A stretch of 64,000 bases of DNA from the NCBI RefSeq assembly GCF_000025005.1, contig NC_013526.1, positions 620,001-684,000 on the forward strand. Direction: 5' to 3'. This DNA is from Thermobaculum terrenum ATCC BAA-798 (GTDB lineage Bacteria; Chloroflexota; Chloroflexia; Thermobaculales; Thermobaculaceae). The translations under genes and the position numbers were made by a program. The notes beneath the pieces are model-generated. The model was not told where the DNA came from. It did no database searches and was given only the letters and a program-made list of their open reading frames with translations. This document shows positions 1-64,000 of the stretch, piece after piece (position 1 is the stretch's first letter; each line of letters begins with the position of its first letter).

Positions 1-1
1 C

Positions 2-766
2 CCGGGCCGAGGGGTGGCCGCGCGCCTGGCCGGCCAGCTGGTGCTGGTTGGCCGGCCGAGCTTTCTGGAGGAGCAGGGCATCGATACGACCGCGCTGGCC
101 GCCCGGATCGCCGAGCTGGAGTCCGCCGGCCGCACGGTCGTCGCGGTCGCCTGGGGCGGCCGCCTGCGCGGCATCATCGCGCTGGGCGACGAGCTGCGCC
201 CCGACGCCGCGGCGGTCGTGGCCGCCCTGCGCCGGGCGGGCCTGCGGCCGGTCCTGGTGACCGGCGATAACCGGCGCGCGGCCGAGCGTGTGGCCCAGGC
301 CGTGGGCATCGAGCCGCAGCATGTGTACGCCGGCGTGCTCCCCGGCGAGAAGGCGGAGCTGGTCCGGCGGCTGCAGGGCGAGGGACGCGGGCGTGTGGCG
401 ATGGTGGGCGACGGGATCAACGACGCGCCGGCGCTGATGCAGGCGGACGTGGGGATCGCCATGGGCACCGGCACCGACATCGCCCTCGAGTCGGCCGACA
501 TCATCATCGTCAGTGACCGGCTCGAGGCGATCGTCGATGCGCGTACGATCAGCATGCGTAGCTACCGTAAGACGCTACAGAATGTGGCGCTCGCCTTTCT
601 CTTCAACGGCATTGGTCTCCCCCTAGCCGCTGCTGGCCTGATCTACCCGGTCTGGGCCATGGTAGCTATGGCGCTTTCGGTCACTGCGATTTTCCTGAAC
701 TCGCTTGGGGACCGGCCTACGCTCTTCATCAATGCCGTCCTCAGCGTCGGCCGCTCGGCAAACTAA
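2..766 (+). CDS. P1B-type heavy-metal-transporting ATPase, C-terminal part (5' end outside window)
   Basis: The reading frame is open to the window edge, so this is the 3' part of a larger gene; the GTG at 14 is unlikely to be the real start. Visible are the end of the N-domain, a TGDN motif in the P-domain (near 262), the hinge motif GDGINDAPAL (near 409) and two C-terminal membrane segments. The phosphorylation motif DKTG and the CPx metal channel lie upstream and cannot be seen. The family pumps soft metal ions out of the cytoplasm using ATP. The last helices read FNGIGLP and MALSVTAIF; Cu+ pumps usually have YN in the former and a Ser-Ser pair in the latter, so metal specificity is open. 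It ends at TAA and looks unrelated to the sugar genes that follow. Confidence 0.9.
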   Translation, partial: PGRGVAARLAGQLVLVGRPSFLEEQGIDTTALAARIAELESAGRTVVAVAWGGRLRGIIALGDELRPDAAAVVAALRRAGLRPVLVTGDNRRAAERVAQAVGIEPQHVYAGVLPGEKAELVRRLQGEGRGRVAMVGDGINDAPALMQADVGIAMGTGTDIALESADIIIVSDRLEAIVDARTISMRSYRKTLQNVALAFLFNGIGLPLAAAGLIYPVWAMVAMALSVTAIFLNSLGDRPTLFINAVLSVGRSAN

Positions 767-2037
767 CCTTGCCCCGGCAGCTACGGCAGCCCCATCGGTC
801 GCCCACGCTGCAGGGCAGAACTCTGGAACCCTTGCCTTCATGCATCTGGCCTTGAATCCCGAGTTCGGCGAACGTCAGCGCGTTCGCCGCTGTTTTGACT
901 ATGCCGCCGTAGGACTCCTTCATGTGAGGCATACCCGTCCGGGGCCCTCCAGTGGACGTAAGTCAGGAAGGAGAGTCCGGGGTCCACTACCCAGAAGATG
1001 GCTTCAGAACGCGCGGCAGGTCCTGCAAGCCTCCTACCCACAACCCCAAATAACCTACTCCTGCCCTCCGAAGACTCTGCCCCTACTTCCTATATCTACC
1101 AAACAAGTGGGCGAGGCCGCTGGAGCTCTAACATGCGGGCACAGATCCCTCATCCTCATGTCAGGTCATCGAGGTTCCTATAGCGGATCCCCAGCCCTTG
1201 TTCCCTTTCATCGCAGAGGCAAAGGACCTCGGCATGACGGCCGCTAGCCTAGCGCGCAGCCTGTAGTGCCCACTCATGCAATTATGTAAACTGTTGCTGT
1301 TAACGCAGGCCATTGGATCCATGTTCGGTGCCACCCACTTCATCAGGGATAGCGTCAGCCTGCTGGGTGCCTATGGATTCCTCCCGCAGCAGATCTATTG
1401 AGATCAGGATACTTTCAGTAGTCATCAGCCCCTCACACTCCCCCGACGCGAGGGTGACCTCCTGTCCAAAAGCTAGTGGTAGGGAGATCCAGAAAGTACA
1501 TGCAAGGTACATTCTACGAGGTAGCCCACGACCCCTCCCTCAGCCGACGCCAGCGCAGCAGCCCGCTCGTGATCAGTAGCAGCCCCTCCTTCCACGTTCA
1601 ATCGAACACCACTTGGCCTCACACCATTACTCGTCCTCAAATAGCATCTCCATGGGCGCAGCGTCGCCAGCAGGAGGATTTTCGGGCACGAGCTCCCAGA
1701 TGGCACCTCGCATGTGCACGTGTTATGTTGAGCATCTCGTGCCTGGATCTTCTGTAGGCCCCGTTTGACAGCCCATAGCTCGCCTAAGGCAGTAACTTGT
1801 GCTCGAGGCGCTACAGAGGGTTGGCCTGAGGGGGTGATCGTCAGGTACGAACTGTGCTCGCCAGCAACCTGGTAACAACATGTGACTAAGCGCGGGGGAA
1901 GTCCAGCTCCCATCACTCATCATAAGTCCGAGGTGAGCATGGAACCACCCCTCTCGCCAGCCCGGGATAGTTAGTAGGCGCCGCAGTGCTGCTCTGGATG
2001 GGCTACCAACCCCCAGTGCGCTCCTGCCGTGATGGTG
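767..2037. other. 1.27 kb gap with no intact gene; probably decayed coding DNA
   Basis: No frame gives a convincing protein. Short minus-strand stretches look protein-like, for example around 741-932 (peptide containing MKESYGGIVKTAANAL) and 1300-1512, but they change frame and stop quickly. I could not assign a family. No tRNA, rRNA or repeat array was seen. Base composition is lower in GC than the flanking genes, which fits degraded genes between two functional units. Confidence 0.5.
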
Positions 2038-4482
2038 TCAGCTCAAGGTCCACTCCTTGCCGCAGGCCCGTACGCGCACGCCCCGCAGGTCGCCCCATAG
2101 CACCTTCACCTCGGGCACCCACTGGCCGGTCTCGGCATCTAGCCGCTGGGTGTAGGTGCCCCATCCCAGCCCCGTGGACCAGAAGCAGGTGAAGACTCCT
2201 TCCTCCGCGGAAGCAGCCGTTACGGGACGAAAGGTCATCTCGCGCCTGGCCACATCGCAGGTGAAACCGCTGAGGGCGAGCAGGAGGGCCCAGCTGGCCA
2301 TGGACCTGGCGTAGTGGTGACCACATTCCACCTCGTCCCAAGGGTTTCTACGCCGGCCATCGTGACGGCCCCGCACGGCGCCCACTATTTGCAGGCCCTC
2401 CTCCAGCAACCCCTCGTAGATCATGTGGGCGGCCACCTGGTACTCGCTGCCGGTGAACACCTCGTCGGAGTACGGGAAGGGGAACGTGGGCTGGCCACCT
2501 CGTGGCCATGTGCACATCAGCAGTCCTGCCTCATCGTTGAGAGCAAACGTCCTCTGGCAGTTGACGTGCTCGCTCAGATCAGCCCGGAAGTTGTAGCGCC
2601 ATATCGAGCGGAGGGCTTGACGCACATGCTCCTCGGGTACGAGATATCCCATCCCCAGGACATGCGCCTGCAACTGCCCTAGTAGCTGGTCAGCCAGGCA
2701 GCCCTTTCCGTGCTGGTATGGCCAGGCATCCTCATCACCCAGCTGTTCGTAGTACTCGCCGTTCCAGAGCAGCTCGTCCAGGCGATGACTACCCCGCTCG
2801 AACACCTCTCGGCAGCGCCGTGCCAGATTCGCCTCCCCCAACACCTCCGCGAGCTCTTCCACCGCCCGGAGGGCGGCCAGGTAGTACAGCCCACACAGCG
2901 GGTTGGGGCCGTAGAACTCTACGTCGTAGGTGTTGTGCTGACGCCCATCAAGCACGCCGTCGCCATCGCCATCCCACTGCGCGCTGGCGTACGCCAGCGC
3001 GCTCTTCACCCCTGGCCAGACTCGCCGCAGCCACTCCATGTCGCCGCTCAATCGCCACTCGCGCAGCACCCTTAGGATGCTGCCCATCTGCCCGTCGGCC
3101 GCGGCCTCCGGTTGCTGGGACCCCCAGGGCCACACAAACTGCTCTCCGAACGTCCGGTACGTCCTAAAAGCCATCCAGCCACGCTCATCCGTCTCCACTT
3201 CGAATTCTATCCGTCGCATCTCCCTCTCCAGTGATGGGAAGAGGAACGCCAGGGTGTGGGCGTAGCTCCACACGTGCGTACAGCTACCCTCACAGCATCC
3301 CCTGTCGTCAAAGCAACCCTCCCACGCCAAGAACCTCCCGTCCTCCAGCCAGAAACAGGTATTGCTCCGCAGGGGCACGATGTTGGCCGATAGCGCCTCC
3401 AGCACGCAGTCGGGCAACGTGCTCTCAAACAGGGCGTCATGGAACAGTTTGGTGCCCTGTTCGAGCCTGGCCAGGTGCGTAAAGACGTAGCCGGCCACAT
3501 CCCAGGAGCTAGCGAAGCGGGAGGCGTAGTGGTTGCGGACGATCTCCCCAGCCTCCTCCCGCCAACTGTGGGGGCGATTCGGGAAGTACCAGGTAAGCAC
3601 GAAGCGGTAGGTGTGGGTCTCCCCTGGTGCCAGCTCGTCCCTCAGCCCTAGAGAGCAGGTGTCGGTCTTGCCAGGCTCCGAGGGGGACTCGTAGCCCAGG
3701 TCCTCCAGCCGCCCATCCTCGCTGAGGTCCTGCCAGAACTCGCGCAGGTAATCCCACCAAGCCCCGCGCAGCCACGCCCGCTTGTAGGTGATCACGGGAT
3801 GATCGGTCGCCAGCGTCATGTCGCCATAGCGCAGATCATCCGACGGCAGTGTCGTCGAACGCAGCCACAGCCCTCTGTACACCTCCGACTCCCTGTACTC
3901 GTTCTGGTTGCCGCCCGCCCCGCGGTAGTTGCCGAAGCGGTCGAAGGTCACCCCTCCCACCGGATTGGTGAGCGAGCCCACCAGCGTGAGCGCCACCACC
4001 TCGTCCGAGGTGTTCTCCACGGTGTAGCTGAGGATCGCGCAGGGGATGCCGGAATCCTCCGGGCACAGAGGGATCAGAGGGGTGTACGCCTCCAGGCTCA
4101 CCCGTACCGGCAACGCTGGGTCTGCCAGCTCCACCCATGCCAGCGGGTACTCGCCTCGGAAGCGACTGTGCCGGCACCGGGGAAGCCCAGCCCCGGTCGA
4201 CGGGTGGTAGCCGTGCGAGCCATCGTGGGGCGGTTGGATCGGCCCCTCCAAGACCCTCGTCACACATCTGCCCGATGCCGTCCTAGTCCACAGGGCAAAG
4301 AAGGTATTGGGCAGGCGGTTGCCCTTGGCAGGACGATTGCATATCTCCCAGTCCCTGAGATCCCCCCTAGCCCCCAGCGAGACGTTGCCTGTGCCTATCC
4401 CACCAAGCGGGAACGCCAGCGCCGTCGCCTCCGGCCCGTACTCCCTAGTGTACCTGCTCACTTCCATCCCTCCCACAGACAC
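2038..4482 (-). CDS. GH116-family beta-glucosidase (GBA2/DUF608-like)
   Basis: This 814-residue protein probably removes beta-linked glucose or xylose from glycosides in the cytoplasm; there is no signal peptide. The N-terminal beta domain begins with the family signature PLGGIGTG (about residues 25-32). The catalytic (alpha/alpha)6 barrel occupies about residues 350-790. CCEGSCTHVWSYA (about 396-408) holds the candidate nucleophile E398, and NTYDVEFYGPN (about 517-527) holds the candidate acid/base D520, by analogy with TxGH116. The GTG start at 4482 follows the upstream stop TAA by one base, implying translational coupling; an internal ATG at 4467 is an alternative but its GGGAGG is too close. 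It is the last gene of the 2.0-11.4 kb minus-strand cassette. Exact substrate is not determinable here. Confidence 0.9.
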   Translation of the reverse strand: MSVGGMEVSRYTREYGPEATALAFPLGGIGTGNVSLGARGDLRDWEICNRPAKGNRLPNTFFALWTRTASGRCVTRVLEGPIQPPHDGSHGYHPSTGAGLPRCRHSRFRGEYPLAWVELADPALPVRVSLEAYTPLIPLCPEDSGIPCAILSYTVENTSDEVVALTLVGSLTNPVGGVTFDRFGNYRGAGGNQNEYRESEVYRGLWLRSTTLPSDDLRYGDMTLATDHPVITYKRAWLRGAWWDYLREFWQDLSEDGRLEDLGYESPSEPGKTDTCSLGLRDELAPGETHTYRFVLTWYFPNRPHSWREEAGEIVRNHYASRFASSWDVAGYVFTHLARLEQGTKLFHDALFESTLPDCVLEALSANIVPLRSNTCFWLEDGRFLAWEGCFDDRGCCEGSCTHVWSYAHTLAFLFPSLEREMRRIEFEVETDERGWMAFRTYRTFGEQFVWPWGSQQPEAAADGQMGSILRVLREWRLSGDMEWLRRVWPGVKSALAYASAQWDGDGDGVLDGRQHNTYDVEFYGPNPLCGLYYLAALRAVEELAEVLGEANLARRCREVFERGSHRLDELLWNGEYYEQLGDEDAWPYQHGKGCLADQLLGQLQAHVLGMGYLVPEEHVRQALRSIWRYNFRADLSEHVNCQRTFALNDEAGLLMCTWPRGGQPTFPFPYSDEVFTGSEYQVAAHMIYEGLLEEGLQIVGAVRGRHDGRRRNPWDEVECGHHYARSMASWALLLALSGFTCDVARREMTFRPVTAASAEEGVFTCFWSTGLGWGTYTQRLDAETGQWVPEVKVLWGDLRGVRVRACGKEWTLS

Positions 4483-4483
4483 G

Positions 4484-5356
4484 TTATAGATATGTTATGT
4501 CGATCTCCCCGGTGGACAGCCCGCAGAGGATCGGTGCGCCCGGCCGGAGCCCCGAGGGCGCGCACAGCGCCGTCACGAACCGCTCATCCCCCCATTCCCC
4601 GAGCACGTCCCAGCTGTCGCCGCTGTCCCCCGACACAAGCAGCTGTGTCCCGCGCGCGACCAGCAGGCACCTCCCTCCCGGGCCGAGCGTGCAGGCGTTG
4701 ATCGGTCCGCCTCCTGGCGGGAGGGGTACCGCTCGCCAGGAGTGGCCGCCGTCGGTGCTGGCCCATAACCAGCCCGCCTCGGTCCCGGCGAGCAGCGGTG
4801 GTGGGCCTCCGTCGGGCCCAGCGGCCAGGCACAGCACGGCGCCAGCACAGGGCCACGCGGCCGCACAACGCCAGGGACCTTCCAGGCCGGCCACGAACAC
4901 CCCGCCCCCTTCGGTGCCCGCCAGGAAGAGCACTCGCTCATCTTGGACGCACACCTCGAGGGACAGCACCCGCCAGTCCAGTAGGCCGAAGTTCCTCGGC
5001 GTCCAGCTGCCGAGGTCCTCGGTCCAGTAGACGCCCTCGTGCGCGGTGGCCACGACCACTAGAGGTTGCCCCACGCGCTCCCAGCTGGCGATCGCCGTCA
5101 CTATCGTGTCCGCCGCCACGGGAGGGTAGTCCTTCCAGCTGACCCCACCATCGCTCGTTGCCAGCACCTTACTGCCAACAGATGCCACGAGACCGCCGGG
5201 GCCCAGCCAAGAGACCGCCGTCACCGGCTGCGGACTCGGGCACACTAGCGCCCAGCTCTGGCCGCCGTCCTGCGACAGCCTGATGCCGTCGCTGCAGGCT
5301 GCCGCCAGCCTGCCGTCCTCGCTGTAGCTTGGGGATGCTGCGACCTTGAACACCAC
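4484..5356 (-). CDS. BNR/Asp-box beta-propeller protein (YCF48/sialidase-fold-like)
   Basis: About 290 residues with regularly spaced Asp-box motifs of the S/T-x-D-x-G-x-x-W type: DGGQSW, SDGGVSW, TEDLGSW, STDGGHSW and SGDSGDSW, roughly 45-55 residues apart. This is typical of a 6-7 bladed propeller. No signal peptide or transmembrane helix is visible, so it is probably cytoplasmic. The frame stays open upstream into the chaperonin gene, but those residues are Arg/Pro/Cys-rich shadow. GTG at 5356, preceded by GGGAG and 13 bases after the chaperonin stop, is the most likely start. Asp-box proteins include glycosidases and assembly factors (YCF48/HCF136 for photosystem II). I see no sialidase Arg triad or RIP motif, so an assembly or binding role fits better than hydrolysis. 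Function is unknown. Confidence 0.75.
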   Translation of the reverse strand: MVFKVAASPSYSEDGRLAAACSDGIRLSQDGGQSWALVCPSPQPVTAVSWLGPGGLVASVGSKVLATSDGGVSWKDYPPVAADTIVTAIASWERVGQPLVVVATAHEGVYWTEDLGSWTPRNFGLLDWRVLSLEVCVQDERVLFLAGTEGGGVFVAGLEGPWRCAAAWPCAGAVLCLAAGPDGGPPPLLAGTEAGWLWASTDGGHSWRAVPLPPGGGPINACTLGPGGRCLLVARGTQLLVSGDSGDSWDVLGEWGDERFVTALCAPSGLRPGAPILCGLSTGEIDITYL

Positions 5357-5369
5357 TCCGACACACTCC

Positions 5370-6977
5370 CTACGGCACCACGGAAACCTGGGGTCTGGTG
5401 GGCCTGACCAGGGCGCAGATCGCCACGGCGTCCGCGGCCGCGCCCACTGCGATCTGCAGCGCCGTGCGCTGGACCGGCAGGGGGTCCAGCACGCTGGCCT
5501 CCCACATGTCGACGCTCTTGCCGACGCGCATGTCCACCCCAATGTCGCCCGACTCCGCGGCCATCACGGCCAGCGTCGGGCCGGGCTCCAGGCCGGCGCT
5601 CTGAACTATGTGGTGGCACGGCGATCGTAGGGCGCGCGCCATCGCCCGACAGATCGCACGCCGTGACTCCTCCCCCTCCAGGTCGCCCAGGGCCCACAGG
5701 TGATGCGCACACCGTAGGAGCGCCACCCCACCGCCGGGCAGGACGCCGGACTCCAGCGCCAGCTGCGCGGCCCGGATCGCCTTGCGAGCGCGCCCCTTCC
5801 TCAGGTCGATCTCCCCCGCATGCCCTCCCACCATGATGGCCCCGCTACAGCCCGTGAGCCGCCCCAGCCTCCACCTGTACCGCTCCCTATCCTCAGGCTC
5901 CTTGCTGGAGCCGAGGCGTCCAGCCAGCCAGTCGACGTGAGCGCACAGCTGGCGCACATCTCCCCTCCCACCCAACACCCCGAAGCCATCTCGGTCGACT
6001 CGACATCGGCGCGCCCGACCAAGGTCCGTCGCTGTCAGGCCACGCAGCGTGGCACCGGTGACCCGCAGCAAGGGCCTGCCTCCTGTCAGGTGTGCAAGAT
6101 CCCACAACGCGTCCATCTGCTCCTGCGACGTGCCCCCCGGCGTACGCGCCACGACCGTCGGTAGTCCCTCTCCCTGCTCAGCTGCCAAAAGCCACGGAAG
6201 CGCCTCCTCGGTCACCTCGTTTGCCAGGAGCACGAGGCTATGCGCCCCCAGCTGTCGCGCCGCCACTACCGCAGGCGCCAGATCCTTGGGATCGCGTACC
6301 TCGAGGTCGGTAAGAGCTATGGCCGGCTCAGCTAGCTCCGCACCCCCAGGAGCTTCGATCCTAGGGAGCAACAGCCCGCTGCCCCGCCAGTGGCTCCCCT
6401 GCAGGAGCTGGAGTTTATCCCTTGCGCCGTAGCCCGACAGCACCTCCAGGGCGGCCCTGGGCCCCAGCACGCGGAGGGCCTCGGCGACCAGCTCGGCCAA
6501 GCCGCGATCGCGACAAGCCGTCTCGCTGATCCCCACCAGTTGCCGCTGCCCATCTAGGGGTCGTGCCATCCTCTCCAGGTAGCTACACACGCTGGGCAGG
6601 TAGGACCTCATGGCCTCGGCCAACCGCTGGGGATCGTGCCCGGCCCGGACCAACCGGTGGACCTCCAGCAGGATGGTGCCGAACACCACGACGGCCGTGG
6701 CCGCCCCGTCTCCCACAGCCTGTGCTACCCGCCACGCCACGTGCCTAACGTACATAGCCCCCATGTTCTCCCAAGGATCCGGTAAGGCCACCACCGCCCG
6801 GGTCACGTCCGCCGCATCCTCCAGCACCCTGTAACCCCGATCGTCGATGGGCGACCGAACCAGCACCTGCCCCCCACCCGGTCCCAAGGTGAGCGCTACC
6901 AGCGACAGCATCTGCTCCACCCCACGGATAAAGGCAGCACTAGCTGCCTCTCCCAGCAGGACACCTCCCGACGTCAC
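5370..6977 (-). CDS. Divergent GroEL/Cpn60-like chaperonin with altered ATPase site
   Basis: The 535 residues align along the whole of GroEL: TLGPGG (about 30-35), VGDGAATAV (88-96), an apical domain ending in HLTGGRPLL (about 296-304), GVLPGGGVAL (411-420) and VLDP-x4-RTAL near the C-terminus. By eye, GroEL Asp52 and Asp87 correspond to D54 and D90, and Asp495 is kept. Catalytic Asp398 falls on K399 (RARKAI against RVEDAL). The C-terminal GGM tail is missing and no GroES gene is nearby. GTG at 6977 follows the COG0523 gene stop by five bases. It is therefore a specialised paralogue rather than the housekeeping chaperonin. It could be a slow or non-hydrolysing ATP-dependent holdase or scaffold for a neighbour (GTPase, propeller or GH116). 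The family call is firm; the role is inference. Confidence 0.85.
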   Translation of the reverse strand: MTSGGVLLGEAASAAFIRGVEQMLSLVALTLGPGGGQVLVRSPIDDRGYRVLEDAADVTRAVVALPDPWENMGAMYVRHVAWRVAQAVGDGAATAVVVFGTILLEVHRLVRAGHDPQRLAEAMRSYLPSVCSYLERMARPLDGQRQLVGISETACRDRGLAELVAEALRVLGPRAALEVLSGYGARDKLQLLQGSHWRGSGLLLPRIEAPGGAELAEPAIALTDLEVRDPKDLAPAVVAARQLGAHSLVLLANEVTEEALPWLLAAEQGEGLPTVVARTPGGTSQEQMDALWDLAHLTGGRPLLRVTGATLRGLTATDLGRARRCRVDRDGFGVLGGRGDVRQLCAHVDWLAGRLGSSKEPEDRERYRWRLGRLTGCSGAIMVGGHAGEIDLRKGRARKAIRAAQLALESGVLPGGGVALLRCAHHLWALGDLEGEESRRAICRAMARALRSPCHHIVQSAGLEPGPTLAVMAAESGDIGVDMRVGKSVDMWEASVLDPLPVQRTALQIAVGAAADAVAICALVRPTRPQVSVVP

Positions 6978-6982
6978 CTGCC

Positions 6983-8098
6983 TTACCCCTCAGTAGGCTT
7001 AGTGGAGCGGTAGATCGGGAGCACTGACCTGCCGGCCACATCTAGGCGATAGGTGGGTCGCGGGGGTGAGGGCGCAAAGCACTCCACGGCCTCTACAACT
7101 AGCTTGGCGCCCGAGGCCGCCGACGCCGCGGCGAGCGTCTGCTGGGCGATCTTGGCCAGCAGATCGGGCTCGAGGCCGACACGGGCGTTGAGGACGAAGC
7201 GGCTAGCTGCTACCTCGTGCGCGCCCGGTGAGCTGTCCCATTGCACCTCTGGAAGCGCATCCAGCAGGCTCGCCCTGTATTGCGCCTCAGCCACCTGCAG
7301 GTACAACTTGAGGTGCCCCACAGGCGCCCCCCTCTTCTGGGCCGCTTGCCCGATCGACGTCAGCACCCGCTCCGCCCACCCCTTGAGCTTGTATGGGCCA
7401 TCGGCGCTGAGGCTCCCGGAGCAGTTGAGCCACCCCAGAGCGGCCTCCGCGGCCGCGTAGCGATCGTAATCCAGGGCGAGATCGCGATCGGCGGCGGTTG
7501 TTCCTCCGAGCACGAGCTCGAGCCAGGCATCCACGCTCTCTCCCGTTAGGGCCGAGATGGGCACGCATCGGCTCGCCGGATGGGCGGCTCTCACCTCCCT
7601 GAGTACCTCCGGCGCCCTGTAACTCAGCAGGTCGACCTTGTTGATCACCAGCAGCTCAGCCTCCTCAAGCTGCTGCTGGTAGAGGTAGCGGATGTGCTCG
7701 GGCAACTTCGAGCTGTCTTTGGTTGGATCTATCAGGACGCTTAGGGGAGCCACCTCTAAACCTGGATGCATCCGCAGGAGGGGGCGAACCACCGTTGCCA
7801 GCAGGTCGGTGCAGCTGCCCACGGGCTCGGCCAGCACCACCTGACACCCGAGGGTGAGCTCAGCATGCAGGGCGTTCAGGAGCTCGTCGAAGCGGCAGCA
7901 GAAACACCCGCCCGTGACCTCCATCACCGGGACCGACGCCCCTCGCGCCAGCGCTGTGTCCACCAGCTGAGTCCCCTGGTCGTTCGTCACCACCCCCACC
8001 TTGAGCCCCCGCCGCTCAAGCTGCCGTGCCGCCCTCAGCAGCAACGTCGTCTTCCCCGCACCCAGGAATCCTCCGACCAGCACGACCCGTCCGCTCAT
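6983..8098 (-). CDS. COG0523 (CobW/ZNG1-type) GTPase, putative metallochaperone
   Basis: A 371-residue P-loop GTPase. Walker A is GFLGAGKTT (about 10-18). The family metal-binding CxCC motif is GCFCC (C65, C67, C68), and the base-recognition motif is INKVD. COG0523 proteins use GTP hydrolysis to deliver Zn, Co or other metals to client proteins (nitrile hydratase activators, ZNG1, CobW). The C-terminal domain (about 230-371) is divergent and lacks an obvious His-rich tail. The start ATG overlaps the stop of the upstream membrane-protein gene (ATGA), and the chaperonin gene begins five bases after its stop, so the three are co-translated. The context suggests a client made by the same operon, possibly the chaperonin or GH116. 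Which metal is involved cannot be told. Confidence 0.85.
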   Translation of the reverse strand: MSGRVVLVGGFLGAGKTTLLLRAARQLERRGLKVGVVTNDQGTQLVDTALARGASVPVMEVTGGCFCCRFDELLNALHAELTLGCQVVLAEPVGSCTDLLATVVRPLLRMHPGLEVAPLSVLIDPTKDSSKLPEHIRYLYQQQLEEAELLVINKVDLLSYRAPEVLREVRAAHPASRCVPISALTGESVDAWLELVLGGTTAADRDLALDYDRYAAAEAALGWLNCSGSLSADGPYKLKGWAERVLTSIGQAAQKRGAPVGHLKLYLQVAEAQYRASLLDALPEVQWDSSPGAHEVAASRFVLNARVGLEPDLLAKIAQQTLAAASAASGAKLVVEAVECFAPSPPRPTYRLDVAGRSVLPIYRSTKPTEG

Positions 8099-8775
8099 GT
8101 GCCACCTCCCATCTCAGCTTCCAGACTGCGCAGGCAAACCACGAGGCTAAACATGCCGTAAACCCCTGGTAGAAAGAACATCAACCCCGAGCTCACCAGC
8201 AACAGCAGCACACAGCACCCTACGCAGAGGCTCAGCAGCCCGAGGGTGTACACCACGTGCCGCGAGGCCAACGCCATGGCACCCACGACGGCACGGCGCC
8301 ACGGCCAGCCCTGGAGGACCAGCAGTGGGAAGCCGTAGGATGCCAGGCACCAAGCTAGGCAGACGCCCACGATGTCCGCCGCCAGCCCCACCCAAGCGAT
8401 CCCCGCCACCTCCGGTCCCGAGAGCGCTGGCAGCGTCACCAGGAGGGCACACAAGGGGAAGGCGCACACCGCACCCAGCCCGGACGCACGCGCCCACAGC
8501 CGCCACGGCCCGGGCACGCACGCTTCGTAGCGGCAGAGCCTGGCCTCGCTCCACAGCAGAAGGGCCCAAGCTGGCGCCACCAGCAGGACCAGCAACGGCA
8601 GGCATAGCCACACCCAGCCCCACCAGAGCGTGAGCCACGCGGGCAGCGTGCCCAGCGTGAACGCGAGGCTGAGCACGGCTACACCGGGCAAGTGGTCCCA
8701 CAGCTCCACGAGCGCCTCGTGCCACCAGGATGTGGGTTGGGGTGCCCAGATCTTATCAGTCCTGAGAGCCTTCAT
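8095..8775 (-). CDS. Small integral membrane protein (YesL/DUF624-like)
   Basis: A 226-residue protein with about five to six hydrophobic helices. The segments begin near VAVLSLAFTLGTLPAWL, WVWLCLPLLVLLVAPAW, GAVCAFPLCALLVTLPAL, VAGIAWVGLAADIVGV and a C-terminal pair from VVYTLGLLSLCV to GMFSLVVCL. Size, topology and position immediately after a CUT1 permease match YesL/DUF624 proteins, which often accompany sugar importers and have no settled function. The real start is ATG at 8775, which overlaps the permease stop (ATGA); the longer open frame upstream is shadow of the permease gene. The last bases overlap the GTPase start. The assignment to DUF624 rests on layout and general pattern, not on a motif I can prove. 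Confidence 0.65.
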   Translation of the reverse strand: MKALRTDKIWAPQPTSWWHEALVELWDHLPGVAVLSLAFTLGTLPAWLTLWWGWVWLCLPLLVLLVAPAWALLLWSEARLCRYEACVPGPWRLWARASGLGAVCAFPLCALLVTLPALSGPEVAGIAWVGLAADIVGVCLAWCLASYGFPLLVLQGWPWRRAVVGAMALASRHVVYTLGLLSLCVGCCVLLLLVSSGLMFFLPGVYGMFSLVVCLRSLEAEMGGGT

Positions 8776-9887
8776 CCCTTCATCCCCGAGAACGCTATCC
8801 CCCTGATGATGAACCGTTGCGCCAGCAGAAACACCACCAGGATCGGTAGGATGGACAGCATGATGCCCGCGAGCACGTGCGCTCGGTTGCCCATCCCCAT
8901 GTATCCCTGCAGCGTGACGATCGCGATCGGCAGGGTGAACTTGTCCCAGGACCGCAAGAAGATCAGGGGGCCGAAGAAATTGTTCCAGGATCCCAGGAAG
9001 GTAAATATGCCCAGCGCCGAGAGCGCTGGGCCCACAAGCGGCAGCATTATCTGGAAGAATATCCGGAAGAATGAGGCTCCATCGATCTTGGCCGCGTCCA
9101 TCAGCTCCTGCGGTAGCGTCATGAAGTGCTGGCGCAGCAGGAACACGATGGAGATAACCGTTGCGAAGAACGCCGTCGGGGTGATCAGGGGTAGGGTGAT
9201 GTGGCGCACCAGCTGTAGGCGATTGGCACCATCCACCTTCGCTGCCTCGTACAGCTCGTCGGGAATGCCCTGCAACCCGGCCAGGTACAGCACCATTAGG
9301 TAGCCACAACTCTTCCACACATCGTACAGGATAACCGAGACCAGCGCCAGGTGAGGATCGGTTAGCCACGGTAGAGGGGCCAGACCCAGCTGCTGCAGGA
9401 TGTAGTTCAGCACTCCTCTATCCTGTGACAGGATGAACCTCCACACCAACGCAAGCGACGCGGTAGTGGTCAGGACGGGAAAGAACAGCGCCGTTCGCAG
9501 CAGATAGCGCAGGAAGGCCGGCATCGCCCGATTGACCCCCATAGCTAGCAGGAGCCCGAGCACCTGGTTGAGGAAGGTAGCGCCCACCACGATCTGCAGG
9601 CTGTTCCAGTACACCGTACGCAGCCTGCGATCGCCAAGCAGCTGCTGCAGGTTCTCCAGGCCCGCCCACCTGGGCGGCGTGAGCAGGTCGTAGTGGGCAA
9701 AGACTAGCGCGAAAGACGCCAGGATGGGGATCACGAGGAAGATAGCCAGCGCCGCGATGGCGGGTGCAATCAGCACGTAGGCCGAGCCCCACTCCTGGGC
9801 CCTTGCGCGGCCAACTCCAAACAGGGACAGCTTCCTGACACCCATCGCATCCAGCTGTCGTGCGCGCACTTGGCTCCTCCTAATCAC
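8772..9887 (-). CDS. Chimeric CUT1 sugar ABC permease (UgpA N-terminus fused to UgpE C-terminus)
   Basis: Residues 1 to about 246 read as a UgpA/MalF-type permease: long N-terminus, RFILSQDRGVLNY and the EAA loop ELYEAAKVDGANR (about 211-223). The sequence then jumps to the second half of a UgpE/MalG-type permease: VFLLRQHFMTLPQ, a second EAA loop ELMDAAKIDGASF (about 261-273), WNNFFGPLIFL and the UgpE terminus IIRGIAFSGMKG. The UgpA C-terminal helices with the usual TGGGP loop and the UgpE N-terminal half are both missing. The join is near 9150. A deletion of roughly 0.7 kb between adjacent permease genes would explain this; a misassembly is the alternative. Every other importer here has two separate permeases. 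A working transporter would need a partner subunit or a homodimer with altered topology. Confidence 0.85.
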   Translation of the reverse strand: MIRRSQVRARQLDAMGVRKLSLFGVGRARAQEWGSAYVLIAPAIAALAIFLVIPILASFALVFAHYDLLTPPRWAGLENLQQLLGDRRLRTVYWNSLQIVVGATFLNQVLGLLLAMGVNRAMPAFLRYLLRTALFFPVLTTTASLALVWRFILSQDRGVLNYILQQLGLAPLPWLTDPHLALVSVILYDVWKSCGYLMVLYLAGLQGIPDELYEAAKVDGANRLQLVRHITLPLITPTAFFATVISIVFLLRQHFMTLPQELMDAAKIDGASFFRIFFQIMLPLVGPALSALGIFTFLGSWNNFFGPLIFLRSWDKFTLPIAIVTLQGYMGMGNRAHVLAGIMLSILPILVVFLLAQRFIIRGIAFSGMKG

Positions 9888-9899
9888 CTTGCGGCCACC

Positions 9900-11354
9900 C
9901 TACTGCGCCCGCGCTTCCTGGCATGGGCAGGTCCGCGTCGTGCTGGCTGCGAACACTCTCCAGCTGCGCGATTCCTCCTTCAGCTTGTCCATCTCAGCCT
10001 GCAGCTCCTGGTGTGCCAGCTTAACCGCCTCCTGCACGGTCTTCTGACCGTTCCAAATGGTGGAGTAGTGGCGGTCCAGGATCGGCTCGATGATGTTGAA
10101 GTTAGGCGGCGATGGCACGGTCCTGGCGTAGTCGAGCGACTCGTAGAAGATCTCGGTGTTCTCCGGTCCGTACTCCCTGAAGGCCGGCTCCTCCGCGACC
10201 GACCGCAGCGCCGGGATGTTGCCCCCCAGCTCCACCATGGCGCGAGAGGCCGTCTTCCCGGAGAGCACCTTCACCGCCTTCCAGGCCTCGTTGGGGTGCT
10301 GGCTCATAGTGGCGATGCCCCAGCCGTCCGTCCCCACAACCGTCTTGTAGGGGCCAGACTTATGGGGTTGATACTGGAGGTCGTAGGAGGTGAACTTCTC
10401 GGCCAGGGAGGCGCCTATGCACCAGCGGCCGCAGGTGCGCATCACTAGGTGGCCAGCATGGAACTGCGCATTCTCATCCCAGCCGGCTGGGTTCGGCGCC
10501 ACCCTGTGCTTGCGGATGAGGTCGACGAGGAACTGCAGGGTCTCGGCGACCTTGGGGTCGAGCATGTTGGAGTCTTGCCAATCGTCCGTGAGCGAGGAGG
10601 TGTCGTTGTTGAAGTACCAAGCGCACATCCCGAACATGCCCGCTCCCCAGAAGGAGTACGCATAGCGATCCTTGGCGGTGCCGCGGACATTGGCCACCTG
10701 CTTGCATACCCCGAGGAAGTCGTTCCAAGTCCAGTCCGGGCTGGGCGGCTTGAGCCCCTCCTCTTGAAAGATCTTCGTGTTGTAGTAGATCACCATGTTG
10801 TTCCAAGAGAACGGGAACTCCATCTGCTTGCCTTCGTACTGCATCATCTCCCGGAGGGTCTTGTGGATGTCGTTGTGCAAGGTGTCATAGGCCTCCGAAT
10901 CCGCCTGGATGAACTCGTCCAGCGGCCGCAGGACACGCTTGGAGCTCAGGAGGGCGAGCCCCTCTATGGCGATCATGATGACGTCGAGCTGTTCCCCCCC
11001 AGCGATCTGCGTGATGATCTTGTCCGCGTAGGCCGACCACCCACCCTGGATGGAGGTCTGCGTCACCTTCAGCCTGATGTCCGGGTATCGCTCCTGCGCC
11101 TCCTTGAGGGCCGTCTTCCAAGTGTTGATCGGCATCTGTGAGGTGGCGATGATGGTGATCGCCCCCTCCTTGGGAGGTTGCTCCACCACCGCCTGTGTGG
11201 GGCTGGCCCCCGGCGTGCCCTGCGCTGAGCCCGGCCCCATCTGCCGTCCACCACACGCCGCGAGGGCGAGGCTGGCTGCCGCTCCGGCTGCGAGCCTCAG
11301 CATCTGTCTACGGCTCATCACCGCCCCATTTTGGAAAAGTCCCTCGTCCTGCAT
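9900..11354 (-). CDS. CUT1 sugar-binding lipoprotein (extracellular solute-binding protein)
   Basis: A 484-residue solute-binding protein for the importer in the GH116 cassette. The N-terminus has a Tat motif (SRRQMLRLA) followed by a lipobox ending LALAAC, so the mature protein is anchored by a lipidated Cys outside the membrane. The central and C-terminal parts show the family-1 binding-protein pattern (IIYYN-like VIYYNTKIF, WTWNDFL, GGNIPAL). ATG at 11354 has a strong GGAGGAG site; the longer open frame upstream is not needed. The last 20 or so residues are Arg/Cys-rich and unlike the family, perhaps a tail altered by frameshift. First gene of the cassette, 12 bases before the chimeric permease; likely repressed by the divergent LacI protein. 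Confidence 0.9.
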   Translation of the reverse strand: MQDEGLFQNGAVMSRRQMLRLAAGAAASLALAACGGRQMGPGSAQGTPGASPTQAVVEQPPKEGAITIIATSQMPINTWKTALKEAQERYPDIRLKVTQTSIQGGWSAYADKIITQIAGGEQLDVIMIAIEGLALLSSKRVLRPLDEFIQADSEAYDTLHNDIHKTLREMMQYEGKQMEFPFSWNNMVIYYNTKIFQEEGLKPPSPDWTWNDFLGVCKQVANVRGTAKDRYAYSFWGAGMFGMCAWYFNNDTSSLTDDWQDSNMLDPKVAETLQFLVDLIRKHRVAPNPAGWDENAQFHAGHLVMRTCGRWCIGASLAEKFTSYDLQYQPHKSGPYKTVVGTDGWGIATMSQHPNEAWKAVKVLSGKTASRAMVELGGNIPALRSVAEEPAFREYGPENTEIFYESLDYARTVPSPPNFNIIEPILDRHYSTIWNGQKTVQEAVKLAHQELQAEMDKLKEESRSWRVFAASTTRTCPCQEARAQ

Positions 11355-11407
11355 CTGTCTCCTCCTGCACCAGCTGCTGTTAGTACGCATGGAACGCTCG
11401 TAAGCTG

Positions 11408-11436
11408 ATGATATTACGCATTTCAAATAAAGTCAA
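11408..11436 (-). promoter_or_regulatory. Predicted promoter of the GH116/chaperonin cassette
   Basis: On the minus strand, TTGACT (11436-11431), 17 bases, then TATCAT (11413-11408). It lies in an AT-rich divergent intergenic region about 55 bases upstream of the binding-protein start. Prediction by consensus only. Confidence 0.5.
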
Positions 11437-11453
11437 TAGTAATTTCAAATAAA
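11420..11453. repeat. Direct repeat ATTTCAAATAAA x2, 22 bp apart
   Basis: Identical 12-mers at 11420-11431 and 11442-11453, two helical turns apart, covering the -35 region of the minus-strand promoter. Likely protein-binding sites. They do not form the CG-centred palindrome typical of LacI operators, so the binding factor is uncertain. Confidence 0.5.
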
Positions 11454-11490
11454 TTTCATACAAATTAGCCTAATATTCAGTTAAAACAGT

Positions 11491-11519
11491 TTGAATTTAG
11501 GCTTTGATCCTTGTATAGT
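11491..11519 (+). promoter_or_regulatory. Predicted promoter of the LacI regulator gene
   Basis: TTGAAT (11491-11496), 17 bases, TATAGT (11514-11519), about 38 bases upstream of the TTG start at 11557. Good consensus and spacing. It makes the TTG at 11491 unlikely as the translation start. Confidence 0.55.
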
Positions 11520-11556
11520 TGTACGCAGCAGGAATGAATCGCGTGGGGGGAGAGGG

Positions 11557-12579
11557 TTGAAGAAGTCTGCGACTTTGAGAGACGTAGCCGAGGCGGCCAA
11601 CGTGTCCATGGGCACGGCCTCGCTGGTGCTGAACGGGAAGAGGGGCGTAGCCGCTGCTACCCGGGAGCGGGTGCTGGAGGCGGCACGCAGGCTCGGCTAC
11701 CGGGCCTCCCCTCGCCGCAGCTTGCGCACCCCCCACGACATAGTGGTACTGGTTGAGCGTACCCCCCTCAGCCCGAGCTCAGATCCGTTCAACAAACCTA
11801 TACTGCAGGGCATGGAGACCGTCGCGCGGGGCAGGGGGTATCGACTCATACTGGAGTTCGTCGAGCAGGGCGAGCCGCCCAGCCTGGATCGCTGGACGCA
11901 GGATGGTGTAACCGGGCTAGTGATACTAGGAGGTGGGGATCTGGACGAGGACTGGATCCGGGCCGCGCTGGCGACGGGTCTGCCCCTCGTGATGGTAGAT
12001 CACTACGTGCCTGGCTTGGAGGTGCCCACGGTCGTGCCCGACAACTTCGGAGGCGCCTACGCCATGACCAAGCACCTCTTGGAGCAGGGCCACAGACGCA
12101 TCGGGTTCGTCCGTGGCCCATCCAAGTACTGGACGCTGGGAGAGCGGTTGGCTGGCTACCTGCTCGCCATGCAGCAGGCTGGCCTGGCGCCACCCCCCGA
12201 GCTCATCCCCCCCAGGGTGTCGCACGGCGAGGAGAAAGGGTACGGAGAGACGCTGATGCTGCTGGACCTTGAGGAGCCGCCGACCGCGATCTTCGCCGTC
12301 AGCGATAAGACGGCTATAGGGGTTTACCGAGCCTTGAATGAGCGTGGCATATCCGTGCCCGGGCAGATCTCGGTGGTGGGCTTCGACGATATCGAGCTGG
12401 CTAGGACGGTCAGCCCACCCCTAACCACCGTCAGAGTGCCCTGCGAGGAGATGGGCAGGGTCGCCCTTGAGCGCCTGCTGGCGCTGATCGAGAGCGGCGA
12501 CTGGAGGGAGGATAATATGCGGTGGACGCTGCCGACACGGGTGATCCCGCGCAGCTCGGTAAGGAGGCTGGGCAGTTAG
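11557..12579 (+). CDS. LacI-family transcriptional regulator
   Basis: A 340-residue repressor. The N-terminal helix-turn-helix reads TLRDVAEAANVSMGTASLVL with the hinge helix near RRLGYRAS; the periplasmic-binding-like effector domain follows, ending with VVGFDDIELARTVSPPLTT. It probably binds operators in the 11.36-11.56 kb divergent region and senses a sugar imported or released by the GH116 cassette. The start chosen is TTG at 11557 after a GGGGGGAGAGGG tract. A TTG at 11491 would add 22 residues, but that triplet lies inside the predicted -35 box. The damaged fucose-isomerase-like gene follows 17 bases after its stop in the same direction. Confidence 0.9.
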   Translation: MKKSATLRDVAEAANVSMGTASLVLNGKRGVAAATRERVLEAARRLGYRASPRRSLRTPHDIVVLVERTPLSPSSDPFNKPILQGMETVARGRGYRLILEFVEQGEPPSLDRWTQDGVTGLVILGGGDLDEDWIRAALATGLPLVMVDHYVPGLEVPTVVPDNFGGAYAMTKHLLEQGHRRIGFVRGPSKYWTLGERLAGYLLAMQQAGLAPPPELIPPRVSHGEEKGYGETLMLLDLEEPPTAIFAVSDKTAIGVYRALNERGISVPGQISVVGFDDIELARTVSPPLTTVRVPCEEMGRVALERLLALIESGDWREDNMRWTLPTRVIPRSSVRRLGS

Positions 12580-12596
12580 CATGCTAGGAGGCTGAG

Positions 12597-14027
12597 GTGG
12601 CAGAGAGAAGGAGACCCAAGGTAGGTGTGCTGACGTTCAGCGACGGTCGGGAGTACGCCCACGCTCCTCAGGTGGAGGAGAACCTGAGGTTTCAGGCAAG
12701 GTTGACCGGCGCGCTGGCGGGCATGGGACTGTAGGTCGTGGCAGGCGATCTTGTGTGGAGTAACGAGACCGCCCGCAGCCAGGCACGCCGGCTGGCGGAG
12801 GCGGGTGTGGAGTGCACTATCTTCAACTACGCCGTGTGGGCCTTTCCACAGTTCAGCGTAGTGGCCAGCCACTTTGCCCCACGCCCGATCCTACTGCTCG
12901 GCCAGATCAACCCCTCCAAACCAGGCATGGTCGCGCTCCTGGCCGCGGCAGGAGCGCTCGAGCAGATCGGCGTGGTCCCCACGAGGGTGTTCGGGGACGT
13001 CCAGGACGAGCAGGTGTCTCGCCAGCTGTTGGCAGCCATCCGCGCTGCCCATGCCCTGCATGCCCTGCGCGGGGAGACCTATGGGTTGATCGGCGGTCGC
13101 TCGATCGGCATCAACACCGCCGTTAGCAACACCGACCAATGGGCCAAGCTCTTCGGCGTGGACGTAGAGCACATCGACCAGTACGAGCTCGTGGTGCGCA
13201 GCGAGCGCTTGCTCGCCGATGCCTCCCAAAGGATAACCAGTGCCAGGGAGTGGCTTGAGTCCAAGGTGGCCAAGGTGCACTACGATGGGCGGCAGCTGAC
13301 TCCGCAGCTGCTCGAGCGGCAGATAGCCGCCTACTACGCCTGCCTCGAGCTCATTGAGCAGCGTGATCTGGACTTCTTGGGCATTAAGGGACAGCCCGAG
13401 CTCACCGAGAGGTTCGCCACGATGGACGTGGCCGAGGCTTTCTTGAACGATCCTTACGACTGGGACGGCCCGAAGGAGCCGGTGGTGTGCGCCACGGAGG
13501 CCGACATGGACGGCGCGCTCACTATGGAGGTGCTCAAGCATATAGCTGGCAGTCCCGTGCTGTTTGCGGACGTTCGCCACTACTACAGCGACCTAGGCAT
13601 TGTCGATCTCGTCAACTCAGGACAGCATCCTACATACTTCGCGGGCCACACCAGCGATCTAGAGGTCAACCTCAGGCAAGTGGAACTCAGGCCACAGGGC
13701 TTCTACTTCCCAGCCGGCGGTGCGTCGGTGTTCCATCTAGCGGCTCCGGGCCGCGTGACGCTGGCCAGGCTGAGCCGGTTAGACGGGTCCTACCGCATGC
13801 ACATCCTGCGGGCCGAGTTCGTGCGCTTTGATGAGCAGTTGGAGCAACGCATCGTGCGCGAGGTGCAGCCGAATTGGCCCCACGCCTTCGCATCCTTGGA
13901 ATGTAGAGTGGAGCGGTTTCTGGAGGAGTTCCCGACAAACCACATCCATGCTGTCTACGGCGACTATGTGCCCGAGCTGATGAAGTGGTGCGAGTACGCT
14001 GGCATCGAGCCGGTGTTGTTGGAGTAG
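12597..14027 (+). pseudogene. L-fucose/L-arabinose isomerase-family protein interrupted by in-frame TAG
   Basis: With the TAG read through, the frame gives 476 residues of a FucI-like ketol-isomerase, which interconverts aldoses and ketoses at a Mn2+ site. The start GTG at 12597 has AGGAGG six bases upstream, and the first 45 codons read well (PKVGVLTFSDGREYAHAP). Codon 46 (12732-12734) is TAG, and the same frame then continues to a complete C-terminus. The core includes CATEADMDGAL and FADVRHYY, which hold the Glu and Asp expected to bind metal, and HPTYFAGH. A CAG-to-TAG change (Gln in GLQVVAGD) is the simplest cause. A GTG at 12738 could restart translation but would lack the N-terminal strand. 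TAG ends several neighbouring genes, so it is a normal stop codon here. Confidence 0.8.
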
Positions 14028-14047
14028 TGCCCAGGGAATGCGGGCAC
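14027..14047 (+). terminator. Hairpin after the isomerase gene
   Basis: GTGCCC (14027-14032) pairs with GGGCAC (14042-14047) over a nine-base loop, overlapping the last base of the isomerase stop codon. There is no T-run, so termination strength is doubtful. Confidence 0.35.
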
Positions 14048-14636
14048 ATCCAGCTCAGGGGTGTCCTAGCAAGGCTGGACGGCACGACGCCAGCGCAGGC
14101 GAAACATGCCTTGCCGGCTGCCCAAGCGGCATCCAGACCATAGGGGACGCTGTGCGCGGCAGTTTGTTGGCTCGCGATCCTCTACAGCCTCGCTCTCAGT
14201 CGGTATGGATCACGAGATCGACGAAGTCACGCGCTGGTAAGGGGAGTAACCACCGCCCTCATCTGCCCGAAGGGCTGGCCACAGAGATGTTGTGTCTGCG
14301 CCATAAGCTTAAGGTGTGGCGGGTCACGGGACCACCTTCAAAACCCCCCATCTGCAGAGCATGGCCCGATCGGCGCGATGTGCTTGAGGAGGTGCGGCAC
14401 ATGCCCGAGGGTTCCCAGAGACGTGGCGCTCTGCGTTACCTCCGGTTACAGACGGGTCCAGGGGCGAGAGGCGCACGGGCAGCTGTCTCAGCGACTCGGG
14501 CACCCAGCAGCCGCTAATGAGATGCAAGATCATCCCCGCTGTGGATCCAGCGGCCTTCCAAGGCATGGTCGCAACCGCCCGTACTAGCTCATCGCCTAAC
14601 GGCCGCCGGAGGACATCCTCGATGGCGAGGCATAGA
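14048..14636. other. No intact gene
   Basis: Both strands give only short, unrelated frames. Nothing recognisable was found apart from weak protein-like stretches on the minus strand. Probably the eroded continuation of the neighbouring dehydrogenase remnant. Confidence 0.4.
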
Positions 14637-15345
14637 TCAATAGCGCACCTGGATCCTTGTCCCGAGACGCAGGGACTCACGTACGGCATCTAGCACCTGC
14701 ATGTCCGCAAGGCATGTACGTCCCGAGGCTATAGGCTCCCTCCCCAGCAGGATACACTCGGCGAAGTGGGTCACCTCTGCCATGTAGTTATAGAAATGTG
14801 GTAATCCTTCCGGTTGCACCTCATGCACTAGCCGCTCAGCAGTGTGCCTCCGTCCTGTAACCACCGTTCCATGATAACTCTTCCCTGTACCGCCTGGGTG
14901 ATGTGCCCCTCAATGGTGAGGCGTCCATGGGAGCCTTCAAGCTCAATCAAGGAAGAGAGATAGGTGAATCCTGCTTCAATAACACCAGGAGTACCGTCTT
15001 GTAACAGGAAGGTAAAGACCAACGAATCACAGTCGGTAAGGCCATGCAGCTGCCGAACCGTGCCCATGGCAGCCACCGACTGGAGGCGTTGCCCCGTGAG
15101 GTTACGTACGGAGAATATAGGGTAAACCCCAACGTCCATCATGGGCCCTCCTCCATGTTGGGGATTCAGCCGCCGGCAGCCGTAGTCCAGTCATTGCCTA
15201 TCCTCACTTCTCCTAGAAGTCCTGAGACTCCAGGCCCATCCGAAGGGACCGCTACAGCCTTCCCACCTATATCATTTCCTCGCTCGCTACTTGATCCACT
15301 TACAGCACCTACAACCACCTCGCCTCCCAGGAGGTCATTCCCAAT
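14637..15345 (-). pseudogene. Gfo/Idh/MocA-type sugar dehydrogenase remnant (frameshifted)
   Basis: Reading the minus strand, three pieces in different frames line up with the C-terminal half of a Gfo/Idh/MocA oxidoreductase. They are GLLGEVRIGNDW (about 15205-15170), then LNPQHGGGPMMDVGVYPI (about 15160-15100) continuing to an EAGF-containing strand and VIMERWLQDG (to about 14840), then HFYNYMAEVTHFAECIL-GREPIASGR (14637-14864). At least two frameshifts separate them (near 15165 and 14850). The Rossmann NAD(P) domain is absent or unrecognisable. The family oxidises or epimerises sugars with NAD(P). The remnant probably belonged with the isomerase gene upstream or the kinase operon that follows. 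The region 15346-15625 holds nothing else I can recognise. Confidence 0.75.
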
Positions 15346-15625
15346 CTGAGGATGGCAGCTATGGATCCTACAAGAGTGTCACCGTGGGAATAGAGGGTGT
15401 TCTTGCCCTGGGCACACATGGATGTGCTAGTTTGGGTCCGGACTACGAACACCGTCGTGTGAGCTTGAGGTCCGTGCGACGGAGCCACTACAATCGACCT
15501 ACGGACATGGACGGCGGTTGGGCAATGGGGAAGACCAGGCACAGCAGGGGGCGACATGTTGGCAGCTTCTGGCAAAAACGTGTTGGGGCCGCCAGTGATC
15601 CGCGGTGAAAGTTATGCGCTGGCGC

Positions 15626-17095
15626 CTAGTCTATAGCGGTACTACTCCACATCTTGGACAGTTCCCTACAGGTTTCCTCCAGCCTTAGGTGCTGCTCATA
15701 CAACTGAAGGTAGTGCTGTCTACAGTCCTCGTTCGGCTCCACCACATCGATCGACACGCGCCACTCATCAAACGAGATGCCGCCCAGGGCTATGCCGGCC
15801 GCGATGGCCGCTCCCCTGGCACCCGCCTCCTGCACCCTGGGCACCAGCACGGGATGGCCCAGCACGTCCGCCAGCAGCTGGCACAGGCGCTGGGACCGAG
15901 CCCCTCCCCCGCAGAGGTAGATCGGCCCTCCGGACCACCCAGCGCTCTCCAGGCAGTGGCGCGCCGTGCAGGCTATGCCCTCGCAGAGCGCCCGCACCAG
16001 ATCGGCGCGCTCCACGTGCAGGTGGAGGCCCGCGAGCACCCCCCTGGCCCTCATGTCCAGCACGGGAGCCCGCTCCCCACCAGGAGAGAGGTGCGGCAGG
16101 ACCATCACGCCCCTGGCGCCGATGGGCGAGGCGTCGAGGTGTGAGTCCAGGTCCTGCGGGCGGAGCCCGAGCAAACGCGTCAACCAGTCCAGGCAGGCGG
16201 TGCCCACCATGGCTGGCATGGCCCGCAGCCACCGGTCGGGGTCCACAAAGCACAGCGTCATACCGCCCAGGCACGTAGGACTTGGGGGACTATCCACGAC
16301 CACCTCGCAGGCCAGCGTAGTGCCTAGGATGACAAGTGCCTCACCGACATCGCGCCTCAGTCCCAGCCCCAGCGCACACGCCGGCAGGTCGAAGGGGCCA
16401 GCATGCACCGGCGTGCCCTGCGGTAGGCCAAGGAGGGCGGCTCCCTTCCGGTTCAGGGCCCGCAGCGGCCCCGGCAGGGGATCCACCGGCGGCAGCAGGT
16501 GTCGCCAGGCGCTCAGGCCACAGAGGCGCACAATGTCCTCGTCGTAGCGCCGGCTGCGGACGTCCAAGAAGGGCAGGGAGGCGTCCGAGGGGTCGGTGGC
16601 CACCGCGCCCGTGAGGGCGTGGACCAGCACGTCCTTGCAGTACAGCGCCGCCCCCGCCGCCGCCAGCCTCTCGGGCTCGTGCCGGTCCAGGTAGGCCAGG
16701 ATCGAGGCGGACGCCCCGGGAAAGAGCACGTTGCCATGCCTGCGGGCCACGGCCTCGACCACGCCCTCCTCGAGCCATCGCTCGACTACCGGGATAGCCC
16801 TCGAGTCCAGCCATAATATGGCGTGGCCTAGAGGATCGCCGTTGCGATCAAGGAGCCACAGGCCGTCACCTTGAGCAGTGATGCCGATGACCTCTACCCG
16901 GTGCGGCAGCCGGGAGGTTAGTCGGGATACTACCTGCCCGACCTTCGAGATCAGCTCCGCCTGGTCCTGCTCGAACAGCCCCGGGGCAGGCGACAGCACC
17001 CTGTTTGATTCCGCCTCTATGCCCAACACTTCGCCTTGCTCCGAAAACGCCACCGCCTTGACCACGGATGTGCCTGCATCAACGCCGATCAGCAT
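15626..17095 (-). CDS. FGGY-family carbohydrate kinase (erythritol/xylulose kinase-like)
   Basis: A 489-residue ATP-dependent sugar or polyol kinase of the hexokinase/actin fold. The N-terminal phosphate loop is GVDAGTSVVKAV, ITAQGDGLWLLD and LWLDSR lie in domain I, GPFDLPACALGLG carries the likely catalytic Asp, and CGGGARSQ and EAGARGAAIAAG complete the ATP site. QGDGLWLLD and LDSR remind me of erythritol and L-xylulose kinases, but that is a weak hint. ATG at 17095 lies inside the end of the dehydrogenase gene (17-base overlap). It is the last gene of the operon running down from DeoR, so it may phosphorylate the imported polyol or ketose. Ends with TAG. Confidence 0.85.
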   Translation of the reverse strand: MLIGVDAGTSVVKAVAFSEQGEVLGIEAESNRVLSPAPGLFEQDQAELISKVGQVVSRLTSRLPHRVEVIGITAQGDGLWLLDRNGDPLGHAILWLDSRAIPVVERWLEEGVVEAVARRHGNVLFPGASASILAYLDRHEPERLAAAGAALYCKDVLVHALTGAVATDPSDASLPFLDVRSRRYDEDIVRLCGLSAWRHLLPPVDPLPGPLRALNRKGAALLGLPQGTPVHAGPFDLPACALGLGLRRDVGEALVILGTTLACEVVVDSPPSPTCLGGMTLCFVDPDRWLRAMPAMVGTACLDWLTRLLGLRPQDLDSHLDASPIGARGVMVLPHLSPGGERAPVLDMRARGVLAGLHLHVERADLVRALCEGIACTARHCLESAGWSGGPIYLCGGGARSQRLCQLLADVLGHPVLVPRVQEAGARGAAIAAGIALGGISFDEWRVSIDVVEPNEDCRQHYLQLYEQHLRLEETCRELSKMWSSTAID

Positions 17096-18140
17096 GCCTT
17101 ATCTCCATCACCTCGGGGTTCAGCACATGCTGCAGAGTCTCGCCTCGCAGGTAGCGGCCCACTTGCACGGCGGCGAGCCTAGCCGCCCGCTTGGCGGTCT
17201 CCCTTGTAGCTCCGGCGATGTGGGGCGAGACCACTACCCTGGGCATTGTAAGCAGCGGCGAATCCGGGGGTAAAGGCTCCTCAGGGAATACATCCAGTGC
17301 GGCTGCCCACAGGTGACCGCTCTCCAGCGCCTCGATGAGCGCCGAGTAGTCCAGCAGTCCTCCCCTGGCGGTGTTCACGAGGGCCGAGCCCCTGGGCATC
17401 AGCTGGATCTCATGCCGTCCTATGAGCCCTGCTGTCTCCGAGGTCAGCCGCGCGTGCAGGCTCACGACCCTGGAGCTCCGGAGCAGCTCCTCCAGGGAGG
17501 TCCTCGCCGCCCCGACCGCGCGCACCTCCTCGTCCGTCACGTACGGGTCGTGCACCAGCACTTGGGCGCCCAGCGCGGTCAGCGCCCTGGCCACTATGCG
17601 GCCTATCGCGCCGAAGCCCACCAGCCCCACGGTGCTGCCCCCGAGCTCGAAGCCGGCCTCCTCGTAGGCGTACAGGTCTCCCCGCCAGCGGCCGCCCACG
17701 AGGCTGGAGTGCGCCTCCGCGATCCTCCGGACGGCGGCCAGGATCATCCCGAGGGCGTACTCCGCGGCGGCCTGCGCGTTCCTCCCGGGGATGTTGCACA
17801 CCACCACGCCGTGGCGCGTAGCGGCCTCCAGGTTGACGTTGACAGGTCCGCCCCTTGTGACGACCACCAATCGCAGGGAGTCGGCCGCAGCGAACACGCG
17901 GGCCGTCAGAGGGGCCATTTCCGTAACGACGATCTCCTTACCTTGGATATGAGCGAGCACGTCCTCTTCACTGCCCGAGGCCTCGTCCACCTCCGCGACA
18001 CGACCGAAGGGCTCAATGGGCCAGGAGAGCTCCACGGCCGTCGTGCTCACCTGCTTACCCACCTCCTCCCGCAAGGCCTCCTCCAGCAGGGCACACCGGA
18101 CGAACTTATCTCCCAATAGCAGTACCGTTCTAGCAGACAT
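17079..18140 (-). CDS. D-isomer-specific 2-hydroxyacid dehydrogenase family protein
   Basis: 353 residues with the SerA/PdxB-type NAD-binding domain. The Rossmann motif is VGLVGFGAIGRIVAR, VNTARGGLLDYSALIEAL follows, and the catalytic Arg, Glu and His fall in the family's usual places, with His in VVSPHIAGAT. The substrate is a 2-hydroxy acid or its keto form, perhaps a sugar acid or phospho-sugar acid from the same pathway. Start ATG at 18140 overlaps the RpiB-like gene stop (TGATG), indicating coupled translation. Closely related enzymes cannot be separated by eye, so no substrate is proposed. Confidence 0.85.
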   Translation of the reverse strand: MSARTVLLLGDKFVRCALLEEALREEVGKQVSTTAVELSWPIEPFGRVAEVDEASGSEEDVLAHIQGKEIVVTEMAPLTARVFAAADSLRLVVVTRGGPVNVNLEAATRHGVVVCNIPGRNAQAAAEYALGMILAAVRRIAEAHSSLVGGRWRGDLYAYEEAGFELGGSTVGLVGFGAIGRIVARALTALGAQVLVHDPYVTDEEVRAVGAARTSLEELLRSSRVVSLHARLTSETAGLIGRHEIQLMPRGSALVNTARGGLLDYSALIEALESGHLWAAALDVFPEEPLPPDSPLLTMPRVVVSPHIAGATRETAKRAARLAAVQVGRYLRGETLQHVLNPEVMEIRHADRR

Positions 18141-18631
18141 CAGCTATCGCCTCCGGAATTGGTCAGGTGCCCCTGCTCGTAATCGCATATCAGCTGGATC
18201 TTGTGCGCCGACGGGGAGCTGGGGTCGAACTCGTACGTGAGCCACTGACGGACCACATACCAGGCCAACTCCGGTCCCACCACCCTTGCGCCTAGGCAGA
18301 GCACCTGGCAGTTGTTGGACAGGACCGACCTCTCGACCGAGTAGGGATCGTACGCCACCGTCGCCCTGACCCCACGCACCTTGTTGGCGGATATCGCCAT
18401 CCCTATGCCGGTCCCGCACACCAAGACGGCGCGATCGATGGCTCCGCTGGCCACCGCCTCCGCCACCTGGATCCCCACGCGGGGGTACTCGCAGCTGTCG
18501 GAGGGATCGCCCACCCCGAAGTCCACCACCTCGGCCACCCTGGGATGGTCCCGCAGCCTGTCTCGGATGAGGTTCTTCAGCTCGGCTCCCAGCCCATCGG
18601 CCCCTACACCTACCACATAACGCCTTGCCAT
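18140..18631 (-). CDS. RpiB/LacAB-family sugar-phosphate isomerase, probably tetrose-4-phosphate type
   Basis: 163 residues. The catalytic loop VCGTGIGMAISANK keeps the proton-transfer Cys (C72) and T74. Two ribose-phosphate isomerase features are missing. The DH pair of the first loop (GCDH in E. coli RpiB) reads GVGAD here, and the ring-opening His98 is Ser (S105 in VLSNNCQV). A tetrose 4-phosphate cannot close a furanose ring, so it would not need that His. From memory, EryI-type D-erythrose-4-phosphate isomerases carry the same SNN pattern. With DhaK and DhaL alongside, an erythrulose-4-phosphate/erythrose-4-phosphate isomerase is the best guess. ATG at 18631 has GGAGGTGG upstream. The TTG at 18646 would give a weaker start. 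Confidence 0.8.
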   Translation of the reverse strand: MARRYVVGVGADGLGAELKNLIRDRLRDHPRVAEVVDFGVGDPSDSCEYPRVGIQVAEAVASGAIDRAVLVCGTGIGMAISANKVRGVRATVAYDPYSVERSVLSNNCQVLCLGARVVGPELAWYVVRQWLTYEFDPSSPSAHKIQLICDYEQGHLTNSGGDS

Positions 18632-18650
18632 ACATTCCACCTCCAATGTC

Positions 18651-19274
18651 CTACGCGGGCAGCGCCGGCTCGACGGCCCGCAAGATGTACGTCAGCGACA
18701 CGGCGCCGGGGTCCGGATGGCCCAGCCCCCGCGCACCCAGCCTGGAGGACCGGCCCTTGCGGGCCACCAGGCCGGCCGTGGCCCGCGCCGCCTCCTCCGC
18801 CACGGGCAGCGCCTGCCTCCAGGCAGATCGCAGGTCCTGGCCGCCGCGCACGCCCTCTTCCAGGGCCTCGACGAACGGCACCAGCGCGTCCAGCAGGGTT
18901 TTGTCCCCCGGTTGGGCCTTGCCCAGCTGCTGGATGGCCTCGATGGCGTCGCGCAGCCCCTGCACGAACTGCGGGGGATCGACCCGTCCCGAGGCCGCCA
19001 GCCGCTTGCCCAGGGCGACCAGCAGCACCCCGTAGATGGCGCCCGAGGCGCCGCCCGCGGCGTCCGCGAACGCCGTGCCCGCCTGCATGAGGGCCTCCCC
19101 AGGCTCATCGGCCACAGCGGCCTCCACGGCGGCCGTCAGCCCGCGCACCATGCCCGCGCCGTGGTCGCCGTCGCCGGCGGCAGCGTCCAGCCTCCCAAGC
19201 TCATCCTCCTTGGATTCCAACACGGTCAGCGCGCGCTTGAGGGCCGCGCGCACCCACTTGCCGTCCTCGCTCAT
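18651..19274 (-). CDS. dhaL: DhaL-type ADP/ATP-binding subunit of a dihydroxyacetone/tetrulose kinase
   Basis: 207 residues matching DhaL. The nucleotide/Mg site AAAGDGDHGAGM (about 32-43) carries the conserved Asp pair and His, with DAAGGASGAIYG and GDKTLLDALVP downstream. DhaL holds the nucleotide that phosphorylates the ketose bound covalently by DhaK. The ATG at 19274 overlaps the DhaK stop (ATGA) and has GGAGGTGA upstream; the longer frame is not coding. In PTS-type systems DhaL keeps bound ADP and is recharged by DhaM, but no DhaM or PTS gene lies here. Confidence 0.9.
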   Translation of the reverse strand: MSEDGKWVRAALKRALTVLESKEDELGRLDAAAGDGDHGAGMVRGLTAAVEAAVADEPGEALMQAGTAFADAAGGASGAIYGVLLVALGKRLAASGRVDPPQFVQGLRDAIEAIQQLGKAQPGDKTLLDALVPFVEALEEGVRGGQDLRSAWRQALPVAEEAARATAGLVARKGRSSRLGARGLGHPDPGAVSLTYILRAVEPALPA

Positions 19275-20278
19275 CTCTTCACCTCCCAGATCATTGCGGG
19301 GGTACGGGCGGGGGCATCGTGCAGCTCCCGCAGCTCCTCGTCCAGCCACAGGAAGGTCAACGAGCATCCGGCCATGTCGAGGGAGGTCACGTACTCCCCT
19401 ACGAGCGGGTGATGTATCCGGAGCCCCGCGCGCTCCACCAGCTCGGAGACGTACCTGTACAGGACGAACAGCTCCTCGTACTTGGTGCTGCCCAGGCCGT
19501 TGAGCATGAGGGCCACGGTGCCATCGGCATCGGGAGGTGCCTCCTCGAGGAGCTTGCCCACCAGCAGCCGGGCCAGCTCAGGCGCCGGCAGCAGCTCGGA
19601 GGTCGACACCCCGGGCTCGCCGTGGATGCCCAGCCCGAACTCCATCCTCCCAGGGTCCACCCTGAACAGCGGCTCCGACTTGCCGGGCAGCGTGCATCCC
19701 CCGAAGGCCACCCCGACCGTGCGGGTGTGGTCGTTGGCCTTCCGTGCCAGCCGCTCTACCTCGTCCAGGGGATCGCCCCTGTGGGCGCTGGCGCCCGCGA
19801 CCTTGAACACGTAGAGGTCGCCGGCGATGCCTCGCCTGTCCTCCCTCTGCTCGGGAGGGGCCGAGGCGACGTCGTCGGTGACCAGGACGGTGCGCACGTC
19901 GATGCCCTCGCTCTCGCACCGCATCTCCGCCAGGCCGAAGTGCATGACGTCGCCGCTGTAGTTCCCGAAGGAGTAGACCACGCCGGCGCCGCCCTCCACG
20001 GCCTTGGTGCAGCGATAGACCTGCTCGGCCGAGGGACTCGTGAAGATGTCGCCGATCACCGCGGCGTCGGCCAGGCCCTCACCCACGAGCCCGCAGAAGG
20101 CCGGGTAGTGCCCGGAGCCTCCGCCGATGATCAGCGCCACCTTGCCCTTGACGGGCGCGCGGCTGCTCATCACGGCGGAGGCGTTGGGCACCCGGCGCAC
20201 GCGGTCTCGGTGGGCGCGGACGAACCCCTCGATCATGTCCTCCTTGAATCCTCGCGGGTCGTTGTAGATGTGCGTCAC
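19271..20278 (-). CDS. dhaK: DhaK-type ketose-binding subunit of a dihydroxyacetone/tetrulose kinase
   Basis: 335 residues with all DhaK landmarks: IGGGSGHYPAF (about 51-61), GDIFTSPSAEQV (about 76-87) and FGLGIHGEPG (205-213), whose H209 should form the covalent hemiaminal with the substrate carbonyl. Start is GTG at 20278, overlapping the HAD stop, with a strong AAGGAGGT; the longer frame upstream is shadow. It works with DhaL to phosphorylate dihydroxyacetone or a C4 ketose such as erythrulose. The adjoining RpiB-like isomerase argues for a tetrulose. Known erythrulose kinases of mycobacteria are DhaK relatives, which supports but does not prove this. Confidence 0.92.
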   Translation of the reverse strand: MTHIYNDPRGFKEDMIEGFVRAHRDRVRRVPNASAVMSSRAPVKGKVALIIGGGSGHYPAFCGLVGEGLADAAVIGDIFTSPSAEQVYRCTKAVEGGAGVVYSFGNYSGDVMHFGLAEMRCESEGIDVRTVLVTDDVASAPPEQREDRRGIAGDLYVFKVAGASAHRGDPLDEVERLARKANDHTRTVGVAFGGCTLPGKSEPLFRVDPGRMEFGLGIHGEPGVSTSELLPAPELARLLVGKLLEEAPPDADGTVALMLNGLGSTKYEELFVLYRYVSELVERAGLRIHHPLVGEYVTSLDMAGCSLTFLWLDEELRELHDAPARTPAMIWEVKR

Positions 20279-20991
20279 GCTTGACCTCCTTGGTTGGAAA
20301 ATGTGGGCGACCCAGGTGCAGCGCACAGCAGCTGCAGGATCAGGTCCTTGACTTGCCAGAAGGAATCGGCCACGTAGCGGGCCAGGGAGAGCACCGCCTG
20401 GTCGGGCGGGTACTTCCGGTTGGGCAGCGCGATGACCAGCAGGCCGGCGCGCGCGGCAGCCCGGATGCCGTTGTTGGAGTCCTCGACCGCCACGCACTCC
20501 TCCGGGGCCACTCCCAGGCGGGCCGCCGCCTCCAGGTAGACGTCCGGCCAGGGCTTGCCCCTGGGGACCTCCTCGCTGGAGGTCACGGCCCGGAAGCACT
20601 GGGCCAGGCCGTTGTGCTCCAGGATGGCCTGGATGAGGGCCTTGGGCGCCGAGGAGGCCACGGCCAAGGGCACCCCGCGCTCGGCCAGCTCCTGGAGGCA
20701 CTCACGCACCCCGGGGAGCATCTCCACCCGGCCGTCCTCCAGCGCCTCGTGCATCCCGGAGACCACCCCGTGCGCGACCGCGGCGGCGGGGAGCTCTCCC
20801 CCGAGCTTGGCGGAGAGGTAGCTGGACCACTCGTGCAGGTTCATGCCCTGCACGCTCAGCGTGTCCTGCCGCGTCCACGTCACGCCGTGGCTGGAGCAGT
20901 AGCGCACCCACATCTCCTCCCACAGATGCTCGGTGTCCACCAGCACGCCGTCCATATCGCACACCACCGCCCGCAACCGCTTGTCAGCCAC
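20275..20991 (-). CDS. HAD-superfamily phosphatase (beta-phosphoglucomutase-like)
   Basis: 238 residues of the HAD subfamily I type. Motif I is VVCDMDGVLVDTE with the nucleophile and acid Asp pair, motif II is VASSAPK, motif III is the Lys in PRGKPWPDVY, and motif IV is VAVEDSNNGI. A helical cap lies between motifs I and II. It probably removes phosphate from a small sugar phosphate, perhaps clearing toxic intermediates. GTG at 20991 overlaps the end of the DeoR gene. About 30 residues at the C-terminus, after VADSFWQVKDL, are unlike the family. Confidence 0.85.
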   Translation of the reverse strand: MADKRLRAVVCDMDGVLVDTEHLWEEMWVRYCSSHGVTWTRQDTLSVQGMNLHEWSSYLSAKLGGELPAAAVAHGVVSGMHEALEDGRVEMLPGVRECLQELAERGVPLAVASSAPKALIQAILEHNGLAQCFRAVTSSEEVPRGKPWPDVYLEAAARLGVAPEECVAVEDSNNGIRAAARAGLLVIALPNRKYPPDQAVLSLARYVADSFWQVKDLILQLLCAAPGSPTFSNQGGQA

Positions 20992-21847
20992 CTGCCACCT
21001 CCACGATCTCGAAGTGAATGCCCTCCTTGCGGAGCTCTGCCGGGATGTCGGGGTCCACGCCGCTGTCCAGGATCACCAGGTCGAACGCCTCCAGGGGCGC
21101 CAGCTTGTGCAGGGCCGTGCGGTGGAACTTGTTGTGGTCCGCCAGCAGCACCTTGGTCTTGGAGGAGCGCATCATCGCCTGCTTGACGACGACGATCTCC
21201 TGCTCCTGATGGAAGGCGATGCCGTCGGCGATCGCGCTCACGGAGCCGAAGAAGATATCCGCCCGTAGGGACTCGATCGCGCTGGTGCATACGATGCCGT
21301 TGAAGGAGTCGTGGCTGGGCGTGTACTCTCCTCCCAGCGCTATCAGCCGGAGGCCCTTGACCGGCGCCAGCTCCTTGATGATTGCTAGGAAGTTGGTGAT
21401 CACCGTCAAGGGCACCAGCTGGGGCAGGAGCCTGGCCAGGTGCAGGGCCGACGTGGAGTCGTCCAGCATCACGACCTGTCCGGGCTCGATCAGCTCGACC
21501 GCCCTGCGGGCTATCGCCTCCTTCTCGGCCTGGGCGGTGGTGAGCCTGTACCGGACGTTGCTCTCGAACACGCTGGACGGCTGCGTGGTGGCGTAGCCCC
21601 GCAGCTTGCGGAGGATCCCCTGTCGCTCCAGCTCGTCGAGGTCCCTGTGGATCGTCATCAGGCTGACGTTGAACATCTCGGCCAGCTTCTTGGCGCTCAC
21701 CTGCCCGTGCTGGATGACGTACTCGGCGATCTGCTCCTGGCGCAGGCTGGGGGCCAGGGACCGCTCGCTGGCCGCCTCCCTGTCTCGGAGGCCGTCCAGG
21801 GCCACCAAGTGCTCTTCCTCCGGGCGCTCTCCGTCGTTGTCGTTCAC
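20984..21847 (-). CDS. DeoR-family transcriptional regulator
   Basis: 287 residues. The N-terminal winged helix-turn-helix reads RQEQIAEYVIQHGQVSAKKL followed by FNVSLMTIHRDLDELE, after a hydrophilic 35-residue leader that is longer than usual. The C-terminal domain is of the DeoR phospho-sugar sensor type (VMLDDSTSALHLA, IALGGEY, ADIFFGS-A, LLADHNKF). GTG at 21847 has GAGGTG upstream. It heads the catabolic operon and faces the importer operon across about 310 bases with several inverted repeats. It most likely represses both operons until a sugar phosphate appears. Confidence 0.9.
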   Translation of the reverse strand: MNDNDGERPEEEHLVALDGLRDREAASERSLAPSLRQEQIAEYVIQHGQVSAKKLAEMFNVSLMTIHRDLDELERQGILRKLRGYATTQPSSVFESNVRYRLTTAQAEKEAIARRAVELIEPGQVVMLDDSTSALHLARLLPQLVPLTVITNFLAIIKELAPVKGLRLIALGGEYTPSHDSFNGIVCTSAIESLRADIFFGSVSAIADGIAFHQEQEIVVVKQAMMRSSKTKVLLADHNKFHRTALHKLAPLEAFDLVILDSGVDPDIPAELRKEGIHFEIVEVAGG

Positions 21848-21858
21848 GCTCTCACCTC

Positions 21859-21895
21859 GATTCTGTGACTTTGTATGTTATCATCACACGGAATC
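21859..21895. promoter_or_regulatory. Inverted repeat just upstream of the DeoR start (candidate operator)
   Basis: GATTC-TGTGA (21859-21868) faces TCACA-CG-GAATC (21884-21895). The arms match except for two extra bases on the right. It sits 12-48 bases upstream of the DeoR start, where an autoregulatory site would be expected. Confidence 0.45.
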
Positions 21896-21929
21896 TTAAC
21901 ACGAACCGCGGCGTTTTGCAACACCCGGA

Positions 21930-21947
21930 CGGGCCCTGGTGGGCCCG
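21930..21947. other. GC-rich hairpin in the divergent region
   Basis: CGGGCCC (21930-21936) and GGGCCCG (21941-21947) form a perfect 7-bp stem with loop TGGT. It separates the two divergent promoters and has no T-run. Confidence 0.35.
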
Positions 21948-21985
21948 AATGGGGCTTATAGGGGCCCAATCTCCCCGGCAGGGGC

Positions 21986-22014
21986 TTGCAAGCGCGCGGG
22001 GAGTGTGTTAACAT
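21986..22014 (+). promoter_or_regulatory. Predicted promoter of the polyol/tetrose importer operon
   Basis: TTGCAA (21986-21991), 17 bases, TAACAT (22009-22014). It is followed 17 bases later by a perfect inverted repeat, a normal place for a repressor to block transcription. Confidence 0.5.
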
Positions 22015-22030
22015 AGGGCTAACCGATGTT

Positions 22031-22055
22031 ATTTTCACATGAAAACTGTGAAAAT
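22031..22055. promoter_or_regulatory. Perfect 9-bp inverted repeat, candidate DeoR operator
   Basis: ATTTTCACA (22031-22039) and TGTGAAAAT (22047-22055) are exact reverse complements around a 7-base spacer. A further TGTGAA half-site follows directly. The TGTGA/TCACA core is shared with the repeat at 21859-21895, suggesting one regulator for both sides. Confidence 0.6.
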
Positions 22056-22156
22056 GTGAAGAACGAGGGAGGTGGTCAGTCAGGGCAGACGATGGACTAC
22101 GGCCAACAGTCAGGTGATCCTAACCCATACCTAGCACGCAGGAGGAGCATCAAGTG

Positions 22157-23644
22157 ATGGAGAAACCACAGCATAACCCGGCAGCTATCTCTCGTCGACA
22201 GTTCCTTAAGTGGACCGCCCTGGCGGGCACGGCCAGCGTGCTGGCCGCCTGCGGCGCCAACACGGGCAGCACGCCCACGCCCAGCAGCCAGCAGGCGGCC
22301 TCCAGCCCCGGCACGAGCTTGCCCACGCCCACCGTGGTGAGCTCCCAGCACCTGGGGTCCAACGCGTTCGATTGGCAGAAGTACAAGGGCACATCCCTCA
22401 AGCTGTTGCTCAACAAGCATCCCTACGCGGACGCCCTGGTGGCCGACCTGCAGACCTTCACCGACCTGACGGGCATCCGCGTTACCTACGATATATTCCC
22501 GGAGGACGTCTACTTCGACAAGGTCACGACCGCCCTCTCCAGCCGCTCCAGCCAGTACGACGCGCTGATGACCGGTGCCTACCAGACCTGGGTGTACGGC
22601 CCGGCCAACTGGCTGGTGGACCTGCGCCAGTACATCCAGGACGAGAACCTCACCAACCCCGACTTCGACGTGCAGGACTTCATCCCCAACATCCTCCACA
22701 GCGACTCCTGGAGCGGCAAGCCGGGAGAGGCCCCGGGCCAGGGCGACGCCAAGCAGTGGGCCCTGCCCTTCGGCTTCGAGCTCAACTGCCTCTCCTACAA
22801 CAAGCAGGTGTTCGCCAAGCACAAGCTGCAGGTGCCGCGCACCCTGCCGGAGATCATCGAGACGGCCGAGTACATCTCCAAGAAGGAGGCCAACATGTAC
22901 GGCATCGGCGTGCGGGGCTCGCGCTCCTGGGCCACGATCCACCCTGGCTTCCTGTCGGCCTACACCTGCTACCACGCCCGTGACTTCGACGACCACCTCA
23001 AGGCGGCGATGAACAGCCCACAGGCCGTTGAGATGACGAAGCTGTGGGTGCAGATGATCAAGAAGGGAGGTCCCCCGACCTGGACCCAGTACACCTGGTA
23101 CGAGGTGGGCAACGACCTGGGAGCCGGCAAGTCCGCCATGATCTACGACGCCGACATCCTGGGCTACTTCCAAAATAGGGGGACGAAGGCGGCCGGGCAC
23201 ATCGGCTGGGCGCCCGTGGCGGCCAACCCGGACGATCCCAAGGCCTACGCCAACGTCTGGATATGGTCCCTGGCCATGAGCAACTTCTCCAACCACAAGG
23301 AGGCCACCTGGTACTTCCTGCAGTGGGCCACCGGCAAGGCGCACCTGCTGAAGGGCGCCGTGGAGGGCGACCAGGTCGACCCGGTCAGGCACTCGGTGGC
23401 CAACCATCCCAAGGTGGTGGCCAAGCTGAAGCAGAAGTACCCCGGCTATCTGGAGTCCTTCAACCAGCTCATACCCAACTCCAAGATCTACTTCACCCCC
23501 CAGCCCCTCTTCTTCGACGTGACTACCGACTGGGCGGCCACCCTGCAGAAGATGGTGACCAGCGGGGCCGACGTCAAGGCCTCCCTGGACGAGCTGGCGG
23601 AGAGCATCAACAAGAAGATGGCCGACGCGGGCATCACCCAGTAG
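22157..23644 (+). CDS. Sugar/polyol-binding lipoprotein of ABC importer
   Basis: About 495 residues. The N-terminus has a Tat motif (SRRQFLKW) and lipobox SVLAAC, followed by a Ser/Thr/Pro linker to about residue 55. The binding domains show the CUT1 pattern (LPFGFELNCLSYNKQVF, GAGKSAMIYDADI, MSNFSNHKEATWYFLQWAT). ATG at 22157 or GTG at 22154 can use the GGAGGAG at 22140. The next genes are two permeases and two ATPases, the arrangement of glycerol/polyol importers such as GlpVPQST of rhizobia. With the catabolic genes opposite, a C3-C5 polyol or ketose is the likely cargo; this is inference. Confidence 0.9.
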   Translation: MEKPQHNPAAISRRQFLKWTALAGTASVLAACGANTGSTPTPSSQQAASSPGTSLPTPTVVSSQHLGSNAFDWQKYKGTSLKLLLNKHPYADALVADLQTFTDLTGIRVTYDIFPEDVYFDKVTTALSSRSSQYDALMTGAYQTWVYGPANWLVDLRQYIQDENLTNPDFDVQDFIPNILHSDSWSGKPGEAPGQGDAKQWALPFGFELNCLSYNKQVFAKHKLQVPRTLPEIIETAEYISKKEANMYGIGVRGSRSWATIHPGFLSAYTCYHARDFDDHLKAAMNSPQAVEMTKLWVQMIKKGGPPTWTQYTWYEVGNDLGAGKSAMIYDADILGYFQNRGTKAAGHIGWAPVAANPDDPKAYANVWIWSLAMSNFSNHKEATWYFLQWATGKAHLLKGAVEGDQVDPVRHSVANHPKVVAKLKQKYPGYLESFNQLIPNSKIYFTPQPLFFDVTTDWAATLQKMVTSGADVKASLDELAESINKKMADAGITQ

Positions 23645-23665
23645 GGCTAGGGGAAAGGAGGCATC

Positions 23666-24619
23666 ATGGCTCGCAGAGTGGCTACGACTAACCTGCAGGA
23701 GGGGGTGGCGGTGGCGGCCGCCCCGCCCACCCCGACCACGGCGGCCCGCGCGCGGTGGAGGCCCTATCTCCTGGTGGCGCCGTCCATCGTGCTGACGATC
23801 TGGGTGCTGTACCCCTTCGCCCAGAGCGTCTGGTACTCGCTGCACCACTACGTGCTCAGCCAGCCCTGGAGCAGGCCCTTCGTGGGCCTGCGCAACTACC
23901 AGAAGATCTTCACGGATCCGGACTTCCTCCACACGGTGGCGGTCACCCTGGAGTACACCCTCCTGGCGGTGGCCATCGAGCTGCTGCTGGGGATGCTGCT
24001 GGCGTTCCTGCTGAACAGGGACTCGCTGCTCACGAAGATCCTCAGGCCCCTGCTCATCCTCCCGCTGATGGTGGCGCCCGCCATCGGCAGCCTGATCTGG
24101 AAGCTGGAGACCAACCCCCAGTTCGGGTTCGTCAACTTCTTCATGAGCTTCATCGGGCAGAGGTACTTCCCCTGGGGATCCAGCCCCCGCACGGCGCTGC
24201 TCACCGTGGTGCTGGTCGACGTCTGGATCTTCACGCCGTTCATCGCCCTGCTGCTGTTGGCCGGGCTGCGCTCGCTGCCGCAGCAGCCGTTCGAGGCCGC
24301 GCGGCTGGACGGCGCCGGGGCCTGGTTCACCTTCCGGACGCTGACCCTGCCGATGTTGATGCCCTACATCCTCATAGCCGTGATGTTCCGCATCCTGGAC
24401 TCCCTGCAGCAGTTCGACATCATCTACGCGATGACTCAAGGCGGGCCAGGAGACACCCTGATGACCTTCCAGCTGCGCGCCTACCTGGAGGCGTTCACCT
24501 TCCTGCGGCTGAGCGAGTCGGCGGCGCTCATCCTGGTGCTGTGGGTCATCACGTACGCCATCAGCTACGTGATGGTGAGGTACTGGAACAGGGCGCGCGC
24601 CCACCTGCGGGGCGCTTGA
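23666..24619 (+). CDS. CUT1 ABC permease (UgpA/MalF type)
   Basis: 317 residues with six predicted helices after a 30-residue cytoplasmic tail. The EAA loop reads FEAARLDGAGAW, and TQGGPGD marks the usual loop before the last helices. It forms the channel with the next gene product. ATG at 23666 has AAAGGAGG upstream, 21 bases after the binding-protein stop. Confidence 0.9.
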   Translation: MARRVATTNLQEGVAVAAAPPTPTTAARARWRPYLLVAPSIVLTIWVLYPFAQSVWYSLHHYVLSQPWSRPFVGLRNYQKIFTDPDFLHTVAVTLEYTLLAVAIELLLGMLLAFLLNRDSLLTKILRPLLILPLMVAPAIGSLIWKLETNPQFGFVNFFMSFIGQRYFPWGSSPRTALLTVVLVDVWIFTPFIALLLLAGLRSLPQQPFEAARLDGAGAWFTFRTLTLPMLMPYILIAVMFRILDSLQQFDIIYAMTQGGPGDTLMTFQLRAYLEAFTFLRLSESAALILVLWVITYAISYVMVRYWNRARAHLRGA

Positions 24620-24653
24620 GCTCGAGGCAAGAGTATAGCAAGGAGGCGAAGGC

Positions 24654-25493
24654 ATGCGTAAATGGTTGGCCCACCTGGTGTTGATAGCCATCTACCTCTT
24701 CTTCCTGCTGCCCCTGTACTGGGTGGTGGCGATGTCCTTCATGACGAACCAGCAGATACTGACCTATCCACCCCAGTTCGCCTTCTCCCCCACCCTGGCC
24801 AACTACAAGGCCCTGGTGCTGGGGCAGCTGGGCGGTGGCGTGGGCACCCTGAAGGTAGACTATCTACACAACTTCATCAACAGCCTGATCGTCAGCTGCG
24901 GCGCGGTGGGGCTCTCGCTGGTCGCCGGGATACCGGCAGCTTACGCCCTCGCACGCTATCGATTCCGCGGCGCCGATAACTGGGCGTTCACCCTGCTGAG
25001 CTTCCGCTTCGCACCGGCGCTGCTGATCCTCATCCCCCTGCTGCAGATCTACCGGTCGGTGGGGCTGTACAACACCTACTGGGGCCTGATCCTGGCCTAC
25101 CAGCTGATCACCCTCCCCTTCATCGTCTGGATAGTCAGGGGCTACTTCGAGGACGTCTCGCCCGAGCTGGAGTTCGCCGCTCGCCTGGATGGCTACGGCT
25201 GGTGGCGCAGCTTCTGGCACGTGTCGCTGCCGCTGGTCAAGCCCGGGGTGGTGGCGGCGGCCCTGCTGGCCTTCATCTACGCCTGGAACAACTTCATCTT
25301 CGCGCTGGTGCTGGGCTCCAGCGACGTGCAGCCGGTGACCGTCGCCATGCTGTCCTTCATGACCGCCTCCGGCATACAATACGGCGTGATAGCCGCCGCG
25401 CTGGTCATCTCCGTGGTGCCGATCCTGCTGCTGGCGGTGTACGCGCAGCGCTTCCTGGTCAGGGGGCTGAGCATGGGCGCTATCAAGGGTTAG
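24654..25493 (+). CDS. CUT1 ABC permease (UgpE/MalG type)
   Basis: 279 residues and six helices. The EAA loop reads EFAARLDGYGWW, AWNNFIFAL precedes the last helices, and the C-terminus is VRGLSMGAIKG, typical of the second permease of this class. It pairs with the preceding permease. ATG at 24654 follows AAGGAGG. Confidence 0.9.
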   Translation: MRKWLAHLVLIAIYLFFLLPLYWVVAMSFMTNQQILTYPPQFAFSPTLANYKALVLGQLGGGVGTLKVDYLHNFINSLIVSCGAVGLSLVAGIPAAYALARYRFRGADNWAFTLLSFRFAPALLILIPLLQIYRSVGLYNTYWGLILAYQLITLPFIVWIVRGYFEDVSPELEFAARLDGYGWWRSFWHVSLPLVKPGVVAAALLAFIYAWNNFIFALVLGSSDVQPVTVAMLSFMTASGIQYGVIAAALVISVVPILLLAVYAQRFLVRGLSMGAIKG

Positions 25494-25502
25494 GAGAGAG
25501 CT

Positions 25503-26642
25503 ATGCCTAGAGTCAGGTTGGAGCACTTGGTCAAGAGTTACGGGAGGGTCCGGGCCGTCGACGACCTCTGCCTGGAGGTGGAGGACCGGGAGTTCTTCGT
25601 GCTCTACGGCCCCTCGGGGGCGGGGAAGACCACGACCCTCAAGCTCATAGCGGGTGCCGAGCACCCGGATAGCGGCGAGGTCCACATAGGTGGGCGCCGG
25701 GTGGATCTGCTGGAGCCCGATGCCCGCAACGTCGCCATGACCTTCGAGTCCTACGCGCTGTACCCGCACTACTCGGTCTACGATAATATCGCGTTCCCAC
25801 TGCGGGCTCCAGACAGGCGCATGTCGAGAGCCGAGATCGACGAGCGGGTGCGCTGGGCAGCGAGGTTGCTGGGCATCGAGCACGTGCTGGGGCACAAGCC
25901 GGCCGAGATCAGCCAGGGCCAGAGGCAGCGCACGGCGTTGGCCCGGGCCATAGTGCGGCCGGCCGACGTCTACCTGTTCGATGAGCCTCTCAGCCACGTG
26001 GACGCCAAGGTCCGACACTACATGCGCGGCGAGCTACACCGGATGTCCACGATGCTCAACAACACCATCATCTACGTGACCCACGACTACGTCGAGGCGC
26101 TGTCGCTGGGCGATCGCGTGGGCGTGCTCGACCACGGCCGCCTGCACCAGGTGGGCACGCCGAGGGAGGTGTACTACGCCCCGCGCAACCTCTTCGTCGC
26201 CCTCTCCTTCGGCCAGCCGGAGATGAACATCCTCGAGGGCACCCTGACCGCCGCCAACGGTCGTCTGCGGGTGGAGACCGCACTGGGGACCACCCACCAG
26301 CTGGCGACGGGCGAGCCGCTGCCCACCGCCGGCACGGAGGTCTGGGTGGGGCTGCGCCCGCAGGACCTCCAGCTGGGCGACCTGGGCGCGGGCACCGCCT
26401 TCGATGCCGAGGTGCTGGTGTTCGAGCCCCTGGGCACGCACGGCGTGCTGCGGGCCCGCGCCAACGGCCAGGTGCTCAACGTGCTCGTGCCCCCCAACGC
26501 CAGATTCGAGCCCGGCAGCAGGGTCCTGCTGGACTACCCGGAGGACGCCTTGTACCTCTTCGACCGGGAGTCCCAACTCAACATCTTGCACCCTCGCATC
26601 ACCACACCACAAGGAGCTAGAGATGGCGGAGCTAAGGCTTGA
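25503..26642 (+). CDS. ABC transporter ATPase with degenerate signature motif (GlpS/UgpC-like)
   Basis: 379 residues. Walker A is GPSGAGKTTT, Walker B is VYLFDEPLSHVDAK, and the switch His lies in VTHDYVEAL. A regulatory OB-type C-terminal domain starts at about residue 235. The signature motif reads ISQGQRQR instead of LSGGQQQR. It is followed by a second, canonical ATPase (20-base overlap), so the importer probably uses an unequal heterodimer, as in GlpST-type systems. ATG at 25503 follows AGGAGAG. Confidence 0.92.
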   Translation: MPRVRLEHLVKSYGRVRAVDDLCLEVEDREFFVLYGPSGAGKTTTLKLIAGAEHPDSGEVHIGGRRVDLLEPDARNVAMTFESYALYPHYSVYDNIAFPLRAPDRRMSRAEIDERVRWAARLLGIEHVLGHKPAEISQGQRQRTALARAIVRPADVYLFDEPLSHVDAKVRHYMRGELHRMSTMLNNTIIYVTHDYVEALSLGDRVGVLDHGRLHQVGTPREVYYAPRNLFVALSFGQPEMNILEGTLTAANGRLRVETALGTTHQLATGEPLPTAGTEVWVGLRPQDLQLGDLGAGTAFDAEVLVFEPLGTHGVLRARANGQVLNVLVPPNARFEPGSRVLLDYPEDALYLFDRESQLNILHPRITTPQGARDGGAKA

Positions 26643-27735
26643 GCAGGTCCGAAAGGTGTATCGGTCCCGGGGCCGCGCCGTGGAGGCCGTCAAGGGCATC
26701 GACCTGGCGATCCAGGACGGGGAGTTCGTCGCCCTCCTGGGGCCCTCGGGCTGCGGCAAGACCTCGACCCTGCGCATGATCGCGGGGCTGGAGACGATCA
26801 CCTCGGGGCGGATATACATAGGCGACCGTTTGATCAACGGGCTGGAGCCCAGCCAGCGCGACGTGGCGATGGCCTTCGAGTCCTATGCGCTCTACCCACC
26901 CCTCACGGTGCGAGAGAACATCGAGTTCCCGCTGAAGGCCCGCCGGGTGCCCCCGGATGAGAGGCGGCGCAGGGTCGAGCGCGTGGCGGAGATGCTGCAG
27001 CTGGGCCCGATCCTGGACCTCAAGCCGGCGCAGCTGTCCGGCGGGGAGCAGCAGCGCGTTTCCCTGGCGCGGGCGCTGGTGCGCAACGCCTCCGTGCTGC
27101 TGCTGGACGAGCCGATGTCGCACCTGGATCCCAGGCTCCGCTTCCAGATGCGGCTCCACCTCAAGGAGCTGCTGCAGGAGATCTCCACCACCACGATCAT
27201 CGTCACCCACGACCAGCTGGAGGCGATAGCCCTAGCAGACAGGATCGCGGTAATGAACAATGGCGTGGTGGAGCAGTTCGGTGACCGTAACGAACTATAC
27301 AACCGACCCGCGACGATCTTCGTCGCGGACTTCGTGGGCGAACCTCCCACGAACTTCGTGCGGTGCGCGCTGACCTCGGTGAACGGCGAGCTGGCCTTCA
27401 GGAGCCAGGACGGCGCCATCTGCCTCCCGCCACCCCACCGCCTCCGAGCGAGCCTTCGCGATCGCCTGGGTCAGGAGTTCGTCCTCGGCATCCGCCCCCA
27501 GGACATGGCGATCGCCACGCCTAAGCCAGCTTGCGATCCCTACCACCTGCCTGGCAGGATCACCTTCGTGGAGTGGATCGGCGAGGAGACGCACGTCACC
27601 GTCGAGGCGGGCCAGGCCACGCTCATCGTGGTCATGGGGGCCGAGGACTACTTCGAGGAGGGGCAGCAGGTGGACGTGACCTTCCCGGAGGAGGCCCTCC
27701 ACGTGTTCGACCCCGAGAGCGGGCGTGCCCTGTGA
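26623..27735 (+). CDS. ABC transporter ATPase, canonical (UgpC/MalK/MsmX-like)
   Basis: 370 residues. Walker A is GPSGCGKTST, signature LSGGEQQRVSLARA, Walker B VLLLDEPMSHLDPR, H-loop VTHDQLEA, with a C-terminal regulatory domain to about residue 365. ATG at 26623 uses AAGGAG and lies within the end of the previous ATPase gene; the open frame upstream is shadow. It is the only fully canonical sugar ATPase in the window. Five other importers here have no ATPase gene, so this subunit could serve them as MsmX does in Bacillus. Confidence 0.92.
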   Translation: MAELRLEQVRKVYRSRGRAVEAVKGIDLAIQDGEFVALLGPSGCGKTSTLRMIAGLETITSGRIYIGDRLINGLEPSQRDVAMAFESYALYPPLTVRENIEFPLKARRVPPDERRRRVERVAEMLQLGPILDLKPAQLSGGEQQRVSLARALVRNASVLLLDEPMSHLDPRLRFQMRLHLKELLQEISTTTIIVTHDQLEAIALADRIAVMNNGVVEQFGDRNELYNRPATIFVADFVGEPPTNFVRCALTSVNGELAFRSQDGAICLPPPHRLRASLRDRLGQEFVLGIRPQDMAIATPKPACDPYHLPGRITFVEWIGEETHVTVEAGQATLIVVMGAEDYFEEGQQVDVTFPEEALHVFDPESGRAL

Positions 27736-27746
27736 GGAGGGGCGGC

Positions 27747-29171
27747 GTGGAGGCCTGCATCGGGCTGGACGTGGGCACGGGAGGGGTCCGGGCCTGCCTG
27801 GTGGACGCCGAGGGTCGCCTGCTGGCCAGCGCCGAGCGTCCCTTGGAGGCGCGGCGGGAGGGAGTCCTGTTCGAGCAGGATCCCGGGCAGTGGTGGCGGG
27901 AGGCGATGGCCTGCCTGCGGGCGCTGGCCAGGAGAGCCCATAGGGTGAACGTGAGGGCTATCAGCGTGGCGGCCACCTCCGGTACCGTGCTCTTGGTGGA
28001 CGCCGAGGGCGAGCCGTTGCTGCCGGCGATCATGTACTCGGACGGCAGGGCGCAGGCGGAGGCAGCCGAGCTCAACGAGGCCCTCGCCGGGCAGTGCGCC
28101 AGGCTGGGCTACCGCTTCCACCCGTCCTGGGGGCTACCGAAGCTGCTGTGGCTGCGACGGCACCGCCCCGACCTGTGGCGCTGCGGCCGGATAGCGCACG
28201 CGGCCGACTACCTTCTGGAGAGACTGAGCGGCGTGATGGGCGTGACGGACTGGACCCAGGCGCTGAAGAGCGGCTACGACGTGGCGGAGCTGCGCTGGCC
28301 CGCCGAGGTGGCGCGGCTGCTCGAGCTGCCCCTGGAGCGGCTGCCGCAGGTAGTTGCCCCTGGCACGCCCCTTGGCACCCTCCGGCAGTCAGTATCGGAG
28401 GCACTGGGGCTGCCCCGAGACGTCATTGTTGTAGCTGGCATGACTGATGGGTGCGCAAGCCAGTTGGCCGCTGGATCGGTGAGCCCGGGTGAGTGGCTGA
28501 CCGTGCTTGGGACCACGATGGTCATCAAGGGCGTGTCCAGGCAGCTGCTCCGCGATCCGGCAGGCAGGATCTATCACCATCGCCATCCACTGGGCTGGTG
28601 GTTGCCTGGTGCTGCCTCCAACACCGGCGGGGAGGCGCTCGAGCTCTGGGCTCGAGCGCGGCTGCCTGAGCTAGACGCGGCTGCGGCCAGCAGGATCCCC
28701 ACGGGCTTGATCTGCTATCCCCTGAGGCGACAGGGGGAGAGGTTCCCCTTCGTGTGCTCTCACGCGCGCGGCTTCTGTGAGGGGATCGTGCTTGATGAAG
28801 AGGTCCTGTATGCGACTACGTTGGAGGGGGTGAGCTTTCTCGAGCGGCTGGCGTACGAGCTGCTGGCTTCCCTCGGGGCGACGATGGAAGGAGGCATCTT
28901 GACTGCGGGCGGCGGTGCCCACAGCAGGACCTGGTGTGCAATCAGGGCCAGCGTGCTGGGCAGGCCGGTGTTGGTGGCCAGGCACACCGGCGCGGCCTAC
29001 GGGGCAGCCGTGCTGGCGGCCGGCGCGACGGTGCACCGCGGGCTGGAGGAGGCCACACGCACCATGGCCCGGCCCGCAGCCTCCTTTGACCCGGATCCAA
29101 GGCTTGAGGCTGGCTACGGCGAGCAGTACCAGCGCTTCCTGGAGGCGCTGCGGCAAAGAGGCTACATCTAG
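27747..29171 (+). CDS. FGGY-family carbohydrate kinase
   Basis: 474 residues. The phosphate loop is GLDVGTGGVRACLV, the dimer/substrate loop includes IMYSDGRAQ, GMTDGCASQLAAGS carries the catalytic Asp, and ATP-site glycines lie in TAGGGAHSRTW and AAYGAAVLA. It resembles the D-ribulokinase/xylulokinase branch more than glycerol kinase, but the substrate is not certain. GTG at 27747 has GAGGAGGGG upstream; an in-frame GTG at 27732 overlaps the ATPase stop and is a less likely start. From about 28380 to the end, base composition drops relative to the first half, hinting at recombination within the gene. It lies in the importer operon, so it probably acts on the imported substrate or its oxidised product. 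Confidence 0.88.
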   Translation: MEACIGLDVGTGGVRACLVDAEGRLLASAERPLEARREGVLFEQDPGQWWREAMACLRALARRAHRVNVRAISVAATSGTVLLVDAEGEPLLPAIMYSDGRAQAEAAELNEALAGQCARLGYRFHPSWGLPKLLWLRRHRPDLWRCGRIAHAADYLLERLSGVMGVTDWTQALKSGYDVAELRWPAEVARLLELPLERLPQVVAPGTPLGTLRQSVSEALGLPRDVIVVAGMTDGCASQLAAGSVSPGEWLTVLGTTMVIKGVSRQLLRDPAGRIYHHRHPLGWWLPGAASNTGGEALELWARARLPELDAAAASRIPTGLICYPLRRQGERFPFVCSHARGFCEGIVLDEEVLYATTLEGVSFLERLAYELLASLGATMEGGILTAGGGAHSRTWCAIRASVLGRPVLVARHTGAAYGAAVLAAGATVHRGLEEATRTMARPAASFDPDPRLEAGYGEQYQRFLEALRQRGYI

Positions 29172-29179
29172 GAGGGCCT

Positions 29180-29812
29180 ATGTTGCGAGTGTGGCTTGCC
29201 AGGCATGGACAAACGGTGTGGGGAGACGAGGACCGCTTCTGCGGACGGACCGATCTGGAGCTGTCCGAGCGGGGCTACGCTCAGGCCGAGGCGCTGGCGC
29301 GACGCCTGGCGGCCGAGCCCCTGGTCGCCGTGTACGCCAGCCCGCTGCGCCGGGCGCTGGCCACGGCGGAGGCCGTGGCGCGCTCCCAGGGCCTGCCGGT
29401 GGAGGCGCTGGAAGGCCTGGTGGAGATGGATTTCGGGCGCTGGGAGGGGCGCACCCGGGAAGACGTCCGCCGCGCCTCCCCCGACCGCTACCTGCGGTGG
29501 TGCGAGGATCCGGCTGCCGTAGCCCCGGAGGGAGGCGAGGGCGCCTACGAGGTCGCCCAGCGAGCGCTGGCGGCGCTGCACCACGTGTTCGCCAGCCACC
29601 GGGCGGGCGCGGTGCTGGTGGTGGCGCACAGGACGGTCAACCGCATCCTCCTGTGTCATTACCTGGAGATACCGATCCGCGCTTACAGGGAGCGGCTTGG
29701 ACAGGACCTATGTGCGCTCAACCTGCTTGAGGTGGCAGGGGGGCAAGTGCGCGTCAGGCTCCTGAACTCCACCGATCACATTAGGTATGTGCCCATCGCT
29801 GAAGCGATGTAA
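29180..29812 (+). CDS. Histidine-phosphatase superfamily protein (phosphoglycerate-mutase-like)
   Basis: 210 residues. The catalytic RHG motif is LARHGQTVWG at the N-terminus, a partner Arg lies in YASPLRRAL, E in EMDFGRWEG is the likely proton donor, and the second His is in VVVAHRTVNRI. Such enzymes are cofactor-independent phosphatases on small sugar phosphates or nucleotide loops (CobC/PhoE types). It begins nine bases after the kinase stop, with GGAGG, so it belongs to the same operon; together with the HAD enzyme opposite it gives the locus two phosphatases. Confidence 0.85.
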   Translation: MLRVWLARHGQTVWGDEDRFCGRTDLELSERGYAQAEALARRLAAEPLVAVYASPLRRALATAEAVARSQGLPVEALEGLVEMDFGRWEGRTREDVRRASPDRYLRWCEDPAAVAPEGGEGAYEVAQRALAALHHVFASHRAGAVLVVAHRTVNRILLCHYLEIPIRAYRERLGQDLCALNLLEVAGGQVRVRLLNSTDHIRYVPIAEAM

Positions 29813-29859
29813 CTTTCCTCGCACTTATGCAGGGGTGATACGCACAACCAGAAACTACC

Positions 29860-29873
29860 GGAAAACGTTTACC
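29860..29873. promoter_or_regulatory. LacI-type operator candidate GGnAAACGTTTnCC
   Basis: GGAAAACGTTTACC is palindromic except for one position on each side and has the central CG of LacI/CcpA-family operators. It lies 162 bases upstream of the damaged binding-protein gene. A TATAAT (29928-29933) follows, with no good -35 box. Confidence 0.5.
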
Positions 29874-30021
29874 AAGATATATTGATATATTTTCTGATTG
29901 ATGATAGTTTTTAAACATAAATCGTTCTATAATGTTTTGGTTAGGATTTATGACCGGCTGCATGCCAAGCCAGCAGAGAGGTCCTTGTATTGGTTGCTCG
30001 TTCGTAGGAGGATCTAGAGAG

Positions 30022-31383
30022 ATGGCAGCAAAAGACGAAAGGACAAAGACGAATGTTAGCCGTAGGGAGTTTCTACGTCGCACGACCCGCATTGGGGGAG
30101 CACTGATCGCTGCCCCACTCCTGTGGGCCTGCGGCCGCCAGAGAGGATCCACTACCCAAGGCCGCTCACCGATGGCCAGTCCGGCCAATACGCACATGAC
30201 TGGTAGGGCACCGGCCACTACCGAGATCACGCTATGGGCCAGGGACAGTCAGAAGACGTTCATAGGTGACCTGGTCGAGGCCTTCAACCACACCCACAAA
30301 GATTTCCAGGTTAGGGTCAACCTCATTCCGGCCGCCAACTTTGTCCAGAAGTTCGGCACGGCAGCGGCGGGAGGCACTGGACCGGACATTGCCTCGATCG
30401 ACCTGGTCTACCTACCGTACTTTGCCTCAGTGGGCGCCCTATAGGACATCACCGACAAGGTAAACGCCCTGACGTACAAGTCCGGCCTGAGCTCGTCCCA
30501 CATGAGGTTGGCTACTTACAAAGGCAGGATCTATGCTTTACCGTTCACCGCTGAGGCCTCGGTGCTCTTCTACAACGTCACCCTCTTTAGGCGAGCGGGA
30601 CTAGATCCCAAGCGGCCTCCCAGGACATGGGAGGACGTCGAGGAATACGCCCGCAAGATCAGATCTCTGGGAGGTGAATACTATGGCTATGTGTTTGCCG
30701 GCGCAAGCGCGGGTTACAACGCCTTCACCTTCATGCCCTATATCTGGGCTAGTGGAGGCGACGTACTGACAAGCAAAGGCTCGCCCACATTCGACTCACC
30801 AATCATTACCCAAGCACTTACCTTCTACCGTCGCATGTGGGAGGGTGACCTCATCCCGAAGCTTGCGCAGACTGATCAGGGCACCAACAGCGGGCCAGCG
30901 TTCGCAGGTGGGAAAATTGGCATCTATCCCTCTGGAGCGTTCTTCATCCCTACTCTAAGCAGCGCCAAGAACTTCGAGTGGGATGTGACTCCTATTCCGG
31001 GCAGGACCGGTGGCTACGCTTCCTTTGCGGGTGGCGATGAGATCGCCATACCTAAAGCATCCAAGCACAAGGACGAGGCCTGGGAGTTCATTCAGTGGGC
31101 TACCGGGGAGGAGGCACAGGCCGTTCTAGCTCGCAAGGGAATTGTACCCATTCGTACTGATCTCTACAAGAGCATCTACGAGCCTCTGAATCCTAAGTAC
31201 AAGGCCTTGGCCCAGGCGATGTTGGAGGGTCGTACTCCCTATAGCACCGTGTACAACGCCCTCTTCAACGACAACAACGGACCATGGATCAAGATGATTC
31301 AGGATGCGGTGTTTAGAGGGGACATCCAAGGGGCCCAGCGAGCTGCCCAGCAGCGGGCTATGGCCATAACTGCGGGGAGCTGA
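30022..31383 (+). pseudogene. CUT1 sugar-binding lipoprotein interrupted by in-frame TAG
   Basis: The frame encodes 453 positions of a family-1 binding protein: Tat motif SRREFLRR, lipobox ending LLWACG, then VLFYNVTLFRRAGLDP, TWEDVEEYA, GGKIGIYPSGAFFI and DEAWEFIQWATGEEA. Codon 141 (30442-30444) is TAG, between VGAL and DITDKV. Homologues usually have Gln there (GALQDLTD), so CAG-to-TAG is likely. The rest of the frame is clean and the two permeases behind it are intact, so the damage is recent or the codon is read through. The start ATG at 30022 has GGAGG at 30008. A free C-terminal fragment restarted from ATG 30502 would not be exported. Confidence 0.85.
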
Positions 31384-31385
31384 GC

Positions 31386-32321
31386 ATGGCCCCGGCCCGC
31401 GAAGTCGCCACCCGCGAGCGTATTGGGTCTCAGAGCGTATCCAGTAGCTGGCGCTGGCGTCGATCGGTAGAAGGCATCTTGTACGTGCTGCCAGCCACGA
31501 TCCTCATTGGGCTGTTCTTCTTCATACCCTTGGGGATGACGTTCTGGATGTCCCTCTACGACTGGCCCATCCTCGGTGCCCGTCGTTTCACCGGCTTGGC
31601 CAACTACGGGCGCGCGCTGGGAGACCCTAACTTCCTGCATGCTGTGTACTTCACCTGCGTGTACACGCTGGTGATCACCCCCATCCTGATCGTTGTGGGC
31701 TTCGCCTTGGCGATGCTCGTCAAGGGCCACCGGAGGGGAGTGGGGCTGTTTCGTACACTCTACTTCCTGCCCGTGCCAATAGGGTTTGCCTCGGCCAGCT
31801 ACCTCTGGGTCTGGTTAGTGCAGCCTGACGCCGGCCCCCTGGGCCGCATCCTGCAGCTGCTGGGATTGGTGCAGCAGCCCCCTCAGTGGCTTGCCGGCAC
31901 CACCAGTGCGCTGGCAGTGGTGATCGCGATGGTGACCTGGAAGACGTCAGGCATGCAGATGATACTCCTGATGTCTGGGATGCACTCCATCCCCATCGAG
32001 CTGGAGGAGGCGGCGCGCGTGGACGGCGCTAGCGGTCGGCAGGTGTTCTGGCTAGTCACCCTGCCCCTGCTCAGATCGACGCTGGCGTTGGTGCTCGTGT
32101 TCTCGGTGGCGGGCTCCCTGCTCGCGTTCGATCAGTTCTACATCATCACCGGCGGAGGGCCCTCCAACTCCACCATCACCGCTGTCTACTGGATCTACCA
32201 TACCGCGTTCATCAACTTCCAGTTGGGCTACGCCGCCGCGCTGTCGATCCTGCTCATGGTTGTGCTGGCGCTGGTCAGCTTCGTGCAGCTGCGGCTCATC
32301 CATAGATCGGTGGAACTGTGA
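31386..32321 (+). CDS. CUT1 ABC permease (UgpA/MalF type)
   Basis: 311 residues, six helices. The EAA loop is EEAARVDGAS, and TGGGPSNST precedes the last helices. It starts at ATG 31386, two bases after the binding-protein stop, so its translation may suffer polarity from the TAG in that gene. Partner of the next gene. Substrate unknown. Confidence 0.9.
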   Translation: MAPAREVATRERIGSQSVSSSWRWRRSVEGILYVLPATILIGLFFFIPLGMTFWMSLYDWPILGARRFTGLANYGRALGDPNFLHAVYFTCVYTLVITPILIVVGFALAMLVKGHRRGVGLFRTLYFLPVPIGFASASYLWVWLVQPDAGPLGRILQLLGLVQQPPQWLAGTTSALAVVIAMVTWKTSGMQMILLMSGMHSIPIELEEAARVDGASGRQVFWLVTLPLLRSTLALVLVFSVAGSLLAFDQFYIITGGGPSNSTITAVYWIYHTAFINFQLGYAAALSILLMVVLALVSFVQLRLIHRSVEL

Positions 32322-32331
32322 GGTGTTGGCG

Positions 32332-33189
32332 ATGAAGGTTATGCCGCTCAAGACCATGCATCAAGCTACTCTAGCTTGGTGGGTAGTCTGCATCCTGTTG
32401 GGTGTCCTGTTCTTACTGCCCCTGTACCTCATGGTGACGCAAGCCTTCAAGAGCCCGGCCGAGGCCGCGGCCATACCCCCTACCCTGTGGCCACATAGCT
32501 GGTCGCTGGATTCTTTCAGGCGCATGGGGGGCGAGGTGGCCAGCATCAACATCTCGCAGCACATCCTCAACAGCCTGTACGTGTCCCTTGCCACAGTAGG
32601 GGGCGTGGTGTTGGTGAGCACCTTGGGGGGCTACAGCTTCGCCAGGCTCAACTTCCCGGGCAATGGTGTGTGGTTCTTCGGCCTGCTGGTCACGTTCATG
32701 ATCCCCTTCCAGGCGATCATCACCCCTCTCTACCTGGTGATGCGAGCACTCCACCTGCAGAACTCGTTGGTCGGGTTGGCACTGGTCTATATCACCTACC
32801 AGCTGCCGTTCGGTCTGTACCTGATGCGCAACGCCTTCGGAACCATTCCCAGGGAGATCCAGGAGGCTGCCCTCCTGGACGGCTGCTCCACCCTGTTATC
32901 ACTCACGCGGGTGATGCTGCCGATCGCCTTGCCCGGCGTGGTCACGACCGCGCTGTTTGCTTTCTTCGCCGCCTGGAACGACTTCTTCGCTGCCCTCATC
33001 CTGGTCACCGACCAGGACAGGATGACGCTGCCGGTCACCCTCTCCATCCTGCAATCCGGGCAGTTCGGGACCATTGACTGGGGGGTACTGCAGGCAGGGG
33101 TAGTGGTGAGCGCCATACCCTGCGTGCTGCTCTTTCTCGTGCTGCAGCGGTACTACGTGAGCGGCCTGCTGAGCGGAGCGCTCAAGTAG
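32332..33189 (+). CDS. CUT1 ABC permease (UgpE/MalG type)
   Basis: 285 residues, six helices. The EAA loop is QEAALLDGCS, AAWNDFFAAL lies before the last helices, and the C-terminus is VSGLLSGALK. ATG at 32332 lies ten bases after the previous stop with GAGGTG upstream. Last intact gene of the 30-33 kb unit; no ATPase is encoded with it. Confidence 0.9.
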   Translation: MKVMPLKTMHQATLAWWVVCILLGVLFLLPLYLMVTQAFKSPAEAAAIPPTLWPHSWSLDSFRRMGGEVASINISQHILNSLYVSLATVGGVVLVSTLGGYSFARLNFPGNGVWFFGLLVTFMIPFQAIITPLYLVMRALHLQNSLVGLALVYITYQLPFGLYLMRNAFGTIPREIQEAALLDGCSTLLSLTRVMLPIALPGVVTTALFAFFAAWNDFFAALILVTDQDRMTLPVTLSILQSGQFGTIDWGVLQAGVVVSAIPCVLLFLVLQRYYVSGLLSGALK

Positions 33190-34770
33190 CTAGGGCATGG
33201 CAGTCCCTATTGGAGCCGACAGAAGGAGGGAATACGGGTGACGCAACAAGTGCCAATACCCTCTAGGGTGTCCGATAGGTAGACACTGGCGTAAAGAGAG
33301 GTGATCCAGAGGCCACGACGAGATTGTTCAGTGCTGATCTGAGCCGACTCGGGGACACCTACGTCCGGGTGGCGAGAGGTTGAGTTCAAGCCAGCTACGA
33401 TGCCAATGGGTACTTATCTATTGAAGTGTGCGGTAGGTCGGTGGACCTGGCTGCCGGACACCGGTCGTATTTGGGGATTGTTTGTCACATCCTCCCGGGA
33501 GGTGCGAGGATGGGCAGTGCCGCGCCTGCTGGGAGTACCGCCCAAGCACATCGCCTAAGAGCTCGGGGATGGTGGATGTTGACCAAGATACTGTAGCATC
33601 AGCTGGCTGAGGGATGCGCAGGTGTACACCCTGTACGTGGTACAATCGACAACGATCCTGCTCCTCGATGGCCGAGGCTCCACCTACGGACTCTTCTCGG
33701 TTGAGCACCCGGACAAGCCCTAACAGTGGCTGCAGCTCATGCTCGGAAGCTTGCCAGCGCACAAATTGATGGCCCTGGTAGAGGAGGTCTGTCCTTCACC
33801 ATGGAGTCCCCCAGCTATAGCCGAGGACCGTGATCGAGGGTGTACGGGCTAGGCTGACCGCCCCTGGTAGGAAGTCAGGCAAAGATCTTTGAATATATTA
33901 TGTCGAGCAAAATCGGCGGACGCTCTTCGCCGTGGAGAACTACAACTGGATGGCGGAGGGCATCCTGTCAGAGTACGATTGCCTGGAGCTGCTCGAGAGC
34001 GGGATAGTGCGGATGGACTTAGTAGGCGGCAGGCACATAGCGGCGGTCGCCGAGCCCACCAGGCTCCCCGGCCGCCAGCTGGGTCGTCGCCTGGCCCGGG
34101 ATGACCGCCGGCCGAGGCTGGGACCGCGAGCCCGCGGAGCCTCACGACCTGCTGGCCGGGCAGCCCGTCCGCCATCTAGGGCCAGGGTCAACCCCATGCT
34201 GCGGGCGCCCAGCGATCCAACGAGCTGGGGCGTGGCAGCTTGCTCGCGGTCTCCCACATAGGCTCACGCCAAGCTAGGTACGACCGCCGGAGGAGCCCCC
34301 AACTGCCTTCCCGTGGACGGCCACGGGGCGATCCCCAGCACGGGTTCTGGCTCTAAGCCGGCTCCACACCCAACGCCAACGGGAAGATATCGCGGCGCCA
34401 GGACGGCCGGGCGGGCTCTCAGATGCCCACCCAGGGACTGCAAGGGAGGTCCGGCGCGGGCGCAGATGCTGCGACGAGCGCTCGACGGTTTGGCAGCTGC
34501 ATCCCAGGCCAGCACCACAGGCCGCTGAAGGCCAGCCGCGCGTCCGCCGTAATTCCCCCACATCACCACCTGTGGGGACGCGAGGTCGCGGTGGCCGCTA
34601 ACCGCCAGCATGGCAGCCTCCCGTGCCCCTCCCCCGTGCGTCCTGGGCTTATGGGGTCGAGCTTGCGACCCGGGCATTTGGTGCAGCTGGCAGAGCGCAG
34701 GTACGTGCCAACAGGGGCAGCGAGGCACGCCGCTAGCGGCCCCACAGCCGAGGCAGCACACCGAGGAGAT
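33190..34770. other. 1.58 kb of decayed coding DNA downstream of the importer
   Basis: An AAGGAGGG followed by GTG at about 33238 would start a gene directly after the permeases, but the frame stops after 14 codons. Further on, plus-strand segments look protein-like yet are broken by stops, for example around 33600-33760 (TTILLLDGRGSTYGLFSVEHPDKP-type peptide split by TAA) and 33932-34050 (NYNWMAEGILSEYDCLELLE, GIVRMDLVGGRHIAAVAEP). I cannot name the families. The order importer, then dead enzyme genes, suggests the catabolic half of this unit has been lost. No RNA gene, insertion sequence or array was seen. Confidence 0.5.
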
Positions 34771-36882
34771 CTAGGGCTCACCACGGGCGGGACTCACCCT
34801 AACCCATTCCGCCGACATCGTGCCCTCCTGGCACAGCAGCCCCACTGCCCCACGCTCCAGGAGGTGCTCCTCATCCTCCACGTCGCACAGCAAGCTCCCG
34901 GCCACCCAGCAGCGCAGCCGCGCCCCCCGTACCTCCAGGGAGAGCTCGTAGGGTCGGTGCGTGGCCCACGCCAAGGGGGCCTCGGCCAGCACGCGCCAGT
35001 CGTCGGCGCACCTGACGAGGCGAGCCATGCCATCATCGCACAGCAGCAGGGCGTAGTAGCGCCTAAGGCCTCCCACTCGCGCCGCTATCCCCGCCGCCCG
35101 GGCCATGTGCACCGTCACCTTGGCCTCCACCCGGTAGTCCCGCCACTCCAGCGTCCCGTGCGCCACCAGGCCGGTGCCCTCGCCCTGGCTGACCCTAAAG
35201 GGGTGGTCCCACCAGCGACCGAACTGGTCGGCGGCGCTGAGCCATGCCCTCTGCCACATCCCACCCCCCTGAGGGAGGGTCAACAGCAGCTCGGGCTCGC
35301 CATCCCAGGTCAAGTAGTCCAAGTAGATCGAGCCCCCACAAGGGCGCTCGGCGGTGACCTCGAGCCCCACCTGGGCGATGGGCTGGCTGTCGGTGGGCGG
35401 CACGCACCAGCCGATCTCCGCGGCTTCCCCGGGAGGCAGGAGGGCTGGGTCCCCGAGCAGCGTCGCCAGCTGATCGCCCCCCGAGTAGTGCCTCACCAAG
35501 GGTCGCACCCACACCGGCCCGGTGTTGCGAGCATCGGCCTCCAACCGAGCGCGGACCGTTTGCCCCGGGTAGAGCGTGGGCGTCGAGCACAGGGAGTAGC
35601 CGGGCATCTCCTTCTCGTGGGGCTGGATGAAGGTCGGCGCGATCACCCTCGCCGCCCTGCCGGGCGCCAGATGGCGCAGGTGGATGGCCAGGCTCCTGCC
35701 CCCATGAGCGCTGTGCCCCGCCACGTTCTCGAGCTCCGCCACCCCCCTGGCGTCCGGCGAGTCTTCCGCCTCGAAGCCCTGCTGGGCACCGGGCAGCTCG
35801 AAGTGGTACCGGGCCCCTCCCTTGGGGACGATCGGCTGCAGGCCGGCCAACCTCCTGCCCAGGTTGGCTATCCTGTAGGCCTGCCGCACCGCGTCCGTGA
35901 TGGCCTCCCCGGGAGCGGCGCTGACCACAAACAACCTGTCGCGCACCGGCCCGCGCCAATCGGGACCTGCGTCCAGGCCAGCCAGGCCGTTTCTGATCCC
36001 CAGGATGCAGCCCAGGTTGCCCGAGTTGCAGTCCGTGTCCCAGCCACAGGTGTTGACGATCATCAGGGACCTTTGGAAGTCGCCCTCGCCATACAGGAGC
36101 GCCAGGATGACCAGGGCGTGGTTGGGCACCACGTGGCAGTTGCCGGCAAAAAGCCCGTAGCCGTACCTGGCCTCGACGAGCTCCCTAGCGCGCCGCCAAT
36201 CGGGCTCCGCCTCCCTCCAGCTGCGGACGTCCTGGATCACCCGGTGGATCGTCGAGTCGCGGGGGATGAGGGAGGAGGCCACGTCCAGCAGCCGTCCCAG
36301 GTCGCGCTCCACAAAGGCCTGTGCCTCCAGGGCGGCGATCACCGCCGCGGCGTGCAGCGCCTCGCCGTCGTGGCTCACGCTGGCGGCCCTGCGGGCCAGG
36401 TCCGCGGCGCGCTCGGGATCGCCGGGGCAGACCATGCCCCAGCAATCGACGAAGATCTGGGCCCCTATCTGCTCGGCCACGACCCGACCGTTGAGCTCGG
36501 CCGAGCCGCTGCGGGGCGCCGGCACGCCGGCCAGGAGGCGTAGGAAGGCCGTGTGCTCGGTGGAGTTGCCCATGCCGCCCCACCAGAGCGTCGTGCGCTC
36601 CTTGATGACGTAGTTGAGCCAGGTGCGGCCGGCCTCCGCCGGCGTGAAGTCCGGGCCGTAGTCCTCCAAGGCCCGGACGAAGGTGAAGGTGCCCGACAGG
36701 TCGTCGTCGGTGACGACCAGGGGTCTGCCCAGCCTCTCGTGCACGTAGTACCAGACCTCCCCCAGCTCGCGCTGTATGCGCTCGTGGGACCAGCCCTCGA
36801 ACGGCCTGCCCAGGTACACCCCGATCAGCTTGCCCAGCACGCCGGCGTACACCCTCTCCAGGTAGTCCTCAGGTACGACCAT
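34771..36882 (-). CDS. ADP-ribosylglycohydrolase-family protein with C-terminal LamG-like domain
   Basis: 703 residues, two parts. The first 350 or so match the ADP-ribosylglycohydrolase fold: VTDDDLSGTF near residue 60 and NTCGWDTDCNSGNLG near 295 provide the Asp and Asn ligands of the binuclear Mg2+ site, and WWGGMGNSTEHTAF is also family-like. After a connecting beta region (about 380-560), residues of about 580-695 look like a concanavalin-type lectin domain (VAHGTLEWRDYRVEAKV, ARVGGLRRYYALLL). No signal peptide is present. It is the last gene of a sugar-import operon, so an N- or O-glycosidic sugar compound is a more likely substrate than ADP-ribosylated protein. Start ATG at 36882 follows GGGAGGTGAC. 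Confidence 0.8.
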   Translation of the reverse strand: MVVPEDYLERVYAGVLGKLIGVYLGRPFEGWSHERIQRELGEVWYYVHERLGRPLVVTDDDLSGTFTFVRALEDYGPDFTPAEAGRTWLNYVIKERTTLWWGGMGNSTEHTAFLRLLAGVPAPRSGSAELNGRVVAEQIGAQIFVDCWGMVCPGDPERAADLARRAASVSHDGEALHAAAVIAALEAQAFVERDLGRLLDVASSLIPRDSTIHRVIQDVRSWREAEPDWRRARELVEARYGYGLFAGNCHVVPNHALVILALLYGEGDFQRSLMIVNTCGWDTDCNSGNLGCILGIRNGLAGLDAGPDWRGPVRDRLFVVSAAPGEAITDAVRQAYRIANLGRRLAGLQPIVPKGGARYHFELPGAQQGFEAEDSPDARGVAELENVAGHSAHGGRSLAIHLRHLAPGRAARVIAPTFIQPHEKEMPGYSLCSTPTLYPGQTVRARLEADARNTGPVWVRPLVRHYSGGDQLATLLGDPALLPPGEAAEIGWCVPPTDSQPIAQVGLEVTAERPCGGSIYLDYLTWDGEPELLLTLPQGGGMWQRAWLSAADQFGRWWDHPFRVSQGEGTGLVAHGTLEWRDYRVEAKVTVHMARAAGIAARVGGLRRYYALLLCDDGMARLVRCADDWRVLAEAPLAWATHRPYELSLEVRGARLRCWVAGSLLCDVEDEEHLLERGAVGLLCQEGTMSAEWVRVSPARGEP

Positions 36883-36897
36883 CTGTCACCTCCCGAT

Positions 36898-37731
36898 CTA
36901 CATCTTGAGCCCGCCTGACGTCAGGCCCTCCACGAATCGCCGCTGCAGCAGCAGGAACGTCACCACGATGGGAAAGATCATCATGACGGCCGCAGCGCTC
37001 GTCAGGCTCCAGTCGCGGCTGAACTGCGTGGTGAAGTTGTAGTAGCTGGTCACGACCGTGAAGTGGCTCTCGTCCGTCAGGAAAGTCAGGGCCAGCAGGA
37101 ATTCGTTCCAGACCGAGAGGGCGACCACCAGCCCCACCGTGAGGAACCCGGGCCAGGAGAGGGGCACTATGATCCTCGTGAACACCTGCCACTCCCCCGC
37201 GCCGTCCACCCTGGCCGCGTCCTCGAAGTCCGTGGGTATGTGCAGCATGTAGGCCCTCAGCAGGAAGATCGCGAAGGGGCAGTTGACGGCCACGTAGATG
37301 ATGATCAGGCCCAGGAGGTTGTCCACCAGCCCTAGGTGCCGCCACAGGAAGAACAGCGGCACCAGGAAGAGCTGGATGGGCAGGGTGGTCGTGACCAGCA
37401 GGTACAGCATCACGACCCCGGCACCCCTCAGGTTCATCCTGGCCAGGCTGTAGGCCGCCATACCACCGAGCAACAGCACCCCCGCGACCGTGCCGGCCAC
37501 CAGGATCAGGCTGTTGCGGGTGGTGACGCTGAACCGCCCTATCTCCCAGGCGCGCAGGTAGTTGCTCCACAGCGCCTCGGAGGGAGGGCCCAGGGGATCG
37601 CGCCCTATCTCCGCCGCCGACTTGAGGGAGTTGAACACCAGAACCACCAACGGCCCCAGCGCGAACGCCAGCAGCAGGGTCAGCACCAAGTAGTTCGGTA
37701 ACAGTCTCAAGATCCTGCCGGCTCTAAGCAT
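36898..37731 (-). CDS. CUT1 ABC permease (UgpE/MalG type)
   Basis: 277 residues, six helices. The EAA loop is EDAARVDGAG, SVWNEFLLAL precedes the last helices, and the terminus is VEGLTSGGLKM. True start is ATG at 37731 with AAGGAG upstream; the longer frame overlaps the other permease and is shadow. Pairs with the 37758-38696 permease. Confidence 0.9.
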   Translation of the reverse strand: MLRAGRILRLLPNYLVLTLLLAFALGPLVVLVFNSLKSAAEIGRDPLGPPSEALWSNYLRAWEIGRFSVTTRNSLILVAGTVAGVLLLGGMAAYSLARMNLRGAGVVMLYLLVTTTLPIQLFLVPLFFLWRHLGLVDNLLGLIIIYVAVNCPFAIFLLRAYMLHIPTDFEDAARVDGAGEWQVFTRIIVPLSWPGFLTVGLVVALSVWNEFLLALTFLTDESHFTVVTSYYNFTTQFSRDWSLTSAAAVMMIFPIVVTFLLLQRRFVEGLTSGGLKM

Positions 37732-37757
37732 AGCGCAAGCTCCTTTCTCCTCATCCG

Positions 37758-38696
37758 CTAGATCTCCCAACCCCGCCAGCGCAGCACCACGAAGATCGTG
37801 ATCACCACGCCAGCCAACAGGCTCATCGTCAGCCCTATGGCGGCGGCGTAGCCCGCCTGGAAGTTCTGGAACGCCGCCTTGTACACCAGAGTCGCCAGCA
37901 CCTCGGATGCGCCAGCGGGTCCACCCTGCGTGAGGATCCACACGTAATCGAACACCAAGAACGACCAGATCGAGGTCATCAGGATCATCAGCGCGACGGT
38001 GGGCCTGATGCCGGGGAGGGTGACGTACCAGAACTCCTGCCACCGATTGGCCCCCTCGATCCTAGCCGTCTCGTACAGGTCGGCGGGGATGCCCTGCATC
38101 GCCGTCAGGAACAGCACCATGAGGAAGCCCCACCAGTGCCAGTTGTCTACAAAGGCGATCGCGGGCAGAGCCGTGCTCGGCTGGCCCAGAAAGGGCTGGG
38201 CCAGCCCCCGGAAGCCCGTCCACCTGGCCACGAGGGCGCCCAGCCCGAGGTCAGGATCCATCAAGGACTGCCAGATGAAGGCGGTGACGACGCTGGGGAG
38301 CACGTAGGGCAGGAACAGCCCTATGCGGTAGAGCATGGCCCCCCGGCGGATCGGGGCCAGCAGGCTGGAGGCCACCAGGGCCATGACCATCGGCACCGTC
38401 AGGAAGAAGCCCATGTACAGCAGGTTGTGCGCGAGGGCCGACCAGAAGCCCGAGGACGTCTCCAGCATCCGTCGGTAGTTGTCGAGCCCCACGAAGTGGG
38501 CCTGCCCCACGCCCGACCAGTCGGTGAAGGAGTAGTAGATGGCGCCCACGGCTGGGCCGGTCATCACCACCAGGTTGAGGCCGAGCGCGGGCAGCACGAA
38601 CAGCCACGGCAGCACCAACCTGCGCCGACGCCAGGACGCCCCACCAACCACGGCGCGCCCCTGACTCAGTACCCGCTCCTGCGTCTGACTTCCCAT
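37758..38696 (-). CDS. CUT1 ABC permease (UgpA/MalF type)
   Basis: 312 residues: a Gln/Arg-rich 25-residue cytoplasmic tail, then six helices. The EAA loop is YETARIEGAN, and TQGGPAGAS is the usual loop before the C-terminal helices. Lies 26 bases upstream of its partner permease gene and 37 bases downstream of the binding-protein gene. Confidence 0.9.
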   Translation of the reverse strand: MGSQTQERVLSQGRAVVGGASWRRRRLVLPWLFVLPALGLNLVVMTGPAVGAIYYSFTDWSGVGQAHFVGLDNYRRMLETSSGFWSALAHNLLYMGFFLTVPMVMALVASSLLAPIRRGAMLYRIGLFLPYVLPSVVTAFIWQSLMDPDLGLGALVARWTGFRGLAQPFLGQPSTALPAIAFVDNWHWWGFLMVLFLTAMQGIPADLYETARIEGANRWQEFWYVTLPGIRPTVALMILMTSIWSFLVFDYVWILTQGGPAGASEVLATLVYKAAFQNFQAGYAAAIGLTMSLLAGVVITIFVVLRWRGWEI

Positions 38697-38733
38697 CCTT
38701 CGCTCCTCTCCATGCTCTTTTGTGGCCGCCCCC

Positions 38734-40215
38734 TTACCGCTTGGGTATGGGGGGAACCTTGCCCTCTCGCCTCTCCTGATCGAACACCTTCTGGTGCCCC
38801 TCGAGGTACTCCTTCACCGTCATCTTGCCGGCCCACACATCCTCGATCTTCTCGATGAGCCAGTTCTCGGCCGCTGGCGGCCAGAAGGTCCAGGTGGTGT
38901 AGCCGTAGCTGCCCTGATTCGAAGCCTGCACCAGGTGCTCGAAGATCTGTATCTGGCGCGGATCCATCCCCTTGAGCTGGCTGGCCTTGATCTTGATCGG
39001 GGCGGGCTCGACCCCGCAGTGGGTCACCACACGCGCATCCACCTCGGGAGAGAAGAAGTAGTCCAGGAAGTAGGCCACGGCATCGGGACTCTTGGAGTGC
39101 GCGTTGATCGAGAGGGTTGAGCCTATCGCCAGGTCGTAGATCTCCCGACCGGATGAGGAAGGCACCGGCACCCAGCCCCAGTCGTTCTCGTTGTGCGCCG
39201 CCTTACCGAAGTAGTTCTTCAGGTCGGCGATCACCCAAGTCCCTTCCAGGTCCATGGCTGCCTTGCCGTCGCCGAAGGCAGCCAGGCGTGTGTTGGTGTT
39301 GGTGGTGTAGTACCTGGCCAGCCCTCCCATGAACCAGCCGTTCTTCTGCATCTGCAGCAGTAGATCTATGGCTCGGACGAACTCCGGGTCATCCCAGCGC
39401 TTCTGGCCGAGGAGCGCCTGGTACACCGCATCGGGACCCGCCACGTGGTTGAGGAACTCGCCCACGAACCACTCGTTGGCGGGCCGCCAGTCGGCGTTCC
39501 CGTGAGCGAAGGGGATTATACCCTTGGACTCGATCTGCTGGCAGAGCCTCATCAGCTCGTCCATGGTGCGTGGGGGTTTCCAGCCGTGCTGCGCGAACAG
39601 CGTCTTGTTGTAGTACAGCACGAGCGTCTCCATCTCGTTGGGCAGGCTGTAGATCTTGCTGTTGACCATGCCCAGGGGGAGGGCCCAGGAGAGGTACCGA
39701 GCTCGCCAGCCGTAGCGAGTGATGTACTCATCTAGCGGCGCCAGTTGGTTGGCCGCGGCCAACGCCACCGCGAACGAGGGTCCAGGCGTGCCCACCAGGT
39801 CCGGGCCTCCACCACCTGCCAGCGCGGTGCGCGTTGCATCCCAGGAGTTCGCCCTGAAGGTTGGCTCGACCTTCACCTTGGCTTGGCTGCTGTTGAAGGG
39901 ATCTATGGCCGATGCCACAACGCACTTGGCCCCCTGGGCGCCGCCGGTCGTATCGAACCACATAGTGATGGTCGCAGCGGGGCCGGTGTACCCCGTGGCC
40001 TGGGTCGGCGTGGGCGGCGCCTGCGTCGGGGCGGCGCTTGGGGCGGTGGGGGTGGGGCTCGGGGAGGCGCCGGGCGCAGCGGTGGGGCTGGGCGTGGTCC
40101 CCGCCGCCCCTCCGCAGGCCTGCACCAACCCTCCTACGGCCAGCGCCCCCGCGCCGGCGCCCACCCACCTCAAGAGATCGCGTCGCGTGATCCTGTGGTC
40201 GCGTGTGTTCCCCAT
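38734..40215 (-). CDS. CUT1 sugar-binding lipoprotein
   Basis: 493 residues. Tat motif ITRRDLLRW, lipobox ending LVQACG, then an unusually long Pro/Thr/Ala/Ser-rich linker (about residues 38-75) before the folded domain. Binding-domain landmarks are LVLYYNKTLFAQHGW, WVIADLKNYFG and SPDAVAYFLDYFFSPE. ATG at 40215 has AGGAGG upstream and replaces the GTG six codons earlier. It lies 92 bases downstream of the LacI gene and is read in the same direction, so LacI, importer and ADP-ribosylglycohydrolase-family gene may form one operon. Confidence 0.9.
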   Translation of the reverse strand: MGNTRDHRITRRDLLRWVGAGAGALAVGGLVQACGGAAGTTPSPTAAPGASPSPTPTAPSAAPTQAPPTPTQATGYTGPAATITMWFDTTGGAQGAKCVVASAIDPFNSSQAKVKVEPTFRANSWDATRTALAGGGGPDLVGTPGPSFAVALAAANQLAPLDEYITRYGWRARYLSWALPLGMVNSKIYSLPNEMETLVLYYNKTLFAQHGWKPPRTMDELMRLCQQIESKGIIPFAHGNADWRPANEWFVGEFLNHVAGPDAVYQALLGQKRWDDPEFVRAIDLLLQMQKNGWFMGGLARYYTTNTNTRLAAFGDGKAAMDLEGTWVIADLKNYFGKAAHNENDWGWVPVPSSSGREIYDLAIGSTLSINAHSKSPDAVAYFLDYFFSPEVDARVVTHCGVEPAPIKIKASQLKGMDPRQIQIFEHLVQASNQGSYGYTTWTFWPPAAENWLIEKIEDVWAGKMTVKEYLEGHQKVFDQERREGKVPPIPKR

Positions 40216-40307
40216 AGTTACTGCCTCCTGCACCTAGAGTTCCAATGTTTCGACATGATCCTGTGCCGTGCCTACAGAGGTCTAGCCTACATCCCATCAC
40301 CCCCTCA

Positions 40308-41321
40308 TCACGCGGAGCACCTCACCACGAGCTCGAAAGGCATCTCCTCGGAGCGGCCCATGGCTGGGCCTTCCCCCCGCATCCGCTCGAACAACATCGC
40401 CGCGGCCCTCCTGCCGAGCTGCTCCTGGAACAGCTTGACGGTGGTCAGCGGAGGGTTGACCATCTTGGCCGTCGGGATGTCGTCGAACCCCATGACCGCC
40501 ACCTCGTCCGGCACCTGCAGCCCGGCCTCCCTGAGGGCCAGCAGGGCGCCCATCGCCATCAGGTCGTTGGCCGCGAAGATCGCCCTGGGGCGCCGGCGCC
40601 CGAGCAGCCGCCTGGTCGCCTCGTAGCCGCCCTGCTCCGTGAAGTCGGAGCGCTCCAGTAGGTCGGCCTCCACCCCCAAGCCGTGCGCGCTCAGCGCCTC
40701 CAGATACCCTCGCAGCCGCAGCGGGCCGGGACCCGTGTCCGCGGAGAGCATCGCGATGGGCCAATAGCCGCGGGCGAGCAGGTACTCGGTGGCGGCCCTG
40801 GCGGCGGCGACGCTGTCCACATAGAGGTTGTCCAAGGGCCAGGGGCCGGTCTCCTGGGCCCGGGGCTCCAGGCGCACCACGTGCACCCCTCTCTCCAGCA
40901 AGGGCCTCAGGTCGTTGGCCCCCAGGTGGAAGAAGACGCCCACCACGCCATCCACCCTCCTCTGGAGCACCGAGCGCAGGCACTTGCGCTCCTTCTCCTC
41001 CAGGCCGTCCGTGTTGTACACGATGAGGTCGTAGCCCTGCTGATCGGCGACGTCCTGTATCCCTCGCTCCACCTCAGGATAGAAGGGGTTGGTGATATCG
41101 GGGATGATGCTGGCGATGGTGAAGGTCTTGCGCATGCGGAGGCCGCGGGCGTTGCTGTCGGGGACGTACCCCAGGCGCTCCGCGGCCTCCAGCACCCGAC
41201 GACGGGTCTCCTCGGGCACGAGCGAGGCCCCCGGACCGCTGAGCACCAGGGATACCGTGGTCTGAGACACCCCCGCCAGGCGGGCGACGTCCTGCTGTGT
41301 GGGGCGGTTGCGAGAAGACAC
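40308..41321 (-). CDS. LacI-family transcriptional regulator
   Basis: 337 residues. The helix-turn-helix reads TQQDVARLAGVSQTTVSLVL, with the hinge near AAERLGYVPDSNARGL; the effector domain ends VMGFDDIPTAKMVNPPLTT. Start GTG at 41321 with GGAGAG upstream; the longer frame crosses its own promoter and operators, so it is excluded. Two perfect 12-bp palindromes lie just upstream and overlap its -10 box, pointing to autorepression. It stands between two importer units and could control both. Confidence 0.92.
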   Translation of the reverse strand: MSSRNRPTQQDVARLAGVSQTTVSLVLSGPGASLVPEETRRRVLEAAERLGYVPDSNARGLRMRKTFTIASIIPDITNPFYPEVERGIQDVADQQGYDLIVYNTDGLEEKERKCLRSVLQRRVDGVVGVFFHLGANDLRPLLERGVHVVRLEPRAQETGPWPLDNLYVDSVAAARAATEYLLARGYWPIAMLSADTGPGPLRLRGYLEALSAHGLGVEADLLERSDFTEQGGYEATRRLLGRRRPRAIFAANDLMAMGALLALREAGLQVPDEVAVMGFDDIPTAKMVNPPLTTVKLFQEQLGRRAAAMLFERMRGEGPAMGRSEEMPFELVVRCSA

Positions 41322-41346
41322 CTCTCCGAGCGCACCCTCCTTTTGG

Positions 41347-41371
41347 TAATACGTATTAGTAATACGTATTA
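41347..41371. promoter_or_regulatory. Tandem perfect LacI-type operators TAATACGTATTA x2
   Basis: Identical 12-bp palindromes at 41347-41358 and 41360-41371, one base apart (13-bp period, just over one helical turn), each with the central CG of LacI-family sites. The distal copy overlaps the -10 box of the LacI gene. Best candidate for the binding site of the adjacent repressor. Confidence 0.8.
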
Positions 41372-41395
41372 TAAACCCCTTTCGGGCGAAATCAA
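41368..41395 (-). promoter_or_regulatory. Predicted promoter of the LacI gene/importer operon
   Basis: Minus strand: TTGATT (41395-41390), 16 bases, TATAAT (41373-41368). The -10 box shares four bases with the distal operator. Confidence 0.6.
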
Positions 41396-41432
41396 GCGCT
41401 GCCCCACAATATCTGCGGGCGGCGCGCACATC

Positions 41433-41460
41433 TTGACAGGGCCGGCACGCAGAGTACAAT
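41433..41460 (+). promoter_or_regulatory. Predicted promoter of the 41.5-46.3 kb operon
   Basis: TTGACA (41433-41438), 16 bases, TACAAT (41455-41460); start codon 66 bases further on. A short palindrome GGTTCGTAACC (41475-41485) lies just after the expected start of transcription and could be a second operator. Confidence 0.6.
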
Positions 41461-41526
41461 AAGATTACCATCAAGGTTCGTAACCGAGAATTAGGTTCAT
41501 AAGCATGAACAAGCGGAGAGAGGGAG

Positions 41527-42855
41527 ATGGGAGGCATAGGAGGTCGCCTACTCAGGGTCCTGCTGGCTTGCGTGGTGGGCGCGGCCCTGGCCGCGTGCGG
41601 GTCGCGTCCGCCCGCCGCCCCCACCTCACCGTCGGGCAAGCAGGAGGCCTACGAGCGGGGGGTGCTGCGGGTGTTCGTGTGCTGCCCCGGCGGTGAGGAG
41701 GACCTGAAGATCCGGGACAGGATCAACCGCGCCTTCGAGGCGCGGCATCCGGGGGTCACGGTCAAGCAGGAGACGCTGCCGGCCGGCACCAACTACTTCG
41801 AGAAGCTGCAGACCATGATCGCGGCGGGCAACCCTCCGGACGTCTTCGATATGTGGGAGGGCTACGTCCAGCCGTACGCGCAGGCCGGCCAGCTCCTGGA
41901 TCTGGATCCCTACCTGCAGTCCGACCCGACCATAAGCAAGGCGGACTTCGACCCCCGCATACTGGAGGTCAACAGCTGGAACGGCAAGGTCTACTCGCTG
42001 CCGATCGAGTACGTGCCCTATCCCGCGGCCCTCTTCTACAACAAGGACCTGTTCGCCAGGGCGGGGGTAAAACCCCCGGACAGCTCCTGGGACTGGCGAG
42101 ACGTGCTGGAGGCGGCCAGGCGCCTGACCGTGACCCAGGGGGGCAAGGTCACCCAGTGGGGGATAGCCTTCGACTACAGCTTCTACCCCACCTGGCTGTA
42201 CTGGATCTGGGCCAACGGGGCCGACGTCTTCAACAAGGATCAGACCGCGTGCGCGCTCACGGACCCCAAGGCCACCCAGGCGATCCAGTTCTGGGCCGAT
42301 ATGCTGACCAGGTACAAGGTGGCCCCGACGGCGACCACGCTGAAGATGCTGGGCGGGCCCGCCAACGCGTTCAAGACGGGGAAGGTGGCGATGTACCTCG
42401 GGGCCGGATGGGAGCCGTCCGGCTTCGACCAGAACCCCAGGCTCAGGTACGGCTTCGCGCTCGTGCCCAAGGGGCTCACCGGGCAGCGGGCCACCTACCT
42501 CATGAACCTCACCTGGGCCATCTCGCCCCAGTCGAAGATGCAGCGCACGGCGTGGGAGTACGTCAAGTACTTCGCCACGGAGGGGGAGAAGCTCCGGCTG
42601 GAAGTGATCTCCTCCGTGCCCTCCTACAAGCCCCTCTATTCCCAGTGGCTCACGCCCGAGAAGGAGAAGAAGGGCTACGGGATCTACATCGAGGAGGCCA
42701 AGTACGCCCACATCCCCGGGGCGGGGGCGAAGTGGGACAAGATCTCGACGATCATCCAGTCCGAGCTGGACCTGGTGTTCTCCGGGCGGGAGCAGGCCTC
42801 CCAGGCAACGGCCAAGGTCTGCCCGCGGGTGAACGCCGAGCTCCAGAGGCGGTAG
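41527..42855 (+). CDS. CUT1 sugar-binding lipoprotein
   Basis: 442 residues. Unlike the other binding proteins here it has a plain Sec-type lipoprotein signal (GGRLLRVLLACVVGAALAAC) without a Tat twin-Arg. Binding-domain landmarks are LPIEYVPYPAALFYNKDLF, WDWRDVLEAARRL and GKVAMYLGAGWEPS. ATG at 41527 follows GGAGAGAGGGAG. First gene of an operon with a GH127-like enzyme and two permeases, so it probably binds arabinose-containing or related oligosaccharides. Confidence 0.9.
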   Translation: MGGIGGRLLRVLLACVVGAALAACGSRPPAAPTSPSGKQEAYERGVLRVFVCCPGGEEDLKIRDRINRAFEARHPGVTVKQETLPAGTNYFEKLQTMIAAGNPPDVFDMWEGYVQPYAQAGQLLDLDPYLQSDPTISKADFDPRILEVNSWNGKVYSLPIEYVPYPAALFYNKDLFARAGVKPPDSSWDWRDVLEAARRLTVTQGGKVTQWGIAFDYSFYPTWLYWIWANGADVFNKDQTACALTDPKATQAIQFWADMLTRYKVAPTATTLKMLGGPANAFKTGKVAMYLGAGWEPSGFDQNPRLRYGFALVPKGLTGQRATYLMNLTWAISPQSKMQRTAWEYVKYFATEGEKLRLEVISSVPSYKPLYSQWLTPEKEKKGYGIYIEEAKYAHIPGAGAKWDKISTIIQSELDLVFSGREQASQATAKVCPRVNAELQRR

Positions 42856-42872
42856 CTTGGGTGGAGGTAGCG

Positions 42873-44504
42873 ATGGGCGTGCCGACGGGGTACTTCCTGG
42901 AGGAGACGATCGAGCTCGGCGTCAACAGCATCCTGGCTAGGCTGGACGCCGCCCGCCAGCACGAGCCCTACTTCCTCGTCAACCTCCGGAGCTCGCCCCC
43001 TCGGGCTGAGCACGCCAGCTGGGACTACTGCGACCTGTCGGGGCGGTGCGTGGACGCGCTCGCCCTGGCAGGGCAGGTGCTCGGCCGCGGATGGGGGGAG
43101 GCCGAGGAGGCGCTGCGCGAGTTCCTGCTGGCCCGCGCCAACCCGCGCGACGGCCTGTTCTACAACGCCGAGTCCCCGTGGTCCAGCTACGCCGCCGACA
43201 TGTTCTGTCAGGGACGCGTGCTCCTGGGCCTCGTGAGCTGGTACCTGCTGACCGGCTCGTCCGAGGTCGAGGCCAAGATCGCCGCACTCATCTCCGGCCT
43301 GTCACGGATCGCCGTGCAGCGGGCAGACCACTGCTTCTACCCCAAGGACGTGTGGCGGGAGGGTCGGTGGCTCGAGGGCGGGCTCTGGAACGGCTCGGCG
43401 CCGGGCTACGCCGCGCAGCAGCTCATCGGGATGGTCAGGTACTACGAGGCCACGGGCAGCCGGGAGGCCCTGGCTCTGGCCGGCAAGCTGGCGAGGCACT
43501 TCGCCTACCACAGCGGGGCGATCGCCTGGGACGGGACCTTCCGCGGGCACACGCACAGCGGGGGCATCCTGCCCGCGACGCTGGGGGTGCTGAGGTACGC
43601 CCTGGCGGTGGGGGACGAGGAGCTGGCCGGCTGGTGCCACAGGGTGTACGCCCACGCCCGGCGGCACACCACCGCCTTCGGCTGGATACCGGACGGGCTA
43701 GGCCTCGACCCCAGCAGCACTCCCTACGCCCGCACCTGCGAGACGTGCGCCCTCGCCGACCTCGTCGAGCTGGCGATCAAGCTGTCCCAGGCTGGGCTGG
43801 GCGACCACTGGGACGACATGGAGCGGTTCGCCCGCAACCAGCTCCTCGAGAACCAGATAAGGGAGGTGGAGCGCATCCTCCCGCCGACGGTGTCGGCGGA
43901 GGACCGGGTGAGGGCCATGCTGCGCGGCAGCTTCGACAGCGCCGCCCTCCCCAACGCGCTGCTTGGCGACCCAGAGGGGGTCCTCGAGGGCTGCTGCACC
44001 CCCGCGGGGGTGCGCGCCTGCTGCCTGGTGTGGGACGCGGTGATGAGCAGGGATGCCGAGGGCGTCCACGTGCACCTGGCGGTCAGCCGCCACACCCCGT
44101 GGGCCAGCCTCGTGAGCCACGAGCCCCACAGGGGGGAGCTGCGCCTGCGGGCGCACCTGCCCGAGCGCTACTACCTGCGCCTGCCGGAGTGGGCAGATGG
44201 GCGGCAGGTCCGCCTCACGGTCGACGGACAGCCCCGAGCGGTGGCCTGGCGGGGCAGGTACCTCGACCTCGGCGTCGCCCGCGAGGGCCAGACGTTCGTC
44301 GTCACCTATCCCCAGCCCTCCGGTGAGCGCGTCGAGCGGATAGTGGGCAGGGAGTACGTGGTCGGGTGGAGAGGGGGCACCGTCACCTCCATATCCCCCG
44401 CGGGGGCTCGGTACCCGACCTACCTGAGGCCGGAGGTCGGGCGAGGGTACGAGCCGCCGGCGAGCGCCGAGCCGCCGGCGAGGGAGGCGAAGGTCCGATG
44501 GTAG
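42873..44504 (+). CDS. GH127/DUF1680-like glycosidase (beta-L-arabinofuranosidase-related)
   Basis: 543 residues. An all-alpha (alpha/alpha)6 barrel is followed by a beta region from about residue 390. TCETCALADLVEL supplies the Glu-x-Cys pair and EGCCTPAGVRACCLVW the Cys-Cys pair that bind zinc in GH127 (E338, C340, C417 and C418 in HypBA1). In that family one of these Cys acts as nucleophile. No signal peptide, so it works on imported sugars. ATG at 42873 has GGAGGTAG; the longer frame upstream is shadow of the binding-protein gene. Overall sequence is divergent, so the sugar cleaved is uncertain. A paralogue lies at 47506-49239. Confidence 0.75.
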   Translation: MGVPTGYFLEETIELGVNSILARLDAARQHEPYFLVNLRSSPPRAEHASWDYCDLSGRCVDALALAGQVLGRGWGEAEEALREFLLARANPRDGLFYNAESPWSSYAADMFCQGRVLLGLVSWYLLTGSSEVEAKIAALISGLSRIAVQRADHCFYPKDVWREGRWLEGGLWNGSAPGYAAQQLIGMVRYYEATGSREALALAGKLARHFAYHSGAIAWDGTFRGHTHSGGILPATLGVLRYALAVGDEELAGWCHRVYAHARRHTTAFGWIPDGLGLDPSSTPYARTCETCALADLVELAIKLSQAGLGDHWDDMERFARNQLLENQIREVERILPPTVSAEDRVRAMLRGSFDSAALPNALLGDPEGVLEGCCTPAGVRACCLVWDAVMSRDAEGVHVHLAVSRHTPWASLVSHEPHRGELRLRAHLPERYYLRLPEWADGRQVRLTVDGQPRAVAWRGRYLDLGVAREGQTFVVTYPQPSGERVERIVGREYVVGWRGGTVTSISPAGARYPTYLRPEVGRGYEPPASAEPPAREAKVRW

Positions 44505-44535
44505 GGCACGTCATCTCGCGTGGGGTGGGGCTGCG

Positions 44536-45456
44536 ATGAGGCGGGCACGCAGCCACCGCGGCATCCTGACGGCCTCGCGCAGGGAGGTGCTGTTCGGCTA
44601 CCTCTTCATCTCCCCCTGGCTCGTCGGCTTCCTCGTCTTCCAGCTGGGCCCCATCCTCGCCTCGGTGGGCATCAGCCTGACGGACTGGTCCCTGCTGCGC
44701 CCGCCGCGGTTCGTGGGGCTGGCCAACTACCGGCGGCTGGCCACCGACCCCCTGTTCTTCCAGTCGCTCAAGGTGACCGCCACCTACACGGCCGTCAGCG
44801 TCCCGCTCGGGGTGGTGGCGGCGCTGCTTGTAGCGGTCCTGCTCAACAGGGCCGTGTTCGGCATCTCCTTCTTCCGGACGCTGTTCTACCTCCCCACGGT
44901 GCTGGCGGGCGTGGGCACCGCCGTGATCTGGGGGTGGATGTTCGACCCCAACTTCGGCGTGGTGAACTACGTGCTCTCCATCTTCGGCGTGCGTGGCCCC
45001 GATTGGCTGGCCAGTCCGGAGTGGGCGCTGCCCGCGCTGATCATCATGAGCTTCTGGGGCATCGGCGGGGCGATCGTCATCTTCCTCGCGGCGCTGCAGG
45101 GGGTGCCCAGGGCCCTGTACGAGGCCGCGGAGATCGACGGCGCGGGGCGCCTCGCCAAGCTGTGGTACGTCACGATCCCCATGATCTCCCCCGTCATCCT
45201 GTTCAACGTCATCACCGGGGTCATCTCCTCGTTCCAGACTTTCACCTACGCCTACGTGCTGACGGGCGGCGGCCCCAACTACGCCACGCTCTTCTACGTC
45301 CTGTACCTGTACGAGAACGCCTTCCACTGGTTCGAGATGGGCTACGCCTCCGCGCTGGCCTGGGTGCTGTTCCTGCTCATCATCGGGCTCACGATCCTCA
45401 TCCTGAGGCTGTCCCGAGCTTACGTCCACTACGAAGGGGCTCTGAGGGGACGATGA
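44536..45456 (+). CDS. CUT1 ABC permease (UgpA/MalF type)
   Basis: 306 residues, six helices. The EAA loop is YEAAEIDGAG, and TGGGPNYAT precedes the last two helices. It closely resembles the 50200-51153 permease (same EAA loop and FDPNFG/FNADYG region), suggesting a duplicated importer. Its stop overlaps the start of the next gene (ATGA). Confidence 0.9.
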   Translation: MRRARSHRGILTASRREVLFGYLFISPWLVGFLVFQLGPILASVGISLTDWSLLRPPRFVGLANYRRLATDPLFFQSLKVTATYTAVSVPLGVVAALLVAVLLNRAVFGISFFRTLFYLPTVLAGVGTAVIWGWMFDPNFGVVNYVLSIFGVRGPDWLASPEWALPALIIMSFWGIGGAIVIFLAALQGVPRALYEAAEIDGAGRLAKLWYVTIPMISPVILFNVITGVISSFQTFTYAYVLTGGGPNYATLFYVLYLYENAFHWFEMGYASALAWVLFLLIIGLTILILRLSRAYVHYEGALRGR

Positions 45457-46343
45457 TCACGACTCAGGCGGCCGACAGGACCAAGCAGCAGCCGCGAGCC
45501 AGGCGCTCCCCCCTGGCAAGGCTCCTGCTGGCCGCCAGCACCTACGCCACCCTGCTGCTGCTCGGCCTGGTGATGGCCCTGCCGTTCCTGTGGATGCTGT
45601 CCACGGCGCTCAAGCCGCCCGGCACGGCCTACTCCTATCCCCCGCAGTGGGTCCCGGACCGCCTAACGCTCTCCAACTTCCCGGCGGTGCTCCACCTCAT
45701 CCCCTTCTTCACCTTCCTGCGCAACAGCGTGATGGTGACCGGGCTGGCGCTGGTGGGGGAGGTGCTCTCCTCCTCGCTGGTGGCTTACGGCTTCGCCCGC
45801 TTCAGGTTTCCCGGCCGGGACGTGCTCTTCCTGCTGGTGCTGGCCACCATGATGATCCCCTACCCCGTGACCATCATCCCGACCTTCATGCTGTTCAGGG
45901 AGATCGGCTGGGTGAACACCTTCCTGCCGCTGATCGTGCCGGCCTTCTGCGGGCCGGCGTTCTACGTGTTCCTCCTGCGCCAGTTCTTCATGACGATCAG
46001 CAGCGAGCTGGACGATGCGGCGAAGATCGACGGCGCCTCCGAGTTCCGCATCTACTGGCAGATCCTGCTGCCGCTCGCCAAGCCCGCGCTGGCCACCGTG
46101 GCGGTGTTCTCGTTCGTCGCCAACTGGAACGACTTCCTCGGCCCGCTCGTGTACCTGAGCGACATTGACAAGTACACCCTGGCGCTCGGGATCAACTTCC
46201 TGCGGGCCGCCAGGGCGGAGCCAACCGACATCACCATCCAGATGGCCGGCACCCTGCTCTTCCTCCTGCCGTGCGTCCTGCTCTTCTTCCTGGCGCAGCG
46301 CCTCTTCATCCAGGGGATAGTCTTCACCGGCATCAAGGGCTAG
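45453..46343 (+). CDS. CUT1 ABC permease (UgpE/MalG type)
   Basis: 296 residues, six helices. The EAA loop is DDAAKIDGAS, NWNDFLGPLVYL precedes the C-terminal helices, and the terminus is IQGIVFTGIKG. ATG at 45453 overlaps the previous stop. It ends at TAG (46341-46343), which overlaps the stop of the convergent gene on the other strand. Confidence 0.9.
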   Translation: MITTQAADRTKQQPRARRSPLARLLLAASTYATLLLLGLVMALPFLWMLSTALKPPGTAYSYPPQWVPDRLTLSNFPAVLHLIPFFTFLRNSVMVTGLALVGEVLSSSLVAYGFARFRFPGRDVLFLLVLATMMIPYPVTIIPTFMLFREIGWVNTFLPLIVPAFCGPAFYVFLLRQFFMTISSELDDAAKIDGASEFRIYWQILLPLAKPALATVAVFSFVANWNDFLGPLVYLSDIDKYTLALGINFLRAARAEPTDITIQMAGTLLFLLPCVLLFFLAQRLFIQGIVFTGIKG

Positions 46344-47485
46344 GAGGTGAGGGCTCTTTGGAGGGCTCGGAGCATGCCGAAGCCCAGCCTGGTGTCCGGC
46401 AGGAGGTAATGGCCCTCCGTCCACTCGTTCCAGGAGCCGATCAGCAGCACCCTGGGACCTCCCCTCCCCTGCAGGAACTCCACCCCAGCGCGCACGAACC
46501 CCTCGAAGACCTCGGGCGTCTCCCCCACCACCGGCCTCGTCCGCCAGCTGCGCGGGTGCTCCAGGTCCCGCGGCAGCAGGTGCCTGGGAGTGTCGTCGCA
46601 GCCGGGGCTGACGCACGGCCAGTAGGGCAGCGCCGACAGCCCGGCCTGCTTGGGCCACACCCGCTCCACCACCTCCCGGACGGCGTCCTCGTACCTGGGC
46701 AGGTTGTCCGAGATCGGCAGCCTGCTGGCCCCCACCGCCACCGAGTTGTACAGCCCGTAGCTGTCCACGCCCACGGCCAGCACCTCCCCCAGCGCCCGCA
46801 GCACCCCGGGCTCCTGGCAGACCGCGTGGAAGTGGATGCCAGGCAGGCCCAACCTGAGGGCCAGCTCCCTCAACCCCTCCAGCAGCCTCCTCGTGCCCTC
46901 CAACCCCAGCTCCCCCACCAGCAGCGACACGTCCCACAACCCCACCACCGGCCTGCCCTCCACCCGCCAGTACCAGGGATGCCCACAGTACCTGCTCAGG
47001 ATGTAGCTCAGGCTCCGCCAGATCTCCACTCCATGGGGAGCATCGTACACCAGCTCGTACGCCCCAAGCTCCCCATCCTCCCACTCCCCCAACCACCCCT
47101 GCGAGGCCCTCGCCCCGGCCGTGGGGAACCAGTAGGCCCACGGATGGTTGGTCCACATCACCGCAAACCTCATCCCCCCACCATCCCCCACCCCCAACAA
47201 ACCCTCCTCCAAAGCCTCATGCAGCACTGGCCCTCCCCCATACCAGTACCAGTCGAAGATGAACACATCTATCCCGGCAGCCCTCGCCAGCTGGATGTAC
47301 CTGCGCCAGGTGCTGGGCTCCCGCTCGTCCAGCTCCCCAAGCAGGGGCGTCCTGGGCTGGGGATGCCCCTCAAACCACGGCCTGGCTCCCCGCAGCAGCA
47401 CGTACTCCGTCCACCCAGGCCCGTACAGCACGTCGTTGAGCGCGCTGCGGTGATAGTGCGGAAACACGTAACAGCCTACCTCCAT
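46340..47485 (-). CDS. GH99/WbsX-like glycan-active protein
   Basis: 381 residues. Landmarks of the WbsX/GH99-like group appear in order: GCYVFPHYH at the N-terminus, GARPWFEGHPQPRTPLLG, AAGIDVFIFDWYWYGG, FAVMWTNHPWAYWFP and, near the C-terminus, IGSWNEWTEGHYLLPD, whose Glu residues are candidates for catalysis. GH99 members are endo-mannosidases with a TIM barrel; WbsX itself is annotated as a polysaccharide-synthesis enzyme. No signal peptide. Start ATG at 47485 has GAGGAGGGG; the longer frame overlaps the GH127-like gene and is shadow. Probably cotranscribed with that gene, 20 bases upstream. Confidence 0.75.
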   Translation of the reverse strand: MEVGCYVFPHYHRSALNDVLYGPGWTEYVLLRGARPWFEGHPQPRTPLLGELDEREPSTWRRYIQLARAAGIDVFIFDWYWYGGGPVLHEALEEGLLGVGDGGGMRFAVMWTNHPWAYWFPTAGARASQGWLGEWEDGELGAYELVYDAPHGVEIWRSLSYILSRYCGHPWYWRVEGRPVVGLWDVSLLVGELGLEGTRRLLEGLRELALRLGLPGIHFHAVCQEPGVLRALGEVLAVGVDSYGLYNSVAVGASRLPISDNLPRYEDAVREVVERVWPKQAGLSALPYWPCVSPGCDDTPRHLLPRDLEHPRSWRTRPVVGETPEVFEGFVRAGVEFLQGRGGPRVLLIGSWNEWTEGHYLLPDTRLGFGMLRALQRALTS

Positions 47486-47505
47486 ACACCCCTCCTCTTT
47501 TCTGG

Positions 47506-49239
47506 CTACAGAGACTCTATGGGCTTCCCCCAAGCGGGCGTGGGCTGCGCCGGCTCCAGGTCCGACGCTCGGCCGTAGAGCGGGTGGAAGGAGCCCTCCG
47601 GCTCCACCCGCACGAGGGTCTCGCCGCGCCAGTGGCCAACGCACCAGGCGCGCCCGCCCTCCGCCCCGACCTCGTAGTGGGCGGTCCGCGCCGGCAGCGG
47701 GTAGCGCACCTCGGCCGTCTGCCCCTCCTCCAGCCGGAGGCGGACGTAGCCGGCCTCGCCTGTCAGGGCCTGCCCACGCACGAGGTGGCCCCGCTCATCC
47801 CGCACCAGGGCCACCGCCTCGCCGACCCCCTGGGGCAGTCTGATCTCCACCTCCCCAGCGCCCCGGCTGAGGACGTCCAACCTCCCCTCCGAGGGCTCGT
47901 AGCTCAGCACCCTCACCCCCGGCGTCTCGACGCTGAAGCGTAGGTGGACGATGGCCCTCCCGGGCGCCTCCTCCACAGCGTGCCTCCACAGGTCGTAGAG
48001 AGCCCTCACCCCGGCGGCGTTGCAGCACTGCATGAGCGCCGCGGCGTCGGGGTGGAAGGCGTCGTTCAGCGTCGGGCGGGAGGCGAACCCCCCCACTTGG
48101 CTCTCGACGACGCCCTCCGAGCGGGAGTAGCGCCCCTGCCAGGGCGGAGGCTCGTCGCTCGGGGGCAGCGCCGCCACCGCTGCGCGCAGCCGCTCCAGGG
48201 ACAGCAGCTGGCTCTCCAGCAGGTGGTTGCGCCCGAAGCGCTCCGCGTCGGCGTAGTAGCGTCGGTCCACGTGCCTGCCAAGCAGCAGCGCTATCTCGAT
48301 CATGTCGGTGGTACAGCAGATCTCCCCGTGGCGCTGGCCCAGCCCCTCGGGGAACCAGCCGAACTCGGTGCCCCAGGTCTTGGCGTGCTCGTAGCTCTGC
48401 CTGGCCCAGCTCACGTACTCCCTGCGGTCCAGCACCAGCCCCAGCTTGAGCACGCCCAGGATGAAGTTGGACCTGGTGTGGAAGTGCGCCTCCAGCTCCC
48501 CCGCGGGCCAGCGAAAGCGGCCGTCCGGGAGGTACCCGCTGGTGTGGTACAGGGCGAACTCGGCGAGGCCACTGGCTAGCCGGAGGGCCGGCTCGTACCC
48601 CGTGGCCTCGTACAGCCGCACGGCGGGCACGATCGGGGCCGCGTTGTACTCGTCGATGCCCGGGCACAACCCGGGCTGACGGCAGCGCCAGCCGCCCTCC
48701 CTGTAGTAGCCCTCGGGGAAGAACAGCCCCCGGGGGTGCCGCAGCGCGACCGCTAGCAGGCCATCGACCAGCCGGCGCGCGGCCCGCAGGTACCGCTCAT
48801 CGCCGGTCGCCAGGAACCTGGTCGTCAGCCCCTGCAGCGTGCCCCGCTGCGCCCAGTTGATCTCGGCGACGCGCTCGCCCTCCCTCCATCCGGCCATCAG
48901 CAGGTCCCTCCCCCAAGGCTCGGCCCACGGCTCCGGCGGCAGCCACGACAGCCCGGCCGGGTCGAGCAGCCTGAACATCCAGCCCTCCAACCGGGACTCC
49001 GCCCCCTCGGCCTCCAGGGGGTCCCTCCCAGCCATGATGTGCGCCAGCGTTAGGGCGTCTACATGCCTGCCTGTGCCGTCCCCGCAGTCCCACAGGCAGT
49101 GGTCGGCGCGGGGCGGGCGGGCGCGCCAGGATGCCAGGAAGTACATGAGCCCGTCCCGGGAGGCGTCCAGGAGGGCGGTCAGGGCCCTGGCGCCGAGCCG
49201 CGCGCGGGCCTGCAGGTCAAAGGGGTGCACGGTCTCCAC
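47506..49239 (-). CDS. GH127-like glycosidase, second copy
   Basis: 577 residues. Same architecture as the 42873-44504 protein: barrel, then GEICCTTDMIEIAL and MQCCNAAGVRALYDLW carrying the zinc-type Glu-x-Cys and Cys-Cys pairs, then a beta-rich tail. N-terminal landmarks shared with the paralogue include PPRADHCLWDC and a -GRHVDALTLA- stretch. The two are clearly related but far from identical. GTG at 49239 has GGAGG upstream. A strong promoter on the minus strand (49284-49311) sits directly ahead and overlaps the IclR promoter. Confidence 0.75.
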   Translation of the reverse strand: METVHPFDLQARARLGARALTALLDASRDGLMYFLASWRARPPRADHCLWDCGDGTGRHVDALTLAHIMAGRDPLEAEGAESRLEGWMFRLLDPAGLSWLPPEPWAEPWGRDLLMAGWREGERVAEINWAQRGTLQGLTTRFLATGDERYLRAARRLVDGLLAVALRHPRGLFFPEGYYREGGWRCRQPGLCPGIDEYNAAPIVPAVRLYEATGYEPALRLASGLAEFALYHTSGYLPDGRFRWPAGELEAHFHTRSNFILGVLKLGLVLDRREYVSWARQSYEHAKTWGTEFGWFPEGLGQRHGEICCTTDMIEIALLLGRHVDRRYYADAERFGRNHLLESQLLSLERLRAAVAALPPSDEPPPWQGRYSRSEGVVESQVGGFASRPTLNDAFHPDAAALMQCCNAAGVRALYDLWRHAVEEAPGRAIVHLRFSVETPGVRVLSYEPSEGRLDVLSRGAGEVEIRLPQGVGEAVALVRDERGHLVRGQALTGEAGYVRLRLEEGQTAEVRYPLPARTAHYEVGAEGGRAWCVGHWRGETLVRVEPEGSFHPLYGRASDLEPAQPTPAWGKPIESL

Positions 49240-49259
49240 TTGCCGACCTCCGAGATGTG

Positions 49260-49288
49260 TTGACAGCCAGGGTTACAGCTGCTATTAT
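49260..49288 (+). promoter_or_regulatory. Predicted promoter of the IclR/galactoside operon
   Basis: TTGACA (49260-49265), 17 bases, TATTAT (49283-49288), 40 bases ahead of the IclR start. Near-consensus. Confidence 0.65.
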
Positions 49289-49311
49289 AGAGCTGCTGAG
49301 TTCAATGTCAA
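49284..49311 (-). promoter_or_regulatory. Predicted promoter of the GH127-like/WbsX-like operon
   Basis: Minus strand: TTGACA (49311-49306), 16 bases, TATAAT (49289-49284). Full consensus in both boxes. Its -10 box occupies almost the same bases as the -10 box of the plus-strand promoter. Confidence 0.7.
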
Positions 49312-49328
49312 GAACAGGGTTCGGTATA

Positions 49329-50186
49329 ATGAATCAGGGAGATGCATCGACGGGACAAGTGAAGTCGGCCGCGCGCGTCCTGGACCTGTTGGAGCTGCTC
49401 GCGGAGCACGAGGAGGGGCTGACGCTGACGCAGATCTGCCGGGCCCTGCGCATCCCCAAGAGCAGCGCCCACGCCCTGATCAGGACCCTGCTGGGGCGAG
49501 GCTACCTGGCGCAGGGCTTCCAGGCCGGCACCTATCGCCTGGGGCCGCGGACGTTCGAGGTGGGCAGCGCCTACATGCGCAGCGTCGACCTCATAAGGGA
49601 GGGGCAGGAGATCATCCGCCAGATATCCAGGCGCTGTGGGGAGACCACCCACCTGGCCACCTTGGATGGGCAGGATGTGATCTACGTGGCCAAGGAGGAG
49701 GGCAACAACCTGATAAGGATGGTCTCGGCGGTAGGCAAGAGGTTCCCCGCCCACGGCACCGCGGTGGGCAAGATGCTGCTGTCCGGCCTGAGCCGCGACG
49801 AGCTGCTAAGGCGCTACCCCAGGTCGAGGCCGCTGCCGAAGCTCACGGAGAACACCATCACCGACCCCGAGGCCTTCTACCGCGAGCTGGAGGAGACCAG
49901 GGCGCGCGGGTACGCGCTGGACCACGAGGAGTCCACGGCGGGGTTGTGCTGCGTGGCGGCGCCCGTCTACGACGCCGGCGGCAGGATGGTCGCCGCGATG
50001 AGCATCTCCGTCCCGCGCGTCAACTTCACGGAGGCTCGGCTGCCGGAGCTGCTGCGGCTGGTGCGGGAGGGGGCGGCCGAGCTCTCCACGCGGCTGGGGT
50101 ACCTGCCCGCGGGCAAGAGGGCCGACGCCGGCGTCGAGCGGGGGAGAGAGGTCGACCGGATGGTGGGATCCGGCCGAGGCACATAG
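49329..50186 (+). CDS. IclR-family transcriptional regulator
   Basis: 285 residues. The N-terminal winged helix reads SAARVLDLLELLAEHEEGLTL then KSSAHALIRTLLGRGYL; the C-terminal GAF-like effector domain includes GETTHLATLDGQDVIYV, HGTAVGKMLLS and AGLCCVAAPV. ATG at 49329 lies in TATAATG and has no clear ribosome site, so translation may be weak. It is the first gene of the galactoside operon and faces the GH127-like gene, so it can control both through the shared promoter region. IclR proteins can act as repressors or activators. Confidence 0.9.
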   Translation: MNQGDASTGQVKSAARVLDLLELLAEHEEGLTLTQICRALRIPKSSAHALIRTLLGRGYLAQGFQAGTYRLGPRTFEVGSAYMRSVDLIREGQEIIRQISRRCGETTHLATLDGQDVIYVAKEEGNNLIRMVSAVGKRFPAHGTAVGKMLLSGLSRDELLRRYPRSRPLPKLTENTITDPEAFYRELEETRARGYALDHEESTAGLCCVAAPVYDAGGRMVAAMSISVPRVNFTEARLPELLRLVREGAAELSTRLGYLPAGKRADAGVERGREVDRMVGSGRGT

Positions 50187-50199
50187 CTGGAGGTGCTGG

Positions 50200-51153
50200 G
50201 TGGGTGGACGAAGCGACAGGTTAGGTGTGCGGTTGCAGGCTCGCCCACAGCTGGCGCGCCCTTGGCACCTGGGAATAGCCCAGCGCGAGGCCCTGCACTG
50301 CTACATCTTCATGGCACCATCGGTTCTGGGCCTGCTGCTCTTCTCGCTGGGGCCCATGATCGCCTCCCTGCTCCTGAGCTTCACGCAGTACGACGTAGTT
50401 TCCCCCCCAAAGTGGATCGGCCTACAGAACTACCAGGACCTGCTACATGACGACCTGTTCTGGCAGGCTCTCAAGGTCACGTCACTCTACTCGGCGGTTA
50501 GTGTGCCGGCGACGCTAGCGCTGGGGCTGCTGCTGGCGCTGCTGCTCAATCAGCGCTTCCGGGGCGTCTACTTCCTCCGCACAGTGTACTACCTGCCGAC
50601 CGTCATATCCGGGGTCGCGGTGGCCATGTTGTGGCGCTGGATGTTCAACGCCGACTACGGGATCATCAACGTGCTGCTGGGCAAGGTAGGCGTCCAGGGA
50701 CCGCAGTGGCTGCTCAGCGAGAGGTGGGCGCTGCCCGCGCTGATCATCACCAGCTTGTGGGGCTTCGGCGGCACCATGCTGATCTACCTGGCCGGCCTGC
50801 AGGGCATCCCCACGGAGCTGTACGAGGCGGCGGAGATCGACGGAGCCGGCACCTGGGGTAAGTTCCGCCACGTGACCCTCCCGCTCATCTCCCACGTAAC
50901 CTTCTTCAACCTGGTGTTGGGGATAATCGGGTCCCTGCAGGTCTTTGCCGAGGCCTACGTGCTGACCGGCGGAGGGCCGAACAACGCCACCCTGCTACTG
51001 TCGGTCTACCTCTACAACAACGCCTTTCAGTACCTGAAGATGGGCTACGCCTCGGCGATCGCCTGGGTGATGTTCGTGATCGTGCTGCTGCTGACGCTGC
51101 TGGTGCTGAGGTCGTCCTCGCGCTGGGTATTCTACGAGGTGGAGGAGAGCTGA
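50200..51153 (+). CDS. CUT1 ABC permease (UgpA/MalF type)
   Basis: 317 residues with a 30-residue Arg-rich cytoplasmic tail and six helices. The EAA loop is YEAAEIDGAG, and TGGGPNNAT precedes the last helices. GTG at 50200 has GGAGGTG and lies 14 bases after the IclR stop. Closely related to the 44536-45456 permease. Confidence 0.9.
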   Translation: MGGRSDRLGVRLQARPQLARPWHLGIAQREALHCYIFMAPSVLGLLLFSLGPMIASLLLSFTQYDVVSPPKWIGLQNYQDLLHDDLFWQALKVTSLYSAVSVPATLALGLLLALLLNQRFRGVYFLRTVYYLPTVISGVAVAMLWRWMFNADYGIINVLLGKVGVQGPQWLLSERWALPALIITSLWGFGGTMLIYLAGLQGIPTELYEAAEIDGAGTWGKFRHVTLPLISHVTFFNLVLGIIGSLQVFAEAYVLTGGGPNNATLLLSVYLYNNAFQYLKMGYASAIAWVMFVIVLLLTLLVLRSSSRWVFYEVEES

Positions 51154-52031
51154 TGGGACTGCGCGCGTTCGTCACGTCGGTCGGGGGGGCATGGGAGCAG
51201 GCGAGGCGGAAGATACCCCTGCTCGTGTCGTCGGCGATCCTGGCGGCCGGAGCCCTGTTCATCTTGGTCCCCTTCTTCTGGATGGTATCCACGGCGCTCA
51301 AACCGGCCAGCCAAACCTACATCTTCCCACCGGTGTGGATCCCCCGCCCGCCGCGTTTCCAGAACTTCCGGGAGGTCCTGGACCTGGTGCCGTTCCTGAC
51401 GTACGCTCGCAACACCTTCATCATCGTCGCCTCCGTGCTCGTGGGCACCCTCCTGTCGTGCTCCTTCAGCGCCTACGGCTTCGCGCGCCTGCGGGCCCCC
51501 GGACGCGACCTGATCTTCCTGGGGCTGCTGGCGACCATGATGCTGCCCTCCACGGTCACCCTAGTGCCCACGTACCTGGGGTTCAACAAGCTGGGGTGGA
51601 TCAACACCTTCAAGCCCCTAATAGTCCCGGCGTTCTTCGGCAACGCCTACTTCGTGTTCCTGCTGCGCCAGTTCTACAGGACGATCCCGAAGGACCTAGA
51701 GGACGCGGCCAAGATCGACGGCGCCAGCTACTACCGTATATGGTGGAACATCATGCTGCCCCTGACCACCCCCGCCTTGGCGACGGTGGCGCTGTTTACC
51801 TTTGTGTGGACCTACAACGACTTCTTTGGCCCACTCATCTACCTCACCGATGACACGAAGTGGACGATCGCGGTGGCGCTGTCCCAGTTTCAGGGGTCGC
51901 CGCGGATAGGCCCCCAGATGCACCTGCTGATGGCGGCCACCACCCTGGCGATCGTGCCCCCCGTGGCGCTCTTCCTGTTGGCGCAGCGCTACTTCGTGCA
52001 GGGGATAGTCATGACGGGGATCAAGGGCTGA
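51153..52031 (+). CDS. CUT1 ABC permease (UgpE/MalG type)
   Basis: 292 residues, six helices. The EAA loop is EDAAKIDGAS, TYNDFFGPLIYL precedes the C-terminal helices, and the terminus is VQGIVMTGIKG. ATG at 51153 shares a base with the previous stop (TGATG). Its C-terminal half is very like the UgpE part of the chimeric permease at 8772-9887. Confidence 0.9.
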   Translation: MGLRAFVTSVGGAWEQARRKIPLLVSSAILAAGALFILVPFFWMVSTALKPASQTYIFPPVWIPRPPRFQNFREVLDLVPFLTYARNTFIIVASVLVGTLLSCSFSAYGFARLRAPGRDLIFLGLLATMMLPSTVTLVPTYLGFNKLGWINTFKPLIVPAFFGNAYFVFLLRQFYRTIPKDLEDAAKIDGASYYRIWWNIMLPLTTPALATVALFTFVWTYNDFFGPLIYLTDDTKWTIAVALSQFQGSPRIGPQMHLLMAATTLAIVPPVALFLLAQRYFVQGIVMTGIKG

Positions 52032-52133
52032 GCTGCGGCATGCAGGTCGCGAGGGGGGTGATGGATCGGCGCAAGATCTCGGGCTAAGCAGGCGCAGACT
52101 TCGGTCAGGAGATGTTAGGTGCAGGAGGATCGC

Positions 52134-53459
52134 ATGACGAACCGTAGTTATAACCGTAGGCAGTTTATCCGGATGGTGGGCGTTGCCGCCGCGACGGGCT
52201 CGCTCTGGGCGTGCGGGGGGGCTGGGAGCCAGCGAGTCACGTCGCAGCCCACACAGGCGACGCTAGAGGAGTTCTCGGCACTAATGTGGCAGGTGTCGCC
52301 CACGACCGACAGGAACTTCAAGCAGCGGGCACAGACCTTCAATGATACGCACAAGGGCAGATATAAGGTCAACTTCCAGCTACTCCCGTACGACCAGTAC
52401 TGGCAGAAGATTCCTCTAGCGTACTCCGCCAATCGACCCTATGACGTGTACTTCTGGGACGTGCAAGCCTATGGTCATTTCAAGAAGGGCATGCTGTTAG
52501 ACGTGCAGCCCTACCTGGACAAGGCTGGTATGTTCGACAAGGATAAGTATCCCACCAAGTTGTTTGAGGTTTGGCGCCTTGACGGTAGCCACATGTACGC
52601 AGTGCCTGAGAACATCCAGACGGTTGCGCTGTACTACAACCAGAAGATGTTCGATCAGGCCGGCATAAAGTACCCCGATGAAAGCTGGACTTGGGATGAC
52701 TTCCTTGCCACCGCCCAGAAGCTCACTATACGGCAGGGCAACAAAGTTGTGCAGTGGGGAGTGGATCCAGGTGTGCTACAGGTGTGGTGGGGTCTGCAGG
52801 TGCTATCGTGGGATCAAGGCTCGGCTTTCTTCGACAAGATCGTCGAGCCCACGAAGTTCCAGATGCAGGATCCTGTCAATATCAAGGCCTTGCAGTTCGT
52901 ACAGGATCTGATCTGGAAGGAGCACGTCGCGCCCAACGCTGCCCAGCGCGCGAGCATCTCCCAGAACGTGGGGCCATTCCAGGCCGGCAGGACCGCTATG
53001 TTCTTCGGCGGCAGCTGGGACATGTCCCCTCTATCTCAAGCATCCTTTAAGTGGGGCATGGTACCCTGGCCCAAGTGGAATGGCAAGCGTGTGACTCCCT
53101 ACTGGCTTGGGGGGTGGGTGATCTCCAAGAAGTCCAAGGTGCCGGACGCTGCTTTTGAGTGGGCCAGGTGGTCGGCCACCGACTTCCAGATGACCATGGC
53201 CAAGCAGCATGACTGGATCCCGATACTTAACTCCGCTCGGTTGTCTAAGGAGTCGCTCGAGGGGCAGCCCCAAGGCTACCGCCTAGTGCTAGACGCTGTG
53301 ACCTCCTCCGAAGCAAAGCTTGGAGACCTGTACACAACCAACAACCAGCAGATAGTGTTCGAGGTCTTCGGGCCTGTGCTAGACCAGCTTTGGAACAACA
53401 AGATCACACCCGAGCAGGCGGCCAAGACTATAGACGAGAAGGCCAACAAGCTGCTGTGA
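52134..53459 (+). CDS. CUT1 sugar-binding lipoprotein
   Basis: 441 residues. Tat motif NRRQFIRM and lipobox SLWACG. Binding landmarks are VALYYNQKMFDQAGI, WTWDDFLATAQKL, GRTAMFFGGSWDMS and PDAAFEWARWSA. ATG at 52134 has AGGAGG upstream and is preferred over the GTG at 52119. Base composition is visibly lower in GC than the permeases before it. Probably binds alpha- or beta-galactosides, judging by the enzymes downstream. Confidence 0.9.
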   Translation: MTNRSYNRRQFIRMVGVAAATGSLWACGGAGSQRVTSQPTQATLEEFSALMWQVSPTTDRNFKQRAQTFNDTHKGRYKVNFQLLPYDQYWQKIPLAYSANRPYDVYFWDVQAYGHFKKGMLLDVQPYLDKAGMFDKDKYPTKLFEVWRLDGSHMYAVPENIQTVALYYNQKMFDQAGIKYPDESWTWDDFLATAQKLTIRQGNKVVQWGVDPGVLQVWWGLQVLSWDQGSAFFDKIVEPTKFQMQDPVNIKALQFVQDLIWKEHVAPNAAQRASISQNVGPFQAGRTAMFFGGSWDMSPLSQASFKWGMVPWPKWNGKRVTPYWLGGWVISKKSKVPDAAFEWARWSATDFQMTMAKQHDWIPILNSARLSKESLEGQPQGYRLVLDAVTSSEAKLGDLYTTNNQQIVFEVFGPVLDQLWNNKITPEQAAKTIDEKANKLL

Positions 53460-53502
53460 CTGCTCTTGCAAGCAAGACGTGATGTGGGAGGTGCAAGAAT
53501 CG

Positions 53503-55653
53503 GTGATTAGATTTGACGAAGCGACGCGCTCTCTGATATTGGATAATGATCTAATCCACGCTGAGTGGCGTGTGGGAGAGCAGGGCGCGGTGACATGCAA
53601 GGCCCTGCGTATGTCTGGAGACGGAGTTGACTGGCTGGACACGGCTGTACGCTCCCCCCTCTACGAGCTGGCCTACCGCGAGCTGGCGGGCACCGGCCGG
53701 ACCGTGACGGTGTCCTCGGAGGACCCGCACGCGGTGGAGGGGCCCGAGGTCTCCAGCCTCGCCGACGGTACCGTCGGCGAGGCCGTGGTGCGCCTGCTGC
53801 CCACCGGCACGCCGCTGGAGGTGCTGTGGCACCTCCAATGCCACCCGCGCCACGCGACGCTGCGGCAGTGGTTTGAGCTGACCAACAAGGGAGAGACCCC
53901 GATCGTGATCACCCGCCTGCCGGTGGTCACCTACGCCCTTCGCCCCCCAGCCGGATCGCTCAGGGCTTACTGCGGCTTGGGGCGCGAGCGCGCCCGCCGA
54001 GGCATGTGGGCCGACTGGTACACGTGGCGGTGGGTGGAGCTGGGGCCCGGGGTGAAGGACGCCGTGCAGTCGGGGTATCGCCGGGAGGCCACGTGGCTGG
54101 GGTTGGTGACGCCGGGCGGCGGCCCTGGGATGTACGTGGGTTGGGAGTCGAACGCACGGGCCACGTGCGCCTTCGGGGACATGTACGGCGACGGGGCGGT
54201 GTGGGTGGAGTGCTGCCTGCGCCCCGGGTACCGCCTGGAGCCGGGAGCCTCCCTCGCGGGCCCCCCGGGCTTCGTCGGGCTGGCCGAGGGCGACCTGGAC
54301 GAGCTGGCGTACAGGTGCCAAAGGTACGTGGAGGACGTCCTGGCGCGGCGCGTGGAGGACCCCAGGTTCCCGTACGTGGCCTTCAACAGCTGGGGGTACG
54401 GCCCTGACATAGATGAGGAGTCGATGCTGCGCTGCCTGGACGTCTGCCAGCGGCTGGGGGTGGAGCTCTTCGTCGTGGACTTCGGCTGGGAGGATCCCGA
54501 CTGGCGTCCCCTGGCGGATAGGTTCCCCCGTGGGCTGGCGCCGCTGGCAGACGCCGCCCACGCGCGAGGCATGCTGTTTGGCGCCCACCTCAGCTTCGGC
54601 AACGCCTCCTCGCTCTCGCAGATGTACAAGCTGCACCCCGATTGGGTCAACGGCCCCGGGCAGTGGGCGTACCGCAGGGAGGGAGAGGTGTACGCCGTTA
54701 CCCTTGGCAATCCAGCAACTAGAGAGTGGATGCTAGACAAGCTCCTGCAGATCATAGATGATAACAAGCTCGATTACTTTCTCACCGACCACCGCCTTTG
54801 GGGTTGGTGCAACCCACGGGTGCAGCCCCTGCACGCCACCAACGACTACGTGACGGTAGTCGAGGGGTTCGACTGGCTCATGGACAGGCTGCGGGAGCTG
54901 CGCCCCCACGTGCTCATCGAGCACTGCGACAACGGCCTGAGCCTGCCGACCTTCAAGATAGTGCGGCAGCACGTCACGTCCATAGGGGCGGATGCCGCCG
55001 GGGCGCTGTACGAGCGCGTGCACACCTGGCGGATCTCGCACGTGCTCCCCCCGCGCTACCTGGCCCACTACGTATGCGACCAGCCGGCCCCCGGACGCTA
55101 CGTCGGCGCGGGGCTGGGGGACTACGAGTACCGCAGCCACCTGCTCGGCGGCCCGATGATCCTGATGACCCACCTCCACCAGCTGCAGGAGGGGTCGGAG
55201 GAGTGGAGGTCCCTCCAGAGGCAGATAGCGCTCTACAAGCGCATCCGGCAAAGAGTTGCTCGTGGAAAGGTGCTGCACCTATTGGAACCACAACCGCTGG
55301 AGCGTGTAGGACACGGCTGGGATGGTTGGGATGCCATTGGTTCGTACGATGAAGTGACGGACTCAGCTGTCATCTTTGTGTTCTGTTTGGGTGGAGAGAT
55401 CAATTGCCGCACCATCCCTATTCATGGGCTCAGAGCCGACACCCTGTACAAGGTGTCGTTTGAGGGCGACCGAGCTAGCTTCTCACTAAGCGGGCGGGAG
55501 CTGATGGCCAAGGGGCTGGAGGTCGAGCTGCCCGCGCGGGGGCAGAGGCCCGTGCTCGACGCCAACGGCATGGTGCGCGCCTCCGAGGTGGTACTCTTGG
55601 AGCCCGCCGACGGGCCGGGCTGGGCCGACGACACCGGCGGAGGAGGGGGATGA
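53503..55653 (+). CDS. GH36-like glycosidase (alpha-galactosidase-related), copy 1
   Basis: About 716 residues: an N-terminal beta-sandwich (about 1-290), a TIM barrel from PYVAFNSWGYGPD onward, and a short beta tail. The barrel shows clan GH-D strands: LFVVDFGWEDPDW, RGMLFGAHLSFGNAS, DYFLTDHRLWGW with the candidate nucleophile Asp, EHCDNGLSLPT, and IGADAAGAL with the candidate acid/base Asp. The KxD motif of normal GH36 enzymes reads TDH, so specificity may differ. GTG at 53503 is preferred because GGGAGG lies 11 bases upstream; ATG 53482 is an alternative without a site. No signal peptide. Its stop overlaps the next start. GC content changes in blocks along the gene. Confidence 0.75.
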   Translation: MIRFDEATRSLILDNDLIHAEWRVGEQGAVTCKALRMSGDGVDWLDTAVRSPLYELAYRELAGTGRTVTVSSEDPHAVEGPEVSSLADGTVGEAVVRLLPTGTPLEVLWHLQCHPRHATLRQWFELTNKGETPIVITRLPVVTYALRPPAGSLRAYCGLGRERARRGMWADWYTWRWVELGPGVKDAVQSGYRREATWLGLVTPGGGPGMYVGWESNARATCAFGDMYGDGAVWVECCLRPGYRLEPGASLAGPPGFVGLAEGDLDELAYRCQRYVEDVLARRVEDPRFPYVAFNSWGYGPDIDEESMLRCLDVCQRLGVELFVVDFGWEDPDWRPLADRFPRGLAPLADAAHARGMLFGAHLSFGNASSLSQMYKLHPDWVNGPGQWAYRREGEVYAVTLGNPATREWMLDKLLQIIDDNKLDYFLTDHRLWGWCNPRVQPLHATNDYVTVVEGFDWLMDRLRELRPHVLIEHCDNGLSLPTFKIVRQHVTSIGADAAGALYERVHTWRISHVLPPRYLAHYVCDQPAPGRYVGAGLGDYEYRSHLLGGPMILMTHLHQLQEGSEEWRSLQRQIALYKRIRQRVARGKVLHLLEPQPLERVGHGWDGWDAIGSYDEVTDSAVIFVFCLGGEINCRTIPIHGLRADTLYKVSFEGDRASFSLSGRELMAKGLEVELPARGQRPVLDANGMVRASEVVLLEPADGPGWADDTGGGGG

Positions 55654-57692
55654 TGCGAGGGGAGGGGCGCACCCTATGCGATTTCGTCCCTGGCAGCCCC
55701 CCCACCTGGAAGCTGCACAACGAGCGCGTGACGGTGGAACTACGGGCGTTCCCCCATGGGCTGTGCCTAGCAACCCTGTGGGATAGCAAGCTTGGGGCTA
55801 GATGGTCAGGGCTGGCGCCGTTGACCTATTTGGCCACGCTGCCAGGGTCATCGCAGGGCTGGCGCCTACTAGACTGGAGCTGTCAGGAGGAGCACGGGGC
55901 CGTCACGCTCCAGGTATCTTTTGCGCGTGGAAGGCTGGTCCTAGTGGAGTCCCTGTGGCTACCCCCCGACCTATCGATAATCAGAAGGTGGGTTGAGCTG
56001 CACAACGGTGGCGATGATATGGTGGAGGTCGAGCAATACCACTTCCTAGACCTGCTACTAGAACATGACCTGCATGATTCCTCTCTAGAGCTGCTCTACG
56101 TTGAAGCCTTCGCTGGTCATAGATGGGACCGGTGGGATCCCGGGGACGTCAGTTTCGGGGTGCGCCAGCAGGTCATGACTGCAGGGGATGCCCTGCGGCT
56201 GACAGTGGGGGCGTACCAACAGGCTTGTAGTTGGGCTGCTCTCAGAAGGCGGGATGGGTTTGGCCTGGTGTTTGGGCTGGAGTACGATGGCGCGGCTGAG
56301 ATCCGCCTAATAGATGTTAGCCGGGTGCCTGGGGCGCGCACATGGCGTTCGCCCCTACCGCTGGAGCAGGGTGTGCGACTCACGGCCGCCCCAATAGAGC
56401 CCTTGCACGTCCAGTTGGAGCCTGGGGGGGTATGGAGGAGCCCCGAGGTTTTCTTGGGAGTGTTCGCCGGCGAGTGGGATGCCGCAGCGCACATCACGCA
56501 CGCGCTCGTGGAGCGGTACCTCTCTCCTGCGCTGCCTGACGACCGTTTCCCCTACGTGATCTTCAACACTTGGGGCTACGCTTGGGACCTCACGCCAGAT
56601 GTGACCCTCCACTGTCTCGAGGTGGCGACCGAGGTGGGTGCAGAGGTGTTCGTAGCGGACTACGGATGGGCGCGGGACGTGGGCGACTGGATGTCGGTGC
56701 CGGCCAGAATGCCGAAGCTGGAAGAGCTGGGACGGCGCGTGCACGCGCACGGCATGCTGTTCGGCGCGTGGATGGCGTTCGCCAACGCCTCCCCACGGAG
56801 TCAGGTACTGCTGGAGCACCCAGAGTGGGCGGCGTGGCCGGACGATTGGGGGAGCTTCGGCACGCGCGCGCTGTGCCTGGCCGAGCCGCGGGTAAGGGAG
56901 TGGGTCACGCAGCAGGTGCTGCGGGTGGTGCGGGAGTATGAGCTGGACTACCTAGTCCACGACTTTGAGCTGATCACCCCTTGCCGACATCCCGCACACT
57001 CCCATCCGCCCGACCCCTCAGGCTACCACAGCGCTCAAGGGTACAATCAGGTACTGCGCGACCTGCGGCACGCGCACCCACAGCTCGTGGTCGAGAACTG
57101 CCAGGGCGGCGGGCGAATTATGACGTACGCCATGACCAAGCTGCACGATACCTCGATCACTACGGATGGGGCTGCGCTGCTGGACTCCCTAGGGCGCAGG
57201 CGAGCGCTGTACGGCGCTAGCTACCCCTTTCCCCCACGCTACTGCGCCAGCTATATGCAGGAGCACCCTACGGACTACGCTTGCCGCTCCTGCATGCTTG
57301 GAGGTCCCTGGATCTTGATGGATCGAGCTGCCGACTGGGGGCCATTGGAGATTGAGATCGCCCGGCGGAACATCGCCCTGTACAAGCGGATCAGGCCGTT
57401 GTTCCGCGATGCGCGCGTCCACCACTTACGATGCCCGGACGGCGACGGGTGGGATGGACTGCAGCTCCACCAGCCTTCCGCGGACCGTGGCGTCGTGCTG
57501 CTGTTCAGGCCCCGCGGGGCGCCCATGGTGCGCGCGCGGCTGCGAGGGCTGGACCCACAGGTGACGTACCTCCTGGAGACGGCGAGTGGTCGCAGCTGGG
57601 AGGCCGACGGGGGCCAGCTGATGGAGATGGGCCTGCACCTGGACCTGCCGGATGGAGGGAGCGAGGTGATCTTCCTGGAGGCCAGGAGATGA
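55650..57692 (+). CDS. GH36-like glycosidase (alpha-galactosidase-related), copy 2
   Basis: 680 residues with the same architecture as copy 1. Barrel landmarks are PYVIFNTWGYAWD, VFVADYGWARDVG, HGMLFGAWMAFANAS, LDYLVHDFELITP with the candidate nucleophile Asp, ENCQGGGRIMTYAM and ITTDGAALLDSL. The second copy keeps the Gly-rich ENC-GGGR loop of classical GH36 enzymes, which copy 1 has lost; both lack the Lys of the KxD motif. Tandem copies with different active-site loops suggest division of labour on related substrates. Start ATG at 55650 overlaps the upstream stop (ATGA), and the GH42 start overlaps its own stop. Confidence 0.75.
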   Translation: MMRGEGRTLCDFVPGSPPTWKLHNERVTVELRAFPHGLCLATLWDSKLGARWSGLAPLTYLATLPGSSQGWRLLDWSCQEEHGAVTLQVSFARGRLVLVESLWLPPDLSIIRRWVELHNGGDDMVEVEQYHFLDLLLEHDLHDSSLELLYVEAFAGHRWDRWDPGDVSFGVRQQVMTAGDALRLTVGAYQQACSWAALRRRDGFGLVFGLEYDGAAEIRLIDVSRVPGARTWRSPLPLEQGVRLTAAPIEPLHVQLEPGGVWRSPEVFLGVFAGEWDAAAHITHALVERYLSPALPDDRFPYVIFNTWGYAWDLTPDVTLHCLEVATEVGAEVFVADYGWARDVGDWMSVPARMPKLEELGRRVHAHGMLFGAWMAFANASPRSQVLLEHPEWAAWPDDWGSFGTRALCLAEPRVREWVTQQVLRVVREYELDYLVHDFELITPCRHPAHSHPPDPSGYHSAQGYNQVLRDLRHAHPQLVVENCQGGGRIMTYAMTKLHDTSITTDGAALLDSLGRRRALYGASYPFPPRYCASYMQEHPTDYACRSCMLGGPWILMDRAADWGPLEIEIARRNIALYKRIRPLFRDARVHHLRCPDGDGWDGLQLHQPSADRGVVLLFRPRGAPMVRARLRGLDPQVTYLLETASGRSWEADGGQLMEMGLHLDLPDGGSEVIFLEARR

Positions 57693-59701
57693 GAGCCTTG
57701 GACCTCCTCCTAGGTGTTTGTTACTATCCAGAGCAGGTCGATCCCTCTGAGTGGGAGGCTGACCTGGCGCGCATCCGCGAGGCCGGCCTGGACACCGTGC
57801 GGATAGGGGAGCTCATCTGGTCGGGCTTGGAGCCCGAGCCCGGCCGCTTCCGCTGTGAGTGGCTGGACGAGGTGCTGGAGCTGTGCCGTGGGTACGGGCT
57901 CGCCGTGGTGCTGGGCACGCCCACAGCAACGCTGCCCCCCTGGCTCGTCGAAGCCGATCCGGAGGTGATGCCGGTCGATGATCGCGGCGTGCGGGCGGCC
58001 TACGGCTCCTGGGGAACCGCCTGCCTGAGCAGCCAGCTGCTGTGGGCGCGGACCGAGCTGCTGGTGGACGAGCTGGGGCGGCGGTACGGGAGGCACCCGG
58101 CCGTGATCGGCTGGCAGCTGGACAACGAGCTCCCTGCCACTACCTGTTACTGTCAGCGGTGCAGATCGAGCTTTCACAATTGGCTGGAGCGCAGGTATGG
58201 TGACGTGTCGGCGCTCAACGAGGCGTGGGGGACAGCGTTCCTCGGTCAGGGGTACACCCGCTGGGGGCAGGTGCCAGCGCCGCTGGCCACCGTGCGCGTC
58301 GGCCGCCAGAACCCGGGCCTGCTGCTGGACTACGTGCGGTTCCAGTCGGAGCTGGCCTGCCGGTACCTCGAGCGGCAGGCCGAGATCCTCCGGCGGCGCT
58401 CTCCGGGGAGGCGCCTGACGCACAACATCCCAGGCATGGCGGCGCACATCGATTACCACCGGCTCTTCGGCCCGCTGGACGTCGCGGCGTGGGACGTCTA
58501 CCCCGGGTGGATAGGGGGGCTACCCCACCGCCTCGCGCTCGGGCACGACGTGGTGCGGGGGTTGAAGCGCGCCGGCTACTGGGTGCTGGAGCAGCAGGTG
58601 GGGAGGCTGGAGCACAGGGCACCTCCCGCGGGGGCGCTGAGGCTGTGGACCTACCAGGCGGTCGCGCACGGGGCCGAGGTCGTGCTGTACTTCCCCTGGA
58701 GGCAGGCCAGGGGAGGCTCCGAGCAGTACATAGCCTCCCTCCTCACCCCCGACGGCAGGCGGACGCGCTCGCTGGCGGAGGTCGAGCGGGCGGCGCGCGA
58801 GCTGCAGCAGCTCGCCCCTCTGCTCCGGGGCACCGAGCCTCGCGGCGACGTCGCGCTCCTGTGGAGCTACGAGGACCACTGGGCGCTGGCCCTCCAGCCC
58901 CAGGTGCCCGAGCTGGCCGACCCTTGGAGGTACCCGGAGGAGTGGTACCTGGCGCTGCGGCGTGCCGACCTCCAGGTGGACGTGCTCTCGCCGTCGGACG
59001 ACCGCCTGCGGGATTACCGCCTGCTCGTGGCCCCCTCGCTCTATCTGGCCACCGCCAGCCTCGCGGAGCGGCTGAGGGGATACGTCGAGGCGGGGGGCAC
59101 GCTCCTGTTGGGGCCGCGCTCGGGGTCGAAGGACGAGCACAACGCTTGGCCCAGGGGGCCGTTGCCCGGCCCCCTGGGCGAGCTGGTGGGCGCGACGGTG
59201 GAGGAGTTCGAGGGGCTGCCCGGGGGAGAGGCCAGGACCCTGCGCTGGGCGCACGGCGACGGCAGGCTCTCGGCCCGGGCCTGGTGCGAGCTGCTCGCCC
59301 CCGCGGGCGCGGAGCCGCTGCTGCTGTACGCGGACGGGCCGTGGCCGGGATCGCCGGCCGCCGTGCGTCGCCAGCTGGGCGCCGGGAGGGCCTACTACCT
59401 GGGCTGCATGGGCGAGGAGGTGGTCGCGGGCGTCCTCCTCGAGGCGCTCCGCGGCGCGGGCGTTGCGCGGGGTCCGTCCGTGCCTGCGGGGGGCGAGCTG
59501 GTGGTGCGGGCCGGAGGGGGCCGAGCGCTGTACTTCGTGCTCAACCACGCGGCGCAGGAGGCCCGGCTCGCCCTGCCAGCTGGCAGGGCGTACCAGGATC
59601 CCTGGACGGGGGACGCTCGCCCAGCGGAGGTCGAGCTGCCGCCGTACGGCGTGGAGGTGCTGCTGGCGTACGTAGGACAGGAGGTGCAAGGTGCGTCTTG
59701 A
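57689..59701 (+). CDS. GH42 beta-galactosidase
   Basis: 670 residues. The N-terminal TIM barrel starts at GVCYYPEQVDPSEW. Acid/base E147 lies in GWQLDNE, and the nucleophile is E301 in WVLEQQ. Four Cys (C112, C153, C155, C158) fit the zinc site known from Thermus GH42. A trimerisation domain (about 390-590) and a C-terminal beta domain follow. It removes terminal beta-galactose, and in some members alpha-L-arabinose, in the cytoplasm. Real start is ATG at 57689, overlapping the GH36 stop; the longer frame is shadow. The SDR gene starts 11 bases before its end. Confidence 0.92.
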   Translation: MRALDLLLGVCYYPEQVDPSEWEADLARIREAGLDTVRIGELIWSGLEPEPGRFRCEWLDEVLELCRGYGLAVVLGTPTATLPPWLVEADPEVMPVDDRGVRAAYGSWGTACLSSQLLWARTELLVDELGRRYGRHPAVIGWQLDNELPATTCYCQRCRSSFHNWLERRYGDVSALNEAWGTAFLGQGYTRWGQVPAPLATVRVGRQNPGLLLDYVRFQSELACRYLERQAEILRRRSPGRRLTHNIPGMAAHIDYHRLFGPLDVAAWDVYPGWIGGLPHRLALGHDVVRGLKRAGYWVLEQQVGRLEHRAPPAGALRLWTYQAVAHGAEVVLYFPWRQARGGSEQYIASLLTPDGRRTRSLAEVERAARELQQLAPLLRGTEPRGDVALLWSYEDHWALALQPQVPELADPWRYPEEWYLALRRADLQVDVLSPSDDRLRDYRLLVAPSLYLATASLAERLRGYVEAGGTLLLGPRSGSKDEHNAWPRGPLPGPLGELVGATVEEFEGLPGGEARTLRWAHGDGRLSARAWCELLAPAGAEPLLLYADGPWPGSPAAVRRQLGAGRAYYLGCMGEEVVAGVLLEALRGAGVARGPSVPAGGELVVRAGGGRALYFVLNHAAQEARLALPAGRAYQDPWTGDARPAEVELPPYGVEVLLAYVGQEVQGAS

Positions 59702-60464
59702 GGGCAAGGTAGCGATCGTCACTGGGGCCGGCCGCGGCATCGGCCGGGCCATAGCGGAGCTGTTCGCCCGGGAGGGCTGCGCGGTGGTGCTGGCGGCGCG
59801 CACGCGGGACGAGGTCGATGCCGCGGCCGACGCCATCACGGGCGCCGGGGGCAGGGCGCTGGCCGTCCCCGCCGACGTCTCCCGTCGGGAGGAGGCCGAG
59901 GCGCTGGTCGGCAGGGCGCTCGAGGCGTACGGCCGGCTGGACGTCCTGGTGAACAACGCGGGGATCTTCCGCCCCGGCAGCTTCGTCGACATGCCCCGAG
60001 AGTCCTGGGAGGAGGTGCTGCGGGTGAACCTGTGCGGGGCCGTGCACTGCGCCAGGGCCGCCGTGCGGTGGATGCTCGCGGCCGGGCGGGGGGGCAGGAT
60101 CATCAACATCTCCTCCATCCACGCCCAGCGGGCGGAGCCGCTGGCCACCGCGTACGACGTCTCCAAGGGAGGGCTGGACCAGCTGACGCGGAGCCTGGCG
60201 GTGGAGCTCGCACCCCATGGGATACTGGTGAACGGGATAGCCCCCGGGTTCATCGACACCAGCATGTCGGTCGTGGATGGGGTGAACGAGCTGGAGACCG
60301 ACTGGTTCCGGTCGGTCTACGTGGGGCGCAGGAAGATCCCGCTGGCGCGGGCGGGTCAGCCGGAGGAGGTGGCCGCCGTCGCGCTCTTCCTGGCCTCCGA
60401 GGAGGCCAGCTACATCACGGGCGCGGTGATCCCCGTGGACGGGGGGTTATCCGTGACGTTCTGA
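59691..60464 (+). CDS. SDR-family NAD(P)-dependent oxidoreductase
   Basis: 257 residues of a classical short-chain dehydrogenase. Cofactor motif is TGAGRGIGRA, NNAG is present, the catalytic Ser lies in NISSIHAQ, and YDVSK supplies Tyr and Lys. VDGGLSVTF is the typical C-terminus. AARTR after the second strand suggests NADP use. With a sugar-acid dehydratase directly downstream, it probably oxidises an aldose such as galactose to its lactone. GTG at 59691 has GGAGGTG and lies within the end of the GH42 gene. Confidence 0.92.
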   Translation: MRLEGKVAIVTGAGRGIGRAIAELFAREGCAVVLAARTRDEVDAAADAITGAGGRALAVPADVSRREEAEALVGRALEAYGRLDVLVNNAGIFRPGSFVDMPRESWEEVLRVNLCGAVHCARAAVRWMLAAGRGGRIINISSIHAQRAEPLATAYDVSKGGLDQLTRSLAVELAPHGILVNGIAPGFIDTSMSVVDGVNELETDWFRSVYVGRRKIPLARAGQPEEVAAVALFLASEEASYITGAVIPVDGGLSVTF

Positions 60465-60488
60465 CGGGAGCTGTGGAGGGAGGTGACT

Positions 60489-61607
60489 ATGAGGATCACG
60501 GACGTCGAGGCGATCTACCTGCGGCTGCCCGAGGTGGACCCCTCGCGGGCGGACGGCACGCAGGACACCCTCCTGGTGAGGGTCCACACGGACGAGGGGA
60601 TCACGGGGGTGGGCGAGGTGGACTCCTCCCCGCTCGTGGCGAGGGCGGCGATAGAGGCGCCGGTGTCGCACTCGGTCGCGATGGGGCTCAAGCACGTGCT
60701 GCTCGGCGAGAACCCCCTCGAGATCGACAGGCTGTGGGAGAGGATGTACAGGGCGACGATCTACTTTGGCCGCGGCGGGCCCGCCATGCACGCCATGAGC
60801 GGGATAGACCTGGCGCTGTGGGACATCCTGGGCAAGGCCACAGGCCTATCGGTGAGCGAGCTCCTGGGGGGAGCCCGGCGCCACAGGCTGCGGGCGTACG
60901 CGAGCGCGATCATGCCGGAGACCCCGGTCGAGGCGGGCAGGCTCGCTGAGCAGTACGCGGCTGCCGGGTACACGGCTGTGAAGTTCGGGTGGGGGCCGAT
61001 AGGGCGCAGCCGAAGGCTGGACGAGGAGCTCGTCCAGGCCATCCGCTCGGCGGTCGGGGAGGACGTGGACGTGATGATCGACGCCGGCATGGCGTGGGAC
61101 CTCAAGGGGGCGCTGCGGATGGCGGAGGTGTACGAGCGGTACGGCGTCTATTGGCTGGAGGAGCCGCTGGCCCCCGACGACCTGGAGGGCTACAGGCAGC
61201 TGGCCGACCGCACGCGCATGTACATCGCGGCGGGGGAGCAGGAGAGCGGGGCCGAGGCCTTTCGGAGGCTGATCAACGAGGGACACGTCGACGTCGTCCA
61301 GCCGGACCTGGGCAGGTGCGGCGGGCTGACCGAGGGCAGGCGCATCGCGCAGGTGGTGCACGCCCGGCACAGGCAGCTCGTGCCCCACGCCTTCAAGAGC
61401 GGGATACTCGTGGCGGCGAGCGCCCACCTGGCTGCCTGCATCCCGGGCGGCGCCATGATCGAGTACACCGTCTCCACCTCCCCGATCGCGCGCGACCTCG
61501 TGAGCGAGCCCTTGGAGCTCGTCGACGGCCACGTGCTGCTGCCGGAGCGTCCAGGGCTGGGGGTGGAGGTGGACGAGTCGGTGGTGCAGCGGTACAGGGT
61601 CGCGTAG
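60489..61607 (+). CDS. Enolase-superfamily (mandelate racemase-like) sugar-acid dehydratase
   Basis: 372 residues. The capping domain spans about 1-130. Metal ligands lie in MIDAGMAWD (Asp), WLEEPL (Glu) and AAGEQES (Glu); the base dyad is Asp in VVQPDLGR and His in LVPHAFKSG. The second-strand KxK motif reads VKFGWG, with only one Lys. This pattern belongs to the mandelate-racemase subgroup, whose members mostly dehydrate aldonic acids. After the SDR dehydrogenase it would form a 2-keto-3-deoxy acid, an oxidative route for the released galactose or arabinose. ATG at 60489 follows GGGAGGTG. Confidence 0.9.
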   Translation: MRITDVEAIYLRLPEVDPSRADGTQDTLLVRVHTDEGITGVGEVDSSPLVARAAIEAPVSHSVAMGLKHVLLGENPLEIDRLWERMYRATIYFGRGGPAMHAMSGIDLALWDILGKATGLSVSELLGGARRHRLRAYASAIMPETPVEAGRLAEQYAAAGYTAVKFGWGPIGRSRRLDEELVQAIRSAVGEDVDVMIDAGMAWDLKGALRMAEVYERYGVYWLEEPLAPDDLEGYRQLADRTRMYIAAGEQESGAEAFRRLINEGHVDVVQPDLGRCGGLTEGRRIAQVVHARHRQLVPHAFKSGILVAASAHLAACIPGGAMIEYTVSTSPIARDLVSEPLELVDGHVLLPERPGLGVEVDESVVQRYRVA

Positions 61608-61618
61608 GAGGTGGCTGG

Positions 61619-62620
61619 ATGGGCGTGAGCGTGTCCACGGACTGGAAGCTGCGGGACCTGCGGGCGGTCGTCCTGGAGAACGAGCTGCTGAGGGTGGTGC
61701 TCCTGCCGGAGCTGGGCGGGAAGATCTGGCAGATCGAGTACCGGCCGCGATCGCGGTACCTCCTCTGGCACCACCCCAGGCTGAAGCCGCGCGAGGTACC
61801 CCTCCACTCGGTGTACGACGACGTGTTCTTCGGGGGCTGGGACGAGCTGTACCCCAACGACCTCCCGGAGGAGCTCAACGGGGAGAGGATGCCGGACCAT
61901 GGCGAGGTGTGGGCGCTGCCCTGGGAGTGCGGCGTGGAGGCGGCGAGCGGGGACGCCGCGACCGTGAGGCTGCAGGTGGAGACGCCGATCAGCGCCACGC
62001 GGCTGGAGAGGTGGATCACCCTTAGGGCCGGTGAGCCCACCCTGCGATGTCGCTACAGGCTGACGAACCTGGGGAGGGAGCCGCAGCCCTTCCTGTGGAA
62101 GGTGCACGTCGCGGTGGGGGTCGACGAGCACTGCAGGATAGATCTCCCCGCCACGGAGATGTACCTCGAGGAGTTCGGGCGCAGCCGGGGCGGCCGCACC
62201 GGGCTGGCCTACCGGTGGCCGTACCTGGAGGGGGAGCGGGGGGAGCTGCACGACATGCGCCGGGCCCTGCCCCCGGTCTCCGGCGTGTGCGAGTTTCAGT
62301 ACGCGACGAGGCTCGAGGCCGGCTGGTGCGCCGTGACCCACGCTCGGGAGGGGTTGAGCTTCGCGCTGGCCTTCGACCCCGAGGTGCTCTCCTCCTGCTG
62401 GCTGTTCGCCAGCTACGGCGGATGGCGGGGCCTGCAGGTGCTCGTGTTGGAGCCGTGCACCGGGTACCCGATCAGCGTGAACGAGGGCCTGAGGCGGGGC
62501 ACGCACAGGGTGCTGCACCCCGGCGCGCAGGTGGAGTGCGAGCTGCTGGCGGTGGTGCACGAGGGAGGCAAGGGCGTGGCCCACGTGGGCCTGGATGGGC
62601 ATGTGGAGCCCGAGCGGTAG
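61619..62620 (+). CDS. Galactose-mutarotase-like protein (aldose 1-epimerase fold)
   Basis: 333 residues of a supersandwich-type beta protein: VVLLPELGGKIWQIEYRP near the N-terminus, FFGGWDELYPND, then WKVHVAVGVDEHCRIDLP and CTGYPISVNEG towards the C-terminus. GGWDELYPND and the 'lpelGGKI' strand are typical of uncharacterised DUF-type mutarotase-like proteins in sugar operons. It may interconvert anomers or simply bind a sugar. Start ATG at 61619 has GGAGGTGG; the longer frame is shadow of the dehydratase gene. Confidence 0.75.
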   Translation: MGVSVSTDWKLRDLRAVVLENELLRVVLLPELGGKIWQIEYRPRSRYLLWHHPRLKPREVPLHSVYDDVFFGGWDELYPNDLPEELNGERMPDHGEVWALPWECGVEAASGDAATVRLQVETPISATRLERWITLRAGEPTLRCRYRLTNLGREPQPFLWKVHVAVGVDEHCRIDLPATEMYLEEFGRSRGGRTGLAYRWPYLEGERGELHDMRRALPPVSGVCEFQYATRLEAGWCAVTHAREGLSFALAFDPEVLSSCWLFASYGGWRGLQVLVLEPCTGYPISVNEGLRRGTHRVLHPGAQVECELLAVVHEGGKGVAHVGLDGHVEPER

Positions 62621-62632
62621 CGGCGGAGGTCG

Positions 62633-62672
62633 CCGCCCTCGCCACGAGCCGGGTCGGCACTGGCGAGGGCGG
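62633..62672 (+). terminator. Long perfect hairpin between operon genes
   Basis: A 12-base arm at 62633-62644 (CCGCCCTCGCCA) pairs perfectly with 62661-62672. The 16-base loop contains a second small stem (GCCG/CGGC). No T-run follows, and the next ribosome site begins 18 bases later, so attenuation, partial termination or mRNA protection is more likely than full termination. Confidence 0.55.
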
Positions 62673-62701
62673 GCAGATCGGGCATCAAGCGGAGGAGATG
62701 G

Positions 62702-64000
62702 ATGGACGTGACGGAGCTGAGCTATGATCCTCAAGATCCGTTCTTTTCGATCCCTGGCGACGACCGTGGCATGGCCTGGGGCGTGCAGATATTTACCACC
62801 GGTAACCTCTACGGGCTTGCACCCGAGCACACCGAGGTTGTAGCCGAGGGAGACGGGCTGCGTGTGAGCTGTAATCGCCTCAGCTGGGGTGGGCAGCAGG
62901 GGCGCAGCGAAGGACAGGTCGAGGCTGTGGTCAGCGTGCGTGGGCGCAGCGTGACGCTGCGCATCAGCGCCTGGCACGATGAGCCCGTGAAGGCGATCAA
63001 GCTACTGTTGCGTAACCTCCCCACAGAGGTCCAAAGAGAGGGACTCTGGCACCCCACCCTCCCCCAGGGAGAGAGTCTCTGGCCTAGGTCAGGCTCTCCC
63101 GTTCTCTGGCGCTACCCCGGACCGGAGTGGCTGACCCCGTGGGCATGCATTGGGGAGGCTCAAGGCGCGATCTCCATCAGCGTCAGGGATCCTGAGGTCA
63201 GAGCTAAGCGCCTATACGCGCATGTGCCCCCATACCTACACCTTCCAGAAGTGGAGGTCATCTGTGAAGAGAGCGCACTCAGGTGGTGTTCCCACTTCAC
63301 TAGTCCTGAGATCAAGATAAGCTTCTTGAGTGGTTTGGCCGATCTGGAGGCCGATTTTAGGGCTCACCTTGAGTTCCTTGAGGGCTCGTATGGGTTGCGT
63401 AGGTGGGAGGACAGGCAGGACGTGCCCGGCTGGGCGAGGGACATAAAGCTGGTGGTTTACCTGCATGGACAACATTGGACGGGTCATGTATTCAATACGT
63501 TTGACAAGATGGCCTATGTCCTGGAACAGCTCACCAGGCTTATTGCTGGTCGCCATGTACTGTGCTTTGTACCGGGATGGTCTGGGCGGTACTACTTCTC
63601 GTATCCTCTGTACGCTCCGGGTGAGTCGTTGGGAGGAAGCGGCGCCTTTGAGCGTTTTATATCCGTAGCGCACAGGTTGGGGGTCAAGGTGATGCCGATG
63701 TTCGGAGCGACGGGCGCGAACGCCCGCCTCTATCCAGGATGGGAGAGGGCCGCGTTCTTGAATCGCACCGGCAGGGTGGTCAAGCTCATCAACGCCCCCG
63801 ACTGGGACACGGATAGGCACGAGGAGGACGACCAAGTCTTCTTGAACCCTGGAGAGCCCAGCTTCCGGCAGCACCTGATCGAGGAGATCAGACGCACGGT
63901 AGCACGTTATGGGGTTGACGCCGTGTTCCTGGATGCGTCGTCGGCTTGGTTCAACGATCCCAGGTATGACGTCTACGCAGGCTATCGAGAGCTGGTGGCG
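62702..64000 (+). CDS. Large glycoside-hydrolase-like protein (DUF6259-type), 3' end outside window
   Basis: The frame is open from ATG 62702 (GGAGGAG at 62691) to the window edge, 433 residues so far. The first 240 or so residues look like a beta-sandwich (PHVPPYLHLPEVEV region). A TIM-barrel-like part starts near KLVVYLHGQHWTGHVFNTF and includes RLGVKVMPMFGATGAN and YGVDAVFLDASSAWFND, where Asp could be catalytic. It reminds me of the DUF6259 group of sugar-operon proteins, but this is from memory. Lower in GC than the genes before it. The last readable gene of the IclR operon. Confidence 0.6.
   Translation, partial: MDVTELSYDPQDPFFSIPGDDRGMAWGVQIFTTGNLYGLAPEHTEVVAEGDGLRVSCNRLSWGGQQGRSEGQVEAVVSVRGRSVTLRISAWHDEPVKAIKLLLRNLPTEVQREGLWHPTLPQGESLWPRSGSPVLWRYPGPEWLTPWACIGEAQGAISISVRDPEVRAKRLYAHVPPYLHLPEVEVICEESALRWCSHFTSPEIKISFLSGLADLEADFRAHLEFLEGSYGLRRWEDRQDVPGWARDIKLVVYLHGQHWTGHVFNTFDKMAYVLEQLTRLIAGRHVLCFVPGWSGRYYFSYPLYAPGESLGGSGAFERFISVAHRLGVKVMPMFGATGANARLYPGWERAAFLNRTGRVVKLINAPDWDTDRHEEDDQVFLNPGEPSFRQHLIEEIRRTVARYGVDAVFLDASSAWFNDPRYDVYAGYRELVA

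Follow-up and report, generated by a model that had tools for sequence, protein, structure and literature searches.

The window, a stretch of 64,000 nucleotides that is part of chromosome 2 of Thermobaculum terrenum, carries a row of seven genes in which a chaperonin gene stands among genes of sugar import and glycoside breakdown, and this raises the question of which of these genes belong together as a functional unit. The ORF coordinates place all seven on the minus strand, running from 11354 to 2038, and bear out the preliminary description of seven co-oriented genes with overlaps or gaps of at most 13 bases. The row and three neighbouring genes are the following:

9900 to 11354, minus strand: sugar-binding lipoprotein of an ABC importer (profile matches)
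8772 to 9887, minus strand: hybrid CUT1-type permease (NCBIfam profile and alignment to a related locus)
8095 to 8775, minus strand: orphan integral membrane protein, 226 aa (no Pfam or NCBIfam match)
6983 to 8098, minus strand: COG0523/CobW-type GTPase (cobW domain profile; P-loop, CxCC and NKxD motifs)
5370 to 6977, minus strand: chaperonin-like protein, 535 aa, core of the finding (Cpn60 profile, GroEL fold)
4484 to 5356, minus strand: cytosolic Asp-box seven-bladed beta-propeller, core of the finding (structure model; chaperonin neighbour)
2038 to 4482, minus strand: GH116 subfamily 4, predicted exo-beta-D-arabinofuranosidase, 814 aa (profile and aligned ExoMA2 residues)
11491 to 12579, plus strand: LacI-family regulator, divergent (profile matches)
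12738 to 14027, plus strand: L-fucose/D-arabinose-type isomerase
15626 to 17095, minus strand: kinase

The genes of the binding protein and the permease are separated by 12 nt, those of the permease and the membrane protein overlap by 4 nt (ATGA), and the membrane protein and GTPase genes likewise overlap by 4 nt. Gaps of 5, 13 and 1 nt follow between the GTPase and the chaperonin, the chaperonin and the propeller (start codon GTG), and the propeller and GH116, respectively. The binding protein, permease, cobW domain, Cpn60 and GH116 were all confirmed by profiles, and of the labels originally given to the genes only two needed changing. The label YesL/DUF624 was dropped for the membrane protein, which had no Pfam match at E ≤ 1 (222-aa form) and no NCBIfam match at E ≤ 0.01 and is here called an orphan integral membrane protein. 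The permease proved to be an in-frame hybrid: compared with a related locus, its residues 25–235 match permease 1 and residues 248–370 permease 2, with about 260 aa of the permease pair missing. Most related loci have two permeases, and the window holds one hybrid where a CUT1 importer is recognized by a binding protein and two permeases; the fused permease is probably abnormal. A promoter-like match at 11436–11408 (minus strand), between the binding-protein and LacI-family genes, is a consensus match only. The isomerase and the kinase support a D-arabinose pathway, and the locus looks like one of predicted D-arabinan/D-arabinose utilisation. It differs from the Microbacterium D-arabinan locus, the source of ExoMA2, in that the available part of the description of the latter mentions no chaperonin-like, propeller or COG0523 genes.

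The chaperonin-like protein scored 219.7 bits against the GroEL equivalog model TIGR02348, below the cut-off of 582.1, and 115 against the broader Pfam model Cpn60_TCP1, above the cut-off of 34.3. The curated thermosome models (group II-III) gave about 46 bits (cut-offs 400–671). The chlamydial GroEL2 and GroEL3 are also divergent bacterial GroEL paralogues without groES, but they belong to another lineage, and the window protein fell far below the cut-off of 600 of their models (NF038370 and NF038369; 69.4 and 79.0 bits, respectively); we know of no propeller linkage for them. The AF2 model showed a full GroEL fold (pLDDT 89.8) with equatorial, intermediate and apical domains, the best match being Thermus Cpn60 (528 aligned columns, TM 0.86). 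In the alignment to GroEL the catalytic Asp398 is replaced by Lys, while Asp52, Asp87 and Asp495 are retained. The GGM tail is absent, the C-terminal residue is Pro, and apical residues are altered (Y203 to Arg/His, and others).

In the tree constructed without columns 52 and 398, the chaperonin-like proteins formed one monophyletic GroEL-derived clade (support 100), which our searches met solely in Chloroflexota, with a patchy distribution. Among its 97 derived members, Asp398 is retained in 11, Asp87 in 92, Asp495 in 94 and Asp52 in 58, the window copy included. The GroEL mutant D398A binds ATP normally and has about 2% of the ATPase activity (PMC5855711); with the catalytic Asp lost, the chaperonin-like protein is unlikely to run the usual folding cycle powered by ATP. 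A pattern scan of 84,980 genomes (recall about 58%) led, among the matches listed, to 80 loci that were read. Such a chaperonin is encoded in 67 of these, and the other 13 had names from other phyla. Two candidates for the clade outside Chloroflexota were rejected: L236, titled 'Proteobacteria', corresponds to G320 of the Chloroflexota search, and L238 ('Alphaproteobacteria') looks chimeric and contains only a shortened match, some 120 aa long. The plasmid search produced, among the matches listed, only GroEL-like ones with at most 33% identity.

No GroES beyond the canonical one was found in ten genomes with derived members, and the single groES of T. terrenum lies beside the canonical groEL on chromosome 1. 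The early-branching L103 and L116 have groES adjoining the chaperonin gene. The clade thus shares with group I GroEL/GroES the full-length three-domain fold, Asp87 and Asp495, and descent from GroEL, and differs from it in mostly lacking Asp398, in having no adjacent groES and no GGM tail, in its apical changes and in its propeller neighbour.

The presence of canonical GroEL/GroES in the same genomes, together with the patchy distribution, could also mean that the chaperonin-like protein is a decaying paralogue of GroEL whose retention in mobile sugar loci is accidental, or a minor subunit of rings mixed with canonical GroEL. In favour of this, too, the window copy is the most divergent row of the tree (end branch 1.89) and has a deletion fusion as its neighbouring permease. 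However, open reading frames are intact, signatures are shared and the C-terminal Pro is constant in nearly 100 loci, which indicates selection; the mean column identity and the confident GroEL fold also speak against decay, and with an identity of 28–31% to canonical GroEL mixed rings would not be expected. We regard this explanation as unlikely.

Neighbourhoods in the other genomes showed what has been conserved. The seven-gene composition did not recur, only pairs within it, the chaperonin and propeller among them. By the refuting condition given in the preliminary description, absence of the combination from every other genome, the composition of seven genes falls and its chaperonin-propeller part stands. 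The next gene on the same strand encodes a cytosolic Asp-box propeller in 58 of the 90 derived loci with a visible downstream gene and in none of 20 canonical GroEL controls; these 58 loci are non-redundant, the window included, and the adjacency therefore exceeds chance. Genes of sugar ABC importers lie at most four genes away from 53 of the 97 derived members (0/20 for canonical GroEL), which agrees with the suggested link of the combination to sugar importers. The gaps between the chaperonin and propeller genes are mostly from -4 to about 50 nt. The distances of the two proteins correlate (r = 0.86, n = 27), and in the 17 loci also having a binding protein (SBP) the correlations were 0.80 for chaperonin and propeller, 0.52 for chaperonin and SBP, and 0.27 for propeller and SBP. 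The earlier pairing of chaperonin and propeller as functional partners gains from both the adjacency and the correlated trees. An adjacent propeller is absent from 32 of the 90 loci; in one of them, L038, the contig carries a propeller gene at a distance of about 16 kb. The chaperonin-propeller pair at the centre of the row seems to be its conserved part, and an undescribed one: as the preliminary description had supposed of the whole system, literature searches found no published account.

The model of the window propeller is a beta-propeller (pLDDT 89) with seven blades by our reading. Its first blade begins at the start of the protein and there is no signal peptide; hydropathy-based signal-peptide scoring separated binding proteins poorly and was left unused. 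The closest PDB match was YCF48 (5oj3), and the seven-bladed Asp-box fold is that of the assembly factor YCF48/HCF136, but the identity is only 14–15% and the score against the curated YCF48 model 16.7 bits, below the cut-off of 326. To our knowledge T. terrenum has no photosystem II.

The adjacency and the correlated trees would also be expected if the propeller were a mere folding client of the ring, perhaps with slow or single-turnover use of ATP, and on its own served the sugar operon. Asp398 is intact in the propeller-linked L090, L095 and L100, which speaks for this reading, and some other propeller-linked members have Glu there; ATPase loss is thus not tied to the propeller, and no significant association between propeller presence and Asp398 loss was found. 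Most propeller-linked members nevertheless lack Asp398, and a GroES partner was not found. Related propeller genes also occur without a chaperonin (L150, after a Lon protease, and L151). Some species have double propellers of 570–720 aa, over the usual GroEL cargo limit of roughly 60 kDa, and there encapsulation looks unlikely. A precedent for the client relation is given by eukaryotic CCT/TRiC, which handles WD40 proteins and has seven-bladed propellers as clients (PMC8544692); CCT is a hetero-oligomeric, ATP-cycling group II chaperonin and the window protein is group I-derived and without Asp398, so that the likeness is one of analogy only. A pure client relation is possible, if doubtful.

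The preliminary description had instead placed GTPase, chaperonin and propeller in a maturation module, most simply for GH116, in which the GTPase would insert metal and the other two would fold the enzyme. The gene order of the window and of L040 (importer-chaperonin-propeller-GH116) is compatible with this, as is the recurrence of the COG0523-GH116 pair in L138 and L142, yet L040 is the only locus repeating the chaperonin-propeller-GH116 order. GH116 orthologues (about 47–66% identity) in about ten genomes, as well as a second copy in T. terrenum, lie next to neither a chaperonin nor a propeller gene, and on these neighbourhoods GH116 was rejected as the client. All four ExoMA2 residues compared, E431 (nucleophile), D557 (acid/base), R483 and H446 (sugar-binding), are conserved in the window GH116 when aligned to 8ic6 with an inferred numbering offset of four residues, the residues being taken from PMC10509167. 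ExoMA2, of GH116 subfamily 4, was obtained from E. coli in active form, and its retaining Glu/Asp mechanism is described with no catalytic metal (PMC10509167), which also speaks against GH116 as the client.

The GTPase matched PF02492 with 92 bits and contains GGFLGAGKT, CFCC and NKVD; a CobW_C domain was not matched at E ≤ 0.01, and the alignment to YjiA was limited to residues 5–77. Close homologues in L138 and L142 (SBP-permease-permease-COG0523-GH116 in the latter) adjoin GH116 without a chaperonin, and none of the other chaperonin-propeller loci examined has a COG0523 gene. The gene thus belongs with GH116, the two forming an independent pair beside the chaperonin-propeller unit in T. terrenum, and metal delivery to chaperonin or propeller was rejected for the same absence. 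Taken as a whole, the GH116 maturation module is very improbable. A role in anti-phage defence was also discarded, as PADLOC gave nothing convincing (one match, the GTPase, E = 0.006).

On balance we favour a core of two genes, a GroEL-derived chaperonin-like protein and a dedicated cytosolic propeller, forming a nucleotide-binding, hydrolysis-impaired ring unit that is often found inside sugar-uptake and glycoside-breakdown operons of Chloroflexota. The chaperonin-like protein would still form a ring and bind nucleotide but, with little or no hydrolysis, would not run the GroEL-GroES cycle. The ring could then be a long-lived holding or assembly chamber, with the propeller as its obligate partner, either a resident client or a cofactor. 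More tentatively, the complex might support the co-expressed importer or cytosolic glycosidases. In T. terrenum the unit would sit within the predicted D-arabinan/D-arabinose locus, alongside the COG0523-GH116 pair. A bolder version, a new chaperonin machine in which the propeller replaces the GroES cap by docking on the sevenfold ring that binds and barely hydrolyses ATP, giving Chloroflexota a static cage or scaffold on which the proteins of sugar import and the glycosidases are organised, appears quite unlikely.

The mode of action of group I chaperonins is commonly defined by ATP hydrolysis and a lid of the GroES type. A widespread natural lineage without groES and mostly without the hydrolytic residue, in which the fold is kept next to a propeller and genes of sugar import, would be evidence that the barrel of chaperonins lends itself to new uses. 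The members form a series from Asp398-intact groES-linked through Asp398-intact propeller-linked to Asp398-less ones, and change of partner and loss of the ATPase residue can thus be separated step by step. The beta-propeller as partner would also parallel the relation of CCT and WD40 proteins in eukaryotes.

The seven genes of the preliminary description were confirmed as a single row on the minus strand, running from 11354 to 2038 with spacing or overlaps of at most 13 nt. The window corresponds to positions 620001-684000 of chromosome 2 of Thermobaculum terrenum YNP1, the genome of which consists of two chromosomes (PMC3035366). Profile searches upheld the identities of the binding protein, permease, cobW-domain GTPase, Cpn60 and GH116, and a confident structure model that of the propeller, with seven blades by eye and YCF48 followed by Gbeta/RACK1 as the closest folds. 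The membrane protein had been called 'YesL-like', a label without profile support. The features concerned are:

2038-4482, minus strand, GH116 enzyme
4484-5356, minus strand, Asp-box beta-propeller
5370-6977, minus strand, GroEL-derived chaperonin-like protein
6983-8098, minus strand, COG0523 GTPase
8772-9887, minus strand, permease
12738-18646, adjoining genes for an isomerase (fucose/D-arabinose-type), FGGY kinase, 2-hydroxyacid dehydrogenase, RpiB-type isomerase and DAK2 protein

A chaperonin search of class and phylum relatives, together with a scan of the genome collection for a DNA pattern specific to the clade (encoding GAMLxRHxxW), gave at least 101 non-redundant clade members, canonical GroELs not counted. 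Two tree methods placed all members in a single clade against canonical GroEL, with support of 100 in a tree of 60 representative members from which columns 52 and 398 were excluded. The pattern matches listed under other phyla were chance hits, a single contig of chimeric appearance, and L236, a record apparently corresponding to a genome that a taxonomy search put in Chloroflexota. As this covers the matches listed, for a pattern that recovers 29 of the 50 members known, absence from other phyla is unproven.

The Asp-box propeller was the next same-strand gene in 58 of the 90 derived members (of 97 in all) with a visible downstream gene, and importer genes lay at most four positions away in 53/97. 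Neither was found at any of 20 canonical GroEL loci from relatives in the same class, a small control set mostly from genomes also bearing the chaperonin-like gene (Fisher p = 3e-8 for the propeller and 2e-6 for the importer, ignoring shared ancestry among non-independent loci). The chaperonin-propeller gaps were mostly -4 to about 50 nt as called mechanically in draft GC-rich contigs. Pairwise distances of the two proteins were correlated (r = 0.86, 27 loci); at 17 loci also having the binding protein (SBP), r was 0.80 for this pair, 0.52 between chaperonin and SBP, and 0.27 between propeller and SBP. When 150 class relatives were searched at E<=1e-30, the majority of the propeller genes found adjoined a chaperonin-like gene; the exceptions include those at loci L150, directly after Lon protease, and L151, after a Big_5 protein. 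The L150 gene (in the stretch 5395-9638 of that locus) encodes a double-length related propeller, and since it overlaps the 3' end of the Lon gene by 4 nt, this propeller type may partner another protein quality-control machine too. Three chaperonin-like genes (L050, L051, L052) lack the propeller and lie near a GH2 enzyme, with a protein of 1,086-1,091 aa encoded in between in L050 and L051.

In E. coli GroEL numbering, the derived members retained Asp398 in 11/97, with Arg in 46/97, and had Asp52 in 58/97, Asp87 in 92/97 and Asp495 in 94/97. No GGM tail was seen among the 97, and 84 had a C-terminal Pro. Derived members are probably impaired in hydrolysis. Nucleotide binding without turnover would be the natural expectation, because GroEL D398A binds ATP normally yet keeps about 2% of its ATPase (PMC5855711). 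In the 10 genomes checked, GroES and canonical GroEL matched one to one, and the chaperonin-like gene had no GroES beside it. Early-branching L103 and L116 retained Asp52 and Asp398 with groES upstream, and L090, L095 and L100 retained both residues with the propeller already present. This suggests an order in which the gene parted from groES and acquired the propeller before Asp398 was lost, a reading weakened by poor support for the basal forks of the chaperonin tree.

The window GH116 was closest to ExoMA2 (PDB 8ic6/8ic7), four key residues of which it retained in the alignment. ExoMA2 is an exo-beta-D-arabinofuranosidase, and the paper describing it lists T. terrenum Tter_0211 in subfamily 4 (PMC10509167); this is most likely the chromosome 1 GH116 paralogue detected here. 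The genes at 12738-18646 are likely for D-arabinose catabolism, and judged from GH116 and these sugar genes the region looks like one of D-arabinan/D-arabinose utilisation. The isomerase ORF matches its profile from position 53 onward and is possibly too short at the N-terminus.

The metal-delivery GTPase, chaperonin and propeller had been described as resembling a maturation module for one client, most simply GH116 or an unseen metalloenzyme; as a module for GH116 this did not hold. Close COG0523 homologues were few, and two (L138, L142) adjoin GH116 without a chaperonin, L142 having the whole row SBP-permease-permease-COG0523-GH116. GH116 orthologues in about 10 other genomes had neither chaperonin nor propeller beside them. 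COG0523-GH116 is thus an independent conserved pair, and the window is a junction of this pair with chaperonin-propeller. At L139, L140 and L143, all from a single genus, the neighbour of the COG0523 homologue is a large ORF (about 800 aa) in divergent orientation, which in L139 encodes an RCC1-type propeller protein.

In the window permease, the N-half of permease 1 (44% to that of locus L040) is joined in frame to the C-half of permease 2 (56%); the hybrid retains two EAA-type loops and lacks about 260 residues of the L040 pair. An importer with this hybrid as its single permease would be unusual or dead.

Chaperonin and propeller probably work as one unit. The propeller could be a client or a cofactor of the chaperonin, both compatible with the present data. 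Some species have double propellers of 570-720 aa, and a cofactor or external role is favoured there because this exceeds the usual capacity of the GroEL chamber. On balance, and with modest confidence, the derived chaperonin would form a non-cycling ring with the propeller as its resident partner, serving carbohydrate operons.
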